NCBI RefSeq assembly: GCF_011492945.1 | Contig: NZ_CP045119.1 | Coordinates: 2,666,001 to 2,730,000 of the forward strand | DNA length: 64,000 bases | Direction: 5' to 3' | Source of the DNA: Rubrobacter tropicus | GTDB taxonomy: Bacteria; Actinomycetota; Rubrobacteria; Rubrobacterales; Rubrobacteraceae | Notes under the pieces: model-generated | Databases searched by the model: none | The model's input: the letters and a program-made list of their open reading frames with translations, nothing else | Told to the model about the DNA's origin: nothing | Program-made: the position numbers and the translations under genes | Shown: positions 1-64,000 of the stretch, piece by piece | Layout: each line of letters opens with the position of its first letter | Numbering within the stretch: position 1 is the stretch's first letter

Positions 1-1441
1 TGTTCTCGGCCGCCTCGTCCGTTACCAGGTACAGGTTCGGGGCGATGACGAGCCCGTAGGACGAGAGGTCGGCTTCGGGATGGGCGAAGTCCACGGGCAC
101 GTTCGCCTCGAAGAGGGGCTTGTAGAACGAGTAGATCGCGTCATACGGAGGTCTGTCCGGTGAGTGGGATCCCGCGACCATCCGCACGTCCATCGACGGT
201 TTCGAGTCGAGCTCCAGCGCCCACCAGTTGTTCCAGTCGAGCAGGATGGCGACCCTGGCTTCGCCCCTCGCCCCGAGCAACGAGTCGAGCTTCGTGAGGT
301 CCTCGCCAAGCCTCTTCACCTCGTGCCAACTGCGCGATTCTTTGGGCTCGACGTGCGGGACCATGGCGCTGTGGAACTTCTCGGCCCCGGCCTTAGACTG
401 GCGCCACTGGAAGAACATGATCCCCTCGGCGCCGCGGGCCACGGACTGCAGGCTCCACAGGCGCATCTGGCCCGGCCTCTTGGGGGCGTTGCGCCGGCGC
501 CAGTTCACCCTGACCGTGGTCTGTTCCATGAGGACCCAGGGATCTCCCCCGCCGAGAGACCTCATCAGGTCGCGGCTCGCGGCCGCCCGAACGTGGGCCT
601 CGGGGTCGGCGGGGTCGGGGTAGGAGTCGTCGGAGACCACGTCCTCGCGCGCGGCCCACTTCCAGTAGTCGACGGGCTTGAAGAAACCCATGAAGTTCGT
701 GGTGATGGGAACGTCGGGCGTTGCTCCCCTGAGTATCCCTTTCTCCATCTCGTACAGCTCCAGCAGGGCGTCGGAGGAGAAGCGGCGGAAGTCCAACTGC
801 TGGGTAGGGTTGGCGAAGGTAGGGGCGCTCCGCGGGGGCAGTATCTCGCCCCAGTCGCCGTAGCCCTGGCTCCAGAACGCCGTCCCCCACGCCTCGTTGA
901 GCGTTTCGAGGTCGCCGTAGCGGTCCCGCAGCCAGCCGCGGAAGTGAACGGCGGAGGCGTCACAGTAGCACTCGGCAACGTGGCAACCGTACTCGTTGTT
1001 GACGTGCCACATCGCTAGCGCCGGGTGGTCCCCGTAGCGCCCGGCCATGCGCCCGACCAGGTCCGCGGCACGCTCTTTGTAGGCGGCGCTGCTCGGGCAG
1101 TAGTGCTGGCGGGCGCCGGGATAGAGGATCGTCCCGTCCTCCGTGACGGGCAGGCTCTCGGGGTGGAGTACGCTGAGCCAGGGCGGCGGGGAGGCGGTCG
1201 CCGTCGCGAGGTTCGCCATGATGCCGTTGTCGTGCAACAGGTCGAGGATCCGGTCCAGCCAGCCGAAGTCGTGCTCGCCGGGGCGCGGCTCCAACTTCGC
1301 CCAGGAGAAGATGCCGACGGAGACCAGGTTGACGTTCGCCTCGCGCATCAGGCGGACGTCTTCGCGCCAGACTTCTTCCGGCCACTGCTCGGGGTTGTAG
1401 TCGCCGCCGTAGATGACGTGCGGGACTTTCGGGGAGATCAA
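1..1441 (-). CDS. GH42 beta-galactosidase (3' part outside window)
   Basis: This is a glycoside hydrolase family 42 beta-galactosidase, which removes terminal beta-galactosyl residues from oligosaccharides in the cytoplasm. The first 480 codons are present and the C-terminus runs off the left edge. The TTG start at 1441 follows an AGAGGAGG ribosome site by about 7 nt. Early residues read YGGDYNPEQW, typical of GH42. The acid/base glutamate is E150 in HVNNEYGCH and the nucleophile is E306 in VLMEQ. Cysteines near 115, 153, 158 and 160 match the GH42 zinc cluster. The trimerisation domain begins at LLDWNNWWALE. It lies last in an operon behind a binding protein and two permeases, so it probably processes the imported galactoside. 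Confidence 0.93.
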   Translation of the reverse strand, partial: MISPKVPHVIYGGDYNPEQWPEEVWREDVRLMREANVNLVSVGIFSWAKLEPRPGEHDFGWLDRILDLLHDNGIMANLATATASPPPWLSVLHPESLPVTEDGTILYPGARQHYCPSSAAYKERAADLVGRMAGRYGDHPALAMWHVNNEYGCHVAECYCDASAVHFRGWLRDRYGDLETLNEAWGTAFWSQGYGDWGEILPPRSAPTFANPTQQLDFRRFSSDALLELYEMEKGILRGATPDVPITTNFMGFFKPVDYWKWAAREDVVSDDSYPDPADPEAHVRAAASRDLMRSLGGGDPWVLMEQTTVRVNWRRRNAPKRPGQMRLWSLQSVARGAEGIMFFQWRQSKAGAEKFHSAMVPHVEPKESRSWHEVKRLGEDLTKLDSLLGARGEARVAILLDWNNWWALELDSKPSMDVRMVAGSHSPDRPPYDAIYSFYKPLFEANVPVDFAHPEADLSSYGLVIAPNLYLVTDEAAEN

Positions 1442-1484
1442 GGGCGTGCCTCCTCTGTGTTCGGCGTGCAGGTGGTCCCCGTCC

Positions 1485-2366
1485 TCAGTCCTTCAGGGCG
1501 CCGAAGGTGAGGCCGCCCTGCCAGAACCGTTGCAAAAACAGGAAGGAGACGACGATGGGCAGGATGGAGACCAGCGCCCCCGTGATGACGAGCGGGAAGA
1601 GCGGTTGGGCGCCGCCGCCGGCGCTCGCTATGGAGTTCCACGAGGCGAGGCCGACGGTTAGCGGGTACAGCTCCGGCGTGCTCAGGACGACCAGGGGCAG
1701 GAAGTAGTTGTTCCACGTCGCCACGAAGGAGAGAAGCAGCACCGTCACGAAGCCGGGCATGAGCACGCGAAGGGCGACGCTCCAGAAGATGCGAAGTTCT
1801 CCGGCGCCGTCTACCCTGGCCGCGTTCAGGAGGTCGTCGGGAACGGACTGTTCCGCGTAGACCCGCATCAGGTAGACGCCGAAAGGCGAGACGAGGGAGG
1901 GCAGGATCACGGCGAGCGGGGTGTCGATGAGCCCGATCTTGCTCAGCAGCAAGTAGGTGGGTATCACGAGCGCTGTCTGCGGGATCATGATGGAGCCCAG
2001 GATGACGGCGAAGAGCGGTATGCGCCCCGGAAACCGGTACTTGGCGAAGGCGTAGCCCGCTATGGTCGAGATGAAGGCCGCCCCGACCGCGCTGGTAACG
2101 GAGTAGTAGGCGGTGTTCCAGAGCCAGTTCAAGTAGACGCCGTCGTCGCGGGTGAAGGTCTCGCGCAGGTTGGCCGGCAGGTCGAAGGAGGAGAACCAGA
2201 GGCCGAAGGACGTGAACAGCTCGTCGTTGTCCTTCGTGGCCGAGACCACTAGGTAGAAGAGCGGGAGCAGCGAGTAGACCAGGAAGACGCCGAGCAGGGC
2301 GGTCGTGATGACGCGGGTGGAGAGCCCGGCCCCGGGCCCGCCCCCCTTGTTCGTGGTCGGGGCCAT
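1485..2366 (-). CDS. Carbohydrate ABC transporter permease, MalG type
   Basis: This 293-residue inner-membrane protein is the second permease of a CUT1-type sugar importer. It shows about six membrane segments, the first at residues 20-40 (ALLGVFLVYSLLPLFYLVV). The cytoplasmic EAA-type loop that contacts the ATPase reads NAARVDGAGELRIFW near residue 190. The ATG start overlaps the stop of the upstream permease by one base (TGATG), so the two are translationally coupled. The GH42 beta-galactosidase starts about 40 nt downstream. No ATPase gene is present in the window, so a shared MsmK/MalK-type subunit is likely. Confidence 0.93.
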   Translation of the reverse strand: MAPTTNKGGGPGAGLSTRVITTALLGVFLVYSLLPLFYLVVSATKDNDELFTSFGLWFSSFDLPANLRETFTRDDGVYLNWLWNTAYYSVTSAVGAAFISTIAGYAFAKYRFPGRIPLFAVILGSIMIPQTALVIPTYLLLSKIGLIDTPLAVILPSLVSPFGVYLMRVYAEQSVPDDLLNAARVDGAGELRIFWSVALRVLMPGFVTVLLLSFVATWNNYFLPLVVLSTPELYPLTVGLASWNSIASAGGGAQPLFPLVITGALVSILPIVVSFLFLQRFWQGGLTFGALKD

Positions 2367-3310
2367 CAGCCGCGCGCCTCCCCCCTGTTGGTCACGAGCA
2401 TGAAGACGTAAGAGCAGACGACAACGACGGCTCCGAGGGCGAACGAGATAGCCGCTGAGTACTCGTACTGCTGGTTGGTGAACGCGAGCGAGTAGGCGTA
2501 GAGGTTCGGGGAGAAGGCCTGCCCGATGGCGCCGGGCGCCAGCGGCTGCAAGAGCTGGGGCTCGTTAAAGAGCTGCAACGTGCCGATGATCGAGAAGACC
2601 ACCGTCAGGAAAAGGGCGGGCAGGATCAGGGGGATCTTGATGTACAGCGCGATCTGCCACCCTTTGGCCCCGTCCACGGCCCCGGCGTCCCTGAGCTCCC
2701 CCGGCACCGCCTGGAGCGCGGCGTAGAGGATGATCATGTTGTACCCCGTGAACTCCCAGGTCACGATGTTGGCTATGGAAGGCAAGATCCAGTTCTCCGA
2801 GAGAAAGTCCGGCGCGGGAAGACCCAGATAACCCGCTAGCTGGGCGAACGGCCCGAAGTCCTGCCCGTACAGATACCCCCAGATGAGCGCGGCCACCACG
2901 CTAGGCACCGCGTACGGAAGAAAAAACCCTAGCCGGAAGAGCGTCCGAAACCAAGTCACGCCGCTGTCCAGCACGAGCGCCAGGACGAGGGCGAACCCGA
3001 GCATGATCGGCACCTGGAAGACCCCGTATACCAGAAGCCGCCTCACGCCCCCCAGAAAAGCCGGGTCGGTGAAAGCCCTGACGTAGTTCTCGGCGCCCAC
3101 GAACACGGTCCCCCCGACGAGCCTGTCCGCGAAGACGCTGATCCCAAGCGCGTACCCGAGCGGCAAGACGAGGAACAACAAGAACAGCACCAGGAACGGC
3201 AAGAGGAAGAGGTAGGGGATGATCAACTGCCGCCTGCGCCTCTCCCGCGCCGCCACGCCTGGACGTTTCGGCTCGGGGGAGGGCCGCCCCTCCCCAGTCT
3301 GGACCGTCAA
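2366..3310 (-). CDS. Carbohydrate ABC transporter permease, MalF type
   Basis: This 314-residue protein is the first permease of the same CUT1 importer. It has a basic cytoplasmic N-terminus rich in arginine (AARERRRRQ), a first membrane segment near residues 30-55, and a coupling loop containing DAGAVDGAKGWQIALYI near residue 210. It sits between the binding protein and the MalG-type permease, the usual order in such operons. The gap to the binding-protein stop is about 40 nt, so all four genes are probably on one transcript. Confidence 0.93.
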   Translation of the reverse strand: MTVQTGEGRPSPEPKRPGVAARERRRRQLIIPYLFLLPFLVLFLLFLVLPLGYALGISVFADRLVGGTVFVGAENYVRAFTDPAFLGGVRRLLVYGVFQVPIMLGFALVLALVLDSGVTWFRTLFRLGFFLPYAVPSVVAALIWGYLYGQDFGPFAQLAGYLGLPAPDFLSENWILPSIANIVTWEFTGYNMIILYAALQAVPGELRDAGAVDGAKGWQIALYIKIPLILPALFLTVVFSIIGTLQLFNEPQLLQPLAPGAIGQAFSPNLYAYSLAFTNQQYEYSAAISFALGAVVVVCSYVFMLVTNRGEARG

Positions 3311-3352
3311 CCCCTACCTCCCGCCCTCGGGGACACCACCGACCGGCTCCTT

Positions 3353-4678
3353 TTATTGGACTTTGAAGCCCTGCTGCTTGGCGAAGCCGGAGACTTTCTC
3401 CTGGAGGTTGGCCGGCACGTCCGCGAACTCGACGCTGCCGCCGGCCGCGTCGCCGAACTGCTCGCCCATCTGCGTGTAGACGTAGTCCTGGAAGGGGCTG
3501 AACTCGAATCCGGTGTCGACCCTGTTCGAGGCCTCGACGAAGACGGAGTTGACGGCCTGGCCGCCGTAGAAGTCGTTCTTGAGGTTCTTGAAGTCCGGGC
3601 TCTCGAGCAGCTCGTTGAGCACCGGGAATAGGAACTGCTTGGTCGTGTAGAGCTTCGTCGGCTCCGGGGCGTTGGTTAGCCACTTGGCGAGCGTGGCCGC
3701 CTCTTCCGGGTACTCGCTCTGGGTGGTGACGGCCAGCGTGGAGCCGCCCCAGTTGGAGGAGGCCTGCGCCCCGGACTCCCACTGCGGGAGCGGCGCGGCC
3801 CGCCACTTGCCCTTGGATTCCCCGGCCACGCCTTCCAGGAAGACCGGGCCCCAGGCCGCGGTGGGCCAGGTCGCGTAGGTGCCCTTCGCGAAGGACCTGT
3901 ACCAGTCGTTCGTGAAGCCCGGCTTCGTCGCGATCAGGTCCCGCTCCACCAGGTCGCCCCAGAACTCAGAGAGCCGCCGGAACTCGGGACTGTCGAGGTC
4001 TATCGACACCGTGGTGCCATCTACGCTGAACGGACGCGCGCCGGCCTGCCACATGAGGCCCGTGATCCAACCCCCATCCTCAGGCGTGAAGTCCGCGAGG
4101 AAGGTTTCGGGGCTTGCCTGCTTGAGCTTCTCGGCCTGCTGCGCGAACTGCTCCCAGGTCTCCGGCACCCGGAGCCCGAACTCGTCGAAGACGTCCTTGC
4201 GGTAGAGGAGCCCCATCGGCCCGCTGTCCCACGGCATCGCGAAGACGGCGTCGCCATCCGATACTTGCTCCCACGTCCACTCGGCGTAGTCCCCCTTGAG
4301 GTCGTTTGCCCCGTACTCGGAGATGTCGGCGAGGCCCTCGATCTGCCGAAACGTCGGCACGAACTGGAACTCCATGTGGACCACGTCGGGGGCGCCGGAA
4401 CCGGCCTTCAACGCCGTCCTTAATTTCTGGTACTCGTCGGCGCCCTGCCCGGCGTTGACCAGCTTGACCTTTATGTTCGGGTGGGCCTTCTCGAACATGT
4501 CTACCTGCTCCTGAAAGTCCGGCAGCCAAGCCCACAACGTCAGCTCCGTCTTCCCACCAGACGAACCGCCGCCGCACCCGGCAAGCCCCCCAAGCACGGA
4601 AGCACCCATCACGGCGCCCCCGCCCAGCCTCAAGAAATCCCCCCGCGTCAGACCCCTGCGCCGAAGCTCTCCGTTCAC
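3353..4678 (-). CDS. Extracellular sugar-binding lipoprotein of ABC importer
   Basis: This is a family 1 extracellular solute-binding protein that captures the sugar outside the membrane. I chose the GTG at 4678 because it follows AAGGAG by about 7 nt and gives a compact signal. Longer in-frame starts up to 4822 add residues without export features. The N-terminus has a Tat-like stretch LTRGDFLRLGGG with one of the twin arginines replaced by glycine, then a lipobox LAGC, so it is a predicted lipoprotein. The mature protein begins LTLWAWLPDFQEQVDMFEKA, typical of MalE-like proteins. It heads the operon with two permeases and GH42 and is preceded by a consensus-like promoter. Confidence 0.92.
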   Translation of the reverse strand: MNGELRRRGLTRGDFLRLGGGAVMGASVLGGLAGCGGGSSGGKTELTLWAWLPDFQEQVDMFEKAHPNIKVKLVNAGQGADEYQKLRTALKAGSGAPDVVHMEFQFVPTFRQIEGLADISEYGANDLKGDYAEWTWEQVSDGDAVFAMPWDSGPMGLLYRKDVFDEFGLRVPETWEQFAQQAEKLKQASPETFLADFTPEDGGWITGLMWQAGARPFSVDGTTVSIDLDSPEFRRLSEFWGDLVERDLIATKPGFTNDWYRSFAKGTYATWPTAAWGPVFLEGVAGESKGKWRAAPLPQWESGAQASSNWGGSTLAVTTQSEYPEEAATLAKWLTNAPEPTKLYTTKQFLFPVLNELLESPDFKNLKNDFYGGQAVNSVFVEASNRVDTGFEFSPFQDYVYTQMGEQFGDAAGGSVEFADVPANLQEKVSGFAKQQGFKVQ

Positions 4679-4847
4679 TCCAACTCCTTCCGAAACCCGG
4701 TGCCCGGATTCCCGTCGGAAACGCGCCGAACGACTAACGAACACGAACCCCGAACAGGCGTAACCGGTACGCCGCCACAGGCCCGCGGACAGAACGCCCC
4801 ACCCCGTTTCCTCTCCCCTCAAACACCGATCCTCACAAACCGTTCCC

Positions 4848-4884
4848 TACCAAGCATTGTCGTACCAATTTTTCCGCGTGTCAA
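4848..4884 (-). promoter_or_regulatory. Promoter of the GH42 importer operon with TTGGTA repeats
   Basis: Read on the minus strand, TTGACA (4879-4884), a 17-nt spacer and GACAAT (4856-4861) form a good housekeeping-type promoter about 180 nt before the binding-protein start. Two direct TTGGTA repeats (4863-4868 and 4848-4853) are spaced 15 bp apart and straddle the -10 box, so they may be an operator. The regulator is unknown. Confidence 0.6.
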
Positions 4885-4888
4885 GCGG

Positions 4889-5006
4889 GCGCCGCCGAAG
4901 GCGGCGCGCACGCTACGCCTCCGCTCTCAGCGCGCTTCAGCCCGCTCCGCGGGCCTCGCTCTCAGCCTGTCAGCTTCTCGTTTAGGCTGACTGGCTGACA
5001 AGCTAA
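4889..5006. repeat. Intergenic hairpin plus family-B repeat arms
   Basis: Downstream of the PhyH gene ending at 5007 lies a GC-rich tract of CAG/CTG-rhythm sequence (CTCTCAGC, CTGTCAGC, GCTGACTGGCTGACAAGC) related to other family-B elements in the window. It ends in a perfect 8-bp stem at 4889-4907 (GCGCCGCC, loop GAA, GGCGGCGC). The stem has no T-run, so it is not a classic intrinsic terminator. The remaining bases up to 4679 hold only the operon promoter and leader. Confidence 0.5.
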
Positions 5007-5936
5007 TCAACATATCCGTCCGCGTTTGCCGGCGGGTCCGTGGCCTACCGGGGCTTCGCCGATCCAGCGCTCGTCTATAGGCTCGGAGGCGAGTTGGTAG
5101 CGGGAGTCGGAGGAGAGCCGGATGCGGTCGGAGCGGTTGTCGAGGCTGGCGTGGATGGTGTAGGCGCTGAAGACGAGGAGGTCGCCGGCGCGGTACTCGG
5201 CCGTGAGCCAGCGTCCCCCGAGTCGCTCACGCAGGTCGGCCGGGTCGGAGGAGATCCTGCCGTCCCACCGCCACCCGTAGAGGTTCGAGTTGTGTCTTGC
5301 GTGCTCCTCCTCGCCCTCGACGTTCTGGCAGTAGGTATCGACGTCGCGCGTGAGGTAGCCTTCGCGGAGGCTTTGGAGGCGGTGGGAGCCTTCGAGGACC
5401 ATGAGGCCGCCGAGAACGTAGTCCACGTCGCCGAGCGGGGTCCAGGCCGTGTAGAGGTCATGGGTGCCGCGTCCCATGAACACCACGTCCCCGTGCGGGT
5501 GCGTCCCGAGGCCCGGGGCTACGGCCCGCATCCAGGTAAAGTCGTAGTGTCGCACGGGCCCGCCGAGGAAACGTCCGAAGAACTCCATCATGCGGCCGGA
5601 GTAGAGTAGGCGGTGCAGTGGTTCGTTGTCGTGGGCGAGGTCGGGCTTGAACCTGAGCCCCGAATCGGGCCGGGCCACGGCGTCGCCGGGGGGACGGTCC
5701 GGGTCGGTCAGGCCCTCCTTTGCGAGCCTGTCGGTTACGCTCTTTCGCGCCTCGAGGACCAGGGCCCGGTCCAAGAGGCCGGGCAGGTAGAGGTAGCCGT
5801 CCAGGGCCATGCGCCCCCGCAGGGCTTCGGCGTCGCCGCGAACGTCCGTCGAATCCCGGAGCGGGCCGAAGCTCGCCGGCGAAAGGTCGAGCTCGACGCC
5901 CTGTGACGCCAGGCCCGAGAGTCTCGCGTTCACCAC
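5007..5936 (-). CDS. Phytanoyl-CoA dioxygenase (PhyH) family protein
   Basis: This 309-residue protein belongs to the Fe(II)/2-oxoglutarate-dependent PhyH family. It starts at GTG 5936 (a second GTG is three bases in). The iron-binding HxD motif is seen in THPHGDVVF near residue 150, and the distal histidine and 2-oxoglutarate-binding arginine in YTIHASLDNRSDRIR near residue 270. It is the last gene of a run with two GH4 glycosidases (gap about 50 nt). In this context the substrate is more likely a sugar-linked or small metabolite than a fatty acyl-CoA, but that is inference. Members of this family also include ectoine hydroxylase. Confidence 0.85.
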   Translation of the reverse strand: MVNARLSGLASQGVELDLSPASFGPLRDSTDVRGDAEALRGRMALDGYLYLPGLLDRALVLEARKSVTDRLAKEGLTDPDRPPGDAVARPDSGLRFKPDLAHDNEPLHRLLYSGRMMEFFGRFLGGPVRHYDFTWMRAVAPGLGTHPHGDVVFMGRGTHDLYTAWTPLGDVDYVLGGLMVLEGSHRLQSLREGYLTRDVDTYCQNVEGEEEHARHNSNLYGWRWDGRISSDPADLRERLGGRWLTAEYRAGDLLVFSAYTIHASLDNRSDRIRLSSDSRYQLASEPIDERWIGEAPVGHGPAGKRGRIC

Positions 5937-5986
5937 GGTCGTTACCCCCGTTCGTCTCTCTTACCAGTACGACCCGTGCAAATCCA

Positions 5987-7303
5987 TCAGGCGCTGCGGC
6001 GGCCGACCTCCGCGGTTCGGATGCCTTCCGGAAGCGTGTCGCCGTGGGCGTCTATCAGCTCGTCCACCATCGCGGCTATCTCGTCCAGGGAGAGCACGCT
6101 CGGGGCGTGGCGGTCCAACATGGCGGCGTGGTGGACGTGGTCGCGGCGGCCTTCGAGCGCGGCCCTCACCGTCAGGTTCTGGACGGCGGTGTGCGGGGCG
6201 CAGGTCGCGGCGCACTGGGGCGGGAGGTCGCCGACGTGGCAGGGGCGCAGGCCCGTGTCGTCGACCAGGACGGGGACCTCGACGCAGCGGCCTTCGGGGA
6301 GGTTCGTTATGAGGCCCGTGTTCTTCACGTTGCCGTAGATGGCGCGGGCCTGGCCGGTGGTCATCGAGTGGATTATGAGAGAGCCGTACTCGACGCTGCG
6401 CTCCAGCGGGAACTCCTCGCCGGCGAGCAGCTTGCGGCGGGTCTCGGCGTAAGAGACCAGGTTCTCCTCGCTGCGGCGGACGTACTCGTCCACGGGTATG
6501 TCGTAGCGTTCGACGAGATCTTCGTCCTTGAGAAAGTAGGGCAGGTACTCGGCGTTGTGCTCGCTCGACTCCGTGACGAAGAAGCCGAAGCGGCGCATCA
6601 ACTCGAAGCGGACCTTGTCCTTCTTGTACACGTCGGGGTCGTCCATCGCGGCGAAGAGGCGCGGGTAGGCGTCCTCGCCGCCCGCTTCGAGGCGCGTCAT
6701 CCAGGCGATGTGGTTAATGCCGGCGCACTCGTAGAGGAGGTCCTCGTGGTCGATGCCGATGTAGGAGGAGATCTGGCGCGCCGTGCCCTGCACGCTGTGG
6801 CAGAGCCCCACGCTCTTGACCTCGGGATGGGCCGTGTAGAGGGCCTCCATCAAGATGCCCATCGGGTTCGTGTAGTTCAGGAGCAGGGCCTCCGGGCAGA
6901 CCTCCCTCATGTCACGGGCCAGATCCAGCAAGAACGGGATGGTTCTGAGGCCCCGGAAAATGCCGCCTATGCCCATCGAGTCGGCGATCGTCTGCTTCAG
7001 GCCGTACTTGCGGGGGATATCGAAGTCGAGGAGGGTTGCCTCGTGCATCCCGATCTGGACGGCGTTTATTACGAAGTCGGCCCCGTCCAGGGCGGCCCTG
7101 CGATCCGCGTGCTCCTCGACCTTCGCTTCGGCCCCGAGTCGGTCAGAGGTCCACCGGGCCATCATGCCCGCGGTCTCCAGGCGCTCGGGGGCTATGTCGT
7201 GGAGGGCGACCGTCGCCCCGCGAAGTTCAGGGAACGAGAAGGTGTCCGTAAGCAGGTTCTTTGTGAAGACCACGCTCCCCGCACCGATAAAAGCTATCTT
7301 CAA
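5987..7303 (-). CDS. GH4 alpha-galactosidase/alpha-glucosidase, NAD- and Mn-dependent
   Basis: This 438-residue enzyme belongs to glycoside hydrolase family 4, which cleaves glycosides through NAD-dependent oxidation at C3 and elimination. The N-terminus KIAFIGAGSVVFTKNL is the Rossmann NAD-binding loop. The metal ligands are C168 in CHSVQGT and H198 in AGINHIAW, and NYTNPMG at residues 143-149 is the substrate and metal loop. CHSVQGT resembles MelA-type alpha-galactosidases, but specificity cannot be settled from sequence alone. A start at ATG 7303 follows AGAGAGGAAACG. The enzyme is cytoplasmic. It lies 83 nt behind a second GH4 gene and 50 nt before a PhyH gene. Confidence 0.92.
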   Translation of the reverse strand: MKIAFIGAGSVVFTKNLLTDTFSFPELRGATVALHDIAPERLETAGMMARWTSDRLGAEAKVEEHADRRAALDGADFVINAVQIGMHEATLLDFDIPRKYGLKQTIADSMGIGGIFRGLRTIPFLLDLARDMREVCPEALLLNYTNPMGILMEALYTAHPEVKSVGLCHSVQGTARQISSYIGIDHEDLLYECAGINHIAWMTRLEAGGEDAYPRLFAAMDDPDVYKKDKVRFELMRRFGFFVTESSEHNAEYLPYFLKDEDLVERYDIPVDEYVRRSEENLVSYAETRRKLLAGEEFPLERSVEYGSLIIHSMTTGQARAIYGNVKNTGLITNLPEGRCVEVPVLVDDTGLRPCHVGDLPPQCAATCAPHTAVQNLTVRAALEGRRDHVHHAAMLDRHAPSVLSLDEIAAMVDELIDAHGDTLPEGIRTAEVGRRSA

Positions 7304-7386
7304 AACGTTTCCTCTCTTCTCCGTGTGCCCGTGCCGGTTCAGGCCGCAATCATCTCACGGGGACAACCCCGGCGGAAAGCCCGTGG

Positions 7387-8718
7387 CTAGCGTCGCCAGG
7401 CTCCCACCTTCCGAAACTGCGGCAGCCATCGCTCCTCCGCTCCAAGCATCTCTTCTACCATCGTCCGTATCCGGGGCAGGGTGCAGACCGCGGCGGTCAG
7501 CGGGTCCAGCATCACCGCGTGGTGTACGGCCTCCTCGTCCCCCGTCAAGGCGGCCTCGACTACGAGCTCCTGCACGTTTACGTTGGTCCGGTTGAGGGCC
7601 GCGAGTTGGGTCGGGTAGAAGTCTACCGTCGTGGGTTGTACGCCGTTCGCGTCAACGAGGCAGGGGACCTCCACGCAACACCCGTTTGGAAGGGCCGGGA
7701 TCTTGCCGCGATTCGGCACGTTGCCGTTTATCTTGATCGGCCCGTCCGTCTCCATCGCCTCGATGATGTAAGACCCGTACTCGTGCGTTCGTCTCGTGGG
7801 AGTAAGCTCCTGAGCGTCCGGCGACCCTTCGAGCACGTCGAGGCAGTGGCGCAGGTATCCGCCTGTCCGGCCGAAATCGAACCAGTGGTCGCCCTCGTCT
7901 CTGAAGCGCGGCACGAGCTCTTCCTCGACCATCCGGGCGCTCTTGCGGAAGTACGGGGCGTACTCGCTGGCGTGGCCGCTCGATTCCGTGACGAAGAAAC
8001 CGAAGTGCTCCATAAGCTCGACGCGCACCGGCTCCCGCCCCCTGACGTCTTCGCGCCGGATGGCGGAACGGATCTCCGGGTACAGATCCTCCCCGCCCCG
8101 CCGAAAGTCCAGGAAGAAGGCCTGGTGGTTGATCCCGGCGCAAAGGTAATTGACCTCCTCATGGGGCGCCCCGGCCCACCCGGCCAGCATCTCGCTCGTC
8201 CCCTGAACGCTGTGGCAGAGCCCGACGTGGGGCCGTCCCGTGGCCACGTCGACGGCCCAGCAGTTCGCCGCCATCGGGTTCACGTAGTTGAGGAGCAGGG
8301 CTTCAGGAGCCAGCTCATCCATCTCGTCGCACAGGTCCAGAAGCACCGGGATGGTCCTCAAAGACCGGAAGACACCCCCAGGACCCAGAGTATCTCCCAC
8401 GCACTGCTCCACGCCGTAGCGCTGCGGGATCTCGATGTCGAGCGCGTAGGCGTCGAGTCCGCCCTGCTGGAACGTCGTCACGACGTAGTCAGCCCCGCGC
8501 AAGGCCTCCCGGCGGTCGGTCGTCGCCTCCACCGTGGCGCCGAGCTTCCGGCTGTCCACGATGTTCTGCACGAGGTCCCTGGACCTGCGAAGCCTCCCGG
8601 CGTCTATGTCCATGAGGGAGATCTTGCAGCCCCGCAAAGCCGGGGCGAGAAGGATGTCGCTGCACAGGTTGCGCGTGAAGACGGAGCTTCCGGCGCCGAT
8701 GAGGGCTATCTTGGGCAC
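7387..8718 (-). CDS. Second GH4 glycosidase (alpha-galactosidase-like)
   Basis: This is a paralogous GH4 enzyme of 443 residues. I chose GTG 8718 because GGAAGG lies 6 nt upstream and family members begin with PKIALIGAG. ATG 8733 is an alternative. The Rossmann loop is ALIGAGSSVFTRNL. The metal-binding cysteine is C168 in CHSVQGT and the histidine is H198 in AGINHQAF, at the same positions as in the neighbour. Tandem non-identical GH4 genes suggest that two related alpha-linked substrates, or two steps, are handled. The gap to the upstream nucleotidyltransferase-like gene is 147 nt. Confidence 0.91.
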   Translation of the reverse strand: MPKIALIGAGSSVFTRNLCSDILLAPALRGCKISLMDIDAGRLRRSRDLVQNIVDSRKLGATVEATTDRREALRGADYVVTTFQQGGLDAYALDIEIPQRYGVEQCVGDTLGPGGVFRSLRTIPVLLDLCDEMDELAPEALLLNYVNPMAANCWAVDVATGRPHVGLCHSVQGTSEMLAGWAGAPHEEVNYLCAGINHQAFFLDFRRGGEDLYPEIRSAIRREDVRGREPVRVELMEHFGFFVTESSGHASEYAPYFRKSARMVEEELVPRFRDEGDHWFDFGRTGGYLRHCLDVLEGSPDAQELTPTRRTHEYGSYIIEAMETDGPIKINGNVPNRGKIPALPNGCCVEVPCLVDANGVQPTTVDFYPTQLAALNRTNVNVQELVVEAALTGDEEAVHHAVMLDPLTAAVCTLPRIRTMVEEMLGAEERWLPQFRKVGAWRR

Positions 8719-8865
8719 AGGGGTACCTTCCATAATCTGGCGTCTCCGCGTTCGACCTTACATCCCTGCGAAGTTCCGCGCGACCGAAGGGCCGGCGCGC
8801 GTGGCGGGAGGTCGGCGCGAACTCCCTTCGAGTCCTTGCAACGAGGCTCTTTGGCAGGCATGCTC

Positions 8866-9906
8866 CTACCCTTCTATGCTTCGATTGTCGGCCATGATGG
8901 CTTCCGCCACCTCCCAAAGCCGCGGGAGAAACGCCTCGACCCGTTCGCCGCGCCGCTCGAGATCGCCAAACGAGGTTATCCCGAGGTCGGCCAGCAGGCA
9001 CCGAAATCCGGGGTCGAACGCCTCCTTCGTCTCCGGTGGCGCGTCGTGGTGGAGGACTTTTTGGCACCGCGCGTAGGTGGCGACGATCCAGAACACGGCC
9101 TCCCGATGAAGGCCGTGCTCGATCAGCTCCCGGCTCCCGTCGATGGCGACCGGGCGTCCGACGTCGCTGATGTCGGCGGCGAAAAAGAAGGGCGTCTCCA
9201 CAACCGTCTTTGCCGCGTCGAACGCATCGGCGAGCGAGGCGAGGTGACGCCCTGTCCGCTCCCGGCTCATTCGGGCGCAGCCCAGAAGATCCAGTAGTGA
9301 CTCGTGGAAGTCCGGGCGGCCGTATTCCGCGAGGAGCTCCCGCACCGCCTCGTACCTCCGCCGCACGGTCGGGTTCTTCAGGCCGGCCGCGAGCAGCACG
9401 TTGGCCGTGTTGCCCGTTGCGAACAGCCAGGCGGTTACCCCGTCGTGGAAGGGAGCGCGCCCGTCCAGCGACCGAAGGTGCCTGAATATCTTGCCCCGGA
9501 CGCCCTCGCAGCGCTTTCTTACCCACCGGCGTTGGGCGTACTCCCCGGACACTGCCCTCTGGAGCTCGGCCAACCGGCCCGACGGGTCCGAGATGATACC
9601 CGGAGTCCTGAAGCTCCCCGCCAACTCGGGAAGCCCCAGGATCGTCTCCGGCGACCGGAACTGCTCGTCCGGAAGGTAAGACACTTCTAGCAGCGCCCCC
9701 AGGTAGCGGAACTTCCCGGGCCTGGCACTCGATTCGGGGTCCTCGAGGACCACCATCACGTCCACGTCGGAGGTCGCGGGCAGCACCGCGCCCTCGGGCA
9801 GCCAGTTGGTCGAGCCGTGGAGGAAGGCGCCGCGGAAGCCCGGAAGCCCGGCGGCTTCCTCGACCACCCACCTCCGCGCCGCGTCCCTGGCATCACCGAC
9901 GATCAT
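8866..9906 (-). CDS. Nucleotidyltransferase-superfamily protein
   Basis: This 346-residue protein has the minimal nucleotidyltransferase signature near residues 29-52: HGSTNW followed by DVDVMVV. That is the GS..DxD arrangement of the pol-beta superfamily, which transfers nucleotides to small molecules, proteins or RNA. The remainder is helical with no motif I recognise. It lies 15 nt downstream of a PhyH gene and upstream of two GH4 genes, so it may be cotranscribed with sugar catabolism genes. An aminoglycoside-adenylyltransferase-like role is possible but not supported by any specific motif. The acceptor is unknown. Confidence 0.72.
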   Translation of the reverse strand: MIVGDARDAARRWVVEEAAGLPGFRGAFLHGSTNWLPEGAVLPATSDVDVMVVLEDPESSARPGKFRYLGALLEVSYLPDEQFRSPETILGLPELAGSFRTPGIISDPSGRLAELQRAVSGEYAQRRWVRKRCEGVRGKIFRHLRSLDGRAPFHDGVTAWLFATGNTANVLLAAGLKNPTVRRRYEAVRELLAEYGRPDFHESLLDLLGCARMSRERTGRHLASLADAFDAAKTVVETPFFFAADISDVGRPVAIDGSRELIEHGLHREAVFWIVATYARCQKVLHHDAPPETKEAFDPGFRCLLADLGITSFGDLERRGERVEAFLPRLWEVAEAIMADNRSIEG

Positions 9907-9921
9907 GGGCCAGGATCTCCC

Positions 9922-10728
9922 CTAGTGCACCCCTGCGTCTTCCGTCCCGCAAGGCCCGCCGCCGACGCTCTCGCCGAGCTTCACCTCTTCTCCGCCCATC
10001 GTGAGGATCGGGCGGTACCACTTCGAGATCCTCTCGGAAGACCTCCCAACGTAGTGGCAGATGAAGGAGCGGCGGAAACGGTCCTCCGTCCTGTTTGGCT
10101 GCGAGCCGTGAACGAGCTGCCCGTTGAAGAAGAGCACATCCCCCGGTTCCATAACGACCGGCACGGCTTCCAGACCTTCCGGGACGGGGACGAAGTCGCG
10201 GGTGAAGGAGACGCCGGTATCGGCCTCCTCGGGGCAGAAGAGGTCGATGTCGTGGGTACCCGGGACGACTTCGAGGCAACCGTTCTCCTCGTCGGCTCGG
10301 TCGAGGGCGACCCAGGCGGCGATGCAGGTGCCGGGCTCCACCTTGAGGTAGAAGTTGTCCTGGTGGAGCGCCTGCCCCTTCGCGCCGGCGGGCTTGAAGT
10401 ACATCATGCTCTGCGCCGCGAGCGGCTCCTCGCCGAAGAGCCCGGTAAGCACTTCACCGATCCGGTCGTCGAGCAGGTAACGGAGCGCCGTCTCGTTTAC
10501 CCGGTGCGGGTGCATCATGCGCGGGTAGAGCTTGAGCACGTCACCGTCTGCCTCTTCGGGGCTCGCCGGCTCGAAACAGCCGGGGATCGGGCCTCCCGCG
10601 TGCATCCGCATGAAGTCGTCCAACAACCCCCGCACCTCTTCCGGCGCGAATAGACCCCTCGACACGAGGTAGCCGTTCTCGTGGAAGCTCCGGGCCTGCT
10701 CCGGCTCTGAACGCTGCCTGGTCTCCAT
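9922..10728 (-). CDS. Phytanoyl-CoA dioxygenase (PhyH) family protein
   Basis: This 268-residue Fe(II)/2-oxoglutarate dioxygenase starts at ATG 10728 behind GGGAGAGAGGG. An in-frame extension to 10806 exists but looks non-coding. The iron HxD motif is in ALHQDNFYL near residue 125. The distal histidine and arginine are in LVHGSQPNRTEDRFRRSF near residue 220. A C-terminal serine/glycine tail follows. It is the first gene of the PhyH-nucleotidyltransferase-GH4-GH4-PhyH run and is divergent from an AraC regulator 95 bp away, which probably controls it. Confidence 0.88.
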   Translation of the reverse strand: METRQRSEPEQARSFHENGYLVSRGLFAPEEVRGLLDDFMRMHAGGPIPGCFEPASPEEADGDVLKLYPRMMHPHRVNETALRYLLDDRIGEVLTGLFGEEPLAAQSMMYFKPAGAKGQALHQDNFYLKVEPGTCIAAWVALDRADEENGCLEVVPGTHDIDLFCPEEADTGVSFTRDFVPVPEGLEAVPVVMEPGDVLFFNGQLVHGSQPNRTEDRFRRSFICHYVGRSSERISKWYRPILTMGGEEVKLGESVGGGPCGTEDAGVH

Positions 10729-10811
10729 GAATCCCTCTCTCCCGCCTTCGTTGCCCGAAATGCTAGCGTCGGAGCCTCCGGGGTTGAATAGTCCCAACGG
10801 CTGCAAAGATG

Positions 10812-10817
10812 TACTAT
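10812..10817 (+). promoter_or_regulatory. -10 box of a probable leaderless AraC transcript
   Basis: TACTAT lies 6 nt before ATG 10824, and no ribosome site precedes that ATG. In actinobacteria a TANNNT box at this distance usually places the transcript start on the A of ATG. An inverted pair GTTG/CAAC at 10783-10798 lies between the divergent genes and may be an operator. Confidence 0.5.
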
Positions 10818-10823
10818 CCTGCT

Positions 10824-11651
10824 ATGAATTCCGACACGGAGCCGGCCCCTGGTCCCTATCCCCCGCCCGGAGTGCTGGTCGCCGGGCACTTCCGGGAGGA
10901 GTTTGGCTACAGGGTGCGCCGCCCCGGCGGTTCGGGCAACTGGCTGCTGACTTACACGCTCGGCGGGCGGGGTCTCTTCCGCCAGCCGGGGGCGAGCCTC
11001 TCCGCCGGTCCGGGGGACGTGGTCCTGCTGGAGCCCGGCGCCGCGCAGGACTACTCGGTGCCGGAGGGCAATCACTGGGAGTTCGTGTGGGCCCACTTCC
11101 AGCCTCGGATGGGGTGGTCGGAGTGGCTGCGGTTACCGGCGGCCGGGGAGGGCCTGTACCTCTCGCGGCTGGAGGACCCGCGGTCCCGCGGGCGCGTGAG
11201 GGGCGCGTTCTTCGGGCTGCTCGCCGACGCCCTCCCGGGACGCGGGCTGCAGGAAGAGCTGGCGCTCAACGGTCTCGAAGAGGTGTTGCTCGTCGCCGTG
11301 CGGGAGGCGGATAGCGCCGGAGAGCGCGGGATGGACGGGCGCGTGCGGCGGGTCCTGGCCTTGATCTCCGCGGACCCGGCCTCGCGCCACGACGTCCCCT
11401 CCCTCGCGCGGGCGGTCGCGCTCTCCCCCTCGCGCCTCGCGCACCTCTTCAAAGAGGAGACAGGCGGCTCGGTGATGGGCACCGTGCTTGCACTCAGGCT
11501 GCGTCAGGCGGCGCGGCTGCTCGAGCACACGGCCGGGAGCGTCAAAGACGTCTCGGAGCAGACCGGCTTCGAGTCCCCCTACTACTTTAGCCGCCGGTTC
11601 AGGCAGCACTACGGGGTGAGCCCGCGCCAGTACAGGCAGCAGAGGGTGTAG
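10824..11651 (+). CDS. AraC family transcriptional regulator
   Basis: This regulator of about 275 residues has an N-terminal cupin-like sugar-sensing domain (residues 20-100, with RPGGSGNWLLTYT and PGDVVLLEPG) and a C-terminal AraC double helix-turn-helix. The first helix pair is seen in SLARAVALSPSRLAHLFKEE and the second in KDVSEQTGFESPYYFSRRF. I chose ATG 10824 over ATG 10809 because a -10 box occupies 10812-10817. It faces away from the PhyH/GH4 run and is the likely local activator, inducer unknown. Confidence 0.9.
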   Translation: MNSDTEPAPGPYPPPGVLVAGHFREEFGYRVRRPGGSGNWLLTYTLGGRGLFRQPGASLSAGPGDVVLLEPGAAQDYSVPEGNHWEFVWAHFQPRMGWSEWLRLPAAGEGLYLSRLEDPRSRGRVRGAFFGLLADALPGRGLQEELALNGLEEVLLVAVREADSAGERGMDGRVRRVLALISADPASRHDVPSLARAVALSPSRLAHLFKEETGGSVMGTVLALRLRQAARLLEHTAGSVKDVSEQTGFESPYYFSRRFRQHYGVSPRQYRQQRV

Positions 11652-11726
11652 GTTTCGGGCATCAGGTTCTTCTGATATCTGTAGACCGGTGCGTAAGGCC
11701 CCTCGATTCGCTGACGACCGAGCTTC

Positions 11727-13289
11727 CTACGCAGGTGGCTCGGGGTTACCGGGGGCTGCGCCGAGCTTCAGGGTCTTCTTCTCGTTTTGCCACCTGACCG
11801 TGATCTCCAGGGGGATGGACGAGTCTGCTTCTATTCGGGGCTCTTCGGCGGTAGAGGTTCTGGGGGCGCAGGAGAGGTTCAGGGAGGCTTGGGGGCCGAA
11901 CGGGTAGCGCCGGACGCCGTGCCTTTCGAGGAGCCTGACGTCCCAGATCAGGCGGGAGTTCGGAACGTCGGCCCGCAGCCCGAAGACGTACTCGAGGAGG
12001 CCCGCGACGGGCGCGAGGCCGCTCCAGCCGACGAAGTCGGGCCTCGCGGGTTCGCCCGGCGCCGCGTCCTCGGGCGCGTAGTTCTCCCAGACGGTGCCGG
12101 TCTCACCGAAGACGCGGACCACGTTGTCCAGGTGGTTGCTGGCTATGTCGTGGGTGAGGGCGTGGCAGCCCACACGTTCGAGGCCACGTAAAACCATGTA
12201 GTTCGTCGGCGGCCACACGCCGCCGAGCCAGTATCCGCCGTCGGGACGGTACTCTGGGTGATCCGCAGAGATGGAGGGTACCCGGTGCGCGCGACGGAAC
12301 TCGTCCTTCCTCTCCAGGTGGGCGACGAACCGTTCCAGCCGCTCCTCGGGGACCACGCCGGCGAGGAGCGCCCAGTAGCCGCCGACGGTTTTGAGCTCGG
12401 AGAGCGTTCCGTCGGGGAAGGCGTCGTGGTAGAAGGCGGTCTCCTCGTTCCAGAGCCGGTCGTTCGCCGCGCGGGTCAGCCGGTCCCGTTCGTCGCGCAG
12501 GTCTCCTACTGCTTCTTCGTGGCCCAGTACCCCGCCCATCTTCACCAGCAAGTCCGCGGAGAGCGTCTGTTGGAGGCAGGCGTCGATCCAGACGAGGTGG
12601 GCGTGGTGGAGGATGCGCTCCGGCCAGCCTCGTTCGTCTTCGATCTCCCTCTCGGGGAAGCGGGGCTGGTTGTCCATGCCCGATCCGAGGCCCGTCGTCC
12701 AGTACGTGCCGTCGGGCCAGGTGCGGTACCGCCTGAGCCAGCGGTGGTAGGCGACCAGGACGGGGAAAACGCTGGCGAGGCGTTCGCGGTCACCACTCGT
12801 CGCGTAATGTTCCCACTCCGTCCAGGGCATCACGTTCGGGCCCGTGCCCGCCGGGTCGAAGCGCTGGAAGCGGTCGCGGCCGTCCTCGACCCCGATCTCC
12901 CGGCAGATAAAGCCGTCGGGGTGCTGCTTCGCGTACAGGTTGTCCAGCGTGCGCTGGAAATCGAAGGCGCGGGAGCCGTAGCGGGCGAAGAGCAGGATAA
13001 ACGCCGAGTCCCACATAAAGAGACAGTCGTTAAAGGCCGTGTCTATGAAGTTCGCGACGAAACCGCTACCGGGCGCGGGCCGGCGGAGGTTCCCGAAAGC
13101 CAGCTCCCACGCCTTCCAGTAGCAGGCTATCGAGCGGTCGTGGCCCTCCCAGAAAGGCGCGGGGAGGAGGTCCTTCGCGCCTTCGAACGTTGGCGGGGGA
13201 ACGTCCTCCGGTTCCATCTCGCGGAAGACGTTCTCCCTGGCAAGCGGCTCCTCCAGGTGCGTGTCGTAGTAGCCGTCGGGGCCTCGCAC
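11727..13289 (-). CDS. GH63/MGH1-like (alpha/alpha)6 glycoside hydrolase
   Basis: This 520-residue protein resembles the mannosylglycerate hydrolase-like and GH63 clan of inverting (alpha/alpha)6-barrel glycosidases. Conserved blocks are LFMWDSAF near residue 95, GLGSGMDNQPRF near residue 205 (likely catalytic aspartate), GGYWLGGVWPPTNY near residue 360, and TVWENY near residue 405 (likely catalytic glutamate). The short C-terminal region is beta-rich. There is no signal peptide, so it acts in the cytoplasm. It starts at GTG 13289, 13 nt after the permease stop, as the last gene of the second importer operon. Substrate could be an alpha-linked disaccharide or glycosyl-glycerate. Confidence 0.85.
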   Translation of the reverse strand: MRGPDGYYDTHLEEPLARENVFREMEPEDVPPPTFEGAKDLLPAPFWEGHDRSIACYWKAWELAFGNLRRPAPGSGFVANFIDTAFNDCLFMWDSAFILLFARYGSRAFDFQRTLDNLYAKQHPDGFICREIGVEDGRDRFQRFDPAGTGPNVMPWTEWEHYATSGDRERLASVFPVLVAYHRWLRRYRTWPDGTYWTTGLGSGMDNQPRFPEREIEDERGWPERILHHAHLVWIDACLQQTLSADLLVKMGGVLGHEEAVGDLRDERDRLTRAANDRLWNEETAFYHDAFPDGTLSELKTVGGYWALLAGVVPEERLERFVAHLERKDEFRRAHRVPSISADHPEYRPDGGYWLGGVWPPTNYMVLRGLERVGCHALTHDIASNHLDNVVRVFGETGTVWENYAPEDAAPGEPARPDFVGWSGLAPVAGLLEYVFGLRADVPNSRLIWDVRLLERHGVRRYPFGPQASLNLSCAPRTSTAEEPRIEADSSIPLEITVRWQNEKKTLKLGAAPGNPEPPA

Positions 13290-13302
13290 CGGGAAGGTCG
13301 GG

Positions 13303-14214
13303 CTACTGCTTCATGCCGGTCGTGGCTATGCCTTCGATAATCTGGCGCTGGCCGATGATGTACACGATCAGGACCGGGATTATCGAGATCGCCGACCCGG
13401 CCATGAGCAGAGCGAAGTCCGTGGTGTACTGGCCCCGGAAGAAGTTGATGGCGAGCGGCACCGTGTAGTTCTCGACGCTGTTCAGGAAGATAAGCGGCCT
13501 GAAGAAGTTGTTCCACTGGAAGAGGAACGTGAAGATCCCGAACGCGGCGAGGGCTGGCCTTATCAGCGGCATGATTATCCGCCAGTAGATAGTCCAGCGG
13601 TTCGCCCCGTCCACGATCGCCGCCTCCTCGAGGTCTATCGGTAGGCCTTTTATGAACTGCCGCAGCAGGAAGACGCCGAAGGCGTTGAACAGGGCGTAGG
13701 GGATGATGAGCGAGAAGAGCGTGTCTATCAGGCCGAGGTTGCGCATGATTATGTAGAGCGGGATGATCGTCACCTGCTCTGGGACCATAAGCGTGGCCAG
13801 GAAGAGCATGAAGAGCGTCTTGCGGAAAGGGAACTCTATGCGGGCGAACGCGTAGGCGGCCATCGAGCACGTGAGCAGGTTCGCCAGCACCACGGTGACG
13901 GTCACGATGGCGCTGTTCATGTAGCCGGTGGAGAACGGCACGGAGTTCCAGGCGTTGACGTAGTTCTGGAACACGAACGGGTTGGGGATCCAGTTCGGCG
14001 GTATCTGGTAGAGCTGGCCGAGGTCCTTGACCGAGCCAAGGAGCATCCACGCGAAGGGCAGGATCATTATGATCGAGCCCAACGTCACGGCGAGGTACAG
14101 CAGCGCCGTCCCGACGAGGCGGGCGCCCCGCCCAGTCTCCACGGGGCCGGAGGCGCTCGCTGGCGGTGAGTTCCGCTCTTCTGCCAGGTTTTCCGGTGTC
14201 GTCACGCTTGCCAC
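13303..14214 (-). CDS. Carbohydrate ABC transporter permease, MalG type
   Basis: This 303-residue inner-membrane permease starts at GTG 14214, 7 nt behind a strong GAGGAGG. It has a cytoplasmic N-terminus of about 30 residues, a first membrane segment around residues 32-55 (LLYLAVTLGSIIMILPFAWMLL, shortened), and a coupling loop LEEAAIVDGANRWTIYW near residue 200. It pairs with the MalF-type permease 26 nt upstream and precedes the GH63-like glycosidase. Confidence 0.93.
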   Translation of the reverse strand: MASVTTPENLAEERNSPPASASGPVETGRGARLVGTALLYLAVTLGSIIMILPFAWMLLGSVKDLGQLYQIPPNWIPNPFVFQNYVNAWNSVPFSTGYMNSAIVTVTVVLANLLTCSMAAYAFARIEFPFRKTLFMLFLATLMVPEQVTIIPLYIIMRNLGLIDTLFSLIIPYALFNAFGVFLLRQFIKGLPIDLEEAAIVDGANRWTIYWRIIMPLIRPALAAFGIFTFLFQWNNFFRPLIFLNSVENYTVPLAINFFRGQYTTDFALLMAGSAISIIPVLIVYIIGQRQIIEGIATTGMKQ

Positions 14215-14240
14215 GGTCTACCTCCTCTCTCGTCTCGGAC

Positions 14241-15152
14241 TCAGTCGTAGTGGACCCAGCGGCGTTGGATCCTGAATTGCAGAAGGGTGAACATCAGGAT
14301 CAGGGCGAACAGGATCACGGCGACCGCTGAGCTCCTGCCGTAGACGAAGTCCACGAAGGCGAGGTCGCGCAGGTAGGTGACCATCGTGACGGCGGAGTTG
14401 GCAGGCCCCCCGTCGAACGTCATGATGAAGACCTGGTCGAAGACCTGGAAAGAGTTGATGATGGCGATGACGAAGATAAAGAACGTGGTCGGGGAGAGGA
14501 GCGGCAGCGTGATGCTCCAGAAGATCTGCCACCGGTTCGCCCCGTCTATCTTGGCCGCCTCGTAGAAGACGGCGGGGATGCCCTGCAACCCGGCCAAGAA
14601 GATGACTATGTTGAACCCCATGCCGAGCCAGACGCTCATGATCGCTATGGACGGCATGACGTAGTTGGGGTCGAGCATCCACTGCGGGCCCGTCACGCCG
14701 AACCACACCTGCAGGTAGGTGTTGATGAGGCCGAAGTCCGGGTTGTACACCCACAGCCACACGACGCCGGCGGAGACGGCGCTGGTGACGACGGGCGCGA
14801 AGTAGAGCACGCGGAAGAAGTTCTTGAACCGCAGCTTGTTGAGCGCCAGCGCGGCCATCAGGGAGAGGATGACGGTCGTCGGCACCGTCATGGCCGTGTA
14901 GTAGACGGTGTTTGACAGGGCGTTCAAAAAGTCCGGGTTCGTGAGCTCGGTGGCGTAGTTGGAGAGGCCCACGAACGTCCTGTCCCCGAGGCCGTCCCAC
15001 TCGAGCAGGCTGAGCACCAGCACGTAGCCCAGCGGGTAGAGCACGAACACGAGCACCCCGAAAAGCTGCGGCAGGATAAAGAAATACCCCCACCCGATGT
15101 CGCCCCTGCGTTGCCTGCTGAGCTTGCCCGTTGTCTTTACCGCGCTACTCAC
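14241..15152 (-). CDS. Carbohydrate ABC transporter permease, MalF type
   Basis: This 303-residue protein is the other permease of the second CUT1 importer. It starts at GTG 15152 behind GAAGGGGAG. The first membrane segment is at about residues 22-45 (FFILPQLFGVLVFVLYPLGY) and the coupling loop FYEAAKIDGANRWQIFW is near residue 205. It follows the binding-protein gene by 81 nt. Confidence 0.93.
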   Translation of the reverse strand: MSSAVKTTGKLSRQRRGDIGWGYFFILPQLFGVLVFVLYPLGYVLVLSLLEWDGLGDRTFVGLSNYATELTNPDFLNALSNTVYYTAMTVPTTVILSLMAALALNKLRFKNFFRVLYFAPVVTSAVSAGVVWLWVYNPDFGLINTYLQVWFGVTGPQWMLDPNYVMPSIAIMSVWLGMGFNIVIFLAGLQGIPAVFYEAAKIDGANRWQIFWSITLPLLSPTTFFIFVIAIINSFQVFDQVFIMTFDGGPANSAVTMVTYLRDLAFVDFVYGRSSAVAVILFALILMFTLLQFRIQRRWVHYD

Positions 15153-15233
15153 TTGCGCTCCCCTTCTTCGAGATCCGCCGGTTCAGGAACGTGGGGAGAC
15201 CCGCGCCTCCCCACCCCAAAGGACCATCCTCGG

Positions 15234-16565
15234 CTATCCGTTCCTGTTCTCCTCGATCCTCTGGTTGATGGTCTGGGCCGCGCCGTCGAGCGTCGCCTGC
15301 ACGTCGCCCGGCGCGTTCTTGAGCCAGAGTTCTTTCTCGAAGAGGTCCTGGATGTCCTCGGGGAGGCCGGGCACGGTGAGGTCCGCGTAACCGACGATGC
15401 CGGAGTCGCGGACGTCGAGGAAGTACTGGGAGCCTTCGGGATCGCTCCCCTTGGTCACCAGGTCGTCGGCGCCCTGAAGGACGGAGGGAACGGCGTTGCC
15501 CGACTCCTGCAGCCTGAAGCTCTGGCCCTCCGGGCCCGTGAAGTTGGTCAGGAACTCGAAGGCCGCCTTCTCGTTCTCGGTCTGGTTGTTCATGACCATG
15601 TAAGCCGTGGCGACCCACCCGGGCTCCATGTCGTTGTCCGTGTTCGTCGGGAAAGGAACCACGTCGTACTCGAGGCTTGTGTTCTGCTTGAAGACGGGCA
15701 AGACCCACCGGCCCGCCTGCACGAACGCGGCCCGGTTCGAGTTGAACTGGGCGTCCGAGGTCTGCCCCGTCGGCAGGTTCCCGGCGTAGGTGAAGGCCCC
15801 GCTCTCGATGTTGTCGTACATCCACTGGAAGGCCTCGACGGACTTCGCATCCTCGTTGAAGACACACGTTTCGCCGTCGAACGGCTTCCCGCCGTTCTGG
15901 CGGCACCAGGAGTAGAACCAGTTGATGCCGTTCTCGAACATGAGGCCGTTGGTGTTTCCGGAGGAGGCGACCTGCTCGGACATCTGGAGCAGGACGTCCC
16001 ACTTCCACTCGCCGCTCTCGTAGATCTGGCGCGGATCGTCGCTGATCCCGGCTTCCTCGAGAACGCCCTTGTTGTACCAGAGGACCGTCGGGTTACAGTC
16101 GACGGTGACGCCGTAGATGGTCCCGTCGTCGAGCCTCGCCGGTCCCCACAACCCGTCCGCGAAATCCTCCGGTTTCGCCGCGCTGTTCGGGCCGTTCATG
16201 AGCTTGTTGAGCGGCTTTATGGTCTCGTTCTTTATGAACTGGGCGACCCAGATGTCGCCGGCGTAGAACGCGTCGGGGGCGGTCCCGCCGTTGAGCTGGG
16301 TCAGGATCTTTGGGTGGTAGTCGTCGTAGATGGGCGTCGGCGTGTAGGTGACCTGGATGTCGGGGTGGTCCTGCATAAACTTGTCGGTGTACTCGCGAAA
16401 GCGCGTGGCCTCACCGGAGTTGGCCCACGAGGCCCAGTCGATCTGCGCGCCCGAAGACCCCCCTCCCCCGCACCCGTAGAGGCCAAGCAAGCTTGCCCCG
16501 GCAACGCCGGCGCCACCCAACCTCAGGAAATCGCGCCGGGTAAACCGGCCACCCGCTCTTTCCAT
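15234..16565 (-). CDS. Extracellular sugar-binding lipoprotein, Tat type
   Basis: This is the binding protein of the second importer, 443 residues from ATG 16565. The in-frame stretch up to 16634 overlaps operator-like sequence and is rejected as coding. It carries a full twin-arginine motif FTRRDFLRLGG followed by a lipobox LYGC, so it is probably exported by Tat and lipidated. The mature protein starts IDWASWANSGEATRFREYTD. Unlike the first importer's binding protein, both arginines are kept. It heads the operon with two permeases and a GH63-like hydrolase and is divergent from an AraC gene. Confidence 0.92.
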   Translation of the reverse strand: MERAGGRFTRRDFLRLGGAGVAGASLLGLYGCGGGGSSGAQIDWASWANSGEATRFREYTDKFMQDHPDIQVTYTPTPIYDDYHPKILTQLNGGTAPDAFYAGDIWVAQFIKNETIKPLNKLMNGPNSAAKPEDFADGLWGPARLDDGTIYGVTVDCNPTVLWYNKGVLEEAGISDDPRQIYESGEWKWDVLLQMSEQVASSGNTNGLMFENGINWFYSWCRQNGGKPFDGETCVFNEDAKSVEAFQWMYDNIESGAFTYAGNLPTGQTSDAQFNSNRAAFVQAGRWVLPVFKQNTSLEYDVVPFPTNTDNDMEPGWVATAYMVMNNQTENEKAAFEFLTNFTGPEGQSFRLQESGNAVPSVLQGADDLVTKGSDPEGSQYFLDVRDSGIVGYADLTVPGLPEDIQDLFEKELWLKNAPGDVQATLDGAAQTINQRIEENRNG

Positions 16566-16594
16566 CGCTATTTGCCCTTTCCCCAGGGGTTGTG

Positions 16595-16661
16595 TCGAAT
16601 CCGATTCAATCCTAGCATTATCGTGCATAAACAATCAATTGGGCGTCCCTTCGAAGGGACG
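16595..16661. promoter_or_regulatory. Operator region between importer operon and AraC gene
   Basis: The 323-nt gap 16566-16888 holds several sites. A perfect 18-bp palindrome CGTCCCTTCGAAGGGACG lies at 16644-16661. A minus-strand -10 box GATAAT lies at 16617-16622, and a near-perfect inverted repeat TCGAATC-C-GATTCAA at 16595-16609 lies just downstream of it, near the transcript start. The palindrome covers the place of the -35 region. This arrangement fits an operator pair controlling the importer. The rest of the gap shows nothing I recognise. Confidence 0.5.
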
Positions 16662-16873
16662 AAGACGCATTCGCAGATGGATCTTGTGCCGATAGTACCT
16701 TCTCTCTACGAAATCCCCCGAAGACCGGCGGTGGTGCGAGAGACGGCCCGCACGAAGTCTCGACGTGTTCATCAGCACCCATGCCCCCGTTCGCCCTCCT
16801 CTCCCCTTACTAGCAGACTACGGTACACGTGCTCTTTCCATAACACTTCCGCGAATCGGGCAACGCGTTCCTG

Positions 16874-16879
16874 TATCCT
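16874..16879 (+). promoter_or_regulatory. -10 box close to AraC start
   Basis: TATCCT lies 9 nt before ATG 16889, with no ribosome-binding site between them, suggesting a leaderless or near-leaderless mRNA. The surrounding CCTGTATCCT resembles the ends of family-A repeats. Confidence 0.4.
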
Positions 16880-16888
16880 AAGATCCCG

Positions 16889-17725
16889 ATGAGGTACGGG
16901 AGCGTCGTCGCGGATTTTGGGGAGACGCCCGGGTTCAGGGTGTGGCGCGGGGAGCCGCTGGCGACGATGCCGTTTCACTGGCACGACCAGGTCGAGATCA
17001 ACTACGCCGTCGGGGGGAGCCTGACTTATCTGCTGGCTGGTTCGCTGGTGCGGGTCCCGCCCGGGAGGCTTGCGGTGTTCTGGGCGGGGACGCCGCACAG
17101 CGTCGTTAACAGGACACAAGTCGACGATTTTTACTGGGTCTACGTGCCGCTCGCGTGGGCGCTGCGGCTCGGGTTGCCGAACGCCTTCACCCGGCGCGTG
17201 ATGTCCGGCGAGTTGGTGGTCGACGCCGATCCGCTCGGGACGGACCCGCCGATGCTCAGCCGCTGGAGCGAGGAGTTGCCCGGCGCCGACGAAGCCCGCA
17301 CGCGCCTGATCGTCCGCGAGGTCGAGAACCGGCTGATGCGCCTCGCGCTCTCCCAGCCCGGGGCCGCCGAAGACGGGTGCGTCCCCGCCGGAGCCGGCCC
17401 GGTGCGCAAGGTCACCGAGATGGCCCGCTTCGTGGCCGAGAACCACGAGGGTCCGCTGCGCCTGTCCGACGTGGCCCGCCACGTCGGGCTTCACCCCAAC
17501 TACGCGATGGCGCTCTTTCGCAAGCATTACGGGATCACGTTGAGCGCTTACCTGACGCGGCTGCGCGTCTGTCAGGCCCAGTACCTGCTCCTCTCCACCG
17601 ACCACGACGCCTCGCGCATCGCCTTCGAGGCCGGCTTCGGCTCGATCAGCCGCTTCTACGAGGCCTTCAAGACCGTGAGCGGGACGACCCCGGGAGAATA
17701 CAGGCTGCTGCCGAAACTCCAGTAG
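16889..17725 (+). CDS. AraC family transcriptional regulator
   Basis: This 278-residue regulator has an N-terminal cupin sensor (residues 15-85, with PFHWHDQVEINYAVGG and RVPPGRLAVFWAG) and a C-terminal AraC DNA-binding domain. The helix-turn-helix pair is seen in SDVARHVGLHPNYAMALFRK and SRIAFEAGFGSISRFYEAF. It is divergent from the GH63-like importer operon and probably controls it. The cupin part with HWH resembles the CHB-type sugar regulators of the MelR/RhaR group, inducer unknown. Confidence 0.9.
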   Translation: MRYGSVVADFGETPGFRVWRGEPLATMPFHWHDQVEINYAVGGSLTYLLAGSLVRVPPGRLAVFWAGTPHSVVNRTQVDDFYWVYVPLAWALRLGLPNAFTRRVMSGELVVDADPLGTDPPMLSRWSEELPGADEARTRLIVREVENRLMRLALSQPGAAEDGCVPAGAGPVRKVTEMARFVAENHEGPLRLSDVARHVGLHPNYAMALFRKHYGITLSAYLTRLRVCQAQYLLLSTDHDASRIAFEAGFGSISRFYEAFKTVSGTTPGEYRLLPKLQ

Positions 17726-17778
17726 GGGGCATCACGAGGTCCGACAAGGGGCCCGATGGGCCGCGGGGGACTTTCCCG

Positions 17779-17806
17779 ATGCCCGAAACCTGATGCCTGA
17801 TAACCT
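17779..17806 (+). repeat. Family-A repeat arm ending in the -10 box of the next gene
   Basis: The 90-nt gap between two AraC genes ends with CCCGAAACCTGATGCCTGATAACC, a right arm of the family-A intergenic repeat. Its last bases form TAACCT (17801-17806), a -10-like box 9 nt before ATG 17816. Confidence 0.5.
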
Positions 17807-17815
17807 TTGATCGAG

Positions 17816-18667
17816 ATGTTCGGCGAATTAGAGCTTTCGCGGCCCAAACTGACCGGCGTCGCCACGTATCCGGCGGGCGCGACCTTCGGGCCGCGGGTGA
17901 CGCGAGACTACGAGTTCGTGTGGGTGATCGAGGGCGACGTCGAGTACAGCCGCGACGGAACCATCGTACCCGCGGGTCCGGGCTCGATCATCCTCTGCCG
18001 CCCCGGCGGAACCGACTCTTTCCGGTGGGACCAGAGCAACCGCACCCGCCACGGCTTCTTCCACTTCGAGGTCCTCTCCCTGCCTGAGGCCTGGCCGCCG
18101 CCCGAAGAGTGGCCGCTCGTTAGGCCGCCCGTCGAGGGGGACGTGCTGCGGCCCCTCTTCCGGCACCTGCTCACCTGGGCCGGCAGCGGCGACCCGCTGC
18201 TGCTGCGCGCCACGATGGCTCACATGCTGGCGAGCTTCGTGACGGGGGAGATCGCCGGCAACGACGTACCCCGCGAGCCGCTCCCCGACGCCGTCGAACG
18301 CGCCCACGCCCACCTCCAGGAACGTCTCGAAGCGGACCCCTCCGCGCCCCTGAGCCTCCCGGATCTCGCCCGCGCGGCCCTCGTCAGCCCCGAACACCTC
18401 TGCCGGCTCTTCAAGTCCTCGACCGGCCTCTCCCCCATCGAGACCGTGCGCCTGGCCCGCCTCGACCGGGCGGCCGTCCTGCTGGCCCGCACCAACTTCT
18501 CCGTGGCCGAGGTCGGCGCCGCCTGCGGGTTCCCGAACCCCTTCCACTTCTCCCGCCGCTTCAAAGAGGCCTACGGCCAATCCCCCAGTGACCTGCGAAA
18601 GAGCATCCAAAACGGCGCGACGCCCCCGACGCCGAGGCTCTCGAGGAGCGTCCCCGAGATCCGGTAA
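17816..18667 (+). CDS. AraC family transcriptional regulator
   Basis: This 283-residue regulator has an N-terminal cupin-like sensor (residues 10-90, with VWVIEGDVEYSRDG and GPGSIILCRPGG) and a C-terminal AraC domain with SLPDLARAALVSPEHLCRLF and SVAEVGAACGFPNPFHFSRRF. TTG 17807 is an alternative start, but it would overlap the putative -10 box, so ATG 17816 is preferred. The PhyH gene follows on the same strand 120 nt later, behind a direct repeat of the AraC-site type, so this regulator probably activates it. Confidence 0.9.
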   Translation: MFGELELSRPKLTGVATYPAGATFGPRVTRDYEFVWVIEGDVEYSRDGTIVPAGPGSIILCRPGGTDSFRWDQSNRTRHGFFHFEVLSLPEAWPPPEEWPLVRPPVEGDVLRPLFRHLLTWAGSGDPLLLRATMAHMLASFVTGEIAGNDVPREPLPDAVERAHAHLQERLEADPSAPLSLPDLARAALVSPEHLCRLFKSSTGLSPIETVRLARLDRAAVLLARTNFSVAEVGAACGFPNPFHFSRRFKEAYGQSPSDLRKSIQNGATPPTPRLSRSVPEIR

Positions 18668-18698
18668 GGTCAAATCCGGGCATGTTTCGGTCAATCCG
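18668..18698 (+). promoter_or_regulatory. Direct repeat, likely AraC-type activator site
   Basis: GGTCAAATCCG (18668-18678) and GGTCAATCCG (18689-18698) are direct repeats spaced 21 bp start to start, two helical turns. AraC-family activators bind direct repeats with this phasing. The pair begins right after the AraC stop and lies about 90 nt before the PhyH start. No good -35 box is seen, consistent with activator dependence. Confidence 0.5.
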
Positions 18699-18787
18699 AA
18701 CCATTCCCCCTTTGTGCCCGACCTGCCATAGTTTCGGGGTGGGAACCGCAGAAACGGCGGTCGGAGCGAGGAGCAAAGGAGTTTGTT

Positions 18788-19894
18788 TTGGTCACGGCGG
18801 CGAGTGGGTCGAGGGTCGGCACGGAGGGTCAGGACCGTTACCGGGTATCCGTGGAGGAGTACAAGGCGTTCAGGCAGCAGGGTTTCCTCGTGGTTCGGGG
18901 GCTCCTCTCTAGAGCGGAGGTCTCGGAATTGAGGGAGCACACGGAGCTCTTAATGGAGGGGCGGCTGCCGGAGCAGACGCGGACCATGGCCGAGAGGGAC
19001 CCGGGGACCGACACGGGCACGACGGGCCAGTTGCTCGAGGCGCCGCCCGGGCACCTTTCGCCCGAGGAGAAGGCCCAGTACTTCTTGCGGGTCCACATGC
19101 TGCACAGGAAGCTGGAGTTGCACGAACGGTACATGCTCCACCCGCGGGTGCTCGACGTGCTCGAAGCATTGATCGGGCCGGACGTGCTGGCGCTCCAGAC
19201 GATGCTCTTTCTCAAACCGCCCGGCAAGCCGGGGCAGGGCTGGCACCAGGACTCGTACTACATCCCGACCCACCCGGACACCCTCTGCGGCGCGTGGTTC
19301 GCCGTCGACGACGCGGACGAGATCAACGGCGCCATGTGGATGGCCTCGGGCAGCCAGCACGAGCCCGTCTATCCGCCCAAGGAGGGCTACGGCCACGGCG
19401 ACGAGGACCTGATCGGCATCGAGCGGATAAGCGGCGCCAGCGACCCCGACGACGCCCGCAACGACCTCAGCAGGATCGCGGACCGCTACCCGCAACTACT
19501 GGCGCCCGTGGAGGCCGGCGACGTGGTCTTTTTCGGCGGCCACGTCCTGCACAGGAGCAAGAAGAATTTCAGCGACGACCGTTTCCGCCGCGCCTTCGTC
19601 GGCCACTACTGCAACGCCCGCTCCTTCACCCAGTGGGGCGCGGACCACGGCGACTCGGACCCGCACGCGGCATCCACCGTGGACGACAAGACCGGCATGA
19701 CCAACGGCTCCCACATCCTCGCCCGCGGCGACACACACCTCCCCTTCGCGAAACCCGCCTTCGGCACCCCCTGCGCCGCCCTCCTGCCCGAAGAGGAACG
19801 CCGCCGGGAGAGCCGCTTCGCCGCCGCCATGATGGCCGACATGGACACGGGCGACATGGGCGTAATGCCGAGCGATCCCGAGATCGAACACTAG
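18788..19894 (+). CDS. Phytanoyl-CoA dioxygenase (PhyH) family protein
   Basis: This 368-residue PhyH protein starts at TTG 18788, 6 nt after AAAGGAG. The iron motif HxD is in GWHQDSYYI near residue 155 and the distal histidine/arginine in VLHRSKKNFSDDRFRRAF near residue 255. It is longer than the other two PhyH proteins in the window because of a C-terminal extension with GDTHLPFAKPAFGTPCAALL. The substrate is unknown. Its position behind an AraC gene and an AraC-type direct repeat suggests induction by a sugar or related compound. Confidence 0.88.
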   Translation: MVTAASGSRVGTEGQDRYRVSVEEYKAFRQQGFLVVRGLLSRAEVSELREHTELLMEGRLPEQTRTMAERDPGTDTGTTGQLLEAPPGHLSPEEKAQYFLRVHMLHRKLELHERYMLHPRVLDVLEALIGPDVLALQTMLFLKPPGKPGQGWHQDSYYIPTHPDTLCGAWFAVDDADEINGAMWMASGSQHEPVYPPKEGYGHGDEDLIGIERISGASDPDDARNDLSRIADRYPQLLAPVEAGDVVFFGGHVLHRSKKNFSDDRFRRAFVGHYCNARSFTQWGADHGDSDPHAASTVDDKTGMTNGSHILARGDTHLPFAKPAFGTPCAALLPEEERRRESRFAAAMMADMDTGDMGVMPSDPEIEH

Positions 19895-19922
19895 CGGCTA
19901 GCCTGCGGCGAGCCACGCTGTC

Positions 19923-20066
19923 AGCTATCAGCCGTCAGCTCCTGGTTTGGTGTGCGCGATGGCGGTGGCGTCGGCGGAGAGCGTGTCACGGCCCCTTGAT
20001 GGGTGCCGATCTCAGCGCCAGGCTCCCACCCGAGCCGAAAAAGCTGATGGCTGACGGCTGATCGCT
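19923..20066. repeat. Family-B intergenic inverted repeat
   Basis: The arm AGCTATCAGCCGTCAGCT (19923-19940) pairs with GGCTGACGGCTGATCGCT (20049-20066), 16 of 18 bases, across about 108 nt. The right arm touches the TATAAT box of the next gene. Related sequences occur near 4945, 30060, 35340 and 45475. Confidence 0.6.
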
Positions 20067-20071
20067 ATAAT
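20066..20071 (+). promoter_or_regulatory. TATAAT box of a probable leaderless transcript
   Basis: A perfect TATAAT lies 7 nt before ATG 20079, with no ribosome-binding site. This is the expected geometry for a leaderless mRNA beginning at the ATG. The first base overlaps the right arm of a family-B repeat. Confidence 0.6.
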
Positions 20072-20078
20072 CGTGGCC

Positions 20079-20672
20079 ATGAACATTCTGGACACCAGGA
20101 TCTACAGGTGGGCTCAGGCCGCCACGGACTTCTTCCTGCTGAACCTGCTGTGGCTGCTGGCGTGTTTGCCCGTGGTGACGGCCTTCCCCGCCACGGCCGC
20201 CATGTTCGGCGTGGTCAGGGACTGGGTGAGGGGGAAAGAGACCGGTGTCTTCGCGACGTTCGTGCAGCGTTTCAGGCAGAACTTCGTCCAGAGCCTGGTG
20301 GTGGGCGTTCTGTGGACGCTCTTTGGAGGGGCGCTTTTTCTGGACTTTCTCCTGGCGAACCAGTTGTCCGGCGGGGCGCAGGTCGTAATGCGGTCCCTGC
20401 TCGTGCTGGCGACAGTCCTCTACGCCTTTGCCTCCGTCTTTCTCTTCCCCGTCATGGTCCATTACGAGACGAGGTGGACCGCGGTGCCCAAGAACGCTTT
20501 GCTGCTCTCCGTCGGCCGGCTCCCGACGACGCTGATATGCCTGGTGACGGTCGCGGCGGCGGCGACGCTGACCTTCATCGTGCCGTTTCTCCTGGTCGTA
20601 ACCCCCAGCGCCACCGCCTACGCCATCTACCGCCTCTGCGACCGGGAGTTCAGGAGGATAGACGGCTTGTAG
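20079..20672 (+). CDS. YesL/DUF624 family membrane protein
   Basis: This 197-residue integral membrane protein has about five hydrophobic segments, starting at residues 18-45 (FFLLNLLWLLACLPVVTAF). Residues MNILDTRIYRWAQAATDFF, the WVRGKE loop and the terminal IYRLCDREFRRID are typical of the DUF624/YesL family, often encoded with sugar ABC importers. GTG 20073 is an alternative start two codons upstream. ATG 20079 is preferred because of the TATAAT placement. The molecular function is not known. It is convergent with a metallophosphoesterase gene. Confidence 0.82.
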   Translation: MNILDTRIYRWAQAATDFFLLNLLWLLACLPVVTAFPATAAMFGVVRDWVRGKETGVFATFVQRFRQNFVQSLVVGVLWTLFGGALFLDFLLANQLSGGAQVVMRSLLVLATVLYAFASVFLFPVMVHYETRWTAVPKNALLLSVGRLPTTLICLVTVAAAATLTFIVPFLLVVTPSATAYAIYRLCDREFRRIDGL

Positions 20673-20737
20673 GTATCGGAGGTTTGCGGGCGGGGGTTGA
20701 CCCCGCGTCGCGGATTACCGTTTGTCGGGTAGGAGTG

Positions 20738-22165
20738 TTACCGGCTTTTGGAGAGCCCTGCGCGGGCCGAGATCCGGGGCTTCGCGCCCGTGTCGGGTTG
20801 CTCCGGCAGGCGGCCGAGGATCGCCAACCGCTCCACGGGCCGCAGGCGCCGGGGCGCGGGTTTCGGATGCTCCCAGAGCTCCGCGCGGACCTCGGTATCT
20901 TGAAGGTAGACCCGCGCATGGGTCTGCACGAACTTTGGGACGAAGACCGGCGGCCCCCCCAAGCGCGCCGGGATCGGCCGCAGTTGCCTCAGCCAGCAGC
21001 CGGAGTTGACGACCACCGCCCCGCTCCCGTTCTCGCGCCGGAGTTCCGACAGCGAGGGGACGTGGGTGTGTCCGGAGACGAAGACGTCTATCTCCCGCCC
21101 GCGGATACCGCGTCCCATCGGAGGATGAACCTCAGATAACAGGACGGTCCGGGTCTTTTCCACGGAGTCCCTCACTTCTCCGGGTCGTTCTTCGGCAGGC
21201 GGCGCGGTGAACGAGGACCCGAGCCGCGCCGCCGTCCTCCGGATGGCGAGGAAGAAGAGGACGAAGACGGTGGCGAGTAGTAGCGCGTCCCAGGCGATCT
21301 CCCCGAACACGACCTGCACCCCGGGCAGCGTACGGTAGCTCTTCCAGAAGGAGAGGGAGCCTTCGCTCGAGACCGCCAGCAGGTAGGCGAGGATCCTGTA
21401 CACCGCGTACCCCGCGAGCAGCGGCAACAACAGGCGCGTCGCCATCCGGCCGAGCAGGTCGTAGAAGACGCGGCCGGCTATCCACTCGGGAATCGTAGCG
21501 AGCGGGAAGACCTTGTTGACTTCCCGCAGATCGAAGCTCCTCGTGATGCGCCCGCCCGTCACGACCCGGCGGACCACGTCGGTTACGACGTGGTCGCCGA
21601 AAGGCGTGTCGAGCGGGTCGCCGTAGTCTTTTATGGTGTTCGCGGGGTCGAACTGGTTGCCGTGTTCGCAGTAGACGAGCCGGTCCGGGACGGACTCGAA
21701 GCGGGCGGCGTAGGAGAAGGCGAACTCGTCCACCAGCCCTTCCCCGCGCAAGGTGCGCCGGATCTCCCCGTTCCACCAGACCTCGGCGTCGTGGTTGCCC
21801 GGCAGGTACACGACGCGCCGGTCCTCACCACCGGCGAAGCTTCGCAGGGCGGAGAAGAGCCCCCGGTACTCGGGGCGCGAGATCGTCGCCGAAGCCCTGT
21901 TCTCCCCGCTCGGCGCCTCGCCTATCTGGAGAAAGTCGAAGAAGTCCCCGGCCAGCACCAGATCCACCGGGCCGTCGTGGGCCGCGAGCTCTTCGAGCAG
22001 CATCGTAAGCTCTTCCGGCGACTCGAAGATGTCGCGCCCCGGGTCGCCGCCGATGTGGGTATCCGAGAGAAAGACCACCAGCGCGTCGCTGGGGAGCGTC
22101 CTGACACGGGCGGGAAGCGAGGCTGTGTCCCGGATAATGGCCTCGGGTTCGGGCCTCTCTTCCAC
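20738..22165 (-). CDS. Metallophosphoesterase with two membrane segments
   Basis: This 475-residue protein has the calcineurin-like phosphoesterase signatures: FLSDTHIGGD near residue 30, LAGDFFDFL near residue 70, LPGNHDAEVWW near residue 115 and a distal SGHTHVPSL near residue 375. Two hydrophobic stretches (around residues 240-265 and 285-310) interrupt the domain, so it is probably membrane-anchored with the metal centre split across the insertion. GTG 22165 is preferred because AGGAG lies 9 nt upstream. TTG 22174 directly abuts it. Substrate is unknown; UDP-diacylglucosamine hydrolase-like or general phosphodiesterase roles are possible. Confidence 0.85.
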   Translation of the reverse strand: MEERPEPEAIIRDTASLPARVRTLPSDALVVFLSDTHIGGDPGRDIFESPEELTMLLEELAAHDGPVDLVLAGDFFDFLQIGEAPSGENRASATISRPEYRGLFSALRSFAGGEDRRVVYLPGNHDAEVWWNGEIRRTLRGEGLVDEFAFSYAARFESVPDRLVYCEHGNQFDPANTIKDYGDPLDTPFGDHVVTDVVRRVVTGGRITRSFDLREVNKVFPLATIPEWIAGRVFYDLLGRMATRLLLPLLAGYAVYRILAYLLAVSSEGSLSFWKSYRTLPGVQVVFGEIAWDALLLATVFVLFFLAIRRTAARLGSSFTAPPAEERPGEVRDSVEKTRTVLLSEVHPPMGRGIRGREIDVFVSGHTHVPSLSELRRENGSGAVVVNSGCWLRQLRPIPARLGGPPVFVPKFVQTHARVYLQDTEVRAELWEHPKPAPRRLRPVERLAILGRLPEQPDTGAKPRISARAGLSKSR

Positions 22166-22189
22166 CTGTCTCAACTCCTCACCCGCGGG

Positions 22190-23872
22190 CTAGATTCGAC
22201 CAAGGTAATCGTGGACCTGTTGGATGGCGATGGAGCCCTCCCCGACGGCCGAGGCCACCCGCTTGACCGAGCGGTACCTCACATCGCCGGCGGCGAACAC
22301 GCCCGGCATGCTCGTCTCCAGCAGCAGGGGCGGGCGCTCCAGCGGCCAGCATCCGGGGGACCCCCTCTCGCGCGTCAGGTCGCCGCCGGTGGCGACGAAG
22401 CCCTTCTCGCCGCGCTCGATCTCCGCGGGCAGCCAACCCGTCCGCGGTTCGGCCCCGATGAGGACGAAGAGGGCCGAGGCCGGCACGGTCTCCGTCGACC
22501 CTGAGGAGACGTCCCCGATGGTGAGGCGTTCGAGCCGCCCCGAACCGCCCCCGCCCGTAACCCTGGACTCCAGGCGCACCCGGACGTTGACGGTCTCTTC
22601 TATCTCCCTTACCAGGTAGTCGGACATGCCCTTCTTCAGGGAGCCGCCGCGCACGAGCAGGGTGACGCACGAGGCGTACTTTGAGAGGTACAACGCCGCC
22701 TGCCCGGCGGAGTTCGCGCCGCCGACCACGTACACCTCCCTACCCCGCATCGCCGGGGCCTCCGTCGTCGCGGCCCCGTAGAAGACGCCGGCACCGGTCA
22801 ACGCCTCGAGCTCAGGCACGCCTAGCCGCCGGTAGGAGGCGCCCGTGGCCAGGATGACGGCCTGGCCCGAGACTTCCGTGCCGTCCGAGATGGAGACCAC
22901 CAGCCGTTCTTGCTTCCGGCATAGACCCGTGGCGCTGCGCAGGAGGCTAAAACTCGCGCCGAAGAGGGACGCCTGGGAGAAGGCCTCCCTGGCCAGCCTC
23001 TGGCCGCTGACGCCCCGCGCGAAGCCGAGGTAGTTGCGGATCAGGGAACTGGTCCCCGCCTGCCCCCCACGGCCTCTCCCTCCACTACGAGGGTCGAGAG
23101 CCCCTCGGACGCCGCGTAGACCGCCGCGGCCAGCCCCGCGGGCCCCCGCCGACCACGATCAAATCGAAGCTCCGTTCGCTGGGAGGGCCTCGGCGCCCGC
23201 GTAGGCGTCGGCGGCCTCCTCGTTGGTGGGGTCGACCAGCACAGTTCCGTCGGGCATAACGAGCACCGGGAGGCTCTGTGCAGCCTGTCCCGTCTCGCGG
23301 AGGAGCTCCCCGCCCTCGTCCGAGTCGACGGGGAGGAAGGCGCAGGGGATCAGGTACCGTCCGAAAAGGTCCCTGAGCTCGTGCGTGCGCGGGGACCACC
23401 TCTCGCCGACGAGGTGGACCGACGGTTGCGTCCGGGAGCGGCGAGGCCTGCTCCACTCTTCGAGGAGGCCCGTGACTATCTCGTGAAAGGTCTCGTTGGG
23501 GGGCGGCCCCGGCTTCGGCTCGAAAAAGTCGATCCGGCCGAGCGCTATGGCCTGCGGGAGCACCGCCCCGCCGCTCCTCTCCGTCCGGGTGGTCAGCAAC
23601 AACCGTTTGGCCGTCGGGTGACCCTCCCCGACGCGGGTCAGAAACCCCACCCCGTCCGTCCCCCGCAGGTGCTGGTCCGCGAGCACGAGGGCGAGCTCTT
23701 CCTCGGCCTCTTCGAGGTGCTCCAAGGCCTCCAACCCGGCCCCGGCGGAATCCCGGAGCACGACGTGGTAGTCCGCGTCGTAGCGTGTGAGGAGTTCGCG
23801 CTCGATCCTGCGCATGTCCCCGGGATCGTCACAGACGGCGAGGATCACCGGCCGGCCGGCGCGAGGGATCAC
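22190..23872 (-). pseudogene. Receiver-domain/thioredoxin-reductase fusion, three frameshifts
   Basis: The intact family has an N-terminal response-regulator receiver, a thioredoxin-like spacer and a C-terminal FAD-dependent thioredoxin reductase domain. Here the reading frame breaks three times. The first part ends at TGA 23159 after a receiver with VLADQHLRGTDG and a spacer LPVLVMPDGTVLVDPTN. One missing base near 23190 restores ERSFDLIVVGGGP, a second near 23140 restores PAGLAAAVYAASEG, and a third near 23065 restores VGGQAGTSSLIRNYLGF. After that the frame is open to 22190 with VYVVGGANSAGQAALYLSK and PGVFAAGDVR. All three losses are single C or G bases in short G/C runs. It may be a decayed gene or an assembly artefact. 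Confidence 0.8.
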
Positions 23873-24513
23873 CGGCCGCGCCCCCGCAGCCGGCGCACCA
23901 GGGGGCCACCGTAGACCTGCCAGAGCGCCCCCAGAAACATGGCGTCGAACCGGCCGATGGCCCGGATCCGGCCGGCCAGGGTGGACCCGGAGGCGCGGAA
24001 GGTGGCGAGCTGCCTCAGAAAGTCCTGCGGGAGGATGCGCAGCACGCCCGAGACGACGGTCTCCGCGCCGGGCTCGTCCTCCCCGACGTGCCCGCGCACC
24101 ACCCTGGTGTACAGGGTCGTGGTGTCGTGCCAGACGTGAAACCCCCGGTCCTTGCGCACGACCTTGAAGCCCGCCAGCGTGAGCGGGTGCCCAACGCCGT
24201 CGCGGAAGAAGAGCCGGTAGAGCATCCTCTTGCGTCCGGGTTCGCGGTCGTCCACGAACAGGTTGAAGACGCCCCGCTCCACCGGCAGCCGGCGGCCCCC
24301 GAGCGCCTCGCAGCCCACCCAGCCTTCGGCCCGCGCCTCGCGCCGGACGTCCGCCTCGAACCGGTCCAGGTCCTCGATCTGGATGGTGAGACGGAACATG
24401 AGGCGCGTCCCACTCTCGCGTCCCCAGCGCGCGCCCAGCCCGTAGTCGTCCTCCCCGAACGAGACGTAACCTTTCATCTCCTCGGTAAAGCTGACGCCGG
24501 TGCGGCCGTTCAT
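23869..24513 (-). CDS. Domain protein associated with GMC oxidoreductases
   Basis: This 214-residue protein begins VSFTEEMKGYVSFGEDDY and contains RLMFRLTIQIEDLDRFEADV, LGGRRLPVERGVFNLFVDD and HDTTTLYTRVVRGHV. I recognise it as the domain that follows the cholesterol-oxidase-like GMC domain in longer actinobacterial proteins; here it is a separate gene. Its ATG overlaps the GMC stop by 4 nt and its stop overlaps the GTG of the receiver/thioredoxin-reductase gene, so the three form an operon. No catalytic motif is evident. It is intact, although both neighbours are frameshifted. Confidence 0.65.
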   Translation of the reverse strand: MNGRTGVSFTEEMKGYVSFGEDDYGLGARWGRESGTRLMFRLTIQIEDLDRFEADVRREARAEGWVGCEALGGRRLPVERGVFNLFVDDREPGRKRMLYRLFFRDGVGHPLTLAGFKVVRKDRGFHVWHDTTTLYTRVVRGHVGEDEPGAETVVSGVLRILPQDFLRQLATFRASGSTLAGRIRAIGRFDAMFLGALWQVYGGPLVRRLRGRGR

Positions 24514-26220
24514 GCGGCGCCCTTGACGCTTCTATGGATGATGCGGTCCGCGAAGCGGTCCGACACGGCGGCGATGGTCAGACTCGGGTTGGCGCCGACG
24601 GGGCCCGGCATCACCGAGCCGTCGGCGACGTAGAGGCCCGGGTAGCCGAAGACCTCGCCGTGGGGGTCCACCACGCCCTCCTCTTCGTGGCGGCCCATCG
24701 GGCAGCCGCCCAAGGGATGGACCGTGATCAGGCGGTTGAGGTCCGTGACGATTCGGCCCAGGGATCGTAGCGGGTCGTGCACGAAGCGGGCACCCAAAGC
24801 GTCGGAGATCTCCCTGGACGCCTCGCGCACGCGGTCGAAGTAGAGCCCCGATTTGCGGTGCTTCCAGTCTATGTCGAGCCTGCCCGAGCGGAGTTTCATG
24901 CGCCCATTGGGCAGGTCCCGGCCCATGCCGAGCAGGGGGAGCACCCCGCGGAGAGCCCCGTGTTGCCGAGCACGTCGGAGAGTTCGACGTTCAGGCGCGG
25001 GTCGGCGCTCTCCCGAGATAGTCCCAGATAAAGCGCCGCCTGGTGAGCCGCCAGAGCGAGGCCGGGAGGTTCAGCGTCTGCACCATCCAGGCCAGGTGGT
25101 TCGGGAACCCGGCGTCCTCGAGGTAGAAGCCGCGGCCCTCGCCGCCGTCGAGATCGTCGCTCCCCCTGACCGCGCTCGTGATGACGGGCCCGTAGCTCGG
25201 GTCGATCACGCGCGGCACCCTCTTTCCCCCGCTCTCCTCGGAGGCCTTGACGGCGAGGGTGAGGTAGTCCCCGTTGCCGCAGAAGCGCGTGCCGAGCAGT
25301 TTGCTGACGCGCGGGAAGGCGCTCCGGTTCTTCAGGAGCAGGTAGGTGGAACCTAAAGTGCCGGCAGAGAGGATCAGGCGGTCCGCCGTAAGCTTGCGCG
25401 ACTCCCCCGGGCCGTCGGAGCCAGGGGAGATCCGGTGCTCCGCGTAGCGCACCGCGTAGCCGCCGGCCCCGCCCCCGCGCGGCTCCATCGACTTGACCTC
25501 GCAGCCGGTTCTGAGGTCGGCGCCGAGGCGCTTGGCCTCGGAGAGGTAGTTGTAGTCGAGGGTGTTCTTGGACCCGTAGTTGCACCCGACGTCGCACTCG
25601 CCGACGAGCCTGCACGTCTGGCGCGTCCTGCCGTGGAGGTTGGGGCGCTCCTCCCGGATCGGCTCGCCCGGCACCGGCTCCTCGCCCTCGGCGGGGGCGA
25701 ACGTGACGGCCAAATCGGGAAAGAACGGCTCCATCCCGGCCCTTCTGGCCGCCTCCCTGAACGCCCCGGTCTTCGACGTGCCGCTGTACGGCTCCCTGTC
25801 GAAGGGGTACTTCTGGGGCCTGAGCATCCCCTCGACCCGGTCGTAGTGGGGGTCGAGGTCGGCGCGCGTGATAGGCCAGTACTCGTGGCCGCCGCGCCGG
25901 AGGTCCTCCCTGACGAACCACCTCTCGTCCTTACGCATCAGGACGTTGGCGTAGATCAAGGAGCCCCCGCCGAGGCCGCTGGCGACGAGGGCGTGGACCC
26001 TGTGGAACGACCAGAAGTCGTAGAGGCCGTGCAGGCCCTCGCTCGGGTCCCAGAAGTTCTCGTGCATCTTGTAGGGGCTGCGGGGAAAAGAGCCCGGCGG
26101 ATACGCCTTGCCCCGCTCCAGCAGGCACACCCGCAAACCCGCCTCGGCCAGCCGGTAGGCCATCACCGATCCGCCGAAGCCGCTTCCCACGATGATGGCG
26201 TCGAAATGGGTGTCTTCCAT
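24510..26220 (-). pseudogene. GMC/cholesterol-oxidase-like oxidoreductase, two frameshifts
   Basis: The N-terminal part (26220 to about 25000) has the FAD-binding DAIIVGSGFGGSVMAYRLAEAG and the GMC block ASGLGGGSLIYANV. Translation stops at 24991 after YLGRAPTRA, but one added base near 25012 restores ADPRLNVELSDVLGNTG. A second missing G near 24942 restores SAGVLPLLGMGRDL, and the frame is then open to 24510 with the C-terminal GMC signature HPLGGCPMG. The intact protein would be about 570 residues. Both lesions are single-base losses in G/C runs. Intact relatives oxidise sterols or other alcohols using FAD. Confidence 0.8.
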
Positions 26221-26347
26221 TGAATCCCCCCGCTGGTCTTCTATTGACGTCGGCTCCGGCTACGCCTGGGCCGTGCGGCGTGCGATCTGCATTGCAGTTT
26301 ACCGGGAGGCGTAGCCCGCTCCTACCCGCCGCCGTCCCGGCCTCGGA

Positions 26348-26521
26348 CCACCAACTCAAGCGTTTGCACAGGCGTCTTACGCGGGCCTGCTGCAACGTCC
26401 TCACCCCGGTAAGGACGGCAGCGGGAACAAAGACGACCTGCATGAGCGAGACGAACGCTTCGTCACCGCGCATCGAAGTATAGACGAATACGCCGATCAG
26501 CCAACCGCCCAGAGGGTGCTT
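26348..26521 (-). pseudogene. Remnant paralogue of the two-TM protein at 27337
   Basis: The 419-nt gap 26221-26639 holds a degraded copy of the small membrane protein encoded at 27337-27621. The residues GWLIGVFVYT, AFVSLMQVVFVPAAVLTGV and QQARVRRLCKRL match GWLIGVFVYT, TFVLLMQAAVVPAVVLTGL and QQARIRRLYRRL of the intact copy. A TAG just upstream of the match near 26522 removes the N-terminus and there is no start codon. I see nothing else in the gap. Confidence 0.65.
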
Positions 26522-26639
26522 CTATCGCAAGAAGACCCGCGTCGTCTTGCTCCCGCTCCTCATCGCTTTCGTCTCTCCTCGTGGTCCGGGCTACGGGCGC
26601 CCCGACTTCGTCACTCGCTCCGGACCGCGACGATCGTGC

Positions 26640-27101
26640 CTAGCCCCGGGCGTCTGAGATATCTCTGACGGCGGCCGTCTGGAGGTGCCCCAGCCAGGCC
26701 ACCAGCGACCCGTCGAGGGCGGCCTGCATCGCCCCAGCGTCCGCCTCGATAGGCTCCCCGCTCCAGGACTCGGCGGTCTCCACGCGGGTGCCGCCCTCGA
26801 CGGGCGTGAACGTCCATTTGTGGATGCCCACGATGCCGTGCGCGGGACCGCCCCAGAGCGTGCGGCGCTCGGGCTCGACCTCGTAGACCGTCGATTCGAT
26901 GTCCAGGCCGCTGGTGTGCCACGAGAAGGTCGAGCCGGGGGCGAAGGGACCGTCTAGGCGCGCGGCCGTTATGTCCGGCTGCCAGGTCGGCCAGGCGTCC
27001 ACGTCGGTGTGCAGCCGCCACAGCACCTCGACGGGGGCCTCTATCACGACGCCGTGGCGCGAGACCACCGGCGCCTGCGTGTCGATGTCGTTCGGGATCA
27101 C
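26640..27101 (-). CDS. SRPBCC (START/Bet v1-like) family protein
   Basis: This 153-residue protein has the polyketide-cyclase/SRPBCC fold pattern: IEAPVEVLWRLHTDVDAWPTWQPDI at the start (residues 18-42), FSWHTSGLDIESTVYEVEP in the middle and a C-terminal helix LDGSLVAWLGHLQTA. Such proteins bind small hydrophobic molecules. GTG 27101 follows GAGGAGAGGGG by about 8 nt and begins the conserved part. Longer in-frame starts add low-complexity residues. A TetR-type operator copy lies about 215 nt upstream, so it is probably in the local TetR regulon. Confidence 0.85.
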   Translation of the reverse strand: MIPNDIDTQAPVVSRHGVVIEAPVEVLWRLHTDVDAWPTWQPDITAARLDGPFAPGSTFSWHTSGLDIESTVYEVEPERRTLWGGPAHGIVGIHKWTFTPVEGGTRVETAESWSGEPIEADAGAMQAALDGSLVAWLGHLQTAAVRDISDARG

Positions 27102-27275
27102 GTTATTCCCCTCTCCTCGTACTGGTCGTGTCTGATACGCTTGTCTTGCTGCTCGGTTTCGAGACCGAAGCGGCCGCTTGCGTTGCTCCGGAGCCCCGCC
27201 GGCAGCCCGCGTCCCATCCACGCGGGCCGCCGCGACGCCCGCGAGCCCGCCGGTCTCGACCGTACCCTTAGCCAT
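27098..27275 (-). other. Possible small frameshifted ORF
   Basis: ATG 27275 follows GGGGAGGGGTACGGAG and reads MAKGTVETGGLAGVAAARV. In a second frame the segment LRSNASGRFGLETEQQDKR ends at a TGA that overlaps the GTG of the SRPBCC gene (GTGA). A single-base shift near 27200 would join the two into a protein of about 58 residues. The composition of the second half looks coding. I do not recognise a family. It could be non-coding leader. Confidence 0.25.
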
Positions 27276-27317
27276 CTCCGTACCCCTCCCCGTCGTCGCA
27301 CTCAACGTCTCTTCTCC

Positions 27318-27328
27318 TAACTAAGTTA
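27318..27328. promoter_or_regulatory. TetR-type operator copy 3
   Basis: TAACTAAGTTA is a perfect palindrome matching two other copies around the TetR gene at 29298. On the minus strand it follows TTGACC (27335-27340) by 6 nt, the same layout as in the TetR promoter. It lies upstream of the SRPBCC gene. Confidence 0.7.
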
Positions 27329-27336
27329 TGTGGTGG

Positions 27337-27621
27337 TCAAAGGACCGGCGTGTGCCGGCGCGTCTTCTCCGGTGGCTCAGGCCCGTTCGTTTCGTCGGCT
27401 CGGGTATTGCGGCGGAGCCGGCGGTAGAGGCGACGGATGCGGGCCTGCTGCCACATCCACAGCCCGGTGAGGACGACGGCGGGGACGACGGCGGCCTGCA
27501 TGAGCAGGACGAACGTCTCGCTCTCTCGCGCCGGGGTGTAGACGAAGACGCCTATCAGCCAGCCGGCCAAAAGGTGCGTCCACCGCAGCGCGGTCCGGGT
27601 CAGCTTGTTCGGGTTGCTCAT
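27337..27621 (-). CDS. Small two-TM membrane protein
   Basis: This 94-residue protein starts at ATG 27621, 9 nt behind GGAGG. It has two hydrophobic segments, WTHLLAGWLIGVFVYT (residues 14-29) and LMQAAVVPAVVLTGLWMW (about 39-56), followed by a basic cytoplasmic tail QQARIRRLYRRLRR. I do not recognise a function. It is the last gene of a three-gene operon with a quinone-oxidoreductase-like enzyme and a DUF6069-like membrane protein, under a TetR operator. A decayed second copy lies at 26348-26521. Confidence 0.75.
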   Translation of the reverse strand: MSNPNKLTRTALRWTHLLAGWLIGVFVYTPARESETFVLLMQAAVVPAVVLTGLWMWQQARIRRLYRRLRRNTRADETNGPEPPEKTRRHTPVL

Positions 27622-27649
27622 GGCTCTGACCTCCGGGTCCGGGCTTCGG

Positions 27650-28699
27650 CTACCGCGCGCTCTGCCGCGCTTCGGTCTCCGCGACGAGCACCACCTTGCC
27701 GCTCGCCTGGCCGGAGGCCAGGCACCCGAGCGCCTCGGCCGCCTTTTCGAGCGGCATCCGGGTGGTGGCGTGGGCCTCGATCTTGCCGCCTTCGAGCAGC
27801 GAGAGGACCGTTGCGAGGTCCTCCCGGAAGAACCTGGGCCAACGCTTCACGTAGTAGAACGTTGCCTTCCTGCCGTCCGGCGTGGCGTTCCAGCGGAGGA
27901 CGCGGGCGAAGATCGGGAGGTAGGGCTTGATCCAGTGCCCCGTGCTGCTGTCGAGCGTGGAGGCCGAGCCGTAGGTGACGAGCGTACCACCCCTGCGCAG
28001 CATCCGGTAGGAATCGACCAACCCCGGACCACCGACGTGGTCGAAGACGGCGTCCACGCCGTCCGGCGAGATCTCGCGCACCCGGGAAGGTACGTCGTTC
28101 CTGTAATCGACCGGCGTGGCGCCCAGAGCCCGCACGTAATCGTGCTTGCGGGCCGAAGCGGTCCCTATGACCTCGGCTCCGGCGAGCCGCGCGAGTTGCA
28201 CGAGCAGCGTCCCCACGCCGCCCGAGGCCCCGTGCACGAGCACGGTCTGCCCCGGCCTCACCTTCGCCGCCCGGTGGAGCATCTGCCAGGCCGTTACCCC
28301 GTTGGTGACGGCCGCGACCGCGTCGGCGGGGTCGAGGCCCGCGGGGACGGGCGTCACGTCGTCCGCGTCGAGAACGACGCGGTCGGCCCACGCCCCCGTC
28401 TCCGTCAGGGCGGCGATTCGGGTGCCGACCATGTTCTGATCGACGCCCTCGCCGATTTCTTCCACCTCACCCACCAGGTCGTAGCCGGGGACGAAGGGGA
28501 ATTTCGGCTGGCTGAAGTAGCGGCCCTTGAGCATCTGCACCTCGGAGAAGGCGACCCCCGCCGCCTCGACCCGGACGATCACCTGTCCGGGTTCGGGAGA
28601 GGGAAGTTCCCGCCGGTGCGTCTCCAGCACCTCCGGCCCGCCCTCGCGCGGCATCACTATCTCGGTCCTCGTGGTCGTCGTGGTCTCTGTGGTCTTCAT
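27650..28699 (-). CDS. Quinone-oxidoreductase-like medium-chain dehydrogenase
   Basis: This 349-residue NAD(P)H-dependent enzyme belongs to the zeta-crystallin/quinone oxidoreductase branch of medium-chain reductases. A GroES-like domain occupies residues 20-130 with RVEAAGVAFSEVQMLKGRY, and the Rossmann loop is HGASGGVGTLLVQLA near residue 160. Typical zinc ligands are absent. The N-terminus carries a run of threonines (TTETTTTTRTE). It is encoded between a DUF6069-like membrane protein and a small two-TM protein and is probably derepressed by a ligand of the adjacent TetR, possibly an electrophile or quinone. Confidence 0.88.
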   Translation of the reverse strand: MKTTETTTTTRTEIVMPREGGPEVLETHRRELPSPEPGQVIVRVEAAGVAFSEVQMLKGRYFSQPKFPFVPGYDLVGEVEEIGEGVDQNMVGTRIAALTETGAWADRVVLDADDVTPVPAGLDPADAVAAVTNGVTAWQMLHRAAKVRPGQTVLVHGASGGVGTLLVQLARLAGAEVIGTASARKHDYVRALGATPVDYRNDVPSRVREISPDGVDAVFDHVGGPGLVDSYRMLRRGGTLVTYGSASTLDSSTGHWIKPYLPIFARVLRWNATPDGRKATFYYVKRWPRFFREDLATVLSLLEGGKIEAHATTRMPLEKAAEALGCLASGQASGKVVLVAETEARQSAR

Positions 28700-28731
28700 G
28701 ATCTCTCCTCTAGATTGCGTTGTTTGTTTGT

Positions 28732-29211
28732 CTACTTGACCGCCGTCTGCGCCAGGAGCTCCCCGGCGTCGTCCGGGACGGGCTCCGGGATAATTTGCGG
28801 TCGCAGGGCGAGCAGCGCGGGCACCGCGACGGCGACGGCGACGGTGTTGAGAGTGGCGCCGACGGCGAAGGCGGTGAAGGTGCCGCCGGAGATCAGGCCC
28901 AAGACGGGTATAGCCATAAACGCCACGTAGAACCCCGCAGCCGGCGCGAGGAACTTCACGAGCGCCCGTGGGTCGTATTTTCTGTAGGACATGTAGAAGC
29001 CTAAAGTGTTGCCCAGCACCGCAGGGACGGTCGCCATCAGCACCTTCACGAAGCCGAACTGGGAGACCTCCCCCGGCGCCCCGAAAGCCGGCGGGGCCAC
29101 GCCCGCGATCAGCGTGTTGACGGCGAAAGCTATCGCCGACAACAGCAGGCCCACCCCGACCACGGCGGCCGGCCGGATCCCACCCTCCCGACTAAACACG
29201 ATACGGTTCAT
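28732..29211 (-). CDS. DUF6069-like four-TM membrane protein
   Basis: This 159-residue protein has four predicted membrane segments: AAVVGVGLLLSAIAFAVNTL, VLMATVPAVLGNTLGFYM, FYVAFMAIPVLGLISGG and AVGATLNTVAVAVAVPALLAL. The layout resembles DUF6069 family proteins, which lack an assigned function. The start at ATG 29211 follows GAGGAGAGGAG. It is the first gene of the TetR-controlled operon, whose operator lies at 29257-29269 inside its promoter. Confidence 0.75.
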   Translation of the reverse strand: MNRIVFSREGGIRPAAVVGVGLLLSAIAFAVNTLIAGVAPPAFGAPGEVSQFGFVKVLMATVPAVLGNTLGFYMSYRKYDPRALVKFLAPAAGFYVAFMAIPVLGLISGGTFTAFAVGATLNTVAVAVAVPALLALRPQIIPEPVPDDAGELLAQTAVK

Positions 29212-29256
29212 CTCTATCTCCTCTCCTCAACCTGTCTTCTAACGTTGTCTTTGTAT

Positions 29257-29269
29257 TTAACTTAGTTAA
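29257..29269. promoter_or_regulatory. TetR-type operator copy 1
   Basis: TTAACTTAGTTAA is a perfect palindrome around a central T. It lies between the TetR gene and the DUF6069-like gene, downstream of a TTGCCC -35-like box, so a bound repressor would block the operon promoter. Confidence 0.75.
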
Positions 29270-29297
29270 GTAGTGGGCAAAAAGGGGGCTCCTCTCT

Positions 29298-29903
29298 CTA
29301 TGCGGCGAGCCACGCGGTTACGAGGTCGCGGGCGGCCTGGTCCGTCAATTTCTCGGCCTCTTCGTTGCCGCCCCGGAGCCGGCCGGCCATAGCGAGTGCC
29401 ACGAGGCCGTGGAAGGCGCCCCACGCCAGCGTCACTTTCGTCCAGACGTCGTTCGTCTCCTTTCCGTTCTCGACGAGTATCTCCTCCAATACTTCGGCCA
29501 TGGTTCCGGCTATCTTCTCTCCTTCCTTCTGCAACTCCATCACGGGGAACGAGACCCCCCCGAGGCCGTACATGACCTGGTAGAGGTCGGGGGAATCGAA
29601 AGCGAAGCGGCACCAGGCGCGGGCCATGGCAAGCAGGGCCTCTTCCGGGTCGTTCGAGGAGTTCCGGGCCTTCTCGATGGCCCGAAGCTGACCGGCGTAG
29701 CCCTCTCGCACGAGCTCGAGGAGCAGGTCCTCTTTGGAGTCGAAGTACTCGTAGATCACGGGCGGGCTGTACTCGACGCGCGCGGCGATCTTGCGGATCG
29801 TCACCGACCGCCAACCCTCCGCGGAGGCGATCTCGCGCGCCGCGGCCAATATCCCGCTCCTCAATGTCTCCCTCTGCCTCTGCCTGCGCTCCTTGATGCC
29901 CAT
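29298..29903 (-). CDS. TetR/AcrR family repressor
   Basis: This 201-residue regulator has the TetR helix-turn-helix at residues 15-60 (AAREIASAEGWRSVTIRKIA and YSPPVIYEYFDSKEDLL). The C-terminal ligand domain contains TLAWGAFHGLVALAMAGR, the WHG-type signature. ATG 29903 follows GAGGGG. Its own promoter carries the palindrome TAACTTAGTTA, so it is autoregulated. Two further operator copies mark the DUF6069/oxidoreductase/two-TM operon and the SRPBCC gene as targets. The ligand is unknown. Confidence 0.92.
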   Translation of the reverse strand: MGIKERRQRQRETLRSGILAAAREIASAEGWRSVTIRKIAARVEYSPPVIYEYFDSKEDLLLELVREGYAGQLRAIEKARNSSNDPEEALLAMARAWCRFAFDSPDLYQVMYGLGGVSFPVMELQKEGEKIAGTMAEVLEEILVENGKETNDVWTKVTLAWGAFHGLVALAMAGRLRGGNEEAEKLTDQAARDLVTAWLAA

Positions 29904-29932
29904 AATCCCCTCGTCTCTGATCTATGATCGCG

Positions 29933-29961
29933 ATAATAACTTAGTTAAGTGGGTGTGTCAA
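29933..29961 (-). promoter_or_regulatory. TetR promoter with built-in operator copy 2
   Basis: TTGACA (29956-29961), a 17-nt spacer and TATTAT (29933-29938) form a near-consensus promoter. The operator TAACTTAGTTA (29937-29947) fills the downstream half of the spacer and overlaps the -10 box, so repressor binding would exclude RNA polymerase. The transcript start would be about 25 nt before the ATG. Confidence 0.8.
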
Positions 29962-30059
29962 TAGAGTATTTCGAGGGAATCTGGTTCGCCATTGGAGGGA
30001 CCGTAATTCTGGTCTCGTCGTCAGAGCATTAGCCAGAGAGGTTGTGGGACCCATGAGCG

Positions 30060-30097
30060 GGGTTGTCGGCTTTCGGCAAGGGCTGATCGCTGATGGC
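30060..30097. repeat. Family-B repeat fragment
   Basis: TGTCGGCTTTCGGCAAGGGCTGATCGCTGATGG shares its order of units with the element at 45475 (ATCAGCTTTCAGCAAGGGC ... GCTGATGGCTGACGG). It lies just downstream of the histidine kinase stop. Confidence 0.4.
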
Positions 30098-30122
30098 GCG
30101 TTGCGGCGGCGCGGTGTAGTCG

Positions 30123-32027
30123 TCAGGAGTTTGCGGGCATCTGGAAGATCACGCGCGTTCCCTCGCCGGGGGCGCTCTCGACCACGAGGGTCCCGCCGAG
30201 GGCGGCGGCCCGCTCTCTCATGGAGGTTTGGCCCAGCCCTCCCCTGATCGTGCCCGGGTCGAAGCCCTCGCCGTCGTCGGTCACCTTGGCCCGGATCCCG
30301 TCCCCTTCGGCTTCCAGATAGACGCACACGCGGCCGGCTTCCGAGTGCCTGCGGGCGTTGTTTACGGCCTCCTTCAGGATGCGCAGGAGCTCCGCGCCCA
30401 CGGCGTCGGGCAACGTGTCGGGGAAGCCCCTATCCACCGAAAGCTCTGTCTCCAGTTTGGGAGACATCCGGCGGGTGGCGGCCAGAACCTCTTCCACGGC
30501 TTCGCCGAAAGGGCGCCCCTGGGCCTCCGCCGGATGAAGGTCGTAGACGGCCTCGCGCAGCCCCCGCGCAGACCGCAGCAGCGCTTCGGCGGCTTTCCCC
30601 AGGCGTCCGTCCGCCTTCCCCAATCGGTCGCCGGCCCCGGGGTTCTCGGAGATGACCTCGACGAGCTGCACCTCGGTCAGGGCGTAGGTGATGTCCTGCA
30701 GGGCGCCGTCGTGGAGGTCGCGCGCCATACGCCGCCTCTCGGCCTCCCTGACGTCGTGCAGGGCCTGATCCGCCCGCTCCCGCTCGATGGAGGCGGCGAG
30801 CACGTTCGCGACGGACCGCAGGAAGTGCACGTCGTCTTCAGTGAAGGTTTTAGATTCTCCGTGGTGGACGCCGAGGACGCCGAAGGGCCCCCGTCGACCG
30901 CGGATGATGGTGCTCATCCCGCTCACCACGCCGTGCTCCAAGAGGAGCGGCGGCCCGGAGAAGCGTCGCTCAGAACTCAGGTCCTCGACGACGACCGGCT
31001 TGTCGGAGAGCAGCGTGTAGCCGGCCTGCGAATAGCGGTCCGAGCTTACCGTGGCCCGCCCGACGAGGCCCTCGTCCCAGCCAACCCCAGCGCGTAGCAG
31101 CAGTTCGTCGCCCTCAGGCAGCAGCTCGAGAACCTTGCAGTACCTGACGCCGAGGGTCTGTGCGACCCGGGCGACCGCCTCTTCCATGAGCGACGATACG
31201 TCCGCGGACAGGGCGCGCCGACCGAGGTCCGCGACCGACCGTTGCTGGCGGACCCTTACCCTGAGCTCCCCCTCTACTCGTCTCTGCTCGGTGACGTCAC
31301 GAGCGGCGGCGTGTATCAGGCCCTCCCCGACATCCGGGACGGCGTTCCACGAGAGCCGCACCGCGGAACCGTCTTTTCTCACCCAGCGGTTCTCGAAGTC
31401 GAAAGTCGGCCTGCCGTCGGCCAGGCTCGCGAGCACCGCGAGGGTCCGCGCGCGGTCGTCCGGGTGGACCAGATCGAGGAACGGCTTGGCGAGGAGCTCC
31501 TTTTCGGTGTAGCCGAAAGCCTCCTCGAAGGCGGGGTTCACGCGCCTGAAGAAGCCGTCGAGTCCGGCGACGCAGATCGGCTCCGGCGAAAGCACGAAGA
31601 AGCGGTCACGCTCCTCTTCGGCGGCCTTGCGCTCGGTGAGGTCGCGCGCGATGGTGGAGAGGTACTCGGTCTGGCCGTCCTCTCCCTTGTGGGCGATGAT
31701 GACCTGTGAGACCGGTATCTCGCGACCCTCGCGGGAGAGCAGGGCCGTCTCGCCCTCCCAGGCGCCGTCGCGCATGGCGGTCGGAATACCCTCCCGGAAG
31801 ACCAGGGCTTGAGCCCATCCCGGATGGTAGCCGGAAACGTGTACCCCCGAGAGCTCCTCGCGCTCGCCGATGCCGAGCATTCGCCGTCCGGCCGGGTTGA
31901 TCGAGAGCGTGTTCCCGCGGGCGTCGGCGGTGCCGACGAAGTCCGTGGTCGCGTCGAGAATCTCGGCATAACGGTTCATAATTCGTTTACCGGATCCGAA
32001 GGTCTCAAAAAGCCTGCCCCCGGACAC
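30123..32027 (-). CDS. PAS-PAS-GAF sensor histidine kinase, NarL/DesK type
   Basis: This 634-residue cytoplasmic sensor has a PAS domain at about residues 20-130 (EILDATTDFVGTADARG), a second PAS at 135-260 (FVLSPEPICVAGLDGFFRR), a GAF domain at 270-415, a HisKA_3 dimerisation domain with the phosphoacceptor in RRRMARDLHDGALQDI near residue 430, and an HATPase_c domain with EAVNNARRHSEAG and DDGEGFD near 550-600. GTG 32027 lies 5 nt after AAGGAG. GTG 32042 and ATG 31979 are alternatives. No response-regulator gene adjoins it, so its partner is elsewhere. There are no membrane segments, so the signal is probably intracellular. Confidence 0.9.
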   Translation of the reverse strand: MSGGRLFETFGSGKRIMNRYAEILDATTDFVGTADARGNTLSINPAGRRMLGIGEREELSGVHVSGYHPGWAQALVFREGIPTAMRDGAWEGETALLSREGREIPVSQVIIAHKGEDGQTEYLSTIARDLTERKAAEEERDRFFVLSPEPICVAGLDGFFRRVNPAFEEAFGYTEKELLAKPFLDLVHPDDRARTLAVLASLADGRPTFDFENRWVRKDGSAVRLSWNAVPDVGEGLIHAAARDVTEQRRVEGELRVRVRQQRSVADLGRRALSADVSSLMEEAVARVAQTLGVRYCKVLELLPEGDELLLRAGVGWDEGLVGRATVSSDRYSQAGYTLLSDKPVVVEDLSSERRFSGPPLLLEHGVVSGMSTIIRGRRGPFGVLGVHHGESKTFTEDDVHFLRSVANVLAASIERERADQALHDVREAERRRMARDLHDGALQDITYALTEVQLVEVISENPGAGDRLGKADGRLGKAAEALLRSARGLREAVYDLHPAEAQGRPFGEAVEEVLAATRRMSPKLETELSVDRGFPDTLPDAVGAELLRILKEAVNNARRHSEAGRVCVYLEAEGDGIRAKVTDDGEGFDPGTIRGGLGQTSMRERAAALGGTLVVESAPGEGTRVIFQMPANS

Positions 32028-32383
32028 CTCCTCTCCTTGCACCTACCACGCCCTCCTGCGCCCTGCGACGGGGCACGTGTACGATCCGATCTTCACCAAC
32101 GGTATCCCCGCGGCCAACCTGTCAGGCATTGTACTATGCTTGTCCCTCCCGGGTATTGCCCAAGGTGAAGGCTCGCCTTGCGAATTTCGTGTCCGCACGC
32201 CGGATACATCTCTCTTGCTCTCGCCACGATCCACCGTAGCCAGCACTTTGATCCTACGGTTCTTCGAGTTACGGTTTCACGCCTGCGGGGCAATACCGGA
32301 TCGATATTCACGCTACCCGTTGTGAGTACGATCGCAGACTCGGACCTTCAAAGAATCCGTGCGATCTGTAGGGCGGGAACAAC
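32028..32383. other. Gap without recognisable gene
   Basis: This stretch separates the divergent kinase and DUF4396 remnant. Short open frames on both strands match nothing I recognise. TACAAT at about 32131 on the minus strand could be a kinase -10 box, without a clear -35. I see no repeat-family arms here. Confidence 0.4.
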
Positions 32384-32866
32384 TTGTCTTACCACGCGGG
32401 AAATGAAGGGTACTCGGTATCGTGGGTCGACCTGATCGTCGAGTACACGGCCGGGTTCGCCTTTGGCCTCTTCATCTTCCAGTCGCTCTTCATGAAGGAC
32501 ATGGCCGGAGGCTCCTACCTCGGGGCCGTCAAGAACTCCTTCATGCCCGAGTGGCTCTCGATGAACATGATGGCGGCCGGGATGTTCCCGGTGATGATCT
32601 TCCTGATGATGGGCCGCGACATGCGGGCCATGGAGCCCACCGAACCCCTCTTCTGGGCCGTGATGGCCTTGGGCGTGATCGTCGGCTTTTTTGTCGCGTA
32701 CCCGGTCAACGTCTGGATGGTCTCCAGGAACCTCAAGCACGGGTTGATGCATGTACCCCCTGCCGGGGAGATCACCCACCACGTCGAGCCATCTCCCAAC
32801 GGAGCAATGCCGTCTCGGCACGCAACGATGATCCGTGCCGGCACCGACGGACACGAAGGAGCGTGA
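32384..32866 (+). pseudogene. 5'-truncated DUF4396 membrane protein
   Basis: The open frame gives 160 residues starting at a TTG with YHAGNEGYSVSWVDLIVEYT. This corresponds to the C-terminal DUF4396 domain; the N-terminal membrane part usually present before the YNVSWVDL-like block is missing and not found in any frame upstream. Segments FAFGLFIFQSLFM, MMAAGMFPVMIFLM and AVMALGVIVGFFVAYPVNVW are hydrophobic. It ends 2 nt before the start of a broken multicopper oxidase. It could still be translated, but it is shorter than the family, so I call it a remnant. Confidence 0.55.
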
Positions 32867-32868
32867 TT

Positions 32869-33389
32869 ATGGTGCAAGAACATCTCACAGGGACGGGGCG
32901 AGAGCACGCCGGTATTCACCACGAGATGAAGCCGAACGTAACGCGCCCCCAACTCGTCGTGGTCACGGTCCTGACCGTGTTGGCGCTGGTCCTCAGCGTT
33001 GCGATCCCGGCCCAGTTCGTCAACCTCTCTTTGAGCGCCGAGGACGTGGGCGGCGCCATCATGCCCCCGGCATGGTAATGGCCCGCGACACTCCCGGAGC
33101 CGCCATGCGCGAGATGGCCGCCGTGGACCCGGACGAGGTCTCCTACACGGCCCCCGCCGACGCCCGCGGCGACCAGACTCTGGAGCCCAGGACCGGGGGC
33201 GCAACGAAGGTCTTCGACCTCACGGTTTCCGTGATCGACTGGAACATCCTGCCCGGCGAGCAGGTCCAGGCCTACGCTTTCAACCGCCAGGTGCCCGGGC
33301 CGCGCATCCGGGTGACCGAGGGAGACCGCGTACGTGTCAACGTGAAGCGAGCCCGGGACCGTAGTCAGCACCCTTCGAGGAGCACATAG
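32869..33389 (+). pseudogene. Multicopper oxidase remnant, frameshifted and 3'-truncated
   Basis: ATG 32869 follows AAGGAG and encodes a membrane-anchored N-terminus PQLVVVTVLTVLALVLSVAI. The frame stops at TAA 33078 after MPPAW. One added G near 33069 restores MPPGMVMARDTPGAAMREMA, and the frame continues through VFDLTVSVIDWNILPGEQVQ and FNRQVPGPRIRVTEGDRVRV, the first cupredoxin domain of a nitrite-reductase/laccase-like oxidase. The match ends at about 33350 and the copper-binding HWHG region is absent. The protein cannot be functional. Confidence 0.75.
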
Positions 33390-33445
33390 TTCATGCCGGG
33401 CGTCGTGGGCGTCCCACTCGTCTTTTGACTTCTTTGCAAACCGCT

Positions 33446-34201
33446 CTAATCCCTGCTCAACCGTTGCATGGCTTTGAGGCTGATCTCGACGTTCTCCATC
33501 GCATCCCTCGGGTTGTCCTGCTCCGCCACGAACCACTCGACGTCGACCTCGTCGGCCGTTTTGACGAGATCAGGCCACGGCATGGTGCCTTCGCCGACGG
33601 GGAGATCAGAGCGGGTGTCGTCCGGGGCCATGTCTTTGAGGTGGACGAGGGAGACGCGGTCGCCCACGTCGCGCAGGACGGCCTCGGGGTCCGAGCCGCC
33701 GTACTTGATCCAGTACAGGTCGAGCTCGAAGTGGACGAGGTCCGGGTCGGTCTCCCGCACGAGGAGCTCCCACATCGTGGTCCCGCCGAGGCGGGCGAAC
33801 TCGAAGTCGTGGTTGTGATAGGAGAAGGTCAAGCCTTCCGCGCGGCAAAGCTCGCCCCAGCGGTTGAAGTCTTCGGCGAGGCGGGAGACCGAATCCGCGT
33901 CGGGGCGGCGTTCGGGCGGGGCCATCGGGACTGTGGCGTGGGAGGAGCCGATGGCGTGCATGTCGGCCACAACGGAGGCGGGGTCCGAGTCCCAGGCGTC
34001 GATCGGGACGTGGGCGCCCGAGGCGCGGAGGCCGAGGTCGTCCATCACGCGGCGCAGCTCCCGCGGCGTGAGGCCGCCGAAGCCTGCCGGCTCGACGGCG
34101 CTGTAGCCGATATCGGCCAGCCGGCGCAGGGTGCCTGGCATGTCCCGGGCCGTGTGCTCGCGGACCGTGTAGAGCTGGAGCGATATCTGGTCTCTCCTCA
34201 T
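33446..34201 (-). CDS. Sugar phosphate isomerase/epimerase (TIM barrel)
   Basis: This 251-residue protein belongs to the AP-endonuclease-2/xylose-isomerase-like TIM-barrel family. Blocks seen are [16 protein letters not shown] at the start, [17 protein letters not shown] near residue 130 (metal-ligand region) and [13 protein letters not shown] near residue 165, then VHLKDM near residue 195 and VAEQDNP near residue 225, which supply the remaining metal ligands. Its ATG overlaps the Gfo/Idh stop by 4 nt, so the two are coupled. Relatives next to Gfo/Idh dehydrogenases act as isomerases, epimerases or lyases on 3-keto sugars; that role is inferred here. Confidence 0.87.
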
Positions 34202-35337
34202 GCGGTACCCCCAAAAACCTTCTCCCCCGCCGGCAGCGGCTCCGGACGCTCGAACGCGCTCTTCACCTCAACGTGCCGGCCATTCTCAGAAGAATCGAGG
34301 AAAGCGTGTATGACGTCCAGGACGTGACCGCCGAGCTCGCCGCTGGCGCGGTGCTTTCTGCCGGAACGAAGGGCCTGGGCCATGTCCGCGAGCCCGAGCC
34401 CCCGGCTGTCCCTGGTATAAGGATGCGTGAGCGGCACGTCCGTCCAGGAGTCCTCGCCGGAGCGCCAGACGCGCACGGGGCCGCCGAAGGTGTTCGGGTC
34501 CGGGACGCTCAACGTTCCCTCGGTGCCGTAGATGTCGATTCGGGAGTGCTCCTCGGACCAGACGTCGAAGCTGGTGACGAGCGTGCCGACGGCGCCGCCC
34601 TCGAAGTCCATCACGCCGGCGACGTGGGTTGGCGTGTTCACCGTGATGGTAGTCCCCGAAAGCGGCTGGCTCGTGATCCGGCGCTCCGGGAAGGTGGCCC
34701 GCGCGGAGCCCGTAACACGCCGTACCGGACCGAGGAGGGTCGTGAGCGCGGTCAGGTAGTAGGGGCCCATGTCGAACATAGGTCCGGCCCCGGGTTGGTA
34801 GAAGAAGTCCGGGTTGGGGTGCCAGTCCTCGGGACCGTGGGTCATCATGACCGCGGTCGTGGCGACGGGCTCGCCGATTATGCCCTCGTCCATCACCTTG
34901 CGGCAGGTCTGGAGGCCCCCGCCGAGGAACGTGTCGGGGGCGCAGCCGATCAGGAGCCCCCTCTCGGTCGCGACCTCGAGCATCCTCAGCCCGTCCTCGC
35001 GGCCCACGGCGAGCGGCTTCTCCGTGTAGACGTGCTTGCCGGCCTCCAGCGCCGCCAGCGAGACCTCCGCGTGGACAGCGGGGACCGTCAGGTTCAGCAC
35101 GACCTCGACCTCGGGGTCCGCGAGCAACTCCCCGGGGCTACAGGCCTTAGGCACGCCGTACTCCCGCGCCTGCTCCTCGGCCCGCTCCACCAAAAGGTCC
35201 GCGCAGGCGACGATCTCCAAATCGTCGAACGCCGCCCCGTTTTGCAGGTAGATGCCGCTGATCTTGCCGGCACCCATAACGCCAATCTTTACGGCTCCAT
35301 TCTCGATGATGGCTCCTCCCTTCGGCCGTCGCAGCAC
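34198..35337 (-). CDS. Gfo/Idh/MocA family dehydrogenase, start uncertain
   Basis: This NAD(P)-dependent oxidoreductase has the Rossmann loop [17 protein letters not shown] and the family motif YTEKPLAV near residue 100. The C-terminal domain contains [12 protein letters not shown] near residue 190. The start is unusual: a strong AAGGGAGGAG at about 35312-35321 is followed in frame only by ATC codons (35305-35310), the nearest ATG (35300) is out of frame, and the first standard in-frame codon is GTG 35337 with no ribosome site. I list the longest form. Either ATC is used, or one base is missing near 35292 after an ATGGAGCCG start. It is coupled to the downstream isomerase. Confidence 0.85.
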
Positions 35338-35557
35338 GCTGGCTGCGCCAGCTTGTCAGCCCGCTCCGGCTTCGCCTCCGCTCTCAGCACGCTTCGGCCC
35401 GTCAGCTTCTTGCCGCGCAGAGCCCGACCGGGCAGCGCCATCCGCGACGGTTCGGCTGTCGCTTGGCGTGACGGACACAGACAACTGGCTGACGGGCTGA
35501 AAGCGGAGCCCTGCAAAGCAGGGCGAAGCGTGCGCGACGACCGAAGGGAGGAGCCCG
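35338..35557. repeat. Family-B repeat-filled gap inside the catabolic cluster
   Basis: The 220-nt gap is filled by family-B units: CAGCTTGTCAGCCCGCTCC, CTCAGCACGCTTCGGCCCGTCAGC on one side and CTGGCTGACGGGCTGAAAGCGGAG on the other, forming imperfect long inverted repeats. A short pair GGAGCCCTGCAAAGCAGGGCGAAGC lies at about 35507-35532. It separates the ThuA gene from the downstream dehydrogenase. Confidence 0.5.
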
Positions 35558-36202
35558 CTAGCGGCTTGCCCACAGCATTCCTCGCTCGACTATCGTCTTT
35601 GCTTCGGGTACTTCGAAGTCTTTGGCCACGTGGCCGAGGGAGGAGTAGAAGACGCGTCCCTTGCCCCACCGGCGTTTCCAGACTACGGGGATGACCGCTC
35701 CTTCTATCCAGGGGGTGTGCTCGCCCGAGAAGGTGGTGGTGGCGAGGACTTTGTTCGAGGGGTCCACGTGCATGTAGTACTGCTCGGAGTGCATCTTGAA
35801 GTCCTCGAGGCCCTCGGTAATTGGGTCTTCGTGGTCCGCGATGTTGACCTCGTAGTCGATGATGTCGCCCGGGTGGGCGACCCACTGGCCTCCTACCATG
35901 AACTGGTAGTCGATGTTCTCCCGGAACGAGTCGGCCATGCCGCCGTGCCAGCCGGCGAGGCCGGTTCCGGCTTCGACGGCGACGATCAGGCCCTGGGCCT
36001 GATCGGCGGTTATGGTACCCATGGTCCAGATCGGGACTATCAGGTCCAGGGAGCGCATTTTTTCTTCGTCGAGGTAGGAGTCGAGGGTCGTCGAGATCTC
36101 GGCTTCGTAGCCGTTCTCTTCGAGGAAGGGGGCGAAGATCCGGGCGCACTTCTCGGGCTCGTGGCCCTCCCAACCGCCGCAGACGAAGAGCGCCTTTTTC
36201 AC
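35558..36202 (-). CDS. ThuA-domain protein
   Basis: This 214-residue protein has the ThuA fold, related to class I glutamine amidotransferases: [19 protein letters not shown] at the start, [19 protein letters not shown] near residue 80, [16 protein letters not shown] near residue 135 and a C-terminal [18 protein letters not shown] with the characteristic histidine. The catalytic cysteine of true amidotransferases is absent. ThuA of rhizobia takes part in trehalose use with the Gfo/Idh dehydrogenase ThuB. Its GTG overlaps the upstream Gfo/Idh stop (GTGTGA), so the pair is coupled, as in thuAB. Confidence 0.88.
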
Positions 36203-37308
36203 ACGGCCTCTTCTTCGGCGACCTCGCGCAGGGAGACCTCCCGGTTTTCGAGGGCCGAGGCGTAGCAGGCGTCGATTATGCGGGCCCGGTCGAGGCCGTC
36301 GTCGCCGTTCTGCCCCTCCCAGGCGCCGGCCCGGATGGTCTCGACGAAGCGGCGGACCACGGCGAAGTGCCCTTCGCGGGGTTGGATCTCGGGCGTCACC
36401 ACGGCCGGGACGCCGGCGACGTCGGTGAAGATCCGGACGGTGTCGGCCGTGCCGTAGTTCTTGACCTTCATCTCGGCCCCCCCTTCGGTCCCGTAGAGGG
36501 TGACCCCGAAGTCGTCGCTCGACTCCCTGTAGGCAGCCCAGCCGGCCTCCAGGTTGAGCGTCGCCCCACCCGAGAGTCGTATAAACGCCGTCGCCAGGTC
36601 CTCGACCTCGTATGGGTCCTCGCCCTGCATGAGCCCGAAGTCCGCCCGGCCGCCCCTGCCGCGGGGCCCGAGCTCGGCGTAGGTGGCGCAGCTCACGGTC
36701 TCCACCTCGGGATCGCCCATCAGGAAGAGGGCCATATCGACCATGTGGACGCCGAGGTCTATGAGCGGGCCGCCGCCGGCCATCTCCTTGCTGGTAAACC
36801 AGCCGCCCATGCCGGGGATGCCGTTGCGGCGCATCCAGGTCGCCTTGGCGTGGTAGATCCTGCCCAGGTTCCCCTCCTCGACGTGCCGCTTGAGCGCCTG
36901 CACGTCCCCCCGCTCCCGCTGTGTAAAAGCAATATGAACCGCCCTGTCGGCCTCCCTGGCGGCCCGCACGATCCCTTCGGCCTCGGCCCCCGTGCGCGCG
37001 AGCGGCTTCTCGCAGAGCACGTGCTTGCCACTCTTGAGCGCCGCGATGGCGATGGGCGCGTGCAAATGGTTCGGAGCCCCGATGCCGATGGCGTTGAGGT
37101 CTTCGCGGGCGACGAGGTCCTCCCAGTTCGTGTAAAGGTTCGGAACCCCATACTGCCCGCCAAGCTCCTTCAGCCGCTCCTCCTCCAGCCCGGCCAGCGC
37201 CACGGCCTCGACGTTCGGCATCTTCACGAAGTTCTTCAGGTGCTGCCCGCCGGCATAACCAAGCCCGACCACCCCAACGCGCAAGGGTTTCGTATCCGAG
37301 TTCTGCAA
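36199..37308 (-). CDS. Gfo/Idh/MocA family dehydrogenase
   Basis: This 369-residue dehydrogenase starts at TTG 37308 after AAGGAGG. The N-terminal Rossmann loop is [19 protein letters not shown] and the catalytic lysine motif is LCEKPLAR near residue 98. The second domain contains [20 protein letters not shown] near residue 180, with histidine and aspartate typical of sugar dehydrogenases. It is coupled to a ThuA protein and sits in a run of five paralogous dehydrogenases, so a 3-oxidation of a glycoside is a plausible role. The sugar is unknown. Confidence 0.9.
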
Positions 37309-37324
37309 AGTGTCCTCCTTTAGT

Positions 37325-37437
37325 AGGTTTCAGGTTTCAGGTCGCCTCCTTCGGAGGCTCTCAGGTTTCAGGGCTGCGACACCGGGAACCCATAACGTCA
37401 ATCACCCCTGAAGCCTGATGCCTGTAGCCTGAAACCT
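37325..37437. repeat. Family-A intergenic inverted repeat with inner hairpin
   Basis: The left arm AGGTTTCAGGTTTCAGG and a second TCAGGTTTCAGG pair with the right arm CCTGAAGCCTGATGCCTGTAGCCTGAAACCT (37408-37438). Inside is a perfect hairpin GCCTCC-TTC-GGAGGC at 37344-37358. The element fills nearly the whole gap between the ThuA stop and the Shine-Dalgarno site of the Gfo/Idh gene downstream on the minus strand. Confidence 0.65.
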
Positions 37438-38148
37438 CTATCCCAGCGGCTCCGTGTTGCCGTAGACCGGCGCCGCGCCCTTCGTCGGGGCGGCCCAGCG
37501 GGCGGCGTTCTCGATGACGCGCAGGACGTCCGGGTTGTGGTACGAGGGGTTCTCCTCGTGGCCGGGGCGGAAGTAGAAGATCCTGCCCGAGCCGCGCCTG
37601 TAGCAGAGGCCGCTGCGGAAGACCTCCCCGCCGCCGAACCAGCTCACGAAGACGAGCTCGTCCGGCTGCGGCACGTCGAAGTGCTCGCCGTACATCTCCT
37701 CTTCGAGCTCTATGTACTCGCCGATGCCCTCTGCTATGGGGTGGCCCGGCGCCACGACCCAGAGGCGCTCCGTGTCGTCGTGGCGCCACTTCAGATCGCA
37801 GGTGGTTCCCATGAGCTTTTTGAAGATCTTCGAGAAGTGGCCGGAGTGGAGCACGATCAGGCCCATCCCCCCAAGCACCCGCTCGTGGACCCGCTCGACG
37901 GTCTCGTCGGAGACCTCGTCGTGGGCTATGTGACCCCACCACAAGAGCACGTCCGTCGAGCCGAGGATCTCCTCCGTTAGCCCGTGCTCGGGCTCGTCGA
38001 GGGTCGCTGTGCGGACGTCGAAGCCGCCCTCCTTGAGCGCGGCGCCGAGGGTGGCGTGGATGCCCTCGGGGTAGATCTTCGCGACCTCGTCGTTGTTCCT
38101 CTCGTGCCTGAACTCGTTCCAGACCGTTACCCGCAAGCTCTCCGCCAA
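37438..38148 (-). CDS. ThuA-domain protein
   Basis: This second, divergent ThuA-like protein has 236 residues and starts at TTG 38148, directly after the TAG of the upstream Gfo/Idh gene. It contains [14 protein letters not shown] at the start, [18 protein letters not shown] near residue 65, [20 protein letters not shown] near residue 90, and a C-terminal [18 protein letters not shown]. The histidine-rich motifs are those of the trehalose-utilization ThuA group. It is in an isomerase-dehydrogenase-ThuA run (39315-40316, 38149-39315, 37438-38148), suggesting one pathway. Confidence 0.88.
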
Positions 38149-39315
38149 CTAGATCCCCCCTACTTCTGGTCTCGTCCATCCGCCACCCTCGGCGCTCCGC
38201 TCCACGGCGTCTAGCACAGCCTGGACACGATAGGCGTCCTCGAAGGTCGGCGCCGGGCTCTTCCCCGCCTTTATACCGTCCATGAGGTCCTTCATGGTGT
38301 GCACGAACGTGTGCTCGTAGCCGATGATGTGCCCCGGCGGCCACCACGCCCCGACGTAGGGGTGCCCGGGCTCCGTCACGTTGACGGTCCTGAAACCCTG
38401 CACGTCCGCGTCGTCGTCCACGAAGAAGACGTCGAGCTCGTTCATCCGCTCCATGTCGAAGGCGACGCTGCCCTTGGAGCCGTTGATCTCGAACCCGTTC
38501 TGGTTTCTGCGCCCCGCCGCGAACCGCGTGGCCTCGAAGGTCCCAATCGCCCCGTTCTCGAAACGCGCCAGAAACGCCGCGGCGTCATCGACCGTCACCT
38601 CTCCGGTCTCGACGCCCCCGCTCGCCGAGAGGCCACCGCCCGCGCCCGCCTCTTCGAGAGGGCGCTCCTTGATGAACGTCTCCATCATGCCGACGACCTC
38701 CGAGACGTCGCCGACGAGGAAACGGGCGAGGTCGACGCTGTGGGCCGCGATGTCGCCGAGGGCGCCAGATCCCGCGAGCTCTTTTTGCAAGCGCCAGATC
38801 AGGGGGAACTGGGGGTCCATTATGAAGTCCTGCAGGTAAGTCGAACGCCAGTGCCGGATGGTCCCGAGCCTGCCCTCGTCTATGAGTTTTTTGGCTAGCT
38901 GCACCGCGGGGGCGCGCCTGTAGTTGAAGCAGACCGTGTTCACGGTCCCCGCGTCGCGCGCGGCAGCGAGCATCTCCTTTGCCTCGTCGAGCGTGTTTGC
39001 GAGAGGCTTCTCGCAGATCACGTGTTTGCCGGCTTCCAGCGCCGCGATCACGACGTCGCGGTGCGTGTTCCCCGGCGTCGACACGTCCACGAGACCTATG
39101 TCGTCCCGATCTATGAGCCTGCGGTAGTCCGTCTCGTAGGATTCCCAGCCTAAAGTGTTCGCGGCGTCCCTGACGCCGGCCTCGTCCCGGCCGCAGATGG
39201 CAGTCATGCGTGGGGCCGGGTCGACGTCGAAGAAGCGGGGGAGTTGGCGGTAGGCGTTCGAGTGGGTGCGGCCCATAAACTTGTAGCCGACGAGGCCGAC
39301 CCCGATCTCGGCCAT
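38149..39315 (-). CDS. Gfo/Idh/MocA family dehydrogenase
   Basis: This 388-residue dehydrogenase has the Rossmann segment IGVGLVGYKFMGRTHSNAYR and the lysine motif ICEKPLAN near residue 100. The C-terminal domain has ALGDIAAHSVDLARFLVG near residue 185, a loop of about 20 glycine/serine-rich residues near 220, and HPYVGAWWPPGHIIGYEH near residue 330. I chose ATG 39315 behind GGGGAGA; GTG 39318 is one codon upstream. It overlaps the isomerase stop and precedes a ThuA gene, so all three are coupled. Substrate is unknown. Confidence 0.9.
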   Translation of the reverse strand: MAEIGVGLVGYKFMGRTHSNAYRQLPRFFDVDPAPRMTAICGRDEAGVRDAANTLGWESYETDYRRLIDRDDIGLVDVSTPGNTHRDVVIAALEAGKHVICEKPLANTLDEAKEMLAAARDAGTVNTVCFNYRRAPAVQLAKKLIDEGRLGTIRHWRSTYLQDFIMDPQFPLIWRLQKELAGSGALGDIAAHSVDLARFLVGDVSEVVGMMETFIKERPLEEAGAGGGLSASGGVETGEVTVDDAAAFLARFENGAIGTFEATRFAAGRRNQNGFEINGSKGSVAFDMERMNELDVFFVDDDADVQGFRTVNVTEPGHPYVGAWWPPGHIIGYEHTFVHTMKDLMDGIKAGKSPAPTFEDAYRVQAVLDAVERSAEGGGWTRPEVGGI

Positions 39316-40316
39316 CACTCTCCCCTCGCGAAAGCGGCGTCGAAGGCCTGGCTAGACGGTGCGAAGTCCGTGCGCCTGGCGAACGCCAGCGCGTCCTGCG
39401 CCCCGTACTCGCGGTCCATCCCCGAGTCCTCCCACTCTATCGAGAGCGGCCCCTCGTAGCCGATCCTGTTCAGGGCCCTCACGCACTCCTCCAGGTCGAC
39501 GTCCCCGTGCCCGGGCGAGACGAAGTCCCAGCCGCGCCCGGCCTCGCCGAAGTCCAGGTGGGAGCCCAGGATGCTCCTGCGGCCGTCGAGGCGCTTGCGG
39601 GAGTCCTTGATGTGGAAGTGGTAGATGCGCTCGGCGAAGTCCTCTATAAACGCGGCGGAGTCCAGGAACTGGTGGGCGAAGTGGCTCGGGTCGAAGTTGA
39701 TGCCGAAGCCCGTTCGGTTGTCTATTGCGTCGAGGGCTTTTCTGGTGGTTACGAAGTCGTAGGCGATCTCCGTCGGGTGGACTTCGAGGCCCCACTTCAC
39801 GCCTTCTTCGTCGAAGACGTCGATTATCGGGTTCCAGCGTTCGGCGAAGTCCTCGTAGCCGCGCTCTATCTCGGCCGGGTCGTTCGGCGGGAACGAGTAG
39901 AGTTTGCTCCAGATAGAAGATCCCGTAAAGCCGTTTACCTGCGTGACCCCGAACTTCGCCGCGGCCCTCGCGGTGTCCTTTATCTTCTCGGCGGCGCGCT
40001 GCCTCACCCCTTCAGGGTCCCCGTCGCCCCAGACGTCGGGGGGGACCGTGGCCTTGTGGCGGTCATCTATAGGGTCGCAGACCGCCTGGCCTACGAGGTG
40101 GTTGGAGATCGCCCAGCAGTTCAGGCCGTTCCGGCGCAGGATCTCCCACCGCCCCTCGACGTAGCCGTCTTCTGAGAGCGCCCGGTCCACGTCGAAGTGG
40201 TCGCCCCAGCAGGCGAGCTCCAGCCCGTCGAAGCCCCACTCGCCGCATTTTTTCGCCAGCTCTTCGAGCGGCAGGTCGGCCCACTGGCCGGTGAAGAGCG
40301 TTACCGGTCTACCCAC
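39315..40316 (-). CDS. Sugar phosphate isomerase/epimerase (TIM barrel)
   Basis: This 333-residue xylose-isomerase-like TIM-barrel protein starts at GTG 40316, 7 nt after GGAGG. It shows [19 protein letters not shown] at the start, [16 protein letters not shown] near residue 38, [17 protein letters not shown] near residue 190, [17 protein letters not shown] near residue 215 and IYHFHIKDS near residue 245, which together give the usual glutamate, histidine and aspartate metal ligands. It precedes a Gfo/Idh dehydrogenase and ThuA in one coupled unit. An epimerase, isomerase or lyase acting on the keto-sugar product is likely. Confidence 0.9.
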
Positions 40317-40381
40317 GATACAACCTCCGATTCCCCTGTGCCGTGCCCCGCCGGACGCCGCGCCCGGCCCTGCTCCATAGC

Positions 40382-41410
40382 TTAACGCCCCGCCGGCCGC
40401 GCTTCTCGCCGCGCCCCGACGATCATTTGCTCTATGTCCACCGTTTCGCTTTTCTCTACCGAACGCACGCAGCCCAGCGTGACCGCGAGGCTCCTGACGT
40501 TGTCCGCGGCGGACGTCTCGGGGACCTCGCCGGTCTCGACGGCGGCCCGCAGCGCCTGAAGCGTCGCCGCCCGCTCCGTGAACTCGGGCTCCGGGGTTGC
40601 CAGCGCGCGGGGCGCCTCGCCCCAGCGTTCCAACAGGACCTCGCCGACGCCCCGGTCGTCCCTGTCTCCGCGCCACAGCAGGCGGCCCTCCTCGCCGACC
40701 ACCTCCCAATCCCCGTTCCAACTAGTTTCGGGCTCTCGGGTGGCCCAGTCGCCCTCGTAGAGAACGGGTACGCCGCCTTCGAGGTCGAGCAGCGCCGAGA
40801 CGGCCGGGTGGTGGGCGAAGGGGCTGTCGGGGACGCGCCGGCCGCGGGCGTGGACGCGCGCGACCTCCCGACCGGTGGCCGCCCGGATCAGGTCGAAGTG
40901 GTGAATCGACATGTCCAGCACGTAAGGATGACGCATCGAGTACCGGAAGTCGTCTGTCCCGAAGAGTGTCCTCGTGTCGCGCCGGCAGCTTATCTTGATG
41001 GAGACGAGGTCCCCGATCCCCCCTTCCCCCACGGCCCGCCGCAAGGCTCGGAAAGGACCGTTGTAGCGGTAGTTCTGGCTGACCATGAGGAAGCGCCCCG
41101 CCTCCTCGGCGACCTCTATCAGGTCGAAGGCGCCGGCGAGGTCGGTCGCGAGCGGCTTCTCTACGAGCACGTGCCGGCCCGCCTCTAGCGAGGCCTTCGC
41201 GACCGCGTGATGGGTTCCCGGCGGGGTCGCGACGAGGACCGCGTCGCACGCCACCTCCGCGAGCGCCGCCTCCACACTCTCGTAAACCGGTGTTCCGGCA
41301 ACTTCCCTGGTCTTCGGGGCCGGGTCGGCGAGGGCGGCGAGCTCGACGTTCGGGGCCTCGCGGACAACGTCGGCCCAGCTCTGGCCCCAGATCCCGAGCC
41401 CCGCCTGCAC
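40382..41410 (-). CDS. Gfo/Idh/MocA family dehydrogenase
   Basis: This 342-residue dehydrogenase starts at GTG 41410, which overlaps the TAG of the upstream aldo/keto reductase by one base. The Rossmann segment is [15 protein letters not shown], the lysine motif LVEKPLAT near residue 95, and the substrate-domain block [19 protein letters not shown] near residue 180. In-frame sequence upstream of the GTG lies inside the neighbouring gene and is not coding. The GIWGQ nucleotide loop departs from the usual GxGxxG by a tryptophan. Confidence 0.88.
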
Positions 41411-42411
41411 TACGCGGAGGATGGCCGAGGTCCTTCCCCGGAGGCATCCGTACCGTCGTCCCCTTCGAGCCACGCGAGCTCTTCCGGCGTCAACCCCACC
41501 CCGGCGGCCTCGACGTTCGCCCGGAACTCCTCCCCGCTGTTGCAGCCGACGAGGGCGAAGACCTCTACCGGCTGGTTCAGGACGTAAGCGAGTGCCACCT
41601 GCGGCACGGAGAGGCCGCGTTCTTCGGCCAGAACCCTGGCGCGGTCGAGGCGCCTGAAGTTGTCCTCGTGGCAATACGTCTCGACGCACAGGCGGTCGAA
41701 GTAGCCGTCGAAGGAGCCGAGGTTCTCGCGCGTGAAGCGCCCGGAGAAGAAGCCGCCGGCCAGGCTCGACCAGGTAAGGAGCGGCATCCCTTCTTCCGCG
41801 TACCACCGGCGGTCGGCCTCCCCCGCCTCGCCGCTGACGCTCACGCAACCGGGCCAGGGTTCCTTCGCCTGGACCGCGAGGCTCAGGTTGGGACTACTGG
41901 CGACGAACGGGCGCAGGCCCCTCTCCTCCGCGTAGGCGTTTGCCTCGCGGATGCGTCCTGCGGACCAGTTCGAGCCGCCGAAGGCGTTGATGCGGCCCGC
42001 CTCGGCGTGCTCGTTCAGGGTCTCCACTATGGGGCCGACGGGGACGGAGGGGTCGTCGCGGTGGAGCAGGTAGAGGTCTACGTGGTCGAAGCCGAAGCGG
42101 GCCAGGGAGTCGTGGAGGTCGGCGGTTATGTCGAAGGGGGTCACGCGGTTCCGGTCCCGGCTGTGGTGGGCGCCCTTGCCGATCACGACGACGTCGTCAC
42201 GCACGCCCCGACCGCGGACCCACCGACCAAAGACGCGCTCGGCCTCGCCGCTCCCGTACTGGTGGGCCGTGTCGAAGGCGGTGCCGCCCGCCTCGAAAAC
42301 CTCGTCGAGCAGGGTGAAGGCCCTCTCTTCCTCGTCGGCGCGGACCATGGCGGTCCCCTGGACGACGCGGGCTACGGGTTTCCGGACCCCGGGTACCTGG
42401 CCGTAGATCAC
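41410..42411 (-). CDS. Aldo/keto reductase
   Basis: This 333-residue (beta/alpha)8 NADPH-dependent reductase starts at GTG 42411, 7 nt after GAGGAGG and overlapping the Gfo/Idh stop (GTGA). The catalytic tetrad is seen as aspartate and tyrosine in FDTAHQYGSGEAERV, lysine in VIGKGAHH, and histidine in YLLHRDDPS. A C-terminal GGCNSGEEFRANVEAAG-like NADPH loop is present as LVGCNSGEEFRANVE. It lies between two Gfo/Idh dehydrogenases and probably reduces or oxidises a sugar aldehyde in the same pathway. Confidence 0.9.
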   Translation of the reverse strand: MIYGQVPGVRKPVARVVQGTAMVRADEEERAFTLLDEVFEAGGTAFDTAHQYGSGEAERVFGRWVRGRGVRDDVVVIGKGAHHSRDRNRVTPFDITADLHDSLARFGFDHVDLYLLHRDDPSVPVGPIVETLNEHAEAGRINAFGGSNWSAGRIREANAYAEERGLRPFVASSPNLSLAVQAKEPWPGCVSVSGEAGEADRRWYAEEGMPLLTWSSLAGGFFSGRFTRENLGSFDGYFDRLCVETYCHEDNFRRLDRARVLAEERGLSVPQVALAYVLNQPVEVFALVGCNSGEEFRANVEAAGVGLTPEELAWLEGDDGTDASGEGPRPSSA

Positions 42412-43400
42412 GCCCCGGCCTCCTCGCCGGGGTACCGGAGTCCCCACGCCTCCCGTATTCGGTCCATGGCGTCGAGCACGGAGATAGTCTCGTCAAGCGG
42501 CATGACTTCGCTCTCCTTTTTCCCGGCCCTCAAGCAACGCATCACCTCGGCGGCCTCGTAGACGAAGCCGTTTTCCTCCGTCGGCTCCCGGACTAGAACG
42601 TCCCCCGTGCCCGGCTTCGAGATCGTCATCGCCTCGGGCCTCCACCAGGGACTGTGTATCCTGAGGTATCCCTCGGTGCCGAAGACCGTCGCCTCGTGCG
42701 GCGTGGCGGTGCGGGTGCCGGCGGTTACGGAAGAGAGTCGTCCGCCGCCGTGGTCCAACGCGGCCGCGAACTGCTCGTCCACCCCGGTCTCCCCGAGGTG
42801 CGACAGGCCCGTTCCCCGGACCGGTGGGCCGAGCGCCATCGAGGCGAAGGAGACGCAGTAGACGCCGACATCCAGCATGGCTCCCCCGCCGAGATTCGGG
42901 TCGAAGAGCCGGGAGGCGGGGTCGAAGGGCGCCCTGAAGCCGAAGTCGACCGTAAGCATCCGCGGCTCCCCGATGGCGCCGCCGGCGAGGACCTTGCGCA
43001 GCCGTTCCATCAGGGGGAAGAAGCGGGTCCACATGCCCTCCATCAAGAACAGGCCGCGTCTCCTGGCGAGTTCCACCACCCGTCTGGCCTCGGCGGCGTT
43101 GACGGTGAACGGTTTCTCGCAGACGACGGCCTTGCCCTCGTTCAGGCAGAGCTCCACGTTTTCGGCGTGGAAGGGGTGGGGCGTGGCGACGTAGACGACG
43201 TCCACGTCGGGGTCCGCGGCGAGGTCCTCGTAGCTTCCGTGGGCGCGGAAGAAGCCGTTGGCCCTGGCGAAGCGGTCGGCAGAATCCTGGGAGCGGGAGC
43301 CTACGGCCAGCGTCTCGGCGTCCGGAAGGGCGGCCAGGGCCTCGGAGAACCGGGAGGCGATGGAGCCAGCCCCGATTATCCCCCAGCGGACCCTGCTCAC
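42408..43400 (-). CDS. Gfo/Idh/MocA family dehydrogenase
   Basis: This 330-residue dehydrogenase is the first gene of the large minus-strand cluster. It starts at GTG 43400. The Rossmann loop is WGIIGAGSIASRFSEAL, the lysine motif VCEKPFTV near residue 95, and the second domain contains GGGAMLDVGVYCVSFASMAL near residue 170. It belongs to the branch close to trans-dihydrodiol and xylose dehydrogenases. A good promoter lies about 110-145 nt upstream. Confidence 0.9.
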   Translation of the reverse strand: MSRVRWGIIGAGSIASRFSEALAALPDAETLAVGSRSQDSADRFARANGFFRAHGSYEDLAADPDVDVVYVATPHPFHAENVELCLNEGKAVVCEKPFTVNAAEARRVVELARRRGLFLMEGMWTRFFPLMERLRKVLAGGAIGEPRMLTVDFGFRAPFDPASRLFDPNLGGGAMLDVGVYCVSFASMALGPPVRGTGLSHLGETGVDEQFAAALDHGGGRLSSVTAGTRTATPHEATVFGTEGYLRIHSPWWRPEAMTISKPGTGDVLVREPTEENGFVYEAAEVMRCLRAGKKESEVMPLDETISVLDAMDRIREAWGLRYPGEEAGA

Positions 43401-43515
43401 GGACGTTCCCGGTGCAGGAGCGGCGGAACGCGGACCTCAAAAAGATTGCAGTATCTGCGGAAGGGCGTGGTCTTCCCCCTCTAAGCCCCCACCGGGCTCC
43501 CTGGTTCAGGGCGCG

Positions 43516-43544
43516 ATGCTACACACTTCGCCCCACCGGGTCAA
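43516..43544 (-). promoter_or_regulatory. Promoter of the Gfo/Idh-ThuA cluster
   Basis: On the minus strand TTGACC (43539-43544), a 17-nt spacer and TAGCAT (43516-43521) precede the first dehydrogenase by about 115 nt. The 216-nt gap to the divergent aldo/keto reductase holds no other clear operator. Confidence 0.5.
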
Positions 43545-43616
43545 ACCGGAGCGGTTGCGTCGGCCACCTTTGCGCTGTTGAATAGGTTGGGGACAGACCG
43601 ATCACAGGAGGGGAAA

Positions 43617-44624
43617 GTGGAGTACCGGAACCTCGGCAGGACGGGCGTGCGGGTAAGCGAGCTCTGCCTCGGGTGCATGATGTTCGGCGGCAGGACCGGC
43701 GAGGAGGACTCGTTCGGGATCATCGACCGGGCCATAGACGCCGGCATCAACTTCGTAGACACGGCCAACGTCTACAGCACGGGTGCCAGCGAGGAGGTGG
43801 TCGGCAAGGCGCTGAGGAAGAACGGCAAGCGCGACTCCGTCGTGCTCGCCACCAAGGTCCACGGGCCCATGGGCGACGACCCGAACGCCAGGGGCAACCA
43901 TCGCAGGCACATCATCGAGCAGTGCGAGGCTTCGCTTCGGCGGCTCCAGGTCGAGCATTTCGACCTGTACCAGATCCACCGCCCCGACTCCCACATCCCC
44001 ATAGACGAGACGCTGCGCGCCCTGGACGACCTGATCCGGGCCGGCAAGGTCCGCTACGCGGGCACGAGCACCTACGCGGCGTGGCAACTGGTGGAAGCCC
44101 TCTGGGCGGCAAAGGAGCTCGGCCTCAACCGCTTCGTCTGCGAGCAGCCCCCGTACCACCTGCTCGACCGGCGCATCGAGCGCGAGCTGGTGCCCTTCGC
44201 CCAGACCTACGGGACGGCCCTGATCCCCTGGTCCCCCCTCGCGGGCGGCTTCCTGACGGGCAAGTACTCCCGCGACGAGAGCCAGTCCCCCGAGGACAGC
44301 CGCTACGGCCTCGAACCCCGCCGCCTCGGCCGCAACCACTTCACGGATGAGGCGTTCGACGTCCTCGAAACCGTCCAGGCCATAGCCGAGGAGAAAGGTT
44401 GCAACCCGGGCCAGCTCGCCCTCGCCTGGTGCAAGGACAAACCCGGCGTCACGAGCGCCATCATCGGCCCGCGCACCATGGAGCAACTCGAAGACAACCT
44501 CGGCGCCCTGGAGGTCTCCCTGGACGAAGGCGACCACGAACGCCTCGACGCCGTCGCCCCGCCGGGAAGGGCCACCGTCCCCTACTACGACGCCGACTTC
44601 GGCCCGCACCCGTTTCGCTGGTAG
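43617..44624 (+). CDS. Aldo/keto reductase
   Basis: This 335-residue reductase starts at GTG 43617, directly behind AGGAGGGGAAA. The in-frame stretch from 43578 precedes the Shine-Dalgarno site and is not coding. It begins VEYRNLGRTGVRVSELCLG, the AKR signature. The tetrad is seen in FVDTANVYSTGASEEV, LATKVHG and LYQIHRPDSH. The AKR11/AKR12-like layout with LIPWSPLAGGFLTGKY near residue 205 fits an NADPH-dependent sugar aldehyde reductase or voltage-channel-beta-like enzyme. It is divergent from the Gfo/Idh cluster. Confidence 0.91.
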   Translation: MEYRNLGRTGVRVSELCLGCMMFGGRTGEEDSFGIIDRAIDAGINFVDTANVYSTGASEEVVGKALRKNGKRDSVVLATKVHGPMGDDPNARGNHRRHIIEQCEASLRRLQVEHFDLYQIHRPDSHIPIDETLRALDDLIRAGKVRYAGTSTYAAWQLVEALWAAKELGLNRFVCEQPPYHLLDRRIERELVPFAQTYGTALIPWSPLAGGFLTGKYSRDESQSPEDSRYGLEPRRLGRNHFTDEAFDVLETVQAIAEEKGCNPGQLALAWCKDKPGVTSAIIGPRTMEQLEDNLGALEVSLDEGDHERLDAVAPPGRATVPYYDADFGPHPFRW

Positions 44625-44706
44625 GCCGCGCCCGAGACCAAAGCCCGACGCCTGCGGCGACCGATATTTGATGGTTGCGTGATCCTAGAAAGGGGTCTTC
44701 GCGTAG

Positions 44707-44712
44707 TATAGT
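44707..44712 (+). promoter_or_regulatory. -10 box before the HNH nuclease gene
   Basis: TATAGT lies about 80 nt before ATG 44793. No matching -35 box is seen at 16-18 nt spacing. Confidence 0.3.
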
Positions 44713-44792
44713 TTCGCGGTGCGGACGCGACGCTTTGCGCCATCAGAAACCGGAGACCGGGCGCCGCGGCCTGGCGGGAGGGGGAACGAGAC

Positions 44793-45470
44793 ATGCAGCG
44801 GACCTGTCGGGCGCGTGGGAGGACCACCGCCGTGCTATTCGCCCTGTTGCTGGCGGTCGTTCTGGCCGTCGCGGCGGCCGTGGGCGTCTCGGACGAGGCG
44901 GAGGCGCACCGGGCGTCGGCAAGGGAGCAGCTCGCGGAGCTGCGGGTAAAACCGGCCGGTTCGATGGTGGGGTACTCGCGGGAGAAGTTCCCCCACTGGT
45001 CAGACGCCAGGGAGTACAACTGGACCCTCCCTTCCGGCACCCCCGACCCAGGAAGTTGCGACGCCAGGGACGCGGCCCTGATCCGGGACGGGCGCGACGA
45101 GGTGGTCGGGAGCGGCTGCTACGTGGAGCGGGGCCGCTGGTTCGATCCCTACACCGGAAAAACCTACTACATGCCCTCAGACATAGACGTCGACCACGTC
45201 GTCCCGTTGGCGAACGCCTGGAGAAGCGGGGCCTCCTCGTGGACGACGGTCAAGAGGGAGCGCTTCGCGAACGTCCCGATGGACGTACTCTCCGTGGAGG
45301 ACAACGCCAACGCCTCCAAGGGAGACAAGGGACCAGAGGCGTGGAAACCGCCCAGGGCCGCCTACCACTGCACGTACGCGCGGAAGTGGATCGGGATAAA
45401 GCACAACTGGACGCTCTCCGTCACGGGCGCCGAGAAGACGGCCCTCTCAAGCATGCTCTCGACTTGCTAG
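44793..45470 (+). CDS. Secreted HNH/DUF1524-like nuclease
   Basis: This 225-residue protein starts at ATG 44793 behind GGGAGGGGG. Residues 11-38 form a signal peptide (TTAVLFALLLAVVLAVAAAV, cleavage probably after SDEAEA or AHA-like sites). The nuclease motif is IDVDHVVPLANAW with D134 and H135, followed by NASKGDKGPEAWKPP and a C-terminal KHNW region, as in GmrSD-C/DUF1524-type HNH domains found in extracellular actinobacterial nucleases. Four cysteines suggest disulfides. A role in nutrient DNA scavenging is likely. It stands alone between a reductase and a repeat element. Confidence 0.87.
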   Translation: MQRTCRARGRTTAVLFALLLAVVLAVAAAVGVSDEAEAHRASAREQLAELRVKPAGSMVGYSREKFPHWSDAREYNWTLPSGTPDPGSCDARDAALIRDGRDEVVGSGCYVERGRWFDPYTGKTYYMPSDIDVDHVVPLANAWRSGASSWTTVKRERFANVPMDVLSVEDNANASKGDKGPEAWKPPRAAYHCTYARKWIGIKHNWTLSVTGAEKTALSSMLSTC

Positions 45471-45473
45471 ACG

Positions 45474-45556
45474 AGCTATCAGCTTTCAGCAAGGGCAAAA
45501 GGGTGACAGCTGAAAGCGGAGGCCGTAAGGCCGAAGCGGGCTGATGGCTGACGGCG
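45474..45556. repeat. Family-B intergenic inverted repeat
   Basis: CTATCAGCTTTCAGC pairs imperfectly with GACAGCTGAAAGCGGAG and GGGCTGATGGCTGACGGCG across the AAGGGCAAAAGGG centre. It lies between two convergent genes (HNH nuclease and sulfatase) and might act as a bidirectional terminator-like structure. Confidence 0.5.
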
Positions 45557-45589
45557 CGGGTCGGGGAGGCATTGCCTCCCCGACCCGCA

Positions 45590-46999
45590 TCAGGGCGTTG
45601 GGCCGTTCTCGGCTGTTCTGCACCCCGGTCCGGCGCAGGTTCGCAGGGCTTCGAGGGCGTCCTTGAGCGCCTGGGGGGCTGCCTCGGGCCTCGACTCCAG
45701 CTCGTGGGGGTCCGTGCGGAGGTCGTAGTACTCCTGCTCGCCGCTGGCGTAACGGATGTACTTCTCCCCTTCCTGGCTCAGGACGCCCGCGTAGTCCGGC
45801 ATGCCGAAGCCGTTGCCGTCGGGCGTGCGGCCTTCCAAAAGTACGTACCGGCGCCAGGTGGCGGGGTCCGTCCGCGCGTCCAGCAGGGCCTCCATGGGCC
45901 TGCCGTCGGTCCAGGGCTGTTGCGGTACGTTCGCCCAGGCCAGGAACGTCGGGGCGAGGTCGGTGTTGAGGACGAGGCGGTCGTCCTCGACGCCCTGACG
46001 GATGCCGGGGCCGCGCACGATCATCGGGAAGTTGGTGTCCGTCTCGTACGGCGTCAGCTTCCCGGTCGAGAGGCGATGTTCGCCCATGTGGTAGCCGTTG
46101 TCCGTCCAGAGGACGATGTACGTGTCGTTCAACTCGTTGTGGTTCTGCAGGATGCCCACGATCTCCGCGATGCTCTCGTCCACCGTCTGGAGCGCGCGCA
46201 GCCGGTCGCGGTAGTCCCGGGCGTACTCCAGATCTTTTGCTTCGGAGACGCGAGGTTTGGACCTGACGTACGCCGGCTTGTCCGAGACGTCTGCCTCGTC
46301 GTAGGCGGGGGGGCGGGGGAACGGCGCGTTCGCGAAGGCGCCCTCGTAGGCCGACTGATGGTCGTAGGGCGCGTGCGGCGCGAAGAAAGAGGCCTGCAGA
46401 AAGAACGGCCTGTGGGTGGACGCCTTCAGGCGGACGTAGTCCGAGATCTCCCTCTTTCGCACCGAGTCCATGTGCGTCCCGGAGCCGTACTCTCGGATTT
46501 CCCCGTCGTCGTTTACCGTGCGGGAGTTGCCGCCACCCTGGCTGAACCACCTGTCCCAGCCGGGCGGGACGTATTTCTGGTCGTGGCCGTTGAGGTACTT
46601 GCCGATAAGGGCCGTGTCGTAGCCGGCCCGGTCGAGCCAGACGGCAACGGTGGAGCGATCGAGACCCCGGTTGCGGAAGTAGCCCGAGCCGTTCTCGTTG
46701 GCGAAGAGGCCCGTGTTGTGCGGGTACTGCCCCCTCAGGATGGAGGCGCGGCTGGGGCAACAGCGCGGGAAGGCGAATCGGGCGTTCGTCAGCTTCGTGC
46801 CCCGGTTCAGGAGGTGGGCACGTACCCTGTTCATGCTCCAGAGCGTATCCGCGCTCTGGTCGTCGGTCATTATGAGGATGATGTTGGGGCGCTGCACCGC
46901 GTCCGCGTCGGGGGAAACGGCCACCGTCAGAACGAGGGCGCAGAATACCGCAACGGCCACCGAGGTCAGCAGGCGGATCGCTTTTTTGGTCATTGGCAT
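45590..46999 (-). CDS. Secreted sulfatase
   Basis: This protein of about 469 residues is a type I sulfatase of the alkaline phosphatase superfamily. Residues 7-34 are a signal peptide (AIRLLTSVAVAVFCALVLTV then SPDADA). The metal site begins with IMTDDQ (D46, D47). The formylglycine site is C81 in CCPSRASILRG, matching CxPSR. Further blocks are GKYLNGHDQKYVPPGWDRW and DNGYHMGEHRLSTGKLTPYE. It hydrolyses sulfate esters outside the cell, probably on polysaccharides. The start region holds a 14-bp tandem duplication, so ATG 46999 and ATG 46993 are both possible. A formylglycine-generating enzyme is not in the window. Confidence 0.92.
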   Translation of the reverse strand: MPMTKKAIRLLTSVAVAVFCALVLTVAVSPDADAVQRPNIILIMTDDQSADTLWSMNRVRAHLLNRGTKLTNARFAFPRCCPSRASILRGQYPHNTGLFANENGSGYFRNRGLDRSTVAVWLDRAGYDTALIGKYLNGHDQKYVPPGWDRWFSQGGGNSRTVNDDGEIREYGSGTHMDSVRKREISDYVRLKASTHRPFFLQASFFAPHAPYDHQSAYEGAFANAPFPRPPAYDEADVSDKPAYVRSKPRVSEAKDLEYARDYRDRLRALQTVDESIAEIVGILQNHNELNDTYIVLWTDNGYHMGEHRLSTGKLTPYETDTNFPMIVRGPGIRQGVEDDRLVLNTDLAPTFLAWANVPQQPWTDGRPMEALLDARTDPATWRRYVLLEGRTPDGNGFGMPDYAGVLSQEGEKYIRYASGEQEYYDLRTDPHELESRPEAAPQALKDALEALRTCAGPGCRTAENGPTP

Positions 47000-47075
47000 G
47001 TTGTCATTGGCATCGTCTCCCCAGAGTAACGCCAACTCGGCCGCATCCGGCCCCATCGGAGTGAGGGGGCCACTG

Positions 47076-48032
47076 TTATCGGGGGATCGCGGCCTCTATC
47101 TCGTCGATCTCGTCCTCAGAGAGGCGGAAGTTTGCGGCGCCGACGATGCCGTCTACCTGATCCGGCCTGCGGCCACCGACGATGGCGGCCGAGACAGCGG
47201 GATGCCCGAGGGTCCACGCTATCGCCACCTCGGCCGGGGACCGGTCGTGACGCCCGCCGACCTCGCGCAGCTTCTCGACGAGCTCCAGGTTCTGCGAGAG
47301 CTTCGGGTCGTTGAACTGCTCGTTGTTGCGCCGCCAGTCGTCCGAAGGCATGTTCTCGACCCGCTCGCGGGTCATCTTGCCCGTTAGCAGCCCGCTCGCC
47401 ATCGGCGAGTAGACGATGACGCCGACGTCGTTCTCCCCGGCGTAAGGCAGGATCTCGTCCTCGACCTCCCGCCTGAGCATGTTGTACGGCGGCTGCAACG
47501 TCTCGACCGGGGCGATGCCGTTCGCCCGCTCCATCTGCCGCGCATCGAAGTTCGAGACCCCGATGTGGCGAACCTTGCCCTCCTCCTTTAGCTCGGCCAG
47601 CGCCTGCCAGCCCTCCTCAACATCTTCGTCGGGGCGGGGCCAGTGGATCTGGTACAGGTCGATAACGTCCGTCTGCAACCGCCTGAGGCTGTCCTCGCAC
47701 TCCTTCTTCACGGAGTCTTTCTTGAGGACGTTAGAGACATTCCCACCCTCGTCCCAGACAAGCGAGCACTTGGTGAAGACGTAAGGCCTGTCGGCGTCCG
47801 AGAAGCCCTTCAACGCCTGCGCCACGAGCTCCTCCGAGTGGCCGAGGCCGTAGACGGCGGCCGTGTCGACCCAGTTGATCTCCGACTCGACGGCGCGCCT
47901 GATGGCCCCGACCGCCTCGTCGTCGTCCTGCGAGCCCCACGCGCCGGCCCAGCCGGTCCCGCCTATGGCCCACGCCCCGAAACCGACGGGCGTGATCTCC
48001 AGATCGGTCTTGCCGAAACGGACTTTGTGCAA
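47076..48032 (-). CDS. Aldo/keto reductase
   Basis: This 318-residue reductase starts at TTG 48032 after AAAGGA. The tetrad is seen in WVDTAAVYGLGHSEEL, FTKCSLVWDEGG and LYQIHWPRPDED. A C-terminal cofactor loop is VSAAIVGGRRPDQVDG. It is of the AKR11-like group acting on sugars or general aldehydes. A fragment of family-A repeat (AGGTTTCAGG at 48051-48060) abuts its Shine-Dalgarno region. It is followed on the same strand by the sulfatase gene after a 76-nt gap. Confidence 0.9.
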   Translation of the reverse strand: MHKVRFGKTDLEITPVGFGAWAIGGTGWAGAWGSQDDDEAVGAIRRAVESEINWVDTAAVYGLGHSEELVAQALKGFSDADRPYVFTKCSLVWDEGGNVSNVLKKDSVKKECEDSLRRLQTDVIDLYQIHWPRPDEDVEEGWQALAELKEEGKVRHIGVSNFDARQMERANGIAPVETLQPPYNMLRREVEDEILPYAGENDVGVIVYSPMASGLLTGKMTRERVENMPSDDWRRNNEQFNDPKLSQNLELVEKLREVGGRHDRSPAEVAIAWTLGHPAVSAAIVGGRRPDQVDGIVGAANFRLSEDEIDEIEAAIPR

Positions 48033-48080
48033 AGGAGAATCCTTTCTTTGTAGGTTTCAGGAAAACCCGATATCTGCTGC

Positions 48081-48956
48081 CTAAAAAGGCACCGAGATAA
48101 ATGGCGAAGAGTAATCCGGGGCCTGAGCGAGGACCCTCTCGGCCTCTTCGCGGGGCATCTCGCGACCGATGGATTCGAGCATGTTCGGGACCAGGGTGAC
48201 GTCGCCGACCATTGCTATGCCCGTGATCTCCTCGTAAGAGAGCACGAAGGAGACGGCCGCGTCTATGTGCTCTTGCCGGTCGAAGGGCTCGTACCAGGTC
48301 GTGTACCTCTGGTCACCCGTCGGGTCGCCCTCGGGCCAGTTGCGCCGGGAGATGGTCTTGATGGTCATGAGGCCGGCGTCCTGGCGCTTTATCTCATCGA
48401 CCAGCGCCTCGAAGTCCCGCCTGTAGTCCTCGTCGGTCGAGAGGATGAAGTTCCACGGGGTGAGGACGGTCTCGAACGGGTAGCGCCTCAGGGCTTCGAG
48501 GTGGACCGCGGGGGCCTCGTGGCCGTGGCCGGTGATGCCAACGGCGCCGACTAGGCCCTCTTCCTTCGCCTCGATGGCGGCCTCCAGGGCGCCGCCCGGG
48601 CCGGTTGCGCGGTCGAGGTCCTCGAGGTCGCAGACGGCGTGCAGCTGGATCAGGTCCACGGAGTCGACGCGCAGACGCTCCAGAGAACGCTCTATGGAGC
48701 GGCGGGCCGCGTCTTTCTCGCGGTCGCCGGTCTTGGTGGAGAGGAAGATCCTGTCCCGGATCTCCGGCATCCAGCGCCCGTACTGGAGCTCGGAGTCCCC
48801 GTAATCCGCCGCGGTGTCGAAGTGGTCGACCCCGGCGTCGAGCGCCTGCCGAATGGCGAGGTCCGAAGCCTCTTCCGTGGCCTCCCCGAGCGCCGCCCCG
48901 CCGAAGATGAGCACGGAGTTCTCACGCCCGATCCGTCCAAGCCGCCGATGTTCCAT
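48081..48956 (-). CDS. Aldo/keto reductase
   Basis: This 291-residue reductase starts at ATG 48956 behind GGGCGGAAG. The open frame continues upstream into the GH38 gene, but the conserved part begins [20 protein letters not shown]. The tetrad is in [22 protein letters not shown] and [14 protein letters not shown]-terminal region [12 protein letters not shown] replaces the usual long cofactor loop. It lies 34 nt after the GH38 stop, so both may be cotranscribed and the reductase may act on a product of mannoside cleavage. Confidence 0.88.
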
Positions 48957-48990
48957 ACTTCCGCCCTTCTCTCGCCTGCCCCGGACCATC

Positions 48991-51900
48991 TTACCCTCTT
49001 CCGGCCTCCAGCCGCAGGCTGACAACCTCGAAGGGCCGCAATTCGAGGGAGAGCCCGTCTTCTCGAACCTCCAGGCTCTCTCCCCCATCTTCCAGCAGGT
49101 TCGTCTTCTCGGCGCTTTGCAGGCCGCCGGGGAAGTTGAGGCGGCATTCGCCGCGGGCGCCGTGGGGTTCGTAGAGGCGTAGGATCTCACCCCTCCCGTC
49201 CTCGGCCGCCTTGAGTGCCGCGAGCGCGACCTCCAGCCCTTCCGCCACGACGAACGAGTATTCGGACGGCTCCCCTTCCTTCGCCTTGACGGGTATCAGG
49301 GGGCTGTTGAGCGCGAAGGCCTCGCGGGCGACACCGGCCTCCGTCCAGTCGCCGGCGTGGGGGTAGATGGAATAGGTGAAGCGGTGCTCGCCCTGGTCGG
49401 CGAGAGGATCCGGGTAGACGGGGCCCCGGAGCAGCGTGAGGCCGAGGACGTTGCCCCTGGCGCTGTGGCCGTACTTCCCGTCGTTCAGGAGGGCGACGCC
49501 GTAGCCGGGCTCGGATATATCCAGGAAACGGTGGGCCGAGGTCTCGAAACGGGTGGCGTCCCAGGTCGTGTTCTGGTGGGTGGGGCGGCGCTGGGCGCCG
49601 AACATCGTCTCCGAGGTCGCCTCGTGGGAGCGGACGTTCACGGGAAAGAGCGCGCGGAGCAGGACCCGCCGCTCGCGCCAGTCCACGCGCGTCTCCACGT
49701 CCAGGCGCCGCGAGCCCGAGAGGAGCCGGTAGGTCTGCGAGATCTCCGACCCCCGCCACAGCCGGGTGACCCGGACGGAGGCCCGGAGCGGGCCGTCCTC
49801 GGTCACCTCGACGCCCTCTACCGCGAGGATCTCCTCGGCCTCGCCCTCGTACCCCTCCTCGATGTCCCAGGCCTCCCAGTTGCGCGGCCTGTCCGTGTAC
49901 GCCCACAACCCGTTGCCGCGCCCCGAGAGTACCTCCCTTCCCGCCTCCTCGTCGAAGACGCGATGGAGCGTGCCGTCGGCCCCGACCTCCACCCGGAGTA
50001 GACCGTTCTCGATCACGGTGGTTTCGCCGGAGACCTCGACCCCAACCCTCGGGACGTTCGGCGACGCGGGTTCTCCCCCATCCCGCGGCGAAGTCCACCC
50101 GAGGCCGGGGACCTCGCGTTCGGGGACGTGGACGAGCAGGCCGCCGTCGTCCGTCTTCTGCGCCGGCAACGAACCGCCCTCCATCCCGCCCCGCAGGTAT
50201 ACGGTGAGCGGGCGCGGGTGCAACGAGGCGTTGGCGACGAGGAGGCCCGCGCCCGCGCCGTCTGGGCCGTCGAGGGAGCCGTCGCGGAGGTTCTTTGCGG
50301 TCTCCACGACGTTCTCCAGCTCTTTGCGGGTAACGTCGTAGACCTCGCGGATGGAGGTGCCGGGAAGGATGTCGTGGAACTGGTTGAGGAGTAGCGTCTT
50401 CCAGGCCGACTCCAGCTCCGCTTCCGGGTAAGCCGCGCCGCGAAGCGCCGCCAACGTCAGGAGGACCTCGGCCTCGAGCAGGCGGTGTTCTGCCTCCCGG
50501 TTCAGCTTCTTTACGCGGGCCTGGGTGGTCAGGGTGCCCCGGTGGAGCTCGAGGTAGAGCTCCCCAACCCACTTCGGGAGGCCCTCCGCAGGGAGCGAGT
50601 CGAAGAAGTCTTCGACCATCGCCATGCGGAGGCGGGGCATGGCCGGGAAGCTCTTGAGGCGGTCGAAGTTCTCGAGCATCTCCTCCGTCGGGCCGCCGCC
50701 GCCGTCGCCCCAGCCGAAGGAGAAGAGGGTCTCCGGGTGGCGGCGCTTGCCCTCGAAGTTCTTCCAGGTGCCGTAGAGGTCGAGGGGCCTGAGGTTGCCG
50801 TTGTAATCCTGGCCTGGGTTGTCGAAGTCGTGGGCGACGACGGTGCTGCCGTCGAGGCCCTCCCACTCGTAGAGGTCGTGGGGGAACTTGTTTGCCTCGC
50901 TCCAGTTGAGCTTGTAGGTGAAGAAGCCCTCGATGCCGGCGCCTTTTAGGATCTGGGGCAGGGCCGGGGAGAAGCCGAAGGTGTCGGGGAGCCAGGCGAC
51001 CTTCGAGCGGCGGCCGAAGCGGGACTCGAAGTACCTCTGGCCGTGGAGAAGCTGGCGGGCTATGGACTCGCCGGATGGGATTTGGCAGTCCGGCTCGACC
51101 CACATCCCCCCCACAGGCTCCCAACGCCCCTCCTCGACGCGCTTTCGCACCCCCTCGAAAAGGTCGGGGGCCTCCGACTCGATCCAGTCGTAGAGCTGCG
51201 CGGAGGACTGGTTGAAGACGAAGTCCTCGTAGCGGTCCATCAAGGAGAGGACGCTCGCGAAGGTCCTGCGCCCCTTGCGCAACGTCTCGGAGACGGGCCA
51301 GAGCCACGCGAGATCCAGGTGGGCGTGGCCCGTCAGCGCGACCCGCCCGACCGGAGGATACTCGGCCTTCAACCCCTCCAGCCGCGCCGCCAACTTCTCG
51401 CGCGCCCCCCGCACCGCCCGCCGCGTCTCCTCCGGCAACGGCTCGACCTCCTGCGGGGCCGGCGGCAGGCTCCACGGTCCGCCGTCGGTGGTCTCGGCGA
51501 ACGATTGCAGGTGGCGCGTGAGGGCGACGTCGGTGCCCGTAGGCCAGCTGGGGGCGAGGCCCGCGAAAGCCTCCTCGATCGCGTCGAGCAGGTGCGGCAC
51601 GGCCTCGTGGCCGCCGAGTTGGCCGCAGACCTCCGCGATGAGCGCGAGGTCCCGGTGGAGGGCGCGCAGATCCGTCTCCGGCACGACGAGGGCCGCGCGG
51701 CCGATGCGGGGTTCGGCGACGTTGGTCCCGAATGGACCGCGCGGCACCACCTCGGCCTCGACGCCGATCCGCTCGCCCCCCCTGGCCTTCTCCGCGACCG
51801 GAAAGCTCTTGTGGTAGGGGTTCAGGCCGCCGGAGAGGCCCGTGGAGAGGCGGACGAAGCCCTCTCCCCCAAGCCAGAGCTCCAGCTCGACGGGCGAGCC

Positions 51901-52113
51901 GACCCAGGCTTCGGGGACGGTCGCCTCCGCGGATAGGTTGGCCGGAAGCGCGGCCTCGGGCCAGAAATCTCCGACGGCCAGCTTGGTGACCTTCCCGTTC
52001 TCCGCGACGAAGCGCCACGCCCCGACCGGGCTCTCCAGGGCGTTGCGCCAGAGGTTCAACTCCTCGATCCGGCGCCCGTGGCGCTCCAGCCGCCTGGCGT
52101 CCACCTCGTCCAT
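48991..52113 (-). CDS. GH38 alpha-mannosidase
   Basis: This 1040-residue enzyme is a glycoside hydrolase family 38 retaining alpha-mannosidase that needs zinc. ATG 52113 follows GAGGGGGAGAG; an in-frame start at 52155 is less likely. The zinc ligands H265 and D267 lie in [12 protein letters not shown]. The nucleophile is D377 in [16 protein letters not shown], and [12 protein letters not shown] near residue 600 carries the remaining zinc ligands. The C-terminal half is the beta-sandwich domain. There is no signal peptide, so it acts on imported mannosides. It is divergent from the acyl-CoA synthetase and followed by an aldo/keto reductase. Confidence 0.94.
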
Positions 52114-52196
52114 CTCTCCCCCTCGGGCCGGCTTCTCATCGGTCTGGCGTCGCATTCTACGTTACCCGACCGTGGCGGCGTTTGCCCGGCGGCCTT

Positions 52197-52202
52197 TATA
52201 CT
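52197..52202 (+). promoter_or_regulatory. -10 box of the acyl-CoA synthetase gene
   Basis: TATACT lies 32 nt before ATG 52235, in the 121-nt gap to the divergent GH38 gene. No convincing -35 box is present. Confidence 0.4.
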
Positions 52203-52234
52203 CCCTCCACAGGGGAAGCGATGAGAGGAGCGAA

Positions 52235-53803
52235 ATGGCGGACAAGGTCTACCGCAGCGAGCTTACACCGGTGCATTTCTTGAGGCGCAGCGCGTACATG
52301 TTCCCCGACAAGACGGCGGTCGTCTACGGCGAGCGCCGCTACTCGTACCGGGACCTCGAAGAACGCGTGGACAGGCTCGCCTCGCGCCTGCGGGACTCCG
52401 GGCTCGAGAAGGGCGACCGCGTCGCCTTCCTGTGCCCGAACACGCCGCCGATGCTCGAGGCCCACTTCGGCGTCCCGGCGGCGGGCCTCGTCCTCGTCGC
52501 CATCAACACCCGCCTCGGCAAGGACGAGGTCAAGTACATAGTCGAGCACTCGGGCGCCAGGATGGTCTTCGCCGACGCCGAGCTGGAGAAGCTTCTGGCC
52601 GACGTCGAGGTCGAGACGGTGCGCATCGACGATACCGGCGAGGCCGGGGACCCGTACGAGGACTTTCTGGCCGAAGGGTCGCCCGAACCCGTCGATTTCG
52701 TGCTAGAGGACGAAGAAGAGACCATCTCCATAAACTACACGTCCGGCACCACGGGCAAACCGAAGGGCGTGATGTACACGCACCGGGGCGGGTACCTGAG
52801 CGCCCTTGGCAACGTCATAGAGACGGGGATGGGCTACTCGACCAAGTACCTTTGGACCCTGCCGATGTTCCACTGCAACGGGTGGACCTTCCCGTGGGCC
52901 GTCACGGCGGCCGCGGCCACGCACGTTTGTCTGAGGAGGGTCGAGCCTGACAGGATCTGGGAGCTCTTCGAGTCCGAGGGGATCACCCACTACTGCGCCG
53001 CCCCGACCGTCCAGATCGGCATAGTCAACGAAGACGCCGCCCACGCCCTCGACACCCCGGTCACGGCGGCGATAGCCGGCGCCCCGCCCTCCCCCACCCT
53101 GCTCGGCGGCCTCTTGGAGCTCAACATCAACCCCATGCACATCTACGGCCTCACGGAGACCTACGGCCCGCTCACGACGAGCGGCGTCCACCCCGAATGG
53201 GAGGACCTGGACATGGAGGAGCGGTCCAGGGTCATGGCCCGCCAGGGCCAGGGCTACGTCACCTCAGACCTCGTGCGCGTCGTGGACGAGAACATAAACG
53301 ACGTACCCCAAGACGCCGAGACGATGGGCGAGATAGTCATGCACGGCAACATGGTCGCCAAGGGCTACTTCGAAAACGAGGAGGCGACGGAAGAGGCCTT
53401 CGAGGGCGGCTGGTACCACTCGGGGGACATGGCCGTCTGGCACCCGGATGGGTACGTCGAGATCCGGGACAGGAACAAGGACATAATCATCTCCGGCGGC
53501 GAGAACATCTCCACCATAGAAGTCGAACAGGCCGTCATGGGCCACCCGGCTGTAATGGAGGCCGCCGTCGTCGCCATCCCCGACGAAAAATGGGGCGAAC
53601 GCCCCAAAGCCTTCGTGGTCCTCAAGAAGGGCCAGGAGGCCACGGAACAAGAGATAATAGACTACTGTAAAGAGCACATCGCCCGCTTCAAGGCCCCCGC
53701 CGCCGTCGAGTTCACCGAACTGCCAAAAACGTCCACGGGCAAGGTCCAGAAGTTCGTCCTGCGCGACAAGGAGTGGGCGAACAGCGAGAAGAAGGTGAAT
53801 TAG
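52235..53803 (+). CDS. Fatty-acyl-CoA synthetase, AMP-forming
   Basis: This 522-residue ANL-superfamily ligase activates a carboxylic acid through an acyl-adenylate and forms the CoA thioester. ATG 52235 follows GAGAGGAG; open frame further upstream overlaps the GH38 gene. The P-loop is YTSGTTGKPKGVMYTHRGG near residue 170, the A5 motif YGLTETYGP near residue 300, and the hinge block YHSGDMAVWHPDGYVEIRDR near residue 400 with NKDIIISGGENIS. The final lysine is in TSTGKVQKFVLR. The pattern is of the medium/long-chain AlkK-like group. It is not obviously linked to sugar use. Confidence 0.92.
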   Translation: MADKVYRSELTPVHFLRRSAYMFPDKTAVVYGERRYSYRDLEERVDRLASRLRDSGLEKGDRVAFLCPNTPPMLEAHFGVPAAGLVLVAINTRLGKDEVKYIVEHSGARMVFADAELEKLLADVEVETVRIDDTGEAGDPYEDFLAEGSPEPVDFVLEDEEETISINYTSGTTGKPKGVMYTHRGGYLSALGNVIETGMGYSTKYLWTLPMFHCNGWTFPWAVTAAAATHVCLRRVEPDRIWELFESEGITHYCAAPTVQIGIVNEDAAHALDTPVTAAIAGAPPSPTLLGGLLELNINPMHIYGLTETYGPLTTSGVHPEWEDLDMEERSRVMARQGQGYVTSDLVRVVDENINDVPQDAETMGEIVMHGNMVAKGYFENEEATEEAFEGGWYHSGDMAVWHPDGYVEIRDRNKDIIISGGENISTIEVEQAVMGHPAVMEAAVVAIPDEKWGERPKAFVVLKKGQEATEQEIIDYCKEHIARFKAPAAVEFTELPKTSTGKVQKFVLRDKEWANSEKKVN

Positions 53804-53946
53804 AGGTTTCAGGTTACAGGCATCAGGTTTCAGGTGTTGCGGAGGAACGGCACCGCGGATGCGCGGCTTCCGGGAAGCACCGGTCGCGTGGTCCGGCCGG
53901 AGTCTCGCCCGCTTTGCCTGATGCCTGTAACCTGAAGCCTGATACC
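53804..53946. repeat. Family-A inverted repeat, left flank of Hen1-Pnkp
   Basis: The element begins right after the synthetase stop. The left arm GGTTTCAGGTTACAGGCATCAGG (53805-53827) pairs with CCTGATGCCTGTAACCTGAAGCC (53917-53939), 22 of 23 bases. Positions 53804-53897 are repeated after the Pnkp gene at 57870-57963; an 82-nt core (53816-53897) differs at only two positions. The right end CCTGATACCTT carries the -10-like box for Hen1. Confidence 0.8.
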
Positions 53947-53948
53947 TT
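53943..53948 (+). promoter_or_regulatory. -10-like box for Hen1, leaderless geometry
   Basis: TACCTT lies 6 nt before ATG 53955, without a ribosome-binding site. It overlaps the right end of the family-A repeat. Confidence 0.4.
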
Positions 53949-53954
53949 CTAGGC

Positions 53955-55322
53955 ATGATCTTGACCATTACCAACGAGCTTGCGCCCGCGACGGACCTCG
54001 GCTACCTGCTGCATAAGAACCCGGGGCGGGCGCAGGTGTTCGACCTGCCTTTCGGCAGGGCCCACGTGTTTTATCCGGAGAGTTCTCCGGAACGGTGTAC
54101 GGCGGCGCTGCTGTTGGAGGTCGACCCTGTCGGGTTGGTGCGGGGGCGGGGTAGCACGTTGGGGCAGTACGTGAACGACAGGCCTTACGCCGCATCTTCG
54201 TTTTTGAGCGTGGCGATCTCGCGGGTGTTCGGGTCGGCGCTCTCGGGGAAGAGCCGGGACCGGCCGGAGCTGGCGACGACGGCTTTGCCGCTTCGGGCCA
54301 GGCTCGCGGTAGTACCGTGCAGGAGCGGGGAGGACTTTCTGCGGCGGCTGTTCGAGCCGCTCGGGTATGAGGTTTCGGTAGAAGCCCACGCGTTGGATGA
54401 GACGGTCCCCGATTGGGGGGAGAGCCCGTATTTTACGGTCGAGATCTCGGGCCTGGTCAGGCTGCGGGACCTCTTGAGCCACCTGTACGTCCTCGTGCCC
54501 GTGCTGGACGACGACAAGCACTACTGGGTGGGCGACGACGAGGTCGAGAAACTCCTGCGCCGCGGCGAGGGATGGCTGACGGGCCACCCGGAGAAAGAGG
54601 CCATCACGGCCCGTTATCTCAAGCACCAGCGGAGCCTCGCCCGCGACGCCCTGGAGAGGCTCGTGGAAGACGAAGATCCCGAGGTCCACGATCGTGAAGA
54701 GGAGGCCGTGGAGGAGAAGGCGCGGCTCTCCGGTCAGCGCGTTGGAGCGGTGCTGGCCGCGCTCAAGGGCGCCGGGGCCCGGCGGGTGATCGACCTCGGG
54801 TGCGGGGAGGGGAAGCTTTTGCGCGCGCTCTTCGAGGACAGGGGCTTCGGGGAGATCGTCGGGATGGACGTGTCGCACCGCCTGCTCGAGGCCGCCCGTC
54901 GCAGGCTGCGCCTGGACGAGTTGCCGGACAACCAGAGGGGGAGACTTGGTTTGTTCCAGGGTTCCCTCACCTACCGCGACGAACGCCTCTCCGGCTTCGA
55001 CGCCGCCACGCTCGTCGAGGTCGTAGAACACCTCGACCCGCACCGCCTGGCCGCCTTCGAGCGGGTGGTCTTCGAGTTTGCCCGCCCGCGTACCGTGGTC
55101 CTGACGACGCCGAACGCGGAATACAACCCCCTGTTCGAAGGGCTACCGGCAGGCGAGTTCCGCCACAGGGACCACAGCTTCGAATGGACCAGGGAAGAGT
55201 TCCGCGCCTGGGCCGGGGGCGTGTGCGGGCGTCACGGGTACGCCGTGCGGTTCGTGCCCGTCGGGCCAGAAGATCCCAGGCTCGGCGCCCCGACCCAGAT
55301 GGGGGTTTTCGAGGTTGCCTGA
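53955..55322 (+). CDS. hen1: 3' terminal RNA ribose 2'-O-methyltransferase Hen1
   Basis: This 455-residue protein matches bacterial Hen1. The N-terminal half (ILTITNELAPATDLGYLLHK and HVFYPESSPERCTAALLLEVD) is the Pnkp-activating domain. The C-terminal half is a SAM-dependent methyltransferase with VIDLGCGEGKLLRAL near residue 280, VVEHLDPHRLAAFE near residue 350 (the glutamate and histidine metal ligands) and FRHRDHSFEWTREEF near residue 400, with further metal histidines. With Pnkp it repairs cleaved RNAs such as ribotoxin-cut tRNAs and adds a 2'-O-methyl mark at the repaired end. Pnkp overlaps its 3' end by 8 nt. Confidence 0.95.
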   Translation: MILTITNELAPATDLGYLLHKNPGRAQVFDLPFGRAHVFYPESSPERCTAALLLEVDPVGLVRGRGSTLGQYVNDRPYAASSFLSVAISRVFGSALSGKSRDRPELATTALPLRARLAVVPCRSGEDFLRRLFEPLGYEVSVEAHALDETVPDWGESPYFTVEISGLVRLRDLLSHLYVLVPVLDDDKHYWVGDDEVEKLLRRGEGWLTGHPEKEAITARYLKHQRSLARDALERLVEDEDPEVHDREEEAVEEKARLSGQRVGAVLAALKGAGARRVIDLGCGEGKLLRALFEDRGFGEIVGMDVSHRLLEAARRRLRLDELPDNQRGRLGLFQGSLTYRDERLSGFDAATLVEVVEHLDPHRLAAFERVVFEFARPRTVVLTTPNAEYNPLFEGLPAGEFRHRDHSFEWTREEFRAWAGGVCGRHGYAVRFVPVGPEDPRLGAPTQMGVFEVA

Positions 55323-57870
55323 GAGAATATCCATCCCCAACCTCTGCCTGGTAGTCCTCGTCGGCGCCTCGGGCTCGGGCAAGTCGAGCTTCGCCAGAGA
55401 ACACTTCAAACCGACGGAGGTCCTCTCCTCGGACTTCTGCCGCGGCCTCGTCTCCGATGACGAAAACGACCAGACGGTCACCAGGGACGCCTTCGAGGTG
55501 CTTCGTTTCATAGCCGCCAAACGCCTCGCCGCAGGCAAGCTCGTAGTCGTGGACGCCACGAACGTCCAGAGGGAGGCCCGCAAACCCCTGGTCGCGCTCG
55601 CCCGCGAGCACGACGTGTTGCCCGTCGCCGTCGTGCTCGACCTGCCGGAGAAGCTCTGCCACGAGCGGAACCGCTCCCGCCCGGACAGGAACTTCGGCCC
55701 CCACGTCGTCCGCAACCAGACGCGACAGCTCCACCGCTCGCTCAAGGGCCTCAAGCGCGAGGGTTTCCGCCACGTCACCGTCCTCTCCTCGGCGGAGGAG
55801 GTCGAAGCGGCGACCGTCGAGCGCAGGAGGTTGTGGACCGATCGCAGGGACGAGACGGGTCCCTTCGATATCATCGGGGACGTCCACGGGTGCCTCGACG
55901 AGCTGGTCGAGCTATTGGAGAAGCTCGGGTACGAAGTCAGGGGCAACGAAGGCGAGTTCGAGGTCACGCCCCCTGCGGGGCGGCGCGCGATCTTCCTCGG
56001 AGACCTCGTGGATCGCGGCCCGAAGACCCCCGATGTGCTGCGGCTGGTCATGGGCATGGTCGAATCCGGCGCGGCCCTCTGCGTCCCGGGCAACCACGAC
56101 GCAAAACTCGTCCGCGCCCTCCGGGGCAAGAACGTCCAGCTGAAATACGGCCTCGCGGAGACGCTGGAACAACTCGGGGGCGAACCGCCGGAGTTCGCGG
56201 AAAGGGTCGACTCGTTCCTCGACAGGCTCGTCAGCCACTACGTCCTCGACGGCGGAGACCTCGTGGTCGCCCACGCCGGGTTAAAGGAGAAGTTCCAGGG
56301 GAGGGCGTCTGGGAGGGTCAGGGACTTCGCCCTCTTCGGCGAGACGACCGGCGAGACGGACGAGTTCGGCCTGCCGGTCCGCTTCGACTGGGCCTCCGGG
56401 TACAGGGGGAAGGCCAACGTCGTCTACGGTCACACGCCGGTCCCGGAGGCCGAATGGGTCAACCGCACCATCAACATAGACACCGGTTGCGCGTTCGGCG
56501 GCAGCTTGACCGCCCTGCGCTACCCCGAGAGGGAGCTCGTCTCCGTCCCGGCCTGCAGGACCTACTACGAGCCCGCGAAACCGTTCCTGCCGGACGACCG
56601 GGACGCCGCGCCGCGTCCCTACGAGGACCTCCTGGACATCCAGGACGTCCTCGGCAAGCGCATAATCGGCACGAAGCTCCAGCGGAACGTCACGATCCGG
56701 GAGGAGAACGCCGCCGCGGCCCTGGAGGTGATGGGCCGTTACGCGGCCGACCCGCGCTGGCTCGTCTACCTGCCCCCGACCATGTCCCCGTCCGATACCA
56801 GCAAGAAGGAAGGCCTGCTCGAGCACCCATCCGAGGCCCTCGCCTACTACCGACGCGAGGGGGTCTCGCGCGTGGTCTGCCAGGAGAAGCACATGGGCTC
56901 GCGCGCGATCGCCGTCGTCTGCCGCGACGGGGAGGCCGCCGCCCGCCGCTTCGGCGCCACCGACGGCGCCGGCATCCTCTACACCCGCACAGGAAGACGC
57001 TTCTTCGACGACAGGGCGATGGAGGAGGCCGTCCTCGAAAGGCTGCGGGGGGCGTTCACCTCTGCCGGCATGTGGGAGGAGTTCGGGACGGACTGGTTCT
57101 GCCTGGACTGTGAGATCATGCCCTGGTCCGTCAAGGCGGGGGACCTGATCCGGGACCAGTACGCCGCCGTCGGAACCGCGGCCCGCGCCTCCCTCTCGGA
57201 GACCATAAGGTCCCTCGAAACGGCGGCCGACCGCGGCCTGGACGTAACCGGCCTTGCGGAACGTCAGCGTGGACGCCGGGACGCCGCGGAACGCTACGTC
57301 GAGGCCTACGGGCGCTACGCCTGGCCGGTTCGTTCCGTGGGGGACGTGAGGCTCGCCCCGTTCCACCTGCTCGCCTCGGAGGGCAGGGTACACCTTGACC
57401 GGGATCACGGCTGGCACATCGAGACGCTCGGAAAGCTCTGCCGGGAGAACGACGGGATACTCGTAAAGACCCCCCATCTGACGGCCGATACCAATAACCC
57501 GGAGGACGAAGAGAAGGCGATCCGCTGGTGGGAGGAGTTGACGGGTTCCGCCCGCGGCGGCGAGGGCATGGTCGTCAAGCCGTTCGACTTCGTGGCGAAG
57601 GGCAGGCGCGGCATCGCCCAGCCGGGTGTCAAGTGCCGCGGACGCGAGTACCTCCGCATCATCTACGGCCCCGAATACACGGCTCCGGAGAACCTGAATA
57701 GGCTGAGGGAGCGCAACCTGTCCGCCAAGCGTTCGCTGGCCCTCAGGGAGTTCGCCCTCGGTGTCGAGGCTCTGGAGCGTTTCGTCGAGCGGGAGCCGCT
57801 CTACCGCGTCCACGAGTGCGTCTTCGGCGTACTCGCCCTCGAAAGCGAGCCCGTGGACCCGAGGCTTTGA
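55315..57870 (+). CDS. pnkp: Polynucleotide kinase-phosphatase (Pnkp) RNA repair enzyme
   Basis: This 851-residue protein has the three domains of bacterial Pnkp. The 5'-kinase P-loop is VGASGSGKSSFA (K23). The 2',3'-phosphatase is a metallophosphoesterase beginning FDIIGDVHGCLDELVELLE near residue 183 with GDLVDRGPKTPD and VPGNHDAK. The C-terminal ligase/adenylyltransferase domain has the nucleotidyl lysine in EKHMGSRAI near residue 525 and EGMVVKPFDF near residue 755. Length agrees with the family. Start is TTG 55315 within the Hen1 gene, so the two are translationally coupled. It heals and, with Hen1, seals broken RNA ends. Confidence 0.95.
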   Translation: MPERISIPNLCLVVLVGASGSGKSSFAREHFKPTEVLSSDFCRGLVSDDENDQTVTRDAFEVLRFIAAKRLAAGKLVVVDATNVQREARKPLVALAREHDVLPVAVVLDLPEKLCHERNRSRPDRNFGPHVVRNQTRQLHRSLKGLKREGFRHVTVLSSAEEVEAATVERRRLWTDRRDETGPFDIIGDVHGCLDELVELLEKLGYEVRGNEGEFEVTPPAGRRAIFLGDLVDRGPKTPDVLRLVMGMVESGAALCVPGNHDAKLVRALRGKNVQLKYGLAETLEQLGGEPPEFAERVDSFLDRLVSHYVLDGGDLVVAHAGLKEKFQGRASGRVRDFALFGETTGETDEFGLPVRFDWASGYRGKANVVYGHTPVPEAEWVNRTINIDTGCAFGGSLTALRYPERELVSVPACRTYYEPAKPFLPDDRDAAPRPYEDLLDIQDVLGKRIIGTKLQRNVTIREENAAAALEVMGRYAADPRWLVYLPPTMSPSDTSKKEGLLEHPSEALAYYRREGVSRVVCQEKHMGSRAIAVVCRDGEAAARRFGATDGAGILYTRTGRRFFDDRAMEEAVLERLRGAFTSAGMWEEFGTDWFCLDCEIMPWSVKAGDLIRDQYAAVGTAARASLSETIRSLETAADRGLDVTGLAERQRGRRDAAERYVEAYGRYAWPVRSVGDVRLAPFHLLASEGRVHLDRDHGWHIETLGKLCRENDGILVKTPHLTADTNNPEDEEKAIRWWEELTGSARGGEGMVVKPFDFVAKGRRGIAQPGVKCRGREYLRIIYGPEYTAPENLNRLRERNLSAKRSLALREFALGVEALERFVEREPLYRVHECVFGVLALESEPVDPRL

Positions 57871-58172
57871 GGCTTCAGGCCACAGGCATCAGGTTTCAGG
57901 TGTTGCGGAGGAACGGCGCCGCGGATGCGCGGCTTTCGGGAAGCACCGGTCGCGTGGTCCGGCAAGAGCTTCCCTGGCTTTGCCTCCAGCGGTCTGCGGA
58001 AGGACCGACCCTCGCCGCCCACGGGGCACCGAGGCTTTGAGGGGTGCGCCCCGAGGCCGCGGGCGGGCCCCGACCTTTTACACCTGAAAACCTGAGAACC
58101 CGGATGCCTGCTCGCGGTAGGCCCGATACCTCCGCAAACCGCTCTAATGGCTGTAACCTGAAACCTGATGCC
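57870..58172. repeat. Family-A repeat, right flank of Hen1-Pnkp
   Basis: The 325-nt gap after Pnkp starts with a copy (57870-57963) of the 94-nt sequence found before Hen1; the core 57882-57963 has 80 of 82 identical bases. The arm GGCATCAGGTTTCAGG (57885-57900) pairs perfectly with CCTGAAACCTGATGCC (58157-58172), giving a long inverted repeat across 256 nt. Inside, GCAAACCGCTCTAAT (58134-58148) is also found at 33436-33450. No gene is visible in the gap. Confidence 0.8.
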
Positions 58173-58195
58173 TACCAATCTTGCCAGGCCGAGGC

Positions 58196-58603
58196 TTATG
58201 ATGCGGGTGCGGCGTTGTATTCCTCGTCGGTGACGTGCTCGCCCCAGGTGACGGGGCTGCCGGAGTCGTCTGCCTCCTGCATCGCTGTGTGGGTCATGAA
58301 GCGGTTCGGGGCGGCGCCGTGCCAGTGGTCTTCGCCCGGCTCGAAGAACACGCGGTCGCCCGGGCGGATCGTCTCGACGGGCCCGCCGCGGCGCTGGCAG
58401 AGGCCTAAGCCCTGGGTGACGTAGATGGTCTGCCCGAGGGGGTGCGTGTGCCAGGCGGTGCGGGCGCCCGGGGCGAAGTTGACGCTGGCGGCCGCGAGGC
58501 GGGATGGCTCTGATGGTGTCGCGATGGTGTCAATGTAGACCGCGCCGGTGAACCACTCGCTCGGCCCGGGAGTGGTTTCGAGGGAGTTCTTGGTGATCTT
58601 CAT
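58196..58603 (-). CDS. Cupin-domain protein
   Basis: This 135-residue single-domain cupin starts at ATG 58603 behind GGGAGGA. Metal ligands are seen in TAWHTHPLGQTIYVTQG (H-x-H and glutamine) and EDHWHGAAPNRFMTH (second histidine). The layout, WFTGAVYIDTIATP at the start and VTWGEHVTDEEY at the end, matches the small bicupin-like proteins often labelled as mandelonitrile-lyase-like or carboxymuconolactone-associated cupins. The reaction is unknown. It stands 166 nt after the GH13 gene on the same strand. Confidence 0.87.
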   Translation of the reverse strand: MKITKNSLETTPGPSEWFTGAVYIDTIATPSEPSRLAAASVNFAPGARTAWHTHPLGQTIYVTQGLGLCQRRGGPVETIRPGDRVFFEPGEDHWHGAAPNRFMTHTAMQEADDSGSPVTWGEHVTDEEYNAAPAS

Positions 58604-58769
58604 AGCGTCCTCCCGAAGGTCGTTCGATTCGTTGGTACGACTAATATGCCGCTGGTCTGTCGTAGATAAACCGCCGACGCGTAGGACGGGGGCGCGAAGT
58701 TCCGGAACCCGAGGGACAGAGCAAATAGGAGCCGATCGAGGGCTATCAGGGGTGGCCTGGTGCATGGAG

Positions 58770-60479
58770 CTAGCGCAAACGGTAGATGCGCGCTTCGAAC
58801 GGCCTCAGCGTCAGGTCCCGAAGTTTCTCGGTGGCATCGACCGGATAGTTGCCGAGGAGGAGTTCAGCGTCCTGCCAACGGCCGGCGTCCGGGACTTCGA
58901 TGGTGGCGGGGTCTCCAAAGAAGTTGGCGAGTACGAGAAGCCCGGTGCTGCCGTAGCGGCGGGTGAACGCGTAGACCTGGTCGTGGTCGGCGAGTAGCAT
59001 GTGGAAGTCGCCGTGCGCGACGGCGGGCTCGGTGTGACGCAGTTCGATCAGGCGCCGGTAGTGGTGAAACACCGAGTCGTCGTCGGCGAACGCGGCCTGC
59101 GCGTTGATCCCCTTGTGGTTGGGGTTGACCGCGATCCATGGTGTGCCGGTGGTGAAGCCGGCGTTCTCGGTATCGTCCCACTGCATCGGGGTGCGGGCGT
59201 TGTCGCGGCTGCGGATGCGCAGCGCGGCCAGGACGGTTTCGGGGTCGGCGCCCATGCCGACGGCCTCGGCGTAGTGGTTGAGCGACTGGATGTCGCGAAA
59301 GTCTTCGATGGAGTCGAAGGGCGCGTTGGTCATGCCGAGCTCCTCGCCCTGGTAGACGTAGGGCGTCCCGCGGTGCAGATGCAGCAGGGTGCCGAGCATC
59401 TTCGCGGCGTGCACCCGGTGCGCTCCGTCGTCGCCGAAGCGCGAGACGACGCGCGGCTGGTCGTGGTTGTTCCAGTACAGGCTGTTCCAGCCAACCTCGG
59501 CCAGCCCGGCCTGCCAGCGTCCGAGGATCGCCTTGAGGTCGCGCAGGCGCAGCGGACGGATATCCCAGAACGAGGGACCGTGATCGACCTGGACGTGCTC
59601 GAACTGGAAGACCATGTCCACCTCGCGGCGGGCGGGGTCGGTGTAGAGCTTGGCCTCTTCGACCGTCACGCCAGGCATCTCGCCGACGGAGATCAGGCCT
59701 TCACGCCCGGCGAAGACTTCGCGGTGCATCTCCTGCAGGAACTCGTGCATGCGGGGTCCGTCGACGAAGAACGGCATGCCGTCGCCGTAGAGGCCGCCGT
59801 CGTGCGCGTGGCCGTCGGGCAGGCTGGCGTCTTTGGAGATGAAGTTGATGACGTCCATGCGGAAGCCGTCGATGCCGCGGTCCAGCCACCAGCGCATCAT
59901 CGAGTAGACCGCCTGGCGGACTTCGGGGTTCTCCCAGTTGAGGTCGGGCTGCTTGCGCGAGAACAGGTGCAGGTAGTACTCGCCCGTAGTCTCGTCGAGC
60001 TCCCACGCCGGGCCGGAGAAGATGGAGCCCCAGTTGTTCGGCTCGGCGCCCGGGTCGCCCGCGCTCATGCCCTCGCGCGCGGACCGCCACCAGTACCAGT
60101 CGCGCTTCGGGTTGTCCTTCGAGGCGCGCGACTCGACGAACCACGGGTGCTCGTCGGAGGTGTGGTTGACGACGAGGTCCATAACGAGCTTCATCCCGCG
60201 CTCGTGGACGGCCGCCAGCAGCGCGTCGAACTCTTCCATGGATCCGAACGTCGGGTCGATGTCCCGGTAGTCGCTGATGTCGTAGCCGGCGTCGTCCTGC
60301 GGTGAGGGGTAGATAGGCGACAGCCACAACACGTCCACGCCCAAGGTCGCGAGGTGGTCCAGCCGCGAGGCGATCCCGGCGAGATCCCCGATCCCGTCTC
60401 CGTCGCCGTCCGCGAAGCTGCGCGGCCAGATCTGGTAAACGACGCTCTCTTTCCACCACTGCTGCTGCGTAGTAGTGAT
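58770..60479 (-). CDS. GH13 alpha-glucosidase (oligo-1,6-glucosidase type), start codon abnormal
   Basis: This GH13 enzyme hydrolyses short alpha-glucosides in the cytoplasm. The nucleophile is in GFRMDVINF (about D209), the acid/base in SVGEMPG (about E267) and the third acidic residue in NNHDQPR. The N-terminal part WWKESVVYQIWPRSFADGDG is in frame from about 60465, but no ATG, GTG or TTG precedes it. AAGGGAG lies 6 nt before an in-frame ATC at 60479, where a start would be expected. The first standard codon is TTG 60344, which would remove the first beta strand. I list the full-length form from ATC. The start may be mutated or non-standard. Confidence 0.85.
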   Translation of the reverse strand: MTTTQQQWWKESVVYQIWPRSFADGDGDGIGDLAGIASRLDHLATLGVDVLWLSPIYPSPQDDAGYDISDYRDIDPTFGSMEEFDALLAAVHERGMKLVMDLVVNHTSDEHPWFVESRASKDNPKRDWYWWRSAREGMSAGDPGAEPNNWGSIFSGPAWELDETTGEYYLHLFSRKQPDLNWENPEVRQAVYSMMRWWLDRGIDGFRMDVINFISKDASLPDGHAHDGGLYGDGMPFFVDGPRMHEFLQEMHREVFAGREGLISVGEMPGVTVEEAKLYTDPARREVDMVFQFEHVQVDHGPSFWDIRPLRLRDLKAILGRWQAGLAEVGWNSLYWNNHDQPRVVSRFGDDGAHRVHAAKMLGTLLHLHRGTPYVYQGEELGMTNAPFDSIEDFRDIQSLNHYAEAVGMGADPETVLAALRIRSRDNARTPMQWDDTENAGFTTGTPWIAVNPNHKGINAQAAFADDDSVFHHYRRLIELRHTEPAVAHGDFHMLLADHDQVYAFTRRYGSTGLLVLANFFGDPATIEVPDAGRWQDAELLLGNYPVDATEKLRDLTLRPFEARIYRLR

Positions 60480-60536
60480 TGGTATCTCCCTTACGATAGT
60501 GGGTCTGAGCCGTAGGGTTTTAACGCACCGCCTTCA

Positions 60537-61103
60537 TTATTCCGCGCGTCTGATCGTGACGCTGAAGTCGCCGCCTTGGTGCTCGATCGCGTCCATCCCG
60601 CCGTCGAACTCGCCGATCCGCACGATGCCGTCGAAGAACGGGGCCTCGCTGTCGTAGTAGAAGACGAGGTCGCCACCCGGAGAGTAGTAGCCGATGTCTC
60701 CAGCGGCGGGGTCGTGCCCTTCGGGCGCACCGTCCAGCGACAACTCGCGGGGTAGCGGGGCGGTCTTCTCCACGTTGCTGAGGTCGCTGAAAGTGAGCGT
60801 CAGCGGCAGCTGAGATGCGAGATCTCGCGCCGTGGCGTTGTCGTGCAGCCGGGCGGTGAGGCCCGTACCGCCGAAGGCGATCCGGATCGGCGTGCCCTCC
60901 GAGGAGTCGGGGTCGCCGGAGGCCGGGCTCGGCGACGTATCCGGAGCGCTCGCCCCGGGGGCGCCGATGGCCCTGTCGCCTCCCCCGTCTCCCCCGCCGC
61001 AAGCCGAGAGCGAGATGGCCGCCAGGAGCGCGAGCGCGAGCGGGTAGCAGCGGCTCCGCGGCCAACGCGACCACCGAGGGCTAAAGACGTTCATTGCGAT
61101 CAT
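60537..61103 (-). CDS. Cyclophilin-like-domain lipoprotein
   Basis: This 188-residue protein starts at ATG 61103 behind AGAGGAG. The N-terminus is a lipoprotein signal, with LALALLAAISLSAC ending in the lipobox cysteine at residue 35, followed by a glycine/serine/proline linker to about residue 70. The C-terminal domain begins IRIAFGGTGLTARLHDNATA and contains DIGYYSPGGDLVFYYD, the cyclophilin-like fold family seen in secreted bacterial proteins. Its function is not established. It lies between an SDR gene (upstream) and the GH13 gene on the same strand. Confidence 0.82.
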   Translation of the reverse strand: MIAMNVFSPRWSRWPRSRCYPLALALLAAISLSACGGGDGGGDRAIGAPGASAPDTSPSPASGDPDSSEGTPIRIAFGGTGLTARLHDNATARDLASQLPLTLTFSDLSNVEKTAPLPRELSLDGAPEGHDPAAGDIGYYSPGGDLVFYYDSEAPFFDGIVRIGEFDGGMDAIEHQGGDFSVTIRRAE

Positions 61104-61123
61104 AGTTCTCCTCTGTCGGGCGT

Positions 61124-61891
61124 TCAGCGGGCGGTGTAGCCGCCGTCGACGGGGAGCGCGACGCCGAGCACGAAGCTGGATGCCGGGCTGCAGAGCCAGA
61201 GCACGGCCGCGGCGATCTCGTCCGGGCGTCCCAGCCGGCCGATAGGCTGGTTGGCGACGGCCTCGGGCACGTCGAGCTCGCCCTTGGCGATCATGTCCTC
61301 GACCATCGGGGTCTCGATGGTTCCCGGGCAGATCGCGTTGATGCGGACGCCGCGGGGCGCGTACTCGAGGGCCGCGCTCCTGGTGAGGCCGATGACGCCG
61401 TGTTTGGAGGCGTGGTAGGCGGCGCGGCCCGGGAGCCCGACCAGCCCGCCGAGCGAGGAGCAATTGACGATGGCGCCGCTGCCTTGGGCGCGCATCGGCC
61501 GCAGCTCGTGTTTCATGCAGGCCCAAACGCCGCGCAGGTTGACCGCGTTCACGCGGTCGAAGAGCTCGGCCGGTTCGTCGGCGGCGTCGGTCGGCGGGGC
61601 CTGGATGCCGGCGTTGTTGAACGCGAAGTCGAGCCGGCCGAAGCTCGCCACGGCGCGTTCCACGAGCGCGGCGACCTGCTCCTCGTCGGACACGTCGCAG
61701 GCGACGCCGAGCGCCTGGTGGCCCGCGGAGGTCAGCCCGTCCGTCGCGGTCCTGAGGGTCTGCTCGTCGCGGTCGGAGAGCACGACGGCGGCCCCGGACT
61801 CGGCGAACGCTTGGGCCGTGGCGAGCCCCATGCCGGAGCCGGCGCCTGTGACGACGGCGACGCGGTCGTGGAAGTCGTAGGTGGGGTCCAT
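61124..61891 (-). CDS. Short-chain dehydrogenase/reductase
   Basis: This 255-residue classical SDR has the NAD(P) loop VVTGAGSGMGLATAQAF, FNNAGI near residue 90, the serine in IVNCSSLGGLVG near residue 140 and the catalytic YHASKHG near residue 155. The C-terminal LGVALPVDGGYTAR is typical. LSDRDEQTL after beta 2 suggests preference for NAD. The gap to the cyclophilin-like lipoprotein is 20 nt, so they are probably cotranscribed. Substrate is unknown. Confidence 0.92.
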   Translation of the reverse strand: MDPTYDFHDRVAVVTGAGSGMGLATAQAFAESGAAVVLSDRDEQTLRTATDGLTSAGHQALGVACDVSDEEQVAALVERAVASFGRLDFAFNNAGIQAPPTDAADEPAELFDRVNAVNLRGVWACMKHELRPMRAQGSGAIVNCSSLGGLVGLPGRAAYHASKHGVIGLTRSAALEYAPRGVRINAICPGTIETPMVEDMIAKGELDVPEAVANQPIGRLGRPDEIAAAVLWLCSPASSFVLGVALPVDGGYTAR

Positions 61892-62005
61892 TTCGTTACC
61901 TCCTTCTCTTTAGGGATGGCTTGACCCAGACGTCACATGCGCCGGGGCAAGGCGACATGTTCCGGGTCGGTTCCATGACCAATCGCAGCAGGAACGCAAA
62001 GCCCC

Positions 62006-63028
62006 TTACGGGTGCAGCAGCGTCTTGATAGCGCGGCGCTCGTCCATCGCGCGGTAGCCCTCCGCCGCCTGCTCGAGCGGCAGGGTCAGGTCGAAAACCT
62101 TGCCGGGTTCGATCTTCCGGTCCCAGATCAGGTCGATAAGCTCGGGCAAAAAGCGCCGGACCGGGGCGGGACCGCCGTGCAGGTGCACGTGCGAGAAGAA
62201 GAACTCCTCACCCAGGATCTCCACGCCGTGGAGCACGCCGACGAACCCGACGTGACCGCCCGGCCGCGCGGAGCGGATGGCCTGCATCATCGACTCCTGC
62301 GTGCCGACGGCCTCGACGACCGAGTGCGCGCCGAGCCCGCCGGTGAGCTCCTTGATCCGTGCCGCGCCCGCGTCGCCGCGCTCGGTCACGATCTCGGTCG
62401 CGCCGAACTCCCGGGCGAGGCGCTGGCGGGACTCGTGGCGGCTCATCGCGATGATCCTATCGGCGCCGAGCTGCCTGGCGGCGAGCACCGCGAGCAGGCC
62501 GACGGCGCCGTCGCCGACGACCGCCACCGTCTTGCCCGGACCGGCCTCGGCCGCCACGGCGCCGAACCAGCCGGTGCCGAGCACGTCGGAGGCCGCGAGC
62601 AGGCTGGGGATCATGTCCTCCGGCGGCAGGCCCGGCGTCGCCACGAGGGTGCCGTCGGCGAGCGGGATGCGGGCGTACTCCGCCTGCGCGCCGGTGGGGG
62701 CGCCGGGCTGCCGGTGAACGCAGGACGACTGGTAGCCGGCCCGGCAGATCTCGCAGGTGTTGTCCGACGCGAAGAACGAGCCCACGACGAACTGGCCCGG
62801 CTCGATCAGACGCACCTCGCTGCCGACCTCCTCGACGATACCGACGTACTCGTGGCCCATCGGTGTCGGCTGCGTCACCGGGTCGGCGCCGCGGTAGGGC
62901 CAGAGGTCCGAGCCGCACACGCAGGCCGCCGAGAGCCTGATGACCGCGTCGGTCGACTCGACGATCGTCGGGTCGGGGCGCTCCTCGGAACGCACGTCCC
63001 GGGGGCCGTAAAGCATAGTTCCTCGCAT
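62006..63028 (-). CDS. Zinc-dependent alcohol dehydrogenase
   Basis: This 340-residue medium-chain dehydrogenase starts at ATG 63028, 6 nt after AAGGAG; ATG 63034 directly touches the ribosome site. Catalytic zinc ligands are the cysteine in VCGSDLWPYRG and the histidine in GHEYVGIVEEVG. The structural zinc cysteines are in NTCEICRAGYQSSC. The NAD loop is VAVVGDGAVGLLAVLAA near residue 170. It resembles IMP-dehydrogenase-like glutathione-independent aldehyde and threonine-type dehydrogenases. It stands alone, about 115 nt before the SDR gene. Confidence 0.92.
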   Translation of the reverse strand: MRGTMLYGPRDVRSEERPDPTIVESTDAVIRLSAACVCGSDLWPYRGADPVTQPTPMGHEYVGIVEEVGSEVRLIEPGQFVVGSFFASDNTCEICRAGYQSSCVHRQPGAPTGAQAEYARIPLADGTLVATPGLPPEDMIPSLLAASDVLGTGWFGAVAAEAGPGKTVAVVGDGAVGLLAVLAARQLGADRIIAMSRHESRQRLAREFGATEIVTERGDAGAARIKELTGGLGAHSVVEAVGTQESMMQAIRSARPGGHVGFVGVLHGVEILGEEFFFSHVHLHGGPAPVRRFLPELIDLIWDRKIEPGKVFDLTLPLEQAAEGYRAMDERRAIKTLLHP

Positions 63029-63097
63029 GGTCATCTCCTTAATCGACTCTGGTTGGTCACGGAGTGCGCGACGGGAGAGCGCATCTTCCCCCGTCGC

Positions 63098-64000
<903 letters not shown>

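Follow-up and report, generated by a model that had tools for sequence, protein, structure and literature searches.

A candidate galactoside utilisation locus with three PhyH-type oxygenases in Rubrobacter tropicus

In a 64,000-nt stretch of the Rubrobacter tropicus genome (the window), two PhyH-type oxygenase genes enclose two GH4 glycosidase genes and a gene for a nucleotidyltransferase-fold protein (NT), which raises the question of what such oxygenases could contribute to the breakdown of glycosides. All five ORFs were confirmed on the minus strand (5007-10728), with an AraC gene divergent at 10809-11651. The intergenic gaps of 15, 83 and 50 nt given in the initial annotation were reproduced, while the fourth measures 132 rather than 147 nt, probably because of start-codon choice. 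The five genes belong to a locus of about 20 kb, extending from a GH42 gene to a third PhyH gene; this third PhyH, the GH42, a GH63/MGH1-like hydrolase and two sugar ABC importers (ABC1 and ABC2), which were not part of the initial finding, flank them. The order is GH42, ABC1, PhyH1, GH4a, GH4b, NT, PhyH2, divergent AraC, GH63/MGH1-like, ABC2, two AraC and PhyH3, as detailed below (G000 is this genome, G006 and G002 are congeneric genomes).

2-1441, minus strand: GH42 beta-galactosidase, N-terminal part (the gene runs past the window edge); PF02449, 527 bits; syntenic in G006 and G002
1485-2366, minus strand: ABC1 permease perm1b; orthologues in G006 (86%) and G002 (77%)
2366-3310, minus strand: ABC1 permease perm1a; orthologues in G006 (79%) and G002 (71%)
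3353-4822, minus strand: ABC1 sugar-binding protein SBP1; weak NCBIfam carbohydrate SBP matches; G006 76%, G002 54%
5007-5936, minus strand: PhyH1, predicted Fe/2OG oxygenase; PF05721, 49 bits, and alignment; orthologues in G006 (77%) and G017 (about 60%)
5987-7303, minus strand: GH4a, predicted NAD/metal-dependent GH4 of alpha-galactosidase type; PRK15076, 601 bits (cut-off 486); CHSV and GINH motifs
7387-8733, minus strand: GH4b, second predicted alpha-galactosidase-type GH4; PRK15076, 572 bits; orthologues in G006 (82%) and G019 (75%)
8866-9906, minus strand: NT, nucleotidyltransferase-fold protein; G31-S32, D47-x-D49 and E74 conserved; Foldseek matches to ANT(4')/KNTase
9922-10728, minus strand: PhyH2, predicted Fe/2OG oxygenase; PF05721, 127 bits, and alignment; PHYHD1-like pocket residues
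10809-11651, plus strand: AraC1 regulator, divergent from PhyH2; HTH_18 and AraC_binding; this divergent arrangement with PhyH2 recurs in several actinomycete records
11727-13289, minus strand: GH63/MGH1-like alpha-glycosidase; PF22422, 151 bits; orthologues in G006 (69%) and G002 (71%)
13303-14214, minus strand: ABC2 permease perm2b; orthologues in G006, G012 and Firmicutes
14241-15152, minus strand: ABC2 permease perm2a; orthologues in G006, G012 and Firmicutes
15234-16634, minus strand: ABC2 sugar-binding protein SBP2; orthologues in G006, G012 and the family of G404 (see below)
16889-17725, plus strand: AraC2 regulator; orthologues (67-68%) adjoin GH4a in G012 and G019
17807-18667, plus strand: AraC3 regulator; HTH_18, 80 bits
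18788-19894, plus strand: PhyH3, third PhyH, predicted Fe/2OG oxygenase; PF05721, 125 bits; G006 orthologue (83%) in the same place; fragment in G008

The grouping of PhyH with GH4 genes is not due to chance, since all three PhyH genes of the whole genome are found at this locus (within one 15-kb stretch), as are two of the three GH4 genes. Both GH4 proteins contain the N- and C-terminal domains PF02056 and PF11975 (about 190-206 bits; Pfam cut-off 23-24) and, with PRK15076 scores well above the curated cut-off, are by their sequences alpha-galactosidase-type enzymes. As in MelA-type GH4, they keep the Rossmann GAGS start for NAD binding together with CHS(V) and GINH; GAGS, GLCHSV and GINH (the latter two with metal-binding Cys and His) are invariant in the GH4 alignment. 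They differ from the MelA type in forming two divergent copies (45% identical), placed in tandem among PhyH genes. Neither galK nor galT (nor galE) was recognised beside the glycosidases within the window. An inositol route inside the window was considered and rejected, because iolB belongs to an iol-like cluster of its own, about 0.97 Mb from this locus.

Further information came from the genomes of relatives. The neighbourhood is conserved in G006, apart from NT and the divergent AraC, with the order GH42-ABC1-PhyH1-GH4a-(GH36-like)-GH4b-PhyH2-GH63-ABC2-PhyH3 and proteins 65-86% identical. In G002, GH42-ABC1-GH4a-GH63-DUF624 form a contiguous block in which all three PhyH positions are empty; ABC2 is also absent, and no PhyH, SBP2 or GH4b was found elsewhere in that genome. 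The joint presence and absence of these genes is a pattern based on three genomes. The ABC1 importer follows the possession of PhyH, since it is more alike between G000 and G006 than the core genes predict: for GH42, GH4a, GH63 and DUF624 it is G002 that is closest to G006, whereas for each of the three ABC1 proteins G006 has its closest counterpart in G000, with G002 as the outlier (for SBP1, 76 versus 54/59%).

The reading that we prefer, with moderate confidence, is that this locus serves the utilisation of galactosides, that its PhyH-type Fe(II)/2-oxoglutarate oxygenases are accessory enzymes performing oxidative O-dealkylation, and that NT is an accessory of ABC2 that contributes no pathway step. 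The two importers would take up galactosides, of which GH42 would cut the beta-linked and the two GH4 enzymes (NAD- and metal-dependent, C3-oxidising) the alpha-linked forms, while the GH63/MGH1-like enzyme and the AraC regulators may round off the locus. The substrate of the three oxygenases would be the compound as imported or the aglycone once released, and their task would be to strip a group that blocks the glycosidases or later steps, most likely by hydroxylation beside an ether oxygen, i.e. by oxidative O-dealkylation. They apparently extend the diet to galactosides bearing a group that needs prior oxidative removal. The initial annotation had proposed glycoside breakdown with hydroxylation, to be checked by a search for conserved PhyH-GH4 neighbourhoods; since this combination is conserved in G006 and is present or absent as a set, this part of the proposal is reasonable. 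Because three PhyH genes come and go in company with two importers and a GH4 galactosidase, the candidates for their substrate narrow down to galactosides.

It is possible, if rather less than probable, that separate modules adjoin here, namely a galactoside operon (GH42, ABC1, GH4, GH63) and, beside it, an AraC1-regulated PhyH2 and other PhyH genes, whose role would be unrelated (detoxification or a secondary metabolite, for example). The AraC1-PhyH2 pair is portable: Streptomyces, Nonomuraea and a further actinomycete (G349) carry it unaccompanied by GH4, and part of the set can therefore work without GH4; as G019 in turn contains GH4a-GH4b and wholly lacks PhyH, neither needs the other. The absence of NT and AraC1 from G006 fits such modularity, and the gaps of 132 and 184 nt, together with a promoter-like site before SBP1, make separate transcripts possible. 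However, every PhyH gene of the genome is at this locus, three separate PhyH positions are all occupied in both G000 and G006 but vacant in G002, ABC1 tracks PhyH possession, and the PhyH1 orthologue of G017 shares a contig with GH36, galK and galT. GH4a orthologues adjoin galK/galT in G012 and G018. In G008, the PhyH3 fragment occurs without the rest of the set; this genome is 79% complete and the gene lies at a contig edge.

PhyH genes are common in some bacteria, with 2 to 43 of them in each of 23 out of 24 genomes examined (mostly Paenibacillus); to our knowledge, most have no known substrate. The three proteins of this locus exceed the PF05721 cut-off (22 bits), and the alignment shows that PhyH1 retains the iron triad H148-x-D150, H262 with R273 for 2OG, and PhyH2 the corresponding H122-x-D124, H207 and R217. 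O-Demethylation of ribose is known for PHYHD1 and for bacterial PhyH enzymes, and a docking-based proposal assigns the holding of the sugar to PHYHD1 residues K102, H105, Q139, F161 (Tyr in bacteria) and W277 (PMC12709175). At the first four of these positions PhyH2 has R/H/Q/Y, including the bacterial Tyr, with a Trp nearby, and PhyH3 has R/M/Q/Y, although some of these residues are common to other PhyH proteins and are not demethylase-specific (EctD has the His and Gln, human PHYH the Lys and Tyr). PhyH2 shares with the PHYHD1/FJS 2'-O-methyl nucleoside demethylases (PMC12709175) the PF05721 domain and the H-x-D...H motif, and its residues in the putative sugar-holding places are similar, but the sequence similarity is remote, the gene context is different and no nucleoside genes were recognised at the locus. 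By this analogy, oxidative O-demethylation is the leading candidate chemistry. Models of other functions were rejected for PhyH2: ectoine hydroxylase (TIGR02408; 36.9 versus an equivalog cut-off of 336.5 bits) and methylphosphonate hydroxylase (44.9 versus 500 bits). The Fe/2OG chlorinating enzyme/halogenase model (TIGR01762; 60 versus 226 bits, the iron-binding Asp being present instead of Ala/Gly) and that of pentalenic-acid hydroxylase (far under the cut-off) were likewise discarded.

A narrower version, which we regard as rather unlikely, is that the PhyH enzymes serve as oxidative O-demethylases in a novel pathway that breaks down O-methylated alpha-galactosides. The substrates could be galactosides with a methylated ring, given that the GH4 mechanism requires a free 3-OH, or galactosyl-cyclitols (galactosyl-pinitol/ononitol, for example) with an O-methyl-inositol aglycone that would be demethylated and passed to dehydrogenase/TIM-barrel enzymes. 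Porphyran use is reported to involve P450-type O-demethylation of 6-O-methyl-D-galactose (PMC10033563); the likeness would lie in freeing galactose from a methyl ether ahead of sugar catabolism, with a P450 system there but an Fe/2OG PhyH and a putative substrate here. If the PhyH proteins are O-dealkylases, they would provide an Fe/2OG-based equivalent to the P450 route known for methylated algal sugars. Should the O-methyl route be true, the ABC2-PhyH pairing in Actinomycetota and Firmicutes would mark a widespread uptake-plus-demethylation system.

This pairing recurs well beyond the genus. Within the family of the host, SBP2 is confined to G000, G006 and G012, and it is present in 16 of the 105 genomes in the family that includes G404 (a Paenibacillus). 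Of 18 Firmicutes loci with SBP2, 7 have a PhyH gene no more than about 10 kb from it, versus about 0.6 expected from PhyH counts. These PhyH proteins are not orthologues of PhyH1-3, and GH4 is absent there.

NT matches no Pfam or NCBIfam model, but its predicted structure (pLDDT 95) finds ANT(4')/kanamycin nucleotidyltransferases (Foldseek probability 1.0, with E about 1e-3 and a whole-length TM of 0.28-0.35), so the label "nucleotidyltransferase-like" was right. It appears to share with these enzymes the fold and the catalytic GS...DxD...E, while its helical part is larger and a PDB sequence search gave no significant match. That NT nucleotidylates the released sugar or the hydroxylated product, the further step suggested initially, is improbable: G006 lacks NT though it keeps nearly all else, the gene stands alone in most of about 80 loci, and the fold resembles antibiotic-modifying enzymes, with no sugar-1-phosphate nucleotidyltransferase among the structure matches listed. 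Yet NT and PhyH2 have the same orientation and are only 15 nt apart. In Firmicutes, NT recurs near ABC2 orthologues at 7 of 18 loci, and in Alicyclobacillus herbarius it shares the ABC2 locus with two PhyH genes. NT is dispensable, and it probably belongs with ABC2, not with GH4. A defence-system role, which had a weak match only, was set aside.

It is very improbable that the PhyH enzymes hydroxylate an ectoine-like osmolyte or use sulfo- or phosphono-compounds as substrates, with compatible solutes as the cargo of the importers. The weak PhyH2 matches to ectoine and methylphosphonate hydroxylases are far under their cut-offs, nothing specific to sulfo- or phosphono-compounds was recognised among the nearby genes, and the galactose surroundings of GH4a and PhyH1 orthologues point elsewhere. 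In favour of this reading, the GH63-type protein has mannosylglycerate/glucosylglycerate hydrolases among its relatives, and an Fe/2OG sulfoquinovose dioxygenase, SqoD, exists (PMC12890257). SqoD resembles the case considered here in that an Fe/2OG oxygenase acts on a monosaccharide in sugar catabolism, but it cleaves a C-S bond, and sulfo-sugar genes were not recognised at our locus. Literature on PhyH with alpha-galactosidase, on AraC/Rubrobacter, on sugar ABC clusters and on pinitol demethylation contained no description of such a cluster. Plasmid-borne GH4 with PhyH was also considered and discarded; a single record (Ruegeria B32) has both fairly near each other, with about 15 genes between them.

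The five genes in question, which the initial annotation had read as a possible glycoside breakdown pathway with hydroxylation and nucleotidylation, were all confirmed on the minus strand. Together with a divergent regulator gene and a third gene for a predicted Fe/2OG oxygenase (PF05721), they are as follows:

5007-5936, minus strand: PhyH1, predicted oxygenase (Pfam PhyH)
5987-7303, minus strand: GH4a, alpha-galactosidase-type glycosidase (Pfam, complete GH4)
7387-8733, minus strand: GH4b, as GH4a (Pfam, complete GH4)
8866-9906, minus strand: NT, nucleotidyltransferase-like protein
9922-10728, minus strand: PhyH2, predicted oxygenase (Pfam PhyH)
10809-11651, divergent from PhyH2: AraC1, regulator
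18788-19894: PhyH3, third PhyH

From PhyH2 towards PhyH1 the intergenic gaps are 15, 132, 83 and 50 nt. The set forms the middle of a larger locus, in the order GH42, ABC1 (an importer with binding protein SBP1), PhyH1, GH4a, GH4b, NT, PhyH2, AraC1, GH63/MGH1-like, ABC2 (a second importer, with SBP2), AraC2, AraC3, PhyH3. All PhyH genes of the genome (4.58 Mb in two contigs), exactly three, are in this locus, as are two of its three GH4 genes; the third GH4 gene (C1:463718-465049, L150) belongs to a different locus, in which a sugar ABC importer is accompanied by Gfo/Idh and TIM-barrel-like genes. Alignment showed that catalytic residues are retained in PhyH1 (H148-x-D150, H262, R273) and PhyH2 (H122-x-D124, H207, R217), as are GAGS, CHSV and GINH in both GH4 proteins, whose alpha-galactosidase subfamily scores are 601 and 572 bits (cut-off 486).

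The PhyH-GH4 neighbourhood is conserved in G006, of the same genus (orthologues 65-86% identical), as GH42-ABC1-PhyH1-GH4a-[GH36-like]-GH4b-[ABC exporter]-PhyH2-GH63-ABC2-PhyH3-DUF624, a locus without NT and AraC1. An ORF resembling a phospholipase A2-type domain (L094:3951-4568) takes the place of AraC1. TIM-barrel, Gfo/Idh/MocA and ThuA genes directly follow DUF624 in G006; their window counterparts at 33449-42447, where Gfo/Idh/MocA oxidoreductases are clustered with two ThuA proteins and a pair of xylose-isomerase-like TIM-barrel proteins, are separated from PhyH3-DUF624 by a 13-kb stretch. G002, also of this genus (93% complete), carries GH42-ABC1-GH4a-GH63-DUF624 on one contig and lacks, at three positions, PhyH1, GH4b-NT-PhyH2-AraC1 and ABC2-AraC2-AraC3-PhyH3, the last replaced by a methyltransferase-like gene; PhyH, SBP2 and GH4b were not found in the rest of this 93% complete genome. 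Among 40 family genomes, PhyH occurs only in the window's genome and G006 (three each), G017 (one), G036 (two) and G008 (a PhyH3 fragment adjoining DUF624 at a contig edge). The two in G036, a distant family member, are in tandem downstream of a seemingly peptide-type binding protein (C295, L133).

Comparison of the window's genome, G006 and G002 gave an independent sign of coupling. In GH42, GH4a, GH63 and DUF624, G006 and G002 resemble each other most (83, 89, 80 and 76%), with the window's genome as outlier, whereas for all three ABC1 proteins the window's genome and G006 are closest (86, 79 and 76%) and G002 is the outlier, its SBP1 being only 54-59% identical to the other two. In these three genomes the importer type therefore tracks possession of the PhyH set rather than core-gene history.

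Of the proposed pathway, the PhyH-GH4 association stands and is apparently coupled, in a galactoside-type actinobacterial locus, but the nucleotidylation step is not supported: NT is missing in G006 and stands alone in most of 80 loci (Chloroflexota, Bacillota, Actinomycetota). The protein had no match in Pfam, NCBIfam or PDB sequences; G31-S32, D47-x-D49 and the nearly invariant E74 are kept across a 29-sequence alignment, and its model (pLDDT 95) is nearest to ANT(4')/kanamycin nucleotidyltransferase, with a low whole-length TM-score. Members of its family (about 345 residues, 45-65% identity across phyla, without a Pfam model) occur widely, as a rule as lone genes, in Paenibacillus, Streptomyces, Microbispora and Chloroflexota (L007-L086).

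On a less likely reading, PhyH2-AraC1, NT and the GH4 tandem are separate modules: besides the lone NT genes, PhyH2 with divergent AraC1 is found without GH4 in Nonomuraea, Streptomyces and G349, and GH4a-GH4b without any PhyH in G019. The PhyH2 neighbourhood of G155 (same phylum) is like that of Streptomyces chartreusis, which points to Actinomycetota as the phylum; one short match between the second contig and a Rubrobacter marinus plasmid is a single direct hint that the family may be Rubrobacteraceae. The most fitting view of the locus is that of a galactoside core to which parts that also exist on their own were added.

Recurrent association is also observed around ABC2. Within the family to which the Paenibacillus G404 belongs, 16 of 105 genomes have an SBP2 orthologue; two more come from Alicyclobacillus herbarius and Paenibacillus taihuensis, for 18 Firmicutes loci in all. 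PhyH lies within about 10 kb in seven of these, against 0.6 expected from a rough mean of about 13 PhyH per 7.5 Mb (Poisson P about 4e-6, ignoring relatedness, several loci being close relatives); in G504 and G508 it comes immediately downstream of the permease and is co-directional with it. None of these PhyH genes is orthologous to PhyH1-3. NT adjoins the importer in 7/18, A. herbarius having both, and no GH4 was found near SBP2 in the 18 loci. The recurrent partner of ABC2 is therefore PhyH or NT, GH4 being seen in this role only in the present actinobacterial family. A protein of roughly 425 residues with weak DUF455 (ferritin-like) similarity adjoins the importer in 12/18 (L022:3911-5197, L147:2930-4201, L163, L167-L173).

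In G012 the GH4a orthologue has galT-galE-galK and an SBP2-type importer nearby, in G018 it has GH42-galT-galK, and a 9-kb contig of G017 has PhyH1 two to three genes from GH36, galK and galT (the gal and GH36 names being readings of the sequences); neither galK nor galT was recognised within the window. These contexts make alpha- and beta-galactosides, as a class rather than a specific compound, the most likely substrates. Since the GH4 redox mechanism requires a free 3-OH, a galactoside with a substituent on O-3 would not be cleaved until an oxygenase had taken that group off. Oxidative O-dealkylation is our leading guess for the PhyH reaction.

PHYHD1-related PF05721 enzymes, including bacterial ones, demethylate the 2'-O-methyl ribose of nucleosides with release of formaldehyde, a reaction not shared by human PHYH (2025; PMC12709175). 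In a profile search with PhyH2 and its relatives, the nearest solved structures were PHYH and PHYHD1. The proposed sugar-holding positions of PHYHD1 are Lys102, His105, Gln139 and Phe161, the last of them Tyr in the bacterial enzymes (PMC12709175); the corresponding residues are Arg, His, Gln and Tyr in PhyH2 and Arg, Met, Gln and Tyr in PhyH3. This resemblance to PHYHD1-type demethylases is suggestive only, because EctD also has the His and Gln, and human PHYH the Lys and Tyr. Rather than being attached to the galactose, the methyl group might belong to a cyclitol aglycone, as in galactosyl-pinitol or galactosyl-ononitol; the genome has an iol-like cluster, including IolB, about 0.97 Mb from the locus.

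Follow-up and report, generated by a model that had tools for sequence, protein, structure and literature searches.

Ten genes on the minus strand of Rubrobacter tropicus DNA quite probably form an operon that breaks glycosidic bonds by successive oxidation, elimination, hydration and reduction. They lie at 33446-43400 of the window, the 64,000-nucleotide stretch of contig NZ_CP045119.1 that was analyzed. This reading rests on which genes are present and what they resemble, on conserved active sites and synteny, and on the linkage to genes for transport and for glycosidases. The ten reading frames are all open and encode five Gfo/Idh dehydrogenases (G1-G5), two ThuA proteins, two TIM barrels and one aldo-keto reductase (AKR). 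The coordinates and families agree with those of the first-pass annotation, every protein passing its Pfam gathering cut-off (Gfo/Idh five times, ThuA twice, AP_endonuc_2 twice and aldo-keto reductase once).

The genes are tightly packed. From 43400 down to 33446, the intergenic gaps are -40, about 0, 65, -4, 0, 129, -4, 220 and -4 nt. The earlier description of nearly all gaps as overlapping or shorter than 130 nt holds for the eight that are at most 129 nt; one is 220 nt. The clustering is not due to chance. In the genome of 4.58 Mb, both of the ThuA genes, five of the 11 above-cut-off Gfo/Idh genes and the single HYD-type gene sit in the operon. Gene order in relatives had been proposed as a check on the cluster, and the order is retained in at least five of them (L022, L024-L027); the operon is therefore real. 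Two genes near its start are accessory: AKR (41410-42447), which is missing from L024, L026 and L027, and G4 (40382-41410), whose start codon overlaps the AKR stop and which is missing from L024 and L027. The first gene of the operon, G5 (42408-43400), belongs to the dihydrodiol dehydrogenase/GFOR-like branch of Gfo/Idh proteins (PDB 2o48, 242 bits).

The two TIM barrels had been called isomerases; judging by their homologues and their intact active sites, one is very probably an eliminase and the other a hydratase. The best PDB match of the protein encoded at 33446-34201 is 8bvk, the O-glycoside beta-eliminase AtOGE (119.5 bits). The published metal and catalytic residues of AtOGE are all present (His132, His134, Asp163, His189 and Glu233), and those of the alternative site (His66, Glu39 and Glu161) are kept as well. 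The protein encoded at 39315-40316 matches 8ro4, a "2-hydroxy-3-keto-glucal hydratase" (AtHYD type), with 134.5 bits, and 2zds with 466 bits. In the alignment, E178, H180, D209, H212, H235, E294 and E296 are conserved, and residues of the metal-site type are retained in 32 distant homologues.

These scores also bear on inositol or cyclitol catabolism, in which the Gfo/Idh proteins would be inositol dehydrogenases and the TIM barrels would be of the IolE/IolH/IolI type. All the Gfo/Idh proteins do match IolG, and both TIM barrels match IolE, but the matches are sub-threshold and far under the equivalog cut-offs (at most 120 vs. 355 bits for IolG, and 48 vs. 290 bits for IolE). Membership of the inositol (iol) pathway was rejected on these cut-offs. 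Among PDB entries, OGE outscores IolE for the 33446-34201 protein (119.5 vs. 21 bits) and HYD does so for the 39315-40316 protein (134.5 vs. 25 bits). IolB, IolC and IolD are absent from the vicinity of the operon, and the glycosidases that adjoin it in relatives also speak against inositol as the substrate. We consider this reading very improbable.

Among the dehydrogenases, G3 (38149-39318) is probably a glycoside 3-dehydrogenase. Its gene adjoins the hydratase gene across Actinomycetota, and the protein is of the levoglucosan dehydrogenase (LGDH) type. It matches the NCBIfam model LevoglcsnDh over its full length (E 1.9e-127), and this match, together with the presence of the same four enzyme types, would suit a pathway specific to levoglucosan, an anhydrosugar. 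G3, however, scores 425.1 bits where the cut-off is 650; a levoglucosan-specific pathway was discarded on this ground, and G3 is closer to the uncharacterized 4h3v (477 bits) than to LGDH itself (6a3f, 357 bits). ThuA is moreover not reported in the accessible portions of the papers on lgd loci (PMC7676230; PMC10066097). A pathway for levoglucosan specifically is unlikely. Glycoside 3-dehydrogenase is also the probable assignment for G2 (36199-37308), the DgpA-like neighbor of ThuA1, which scores 172.5 bits with DgpA (7xr9) and 139.6 bits with LGDH (6a3f). G1, G4, G5 and AKR are candidate keto-sugar reductases.

The unusual part of the operon is its two ThuA genes. ThuA1 (37438-38148; PDB 1t0b, 391 bits) is an ortholog of the ThuA of rhizobial trehalose utilization, being 61% identical to the Rhizobium etli p42f protein and 59% to that of Sinorhizobium meliloti. 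ThuA2 (35558-36202) is 59% identical to a ThuA-domain protein encoded on rhizobial pSymB, and G1 (34198-35337) is 51% identical to the Gfo/Idh partner of that protein. A PDB sequence search with ThuA2 gave no match, and its AlphaFold model, built from a shallow alignment (mean pLDDT 47.9), was set aside as evidence. The two ThuA proteins share three residues, H101, E151 and H197 in ThuA1 and H86, E140 and H191 in ThuA2. Our searches of the accessible literature found no reaction or mechanism for ThuA; a published one may exist.

The company that ThuA keeps in distant genomes suggests, without proving it, that ThuA breaks the bond or helps to break it. Co-directional Gfo/Idh genes are present in 45 of 66 distant ThuA1 loci, and all 78 Gfo/Idh matches in these loci are co-directional. 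Hydratase-type genes occur in 31 of the 66, accompanied by OGE-type genes in 14 of the 31, and at least two Gfo/Idh genes plus a hydratase, with no eliminase-type gene, occur in 17 of the 66. Whether ThuA replaces the eliminase was tested on 20 HYD-anchored loci picked regardless of ThuA. A same-strand ThuA-domain gene was found in 7 of the 20, an OGE-type gene in 2 and another TIM barrel in 6, and many had none of them. Replacement of the eliminase by ThuA is possible. The absence of an OGE-type gene does not force the role of cleaver on ThuA because many pairs of HYD and LGDH-type genes in other actinobacteria have no detectable eliminase or ThuA nearby, and because LgdB2 is described, in the accessible part of the report, as partly bifunctional (PMC7676230). 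As a tentative proposal, less likely to be right than wrong, the ThuA family may be a class of 3-keto-glycoside cleaving enzymes (lyases or hydrolases), unrelated to the TIM-barrel eliminases. ThuA would then catalyze the bond-breaking step of a widespread pathway, Gfo/Idh-ThuA-HYD-Gfo/Idh, of Bacillota, Actinomycetota and rhizobia, probably on alpha-linked substrates beyond the reach of the beta-specific OGE-type enzymes.

Co-conservation in distant genomes also defines the modules of the operon. The units that travel together are the hydratase with an LGDH-type Gfo/Idh, ThuA1 with a Gfo/Idh, and ThuA2 with G1. The partner of ThuA2 is thus the downstream G1, not the upstream Gfo/Idh that it overlaps. 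These boundaries replace those drawn earlier from the layout of the genes, such as isomerase-Gfo/Idh-ThuA and Gfo/Idh-ThuA. Each module is found alone elsewhere, ThuA1 with a Gfo/Idh, for example, in rhizobia and Deinococcus. It could be, then, that the several dehydrogenases mean several independent pathways, and that unrelated pathways of two or three genes (a thuAB type for disaccharides, an LGDH type and an OGE type) were gathered here without shared intermediates. The modules hold one fixed order as a single operon in relatives, which argues against such a gathering, and we think it rather unlikely. With a single HYD-type gene in the genome and both ThuA genes in the operon, sharing of hydratase and reductase is simpler than separate pathways.

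Sugar transport and hydrolysis are also linked to the operon. The earlier statement that no classical hydrolase or transporter lies inside is true within the interval; such genes are present elsewhere in the window and adjoin the operon in relatives. At 1.5-16.6 kb, the window has two sugar ABC transporters, two GH4 genes and one GH63/MGH1-like gene. Directly beside the operon, and on its strand, relatives carry ABC sugar transporter genes and genes of the GH1, GH2, GH4, GH42 or GH63-like types. Homologues of these operon-adjacent genes are here about 17 kb from the operon, all on the minus strand: a solute-binding protein (15234-16634) and two permeases (14241-15152 and 13303-14214), 70, 80, and 82% identical, respectively, to their operon-adjacent homologues in L022, and an MGH1/GH63-like glycosidase (11727-13289), 69% identical to its homologue in the linked block of L022 and with another in L023. 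The window has no operon-adjacent thuEFGK ABC transporter.

A single operonic pathway would proceed as follows. C3 of a glycosyl residue would be oxidized with NAD+ by G3, G2 or G1. The C2-H, thereby acidified, would allow the AtOGE-type enzyme to expel the aglycone by beta-elimination, and the product would be 2-hydroxy-3-keto-glucal or an epimer set by the sugar. Addition of water by the AtHYD-type enzyme would give the free 3-keto-sugar, which G5, G4, AKR or another Gfo/Idh could reduce to the ordinary sugar, regenerating NAD+. The two ThuA proteins, each with a Gfo/Idh partner, would widen the substrate range, most likely by cleaving, or assisting on, 3-keto-glycosides closed to the beta-specific OGE-type enzyme, such as alpha-glucosides. 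The substrates, the direction of each dehydrogenase and the role of ThuA are what we infer here.

A stepwise 3-keto route cuts linkages beyond the reach of ordinary glycosidases. Annotations underreport it, since its enzymes carry the label "isomerase" or "oxidoreductase." ThuA is, to our knowledge, common in bacteria and haloarchaea, and its name derives only from a trehalose phenotype. The operon and its relatives put ThuA within the 3-keto route in several phyla, and the operon offers a small set of enzymes for a direct test of ThuA function.

The cluster had been called an undescribed one for 3-keto-glycosides. The eliminase and hydratase active sites, the 3-dehydrogenase-like Gfo/Idh proteins, the gene order and the neighbors in relatives uphold the assignment to 3-keto-glycosides, but "undescribed" is too strong because the literature already describes the route for levoglucosan, O-glucosides, C-glucosides and gut glycans. 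The operon resembles the O-glycoside pathway of Agrobacterium tumefaciens (PMC10628242) in its homologues of the eliminase and the hydratase, whose active sites are conserved, in a candidate Gfo/Idh reductase and in the operonic arrangement. There a flavoenzyme, GlycDH, carries out the first oxidation, and ThuA is not mentioned, whereas here NAD-dependent Gfo/Idh proteins are the candidates and two ThuA are present. As far as the accessible text goes, the levoglucosan pathway LgdA-B1-B2-C of Bacillus smithii (PMC7676230; PMC10066097) similarly combines oxidation and reduction by Gfo/Idh proteins with two TIM barrels; it differs from the present operon, which has five Gfo/Idh, two ThuA and one AKR, and whose G3 falls short of the LevoglcsnDh cut-off. 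Rhizobial thuEFGKAB, which by the title of the 2013 paper of Ampomah serves assimilation of trehalose, maltitol and sucrose isomers via 3-keto derivatives (cited in PMC4765114), is alike, to the extent of the text available, in having an ortholog of ThuA1 beside Gfo/Idh genes. The operon here lacks adjacent thuEFGK and adds eliminase and hydratase genes. Gfo/Idh genes flank ThuA1 on both sides, rhizobial ThuB being 31% identical to G3 and 25% to the following G2. C-glycoside deglycosylation (dgp/CGD) has in common the DgpA-type 3-dehydrogenase (G2); the cluster has no gene for the small beta-subunit of the heterodimeric dgp/CGD eliminase, and the one eliminase homologue that it encodes is OGE-like. 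The GH4 glycosidases, of which two genes are in the window, use a like redox-elimination chemistry, but with one enzyme, of an unrelated family, for all steps. Finally, Nasseri et al., in Nature in 2024, reportedly described an oxidation-elimination-hydration pathway of gut bacteria with exchangeable modules for many glycosides. The mechanism proposed here is alike, and the source organisms differ.

The ten minus-strand genes at 33446-43400 form a real, conserved operon, and all ten are as the first-pass annotation described them. In order of transcription they encode G5 (42408..43400), an aldo-keto reductase (AKR; 41410..42447), G4 (40382..41410), a hydratase-type TIM barrel (39315..40316), G3 (38149..39318), ThuA1 (37438..38148), G2 (36199..37308), ThuA2 (35558..36202), G1 (34198..35337) and an eliminase-type TIM barrel (33446..34201), G1 to G5 being Gfo/Idh proteins. 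Genome-wide, both ThuA genes and five of the 11 Gfo/Idh genes above the cut-off fall in the cluster. Conservation of gene order, on which the earlier reading had been staked, was found by tblastn of the ten proteins against genomes of relatives: the order is the same in L022, L024, L025, L026 and L027, as it is in L023, L029, L031 and L033, whose contigs are shorter. Such conservation marks the cluster as an operon maintained by selection. AKR and G4 are its variable members, and in L025 the hydratase and G3 are missing from their position, hydratase genes being present on other contigs of that genome.

The only sigma-70-like promoter match within 32.8-44.0 kb lies just upstream of G5 (43544-43516) and is weak (1 found vs. 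0.6 expected). Further upstream, a sulfatase gene (45590-47056) lies among several aldo-keto reductase genes (43578-44624, 47076-48032). Just past the 3′ end, the translation of a plus-strand ORF (32835-33389) resembles, by eye, a broken multicopper-oxidase N-terminus, and a DUF4396 gene adjoins. At 53955-57870, a Hen1 N-terminal-domain methyltransferase and a Pnkp kinase-phosphatase-ligase stand side by side, a bacterial RNA repair pair. Elsewhere in the genome there are two more clusters of Gfo/Idh with TIM-barrel genes (contig C1, 457298-463610 and 3647407-3660584).

What follows the operon in relatives makes glycoside catabolism the natural reading, since ABC transporter and glycosidase genes are found there: a solute-binding protein, two permeases and an MGH1/GH63-like glycosidase in L022; GH63-like, GH4, a solute-binding protein, two permeases and GH42 in L023; GH1, AKR, an epimerase-family protein, GH2 and an ABC transporter in L025; ABC genes in L026; and a GH4 remnant with a solute-binding protein in L027. 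The remnant, in a same-genus genome (13909-14709), comes immediately behind the operon and matches part of the C-terminal domain only. The glycosidases differ between relatives; the ten-gene core is constant. The window has its own homologues of the L022 block, with 69-82% identity, at 11.7-16.6 kb. The interval 1485-8733 carries, one after another, genes for an ABC sugar transporter, a PhyH-family protein and two GH4 enzymes. Three PhyH-family (Fe/2-oxoglutarate dioxygenase-like) genes are scattered through this carbohydrate region (5007-5936, 9922-10806, 18788-19894), and such genes also adjoin the operon in L022.

The published chemistry proceeds from C3 oxidation through elimination and hydration to reduction (PMC10628242; PMC7676230). 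By homology, all of these steps except a uniquely assignable reductase are identified in the cluster. The best solved relative of the eliminase-type protein is the Agrobacterium O-glycoside β-eliminase AtOGE (8bvk), whose metal ligands are His132, Asp163, His189 and Glu233 and whose catalytic residue is His134 (PMC10628242). The alignment shows all five unchanged, together with His66, Glu39 and Glu161, which belong to the alternative metal site, and the active-site positions are nearly or fully invariant among 14 distant homologues. The hydratase-type protein scores 466 bits against the uncharacterised 2zds and 134.5 bits against 8ro4, deposited as a 2-hydroxy-3-keto-glucal hydratase; E178, H180, D209, H212, H235, E294 and E296 are shared with 8ro4 in the alignment, and no fewer than 97% of 32 distant homologues retain them. 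Among the dehydrogenases, G2 is closest to the C-glycoside 3-dehydrogenase DgpA and to levoglucosan 3-dehydrogenase (LGDH), and G3 to 4h3v and LGDH, with a score under the NCBIfam levoglucosan dehydrogenase cut-off. G5 belongs to the dihydrodiol dehydrogenase/GFOR-like branch, and G1 and G4 have distant solved relatives only.

The earlier interpretation is partly supported: glycoside catabolism is borne out by neighbour genes in relatives and by the eliminase and hydratase homologues; the modules have to be redrawn. ThuA2 had been paired with the upstream Gfo/Idh gene from a 4-nt overlap, but co-conservation places it with G1 instead. In rhizobia their homologues (59% and 51% identical) are neighbours, accompanied by an ABC transporter and either a ROK or a LacI regulator; the two also adjoin in the distant actinobacterial loci L162, L176, L178 and L179, L162 having the four-gene set G3-hydratase-ThuA2-G1. 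S. meliloti carries on pSymB a further Gfo/Idh-ThuA pair without a name (L165, 5871-7642), with a ROK regulator and ABC transporter; its members are homologues of G1 and ThuA2, and the pair is not the same as thuAB. Homologues of the hydratase and G3 adjoin, without the remaining cluster genes, in distant Actinomycetota. ThuA1 and the ThuA of R. etli thuEFGKAB are orthologues (61% identical), and the Gfo/Idh partner of ThuA1 varies between lineages.

ThuA1 and ThuA2 align by profile with 94% probability, and their common conserved residues (H101/H86, E151/E140, Y153/Y142, G196-H197/G190-H191) look like a shared active or metal site. A scan with ThuA1 found loci from Bacillota, Chloroflexota, haloarchaea, Actinomycetota and one Bacteroidetes MAG. 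Among the 66 with complete flanks, 45 have a Gfo/Idh gene no more than 6 kb away. The flanks hold 78 Gfo/Idh ORFs in all, every one on the same strand as ThuA. Hydratase-type genes occur in 31 of the 66, 14 of them also with an eliminase-type gene; the other 17 have at least two Gfo/Idh genes and no eliminase-type gene. One such layout (L059) reads LacI regulator, ABC transporter, ThuA, two Gfo/Idh genes and hydratase-type TIM barrel. A ThuA-domain ORF is on the hydratase strand in 7 of 20 hydratase-anchored loci.

It is possible, if somewhat doubtful, that ThuA carries out the glycosidic cleavage step. We propose this because thuAB holds just one enzyme besides ThuA, and because many clusters combine ThuA, two Gfo/Idh proteins and a hydratase with no eliminase-type gene. 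A further reason is that trehalose, maltitol and the sucrose isomers are α-glucosides, whereas the eliminase was argued to require a β-glucoside if the leaving group is poor (PMC10628242). Against the proposal, some hydratase loci have neither ThuA nor an eliminase-type partner, and in the Bacillus smithii levoglucosan pathway LgdB1 is partly replaceable by LgdB2 (PMC7676230).

The main value of the operon is that it puts ThuA function within reach of testing. GH4 glycosidases perform the same redox-elimination chemistry within one single enzyme; with GH4 genes also in the window, both versions of this chemistry would be present in one stretch of DNA.
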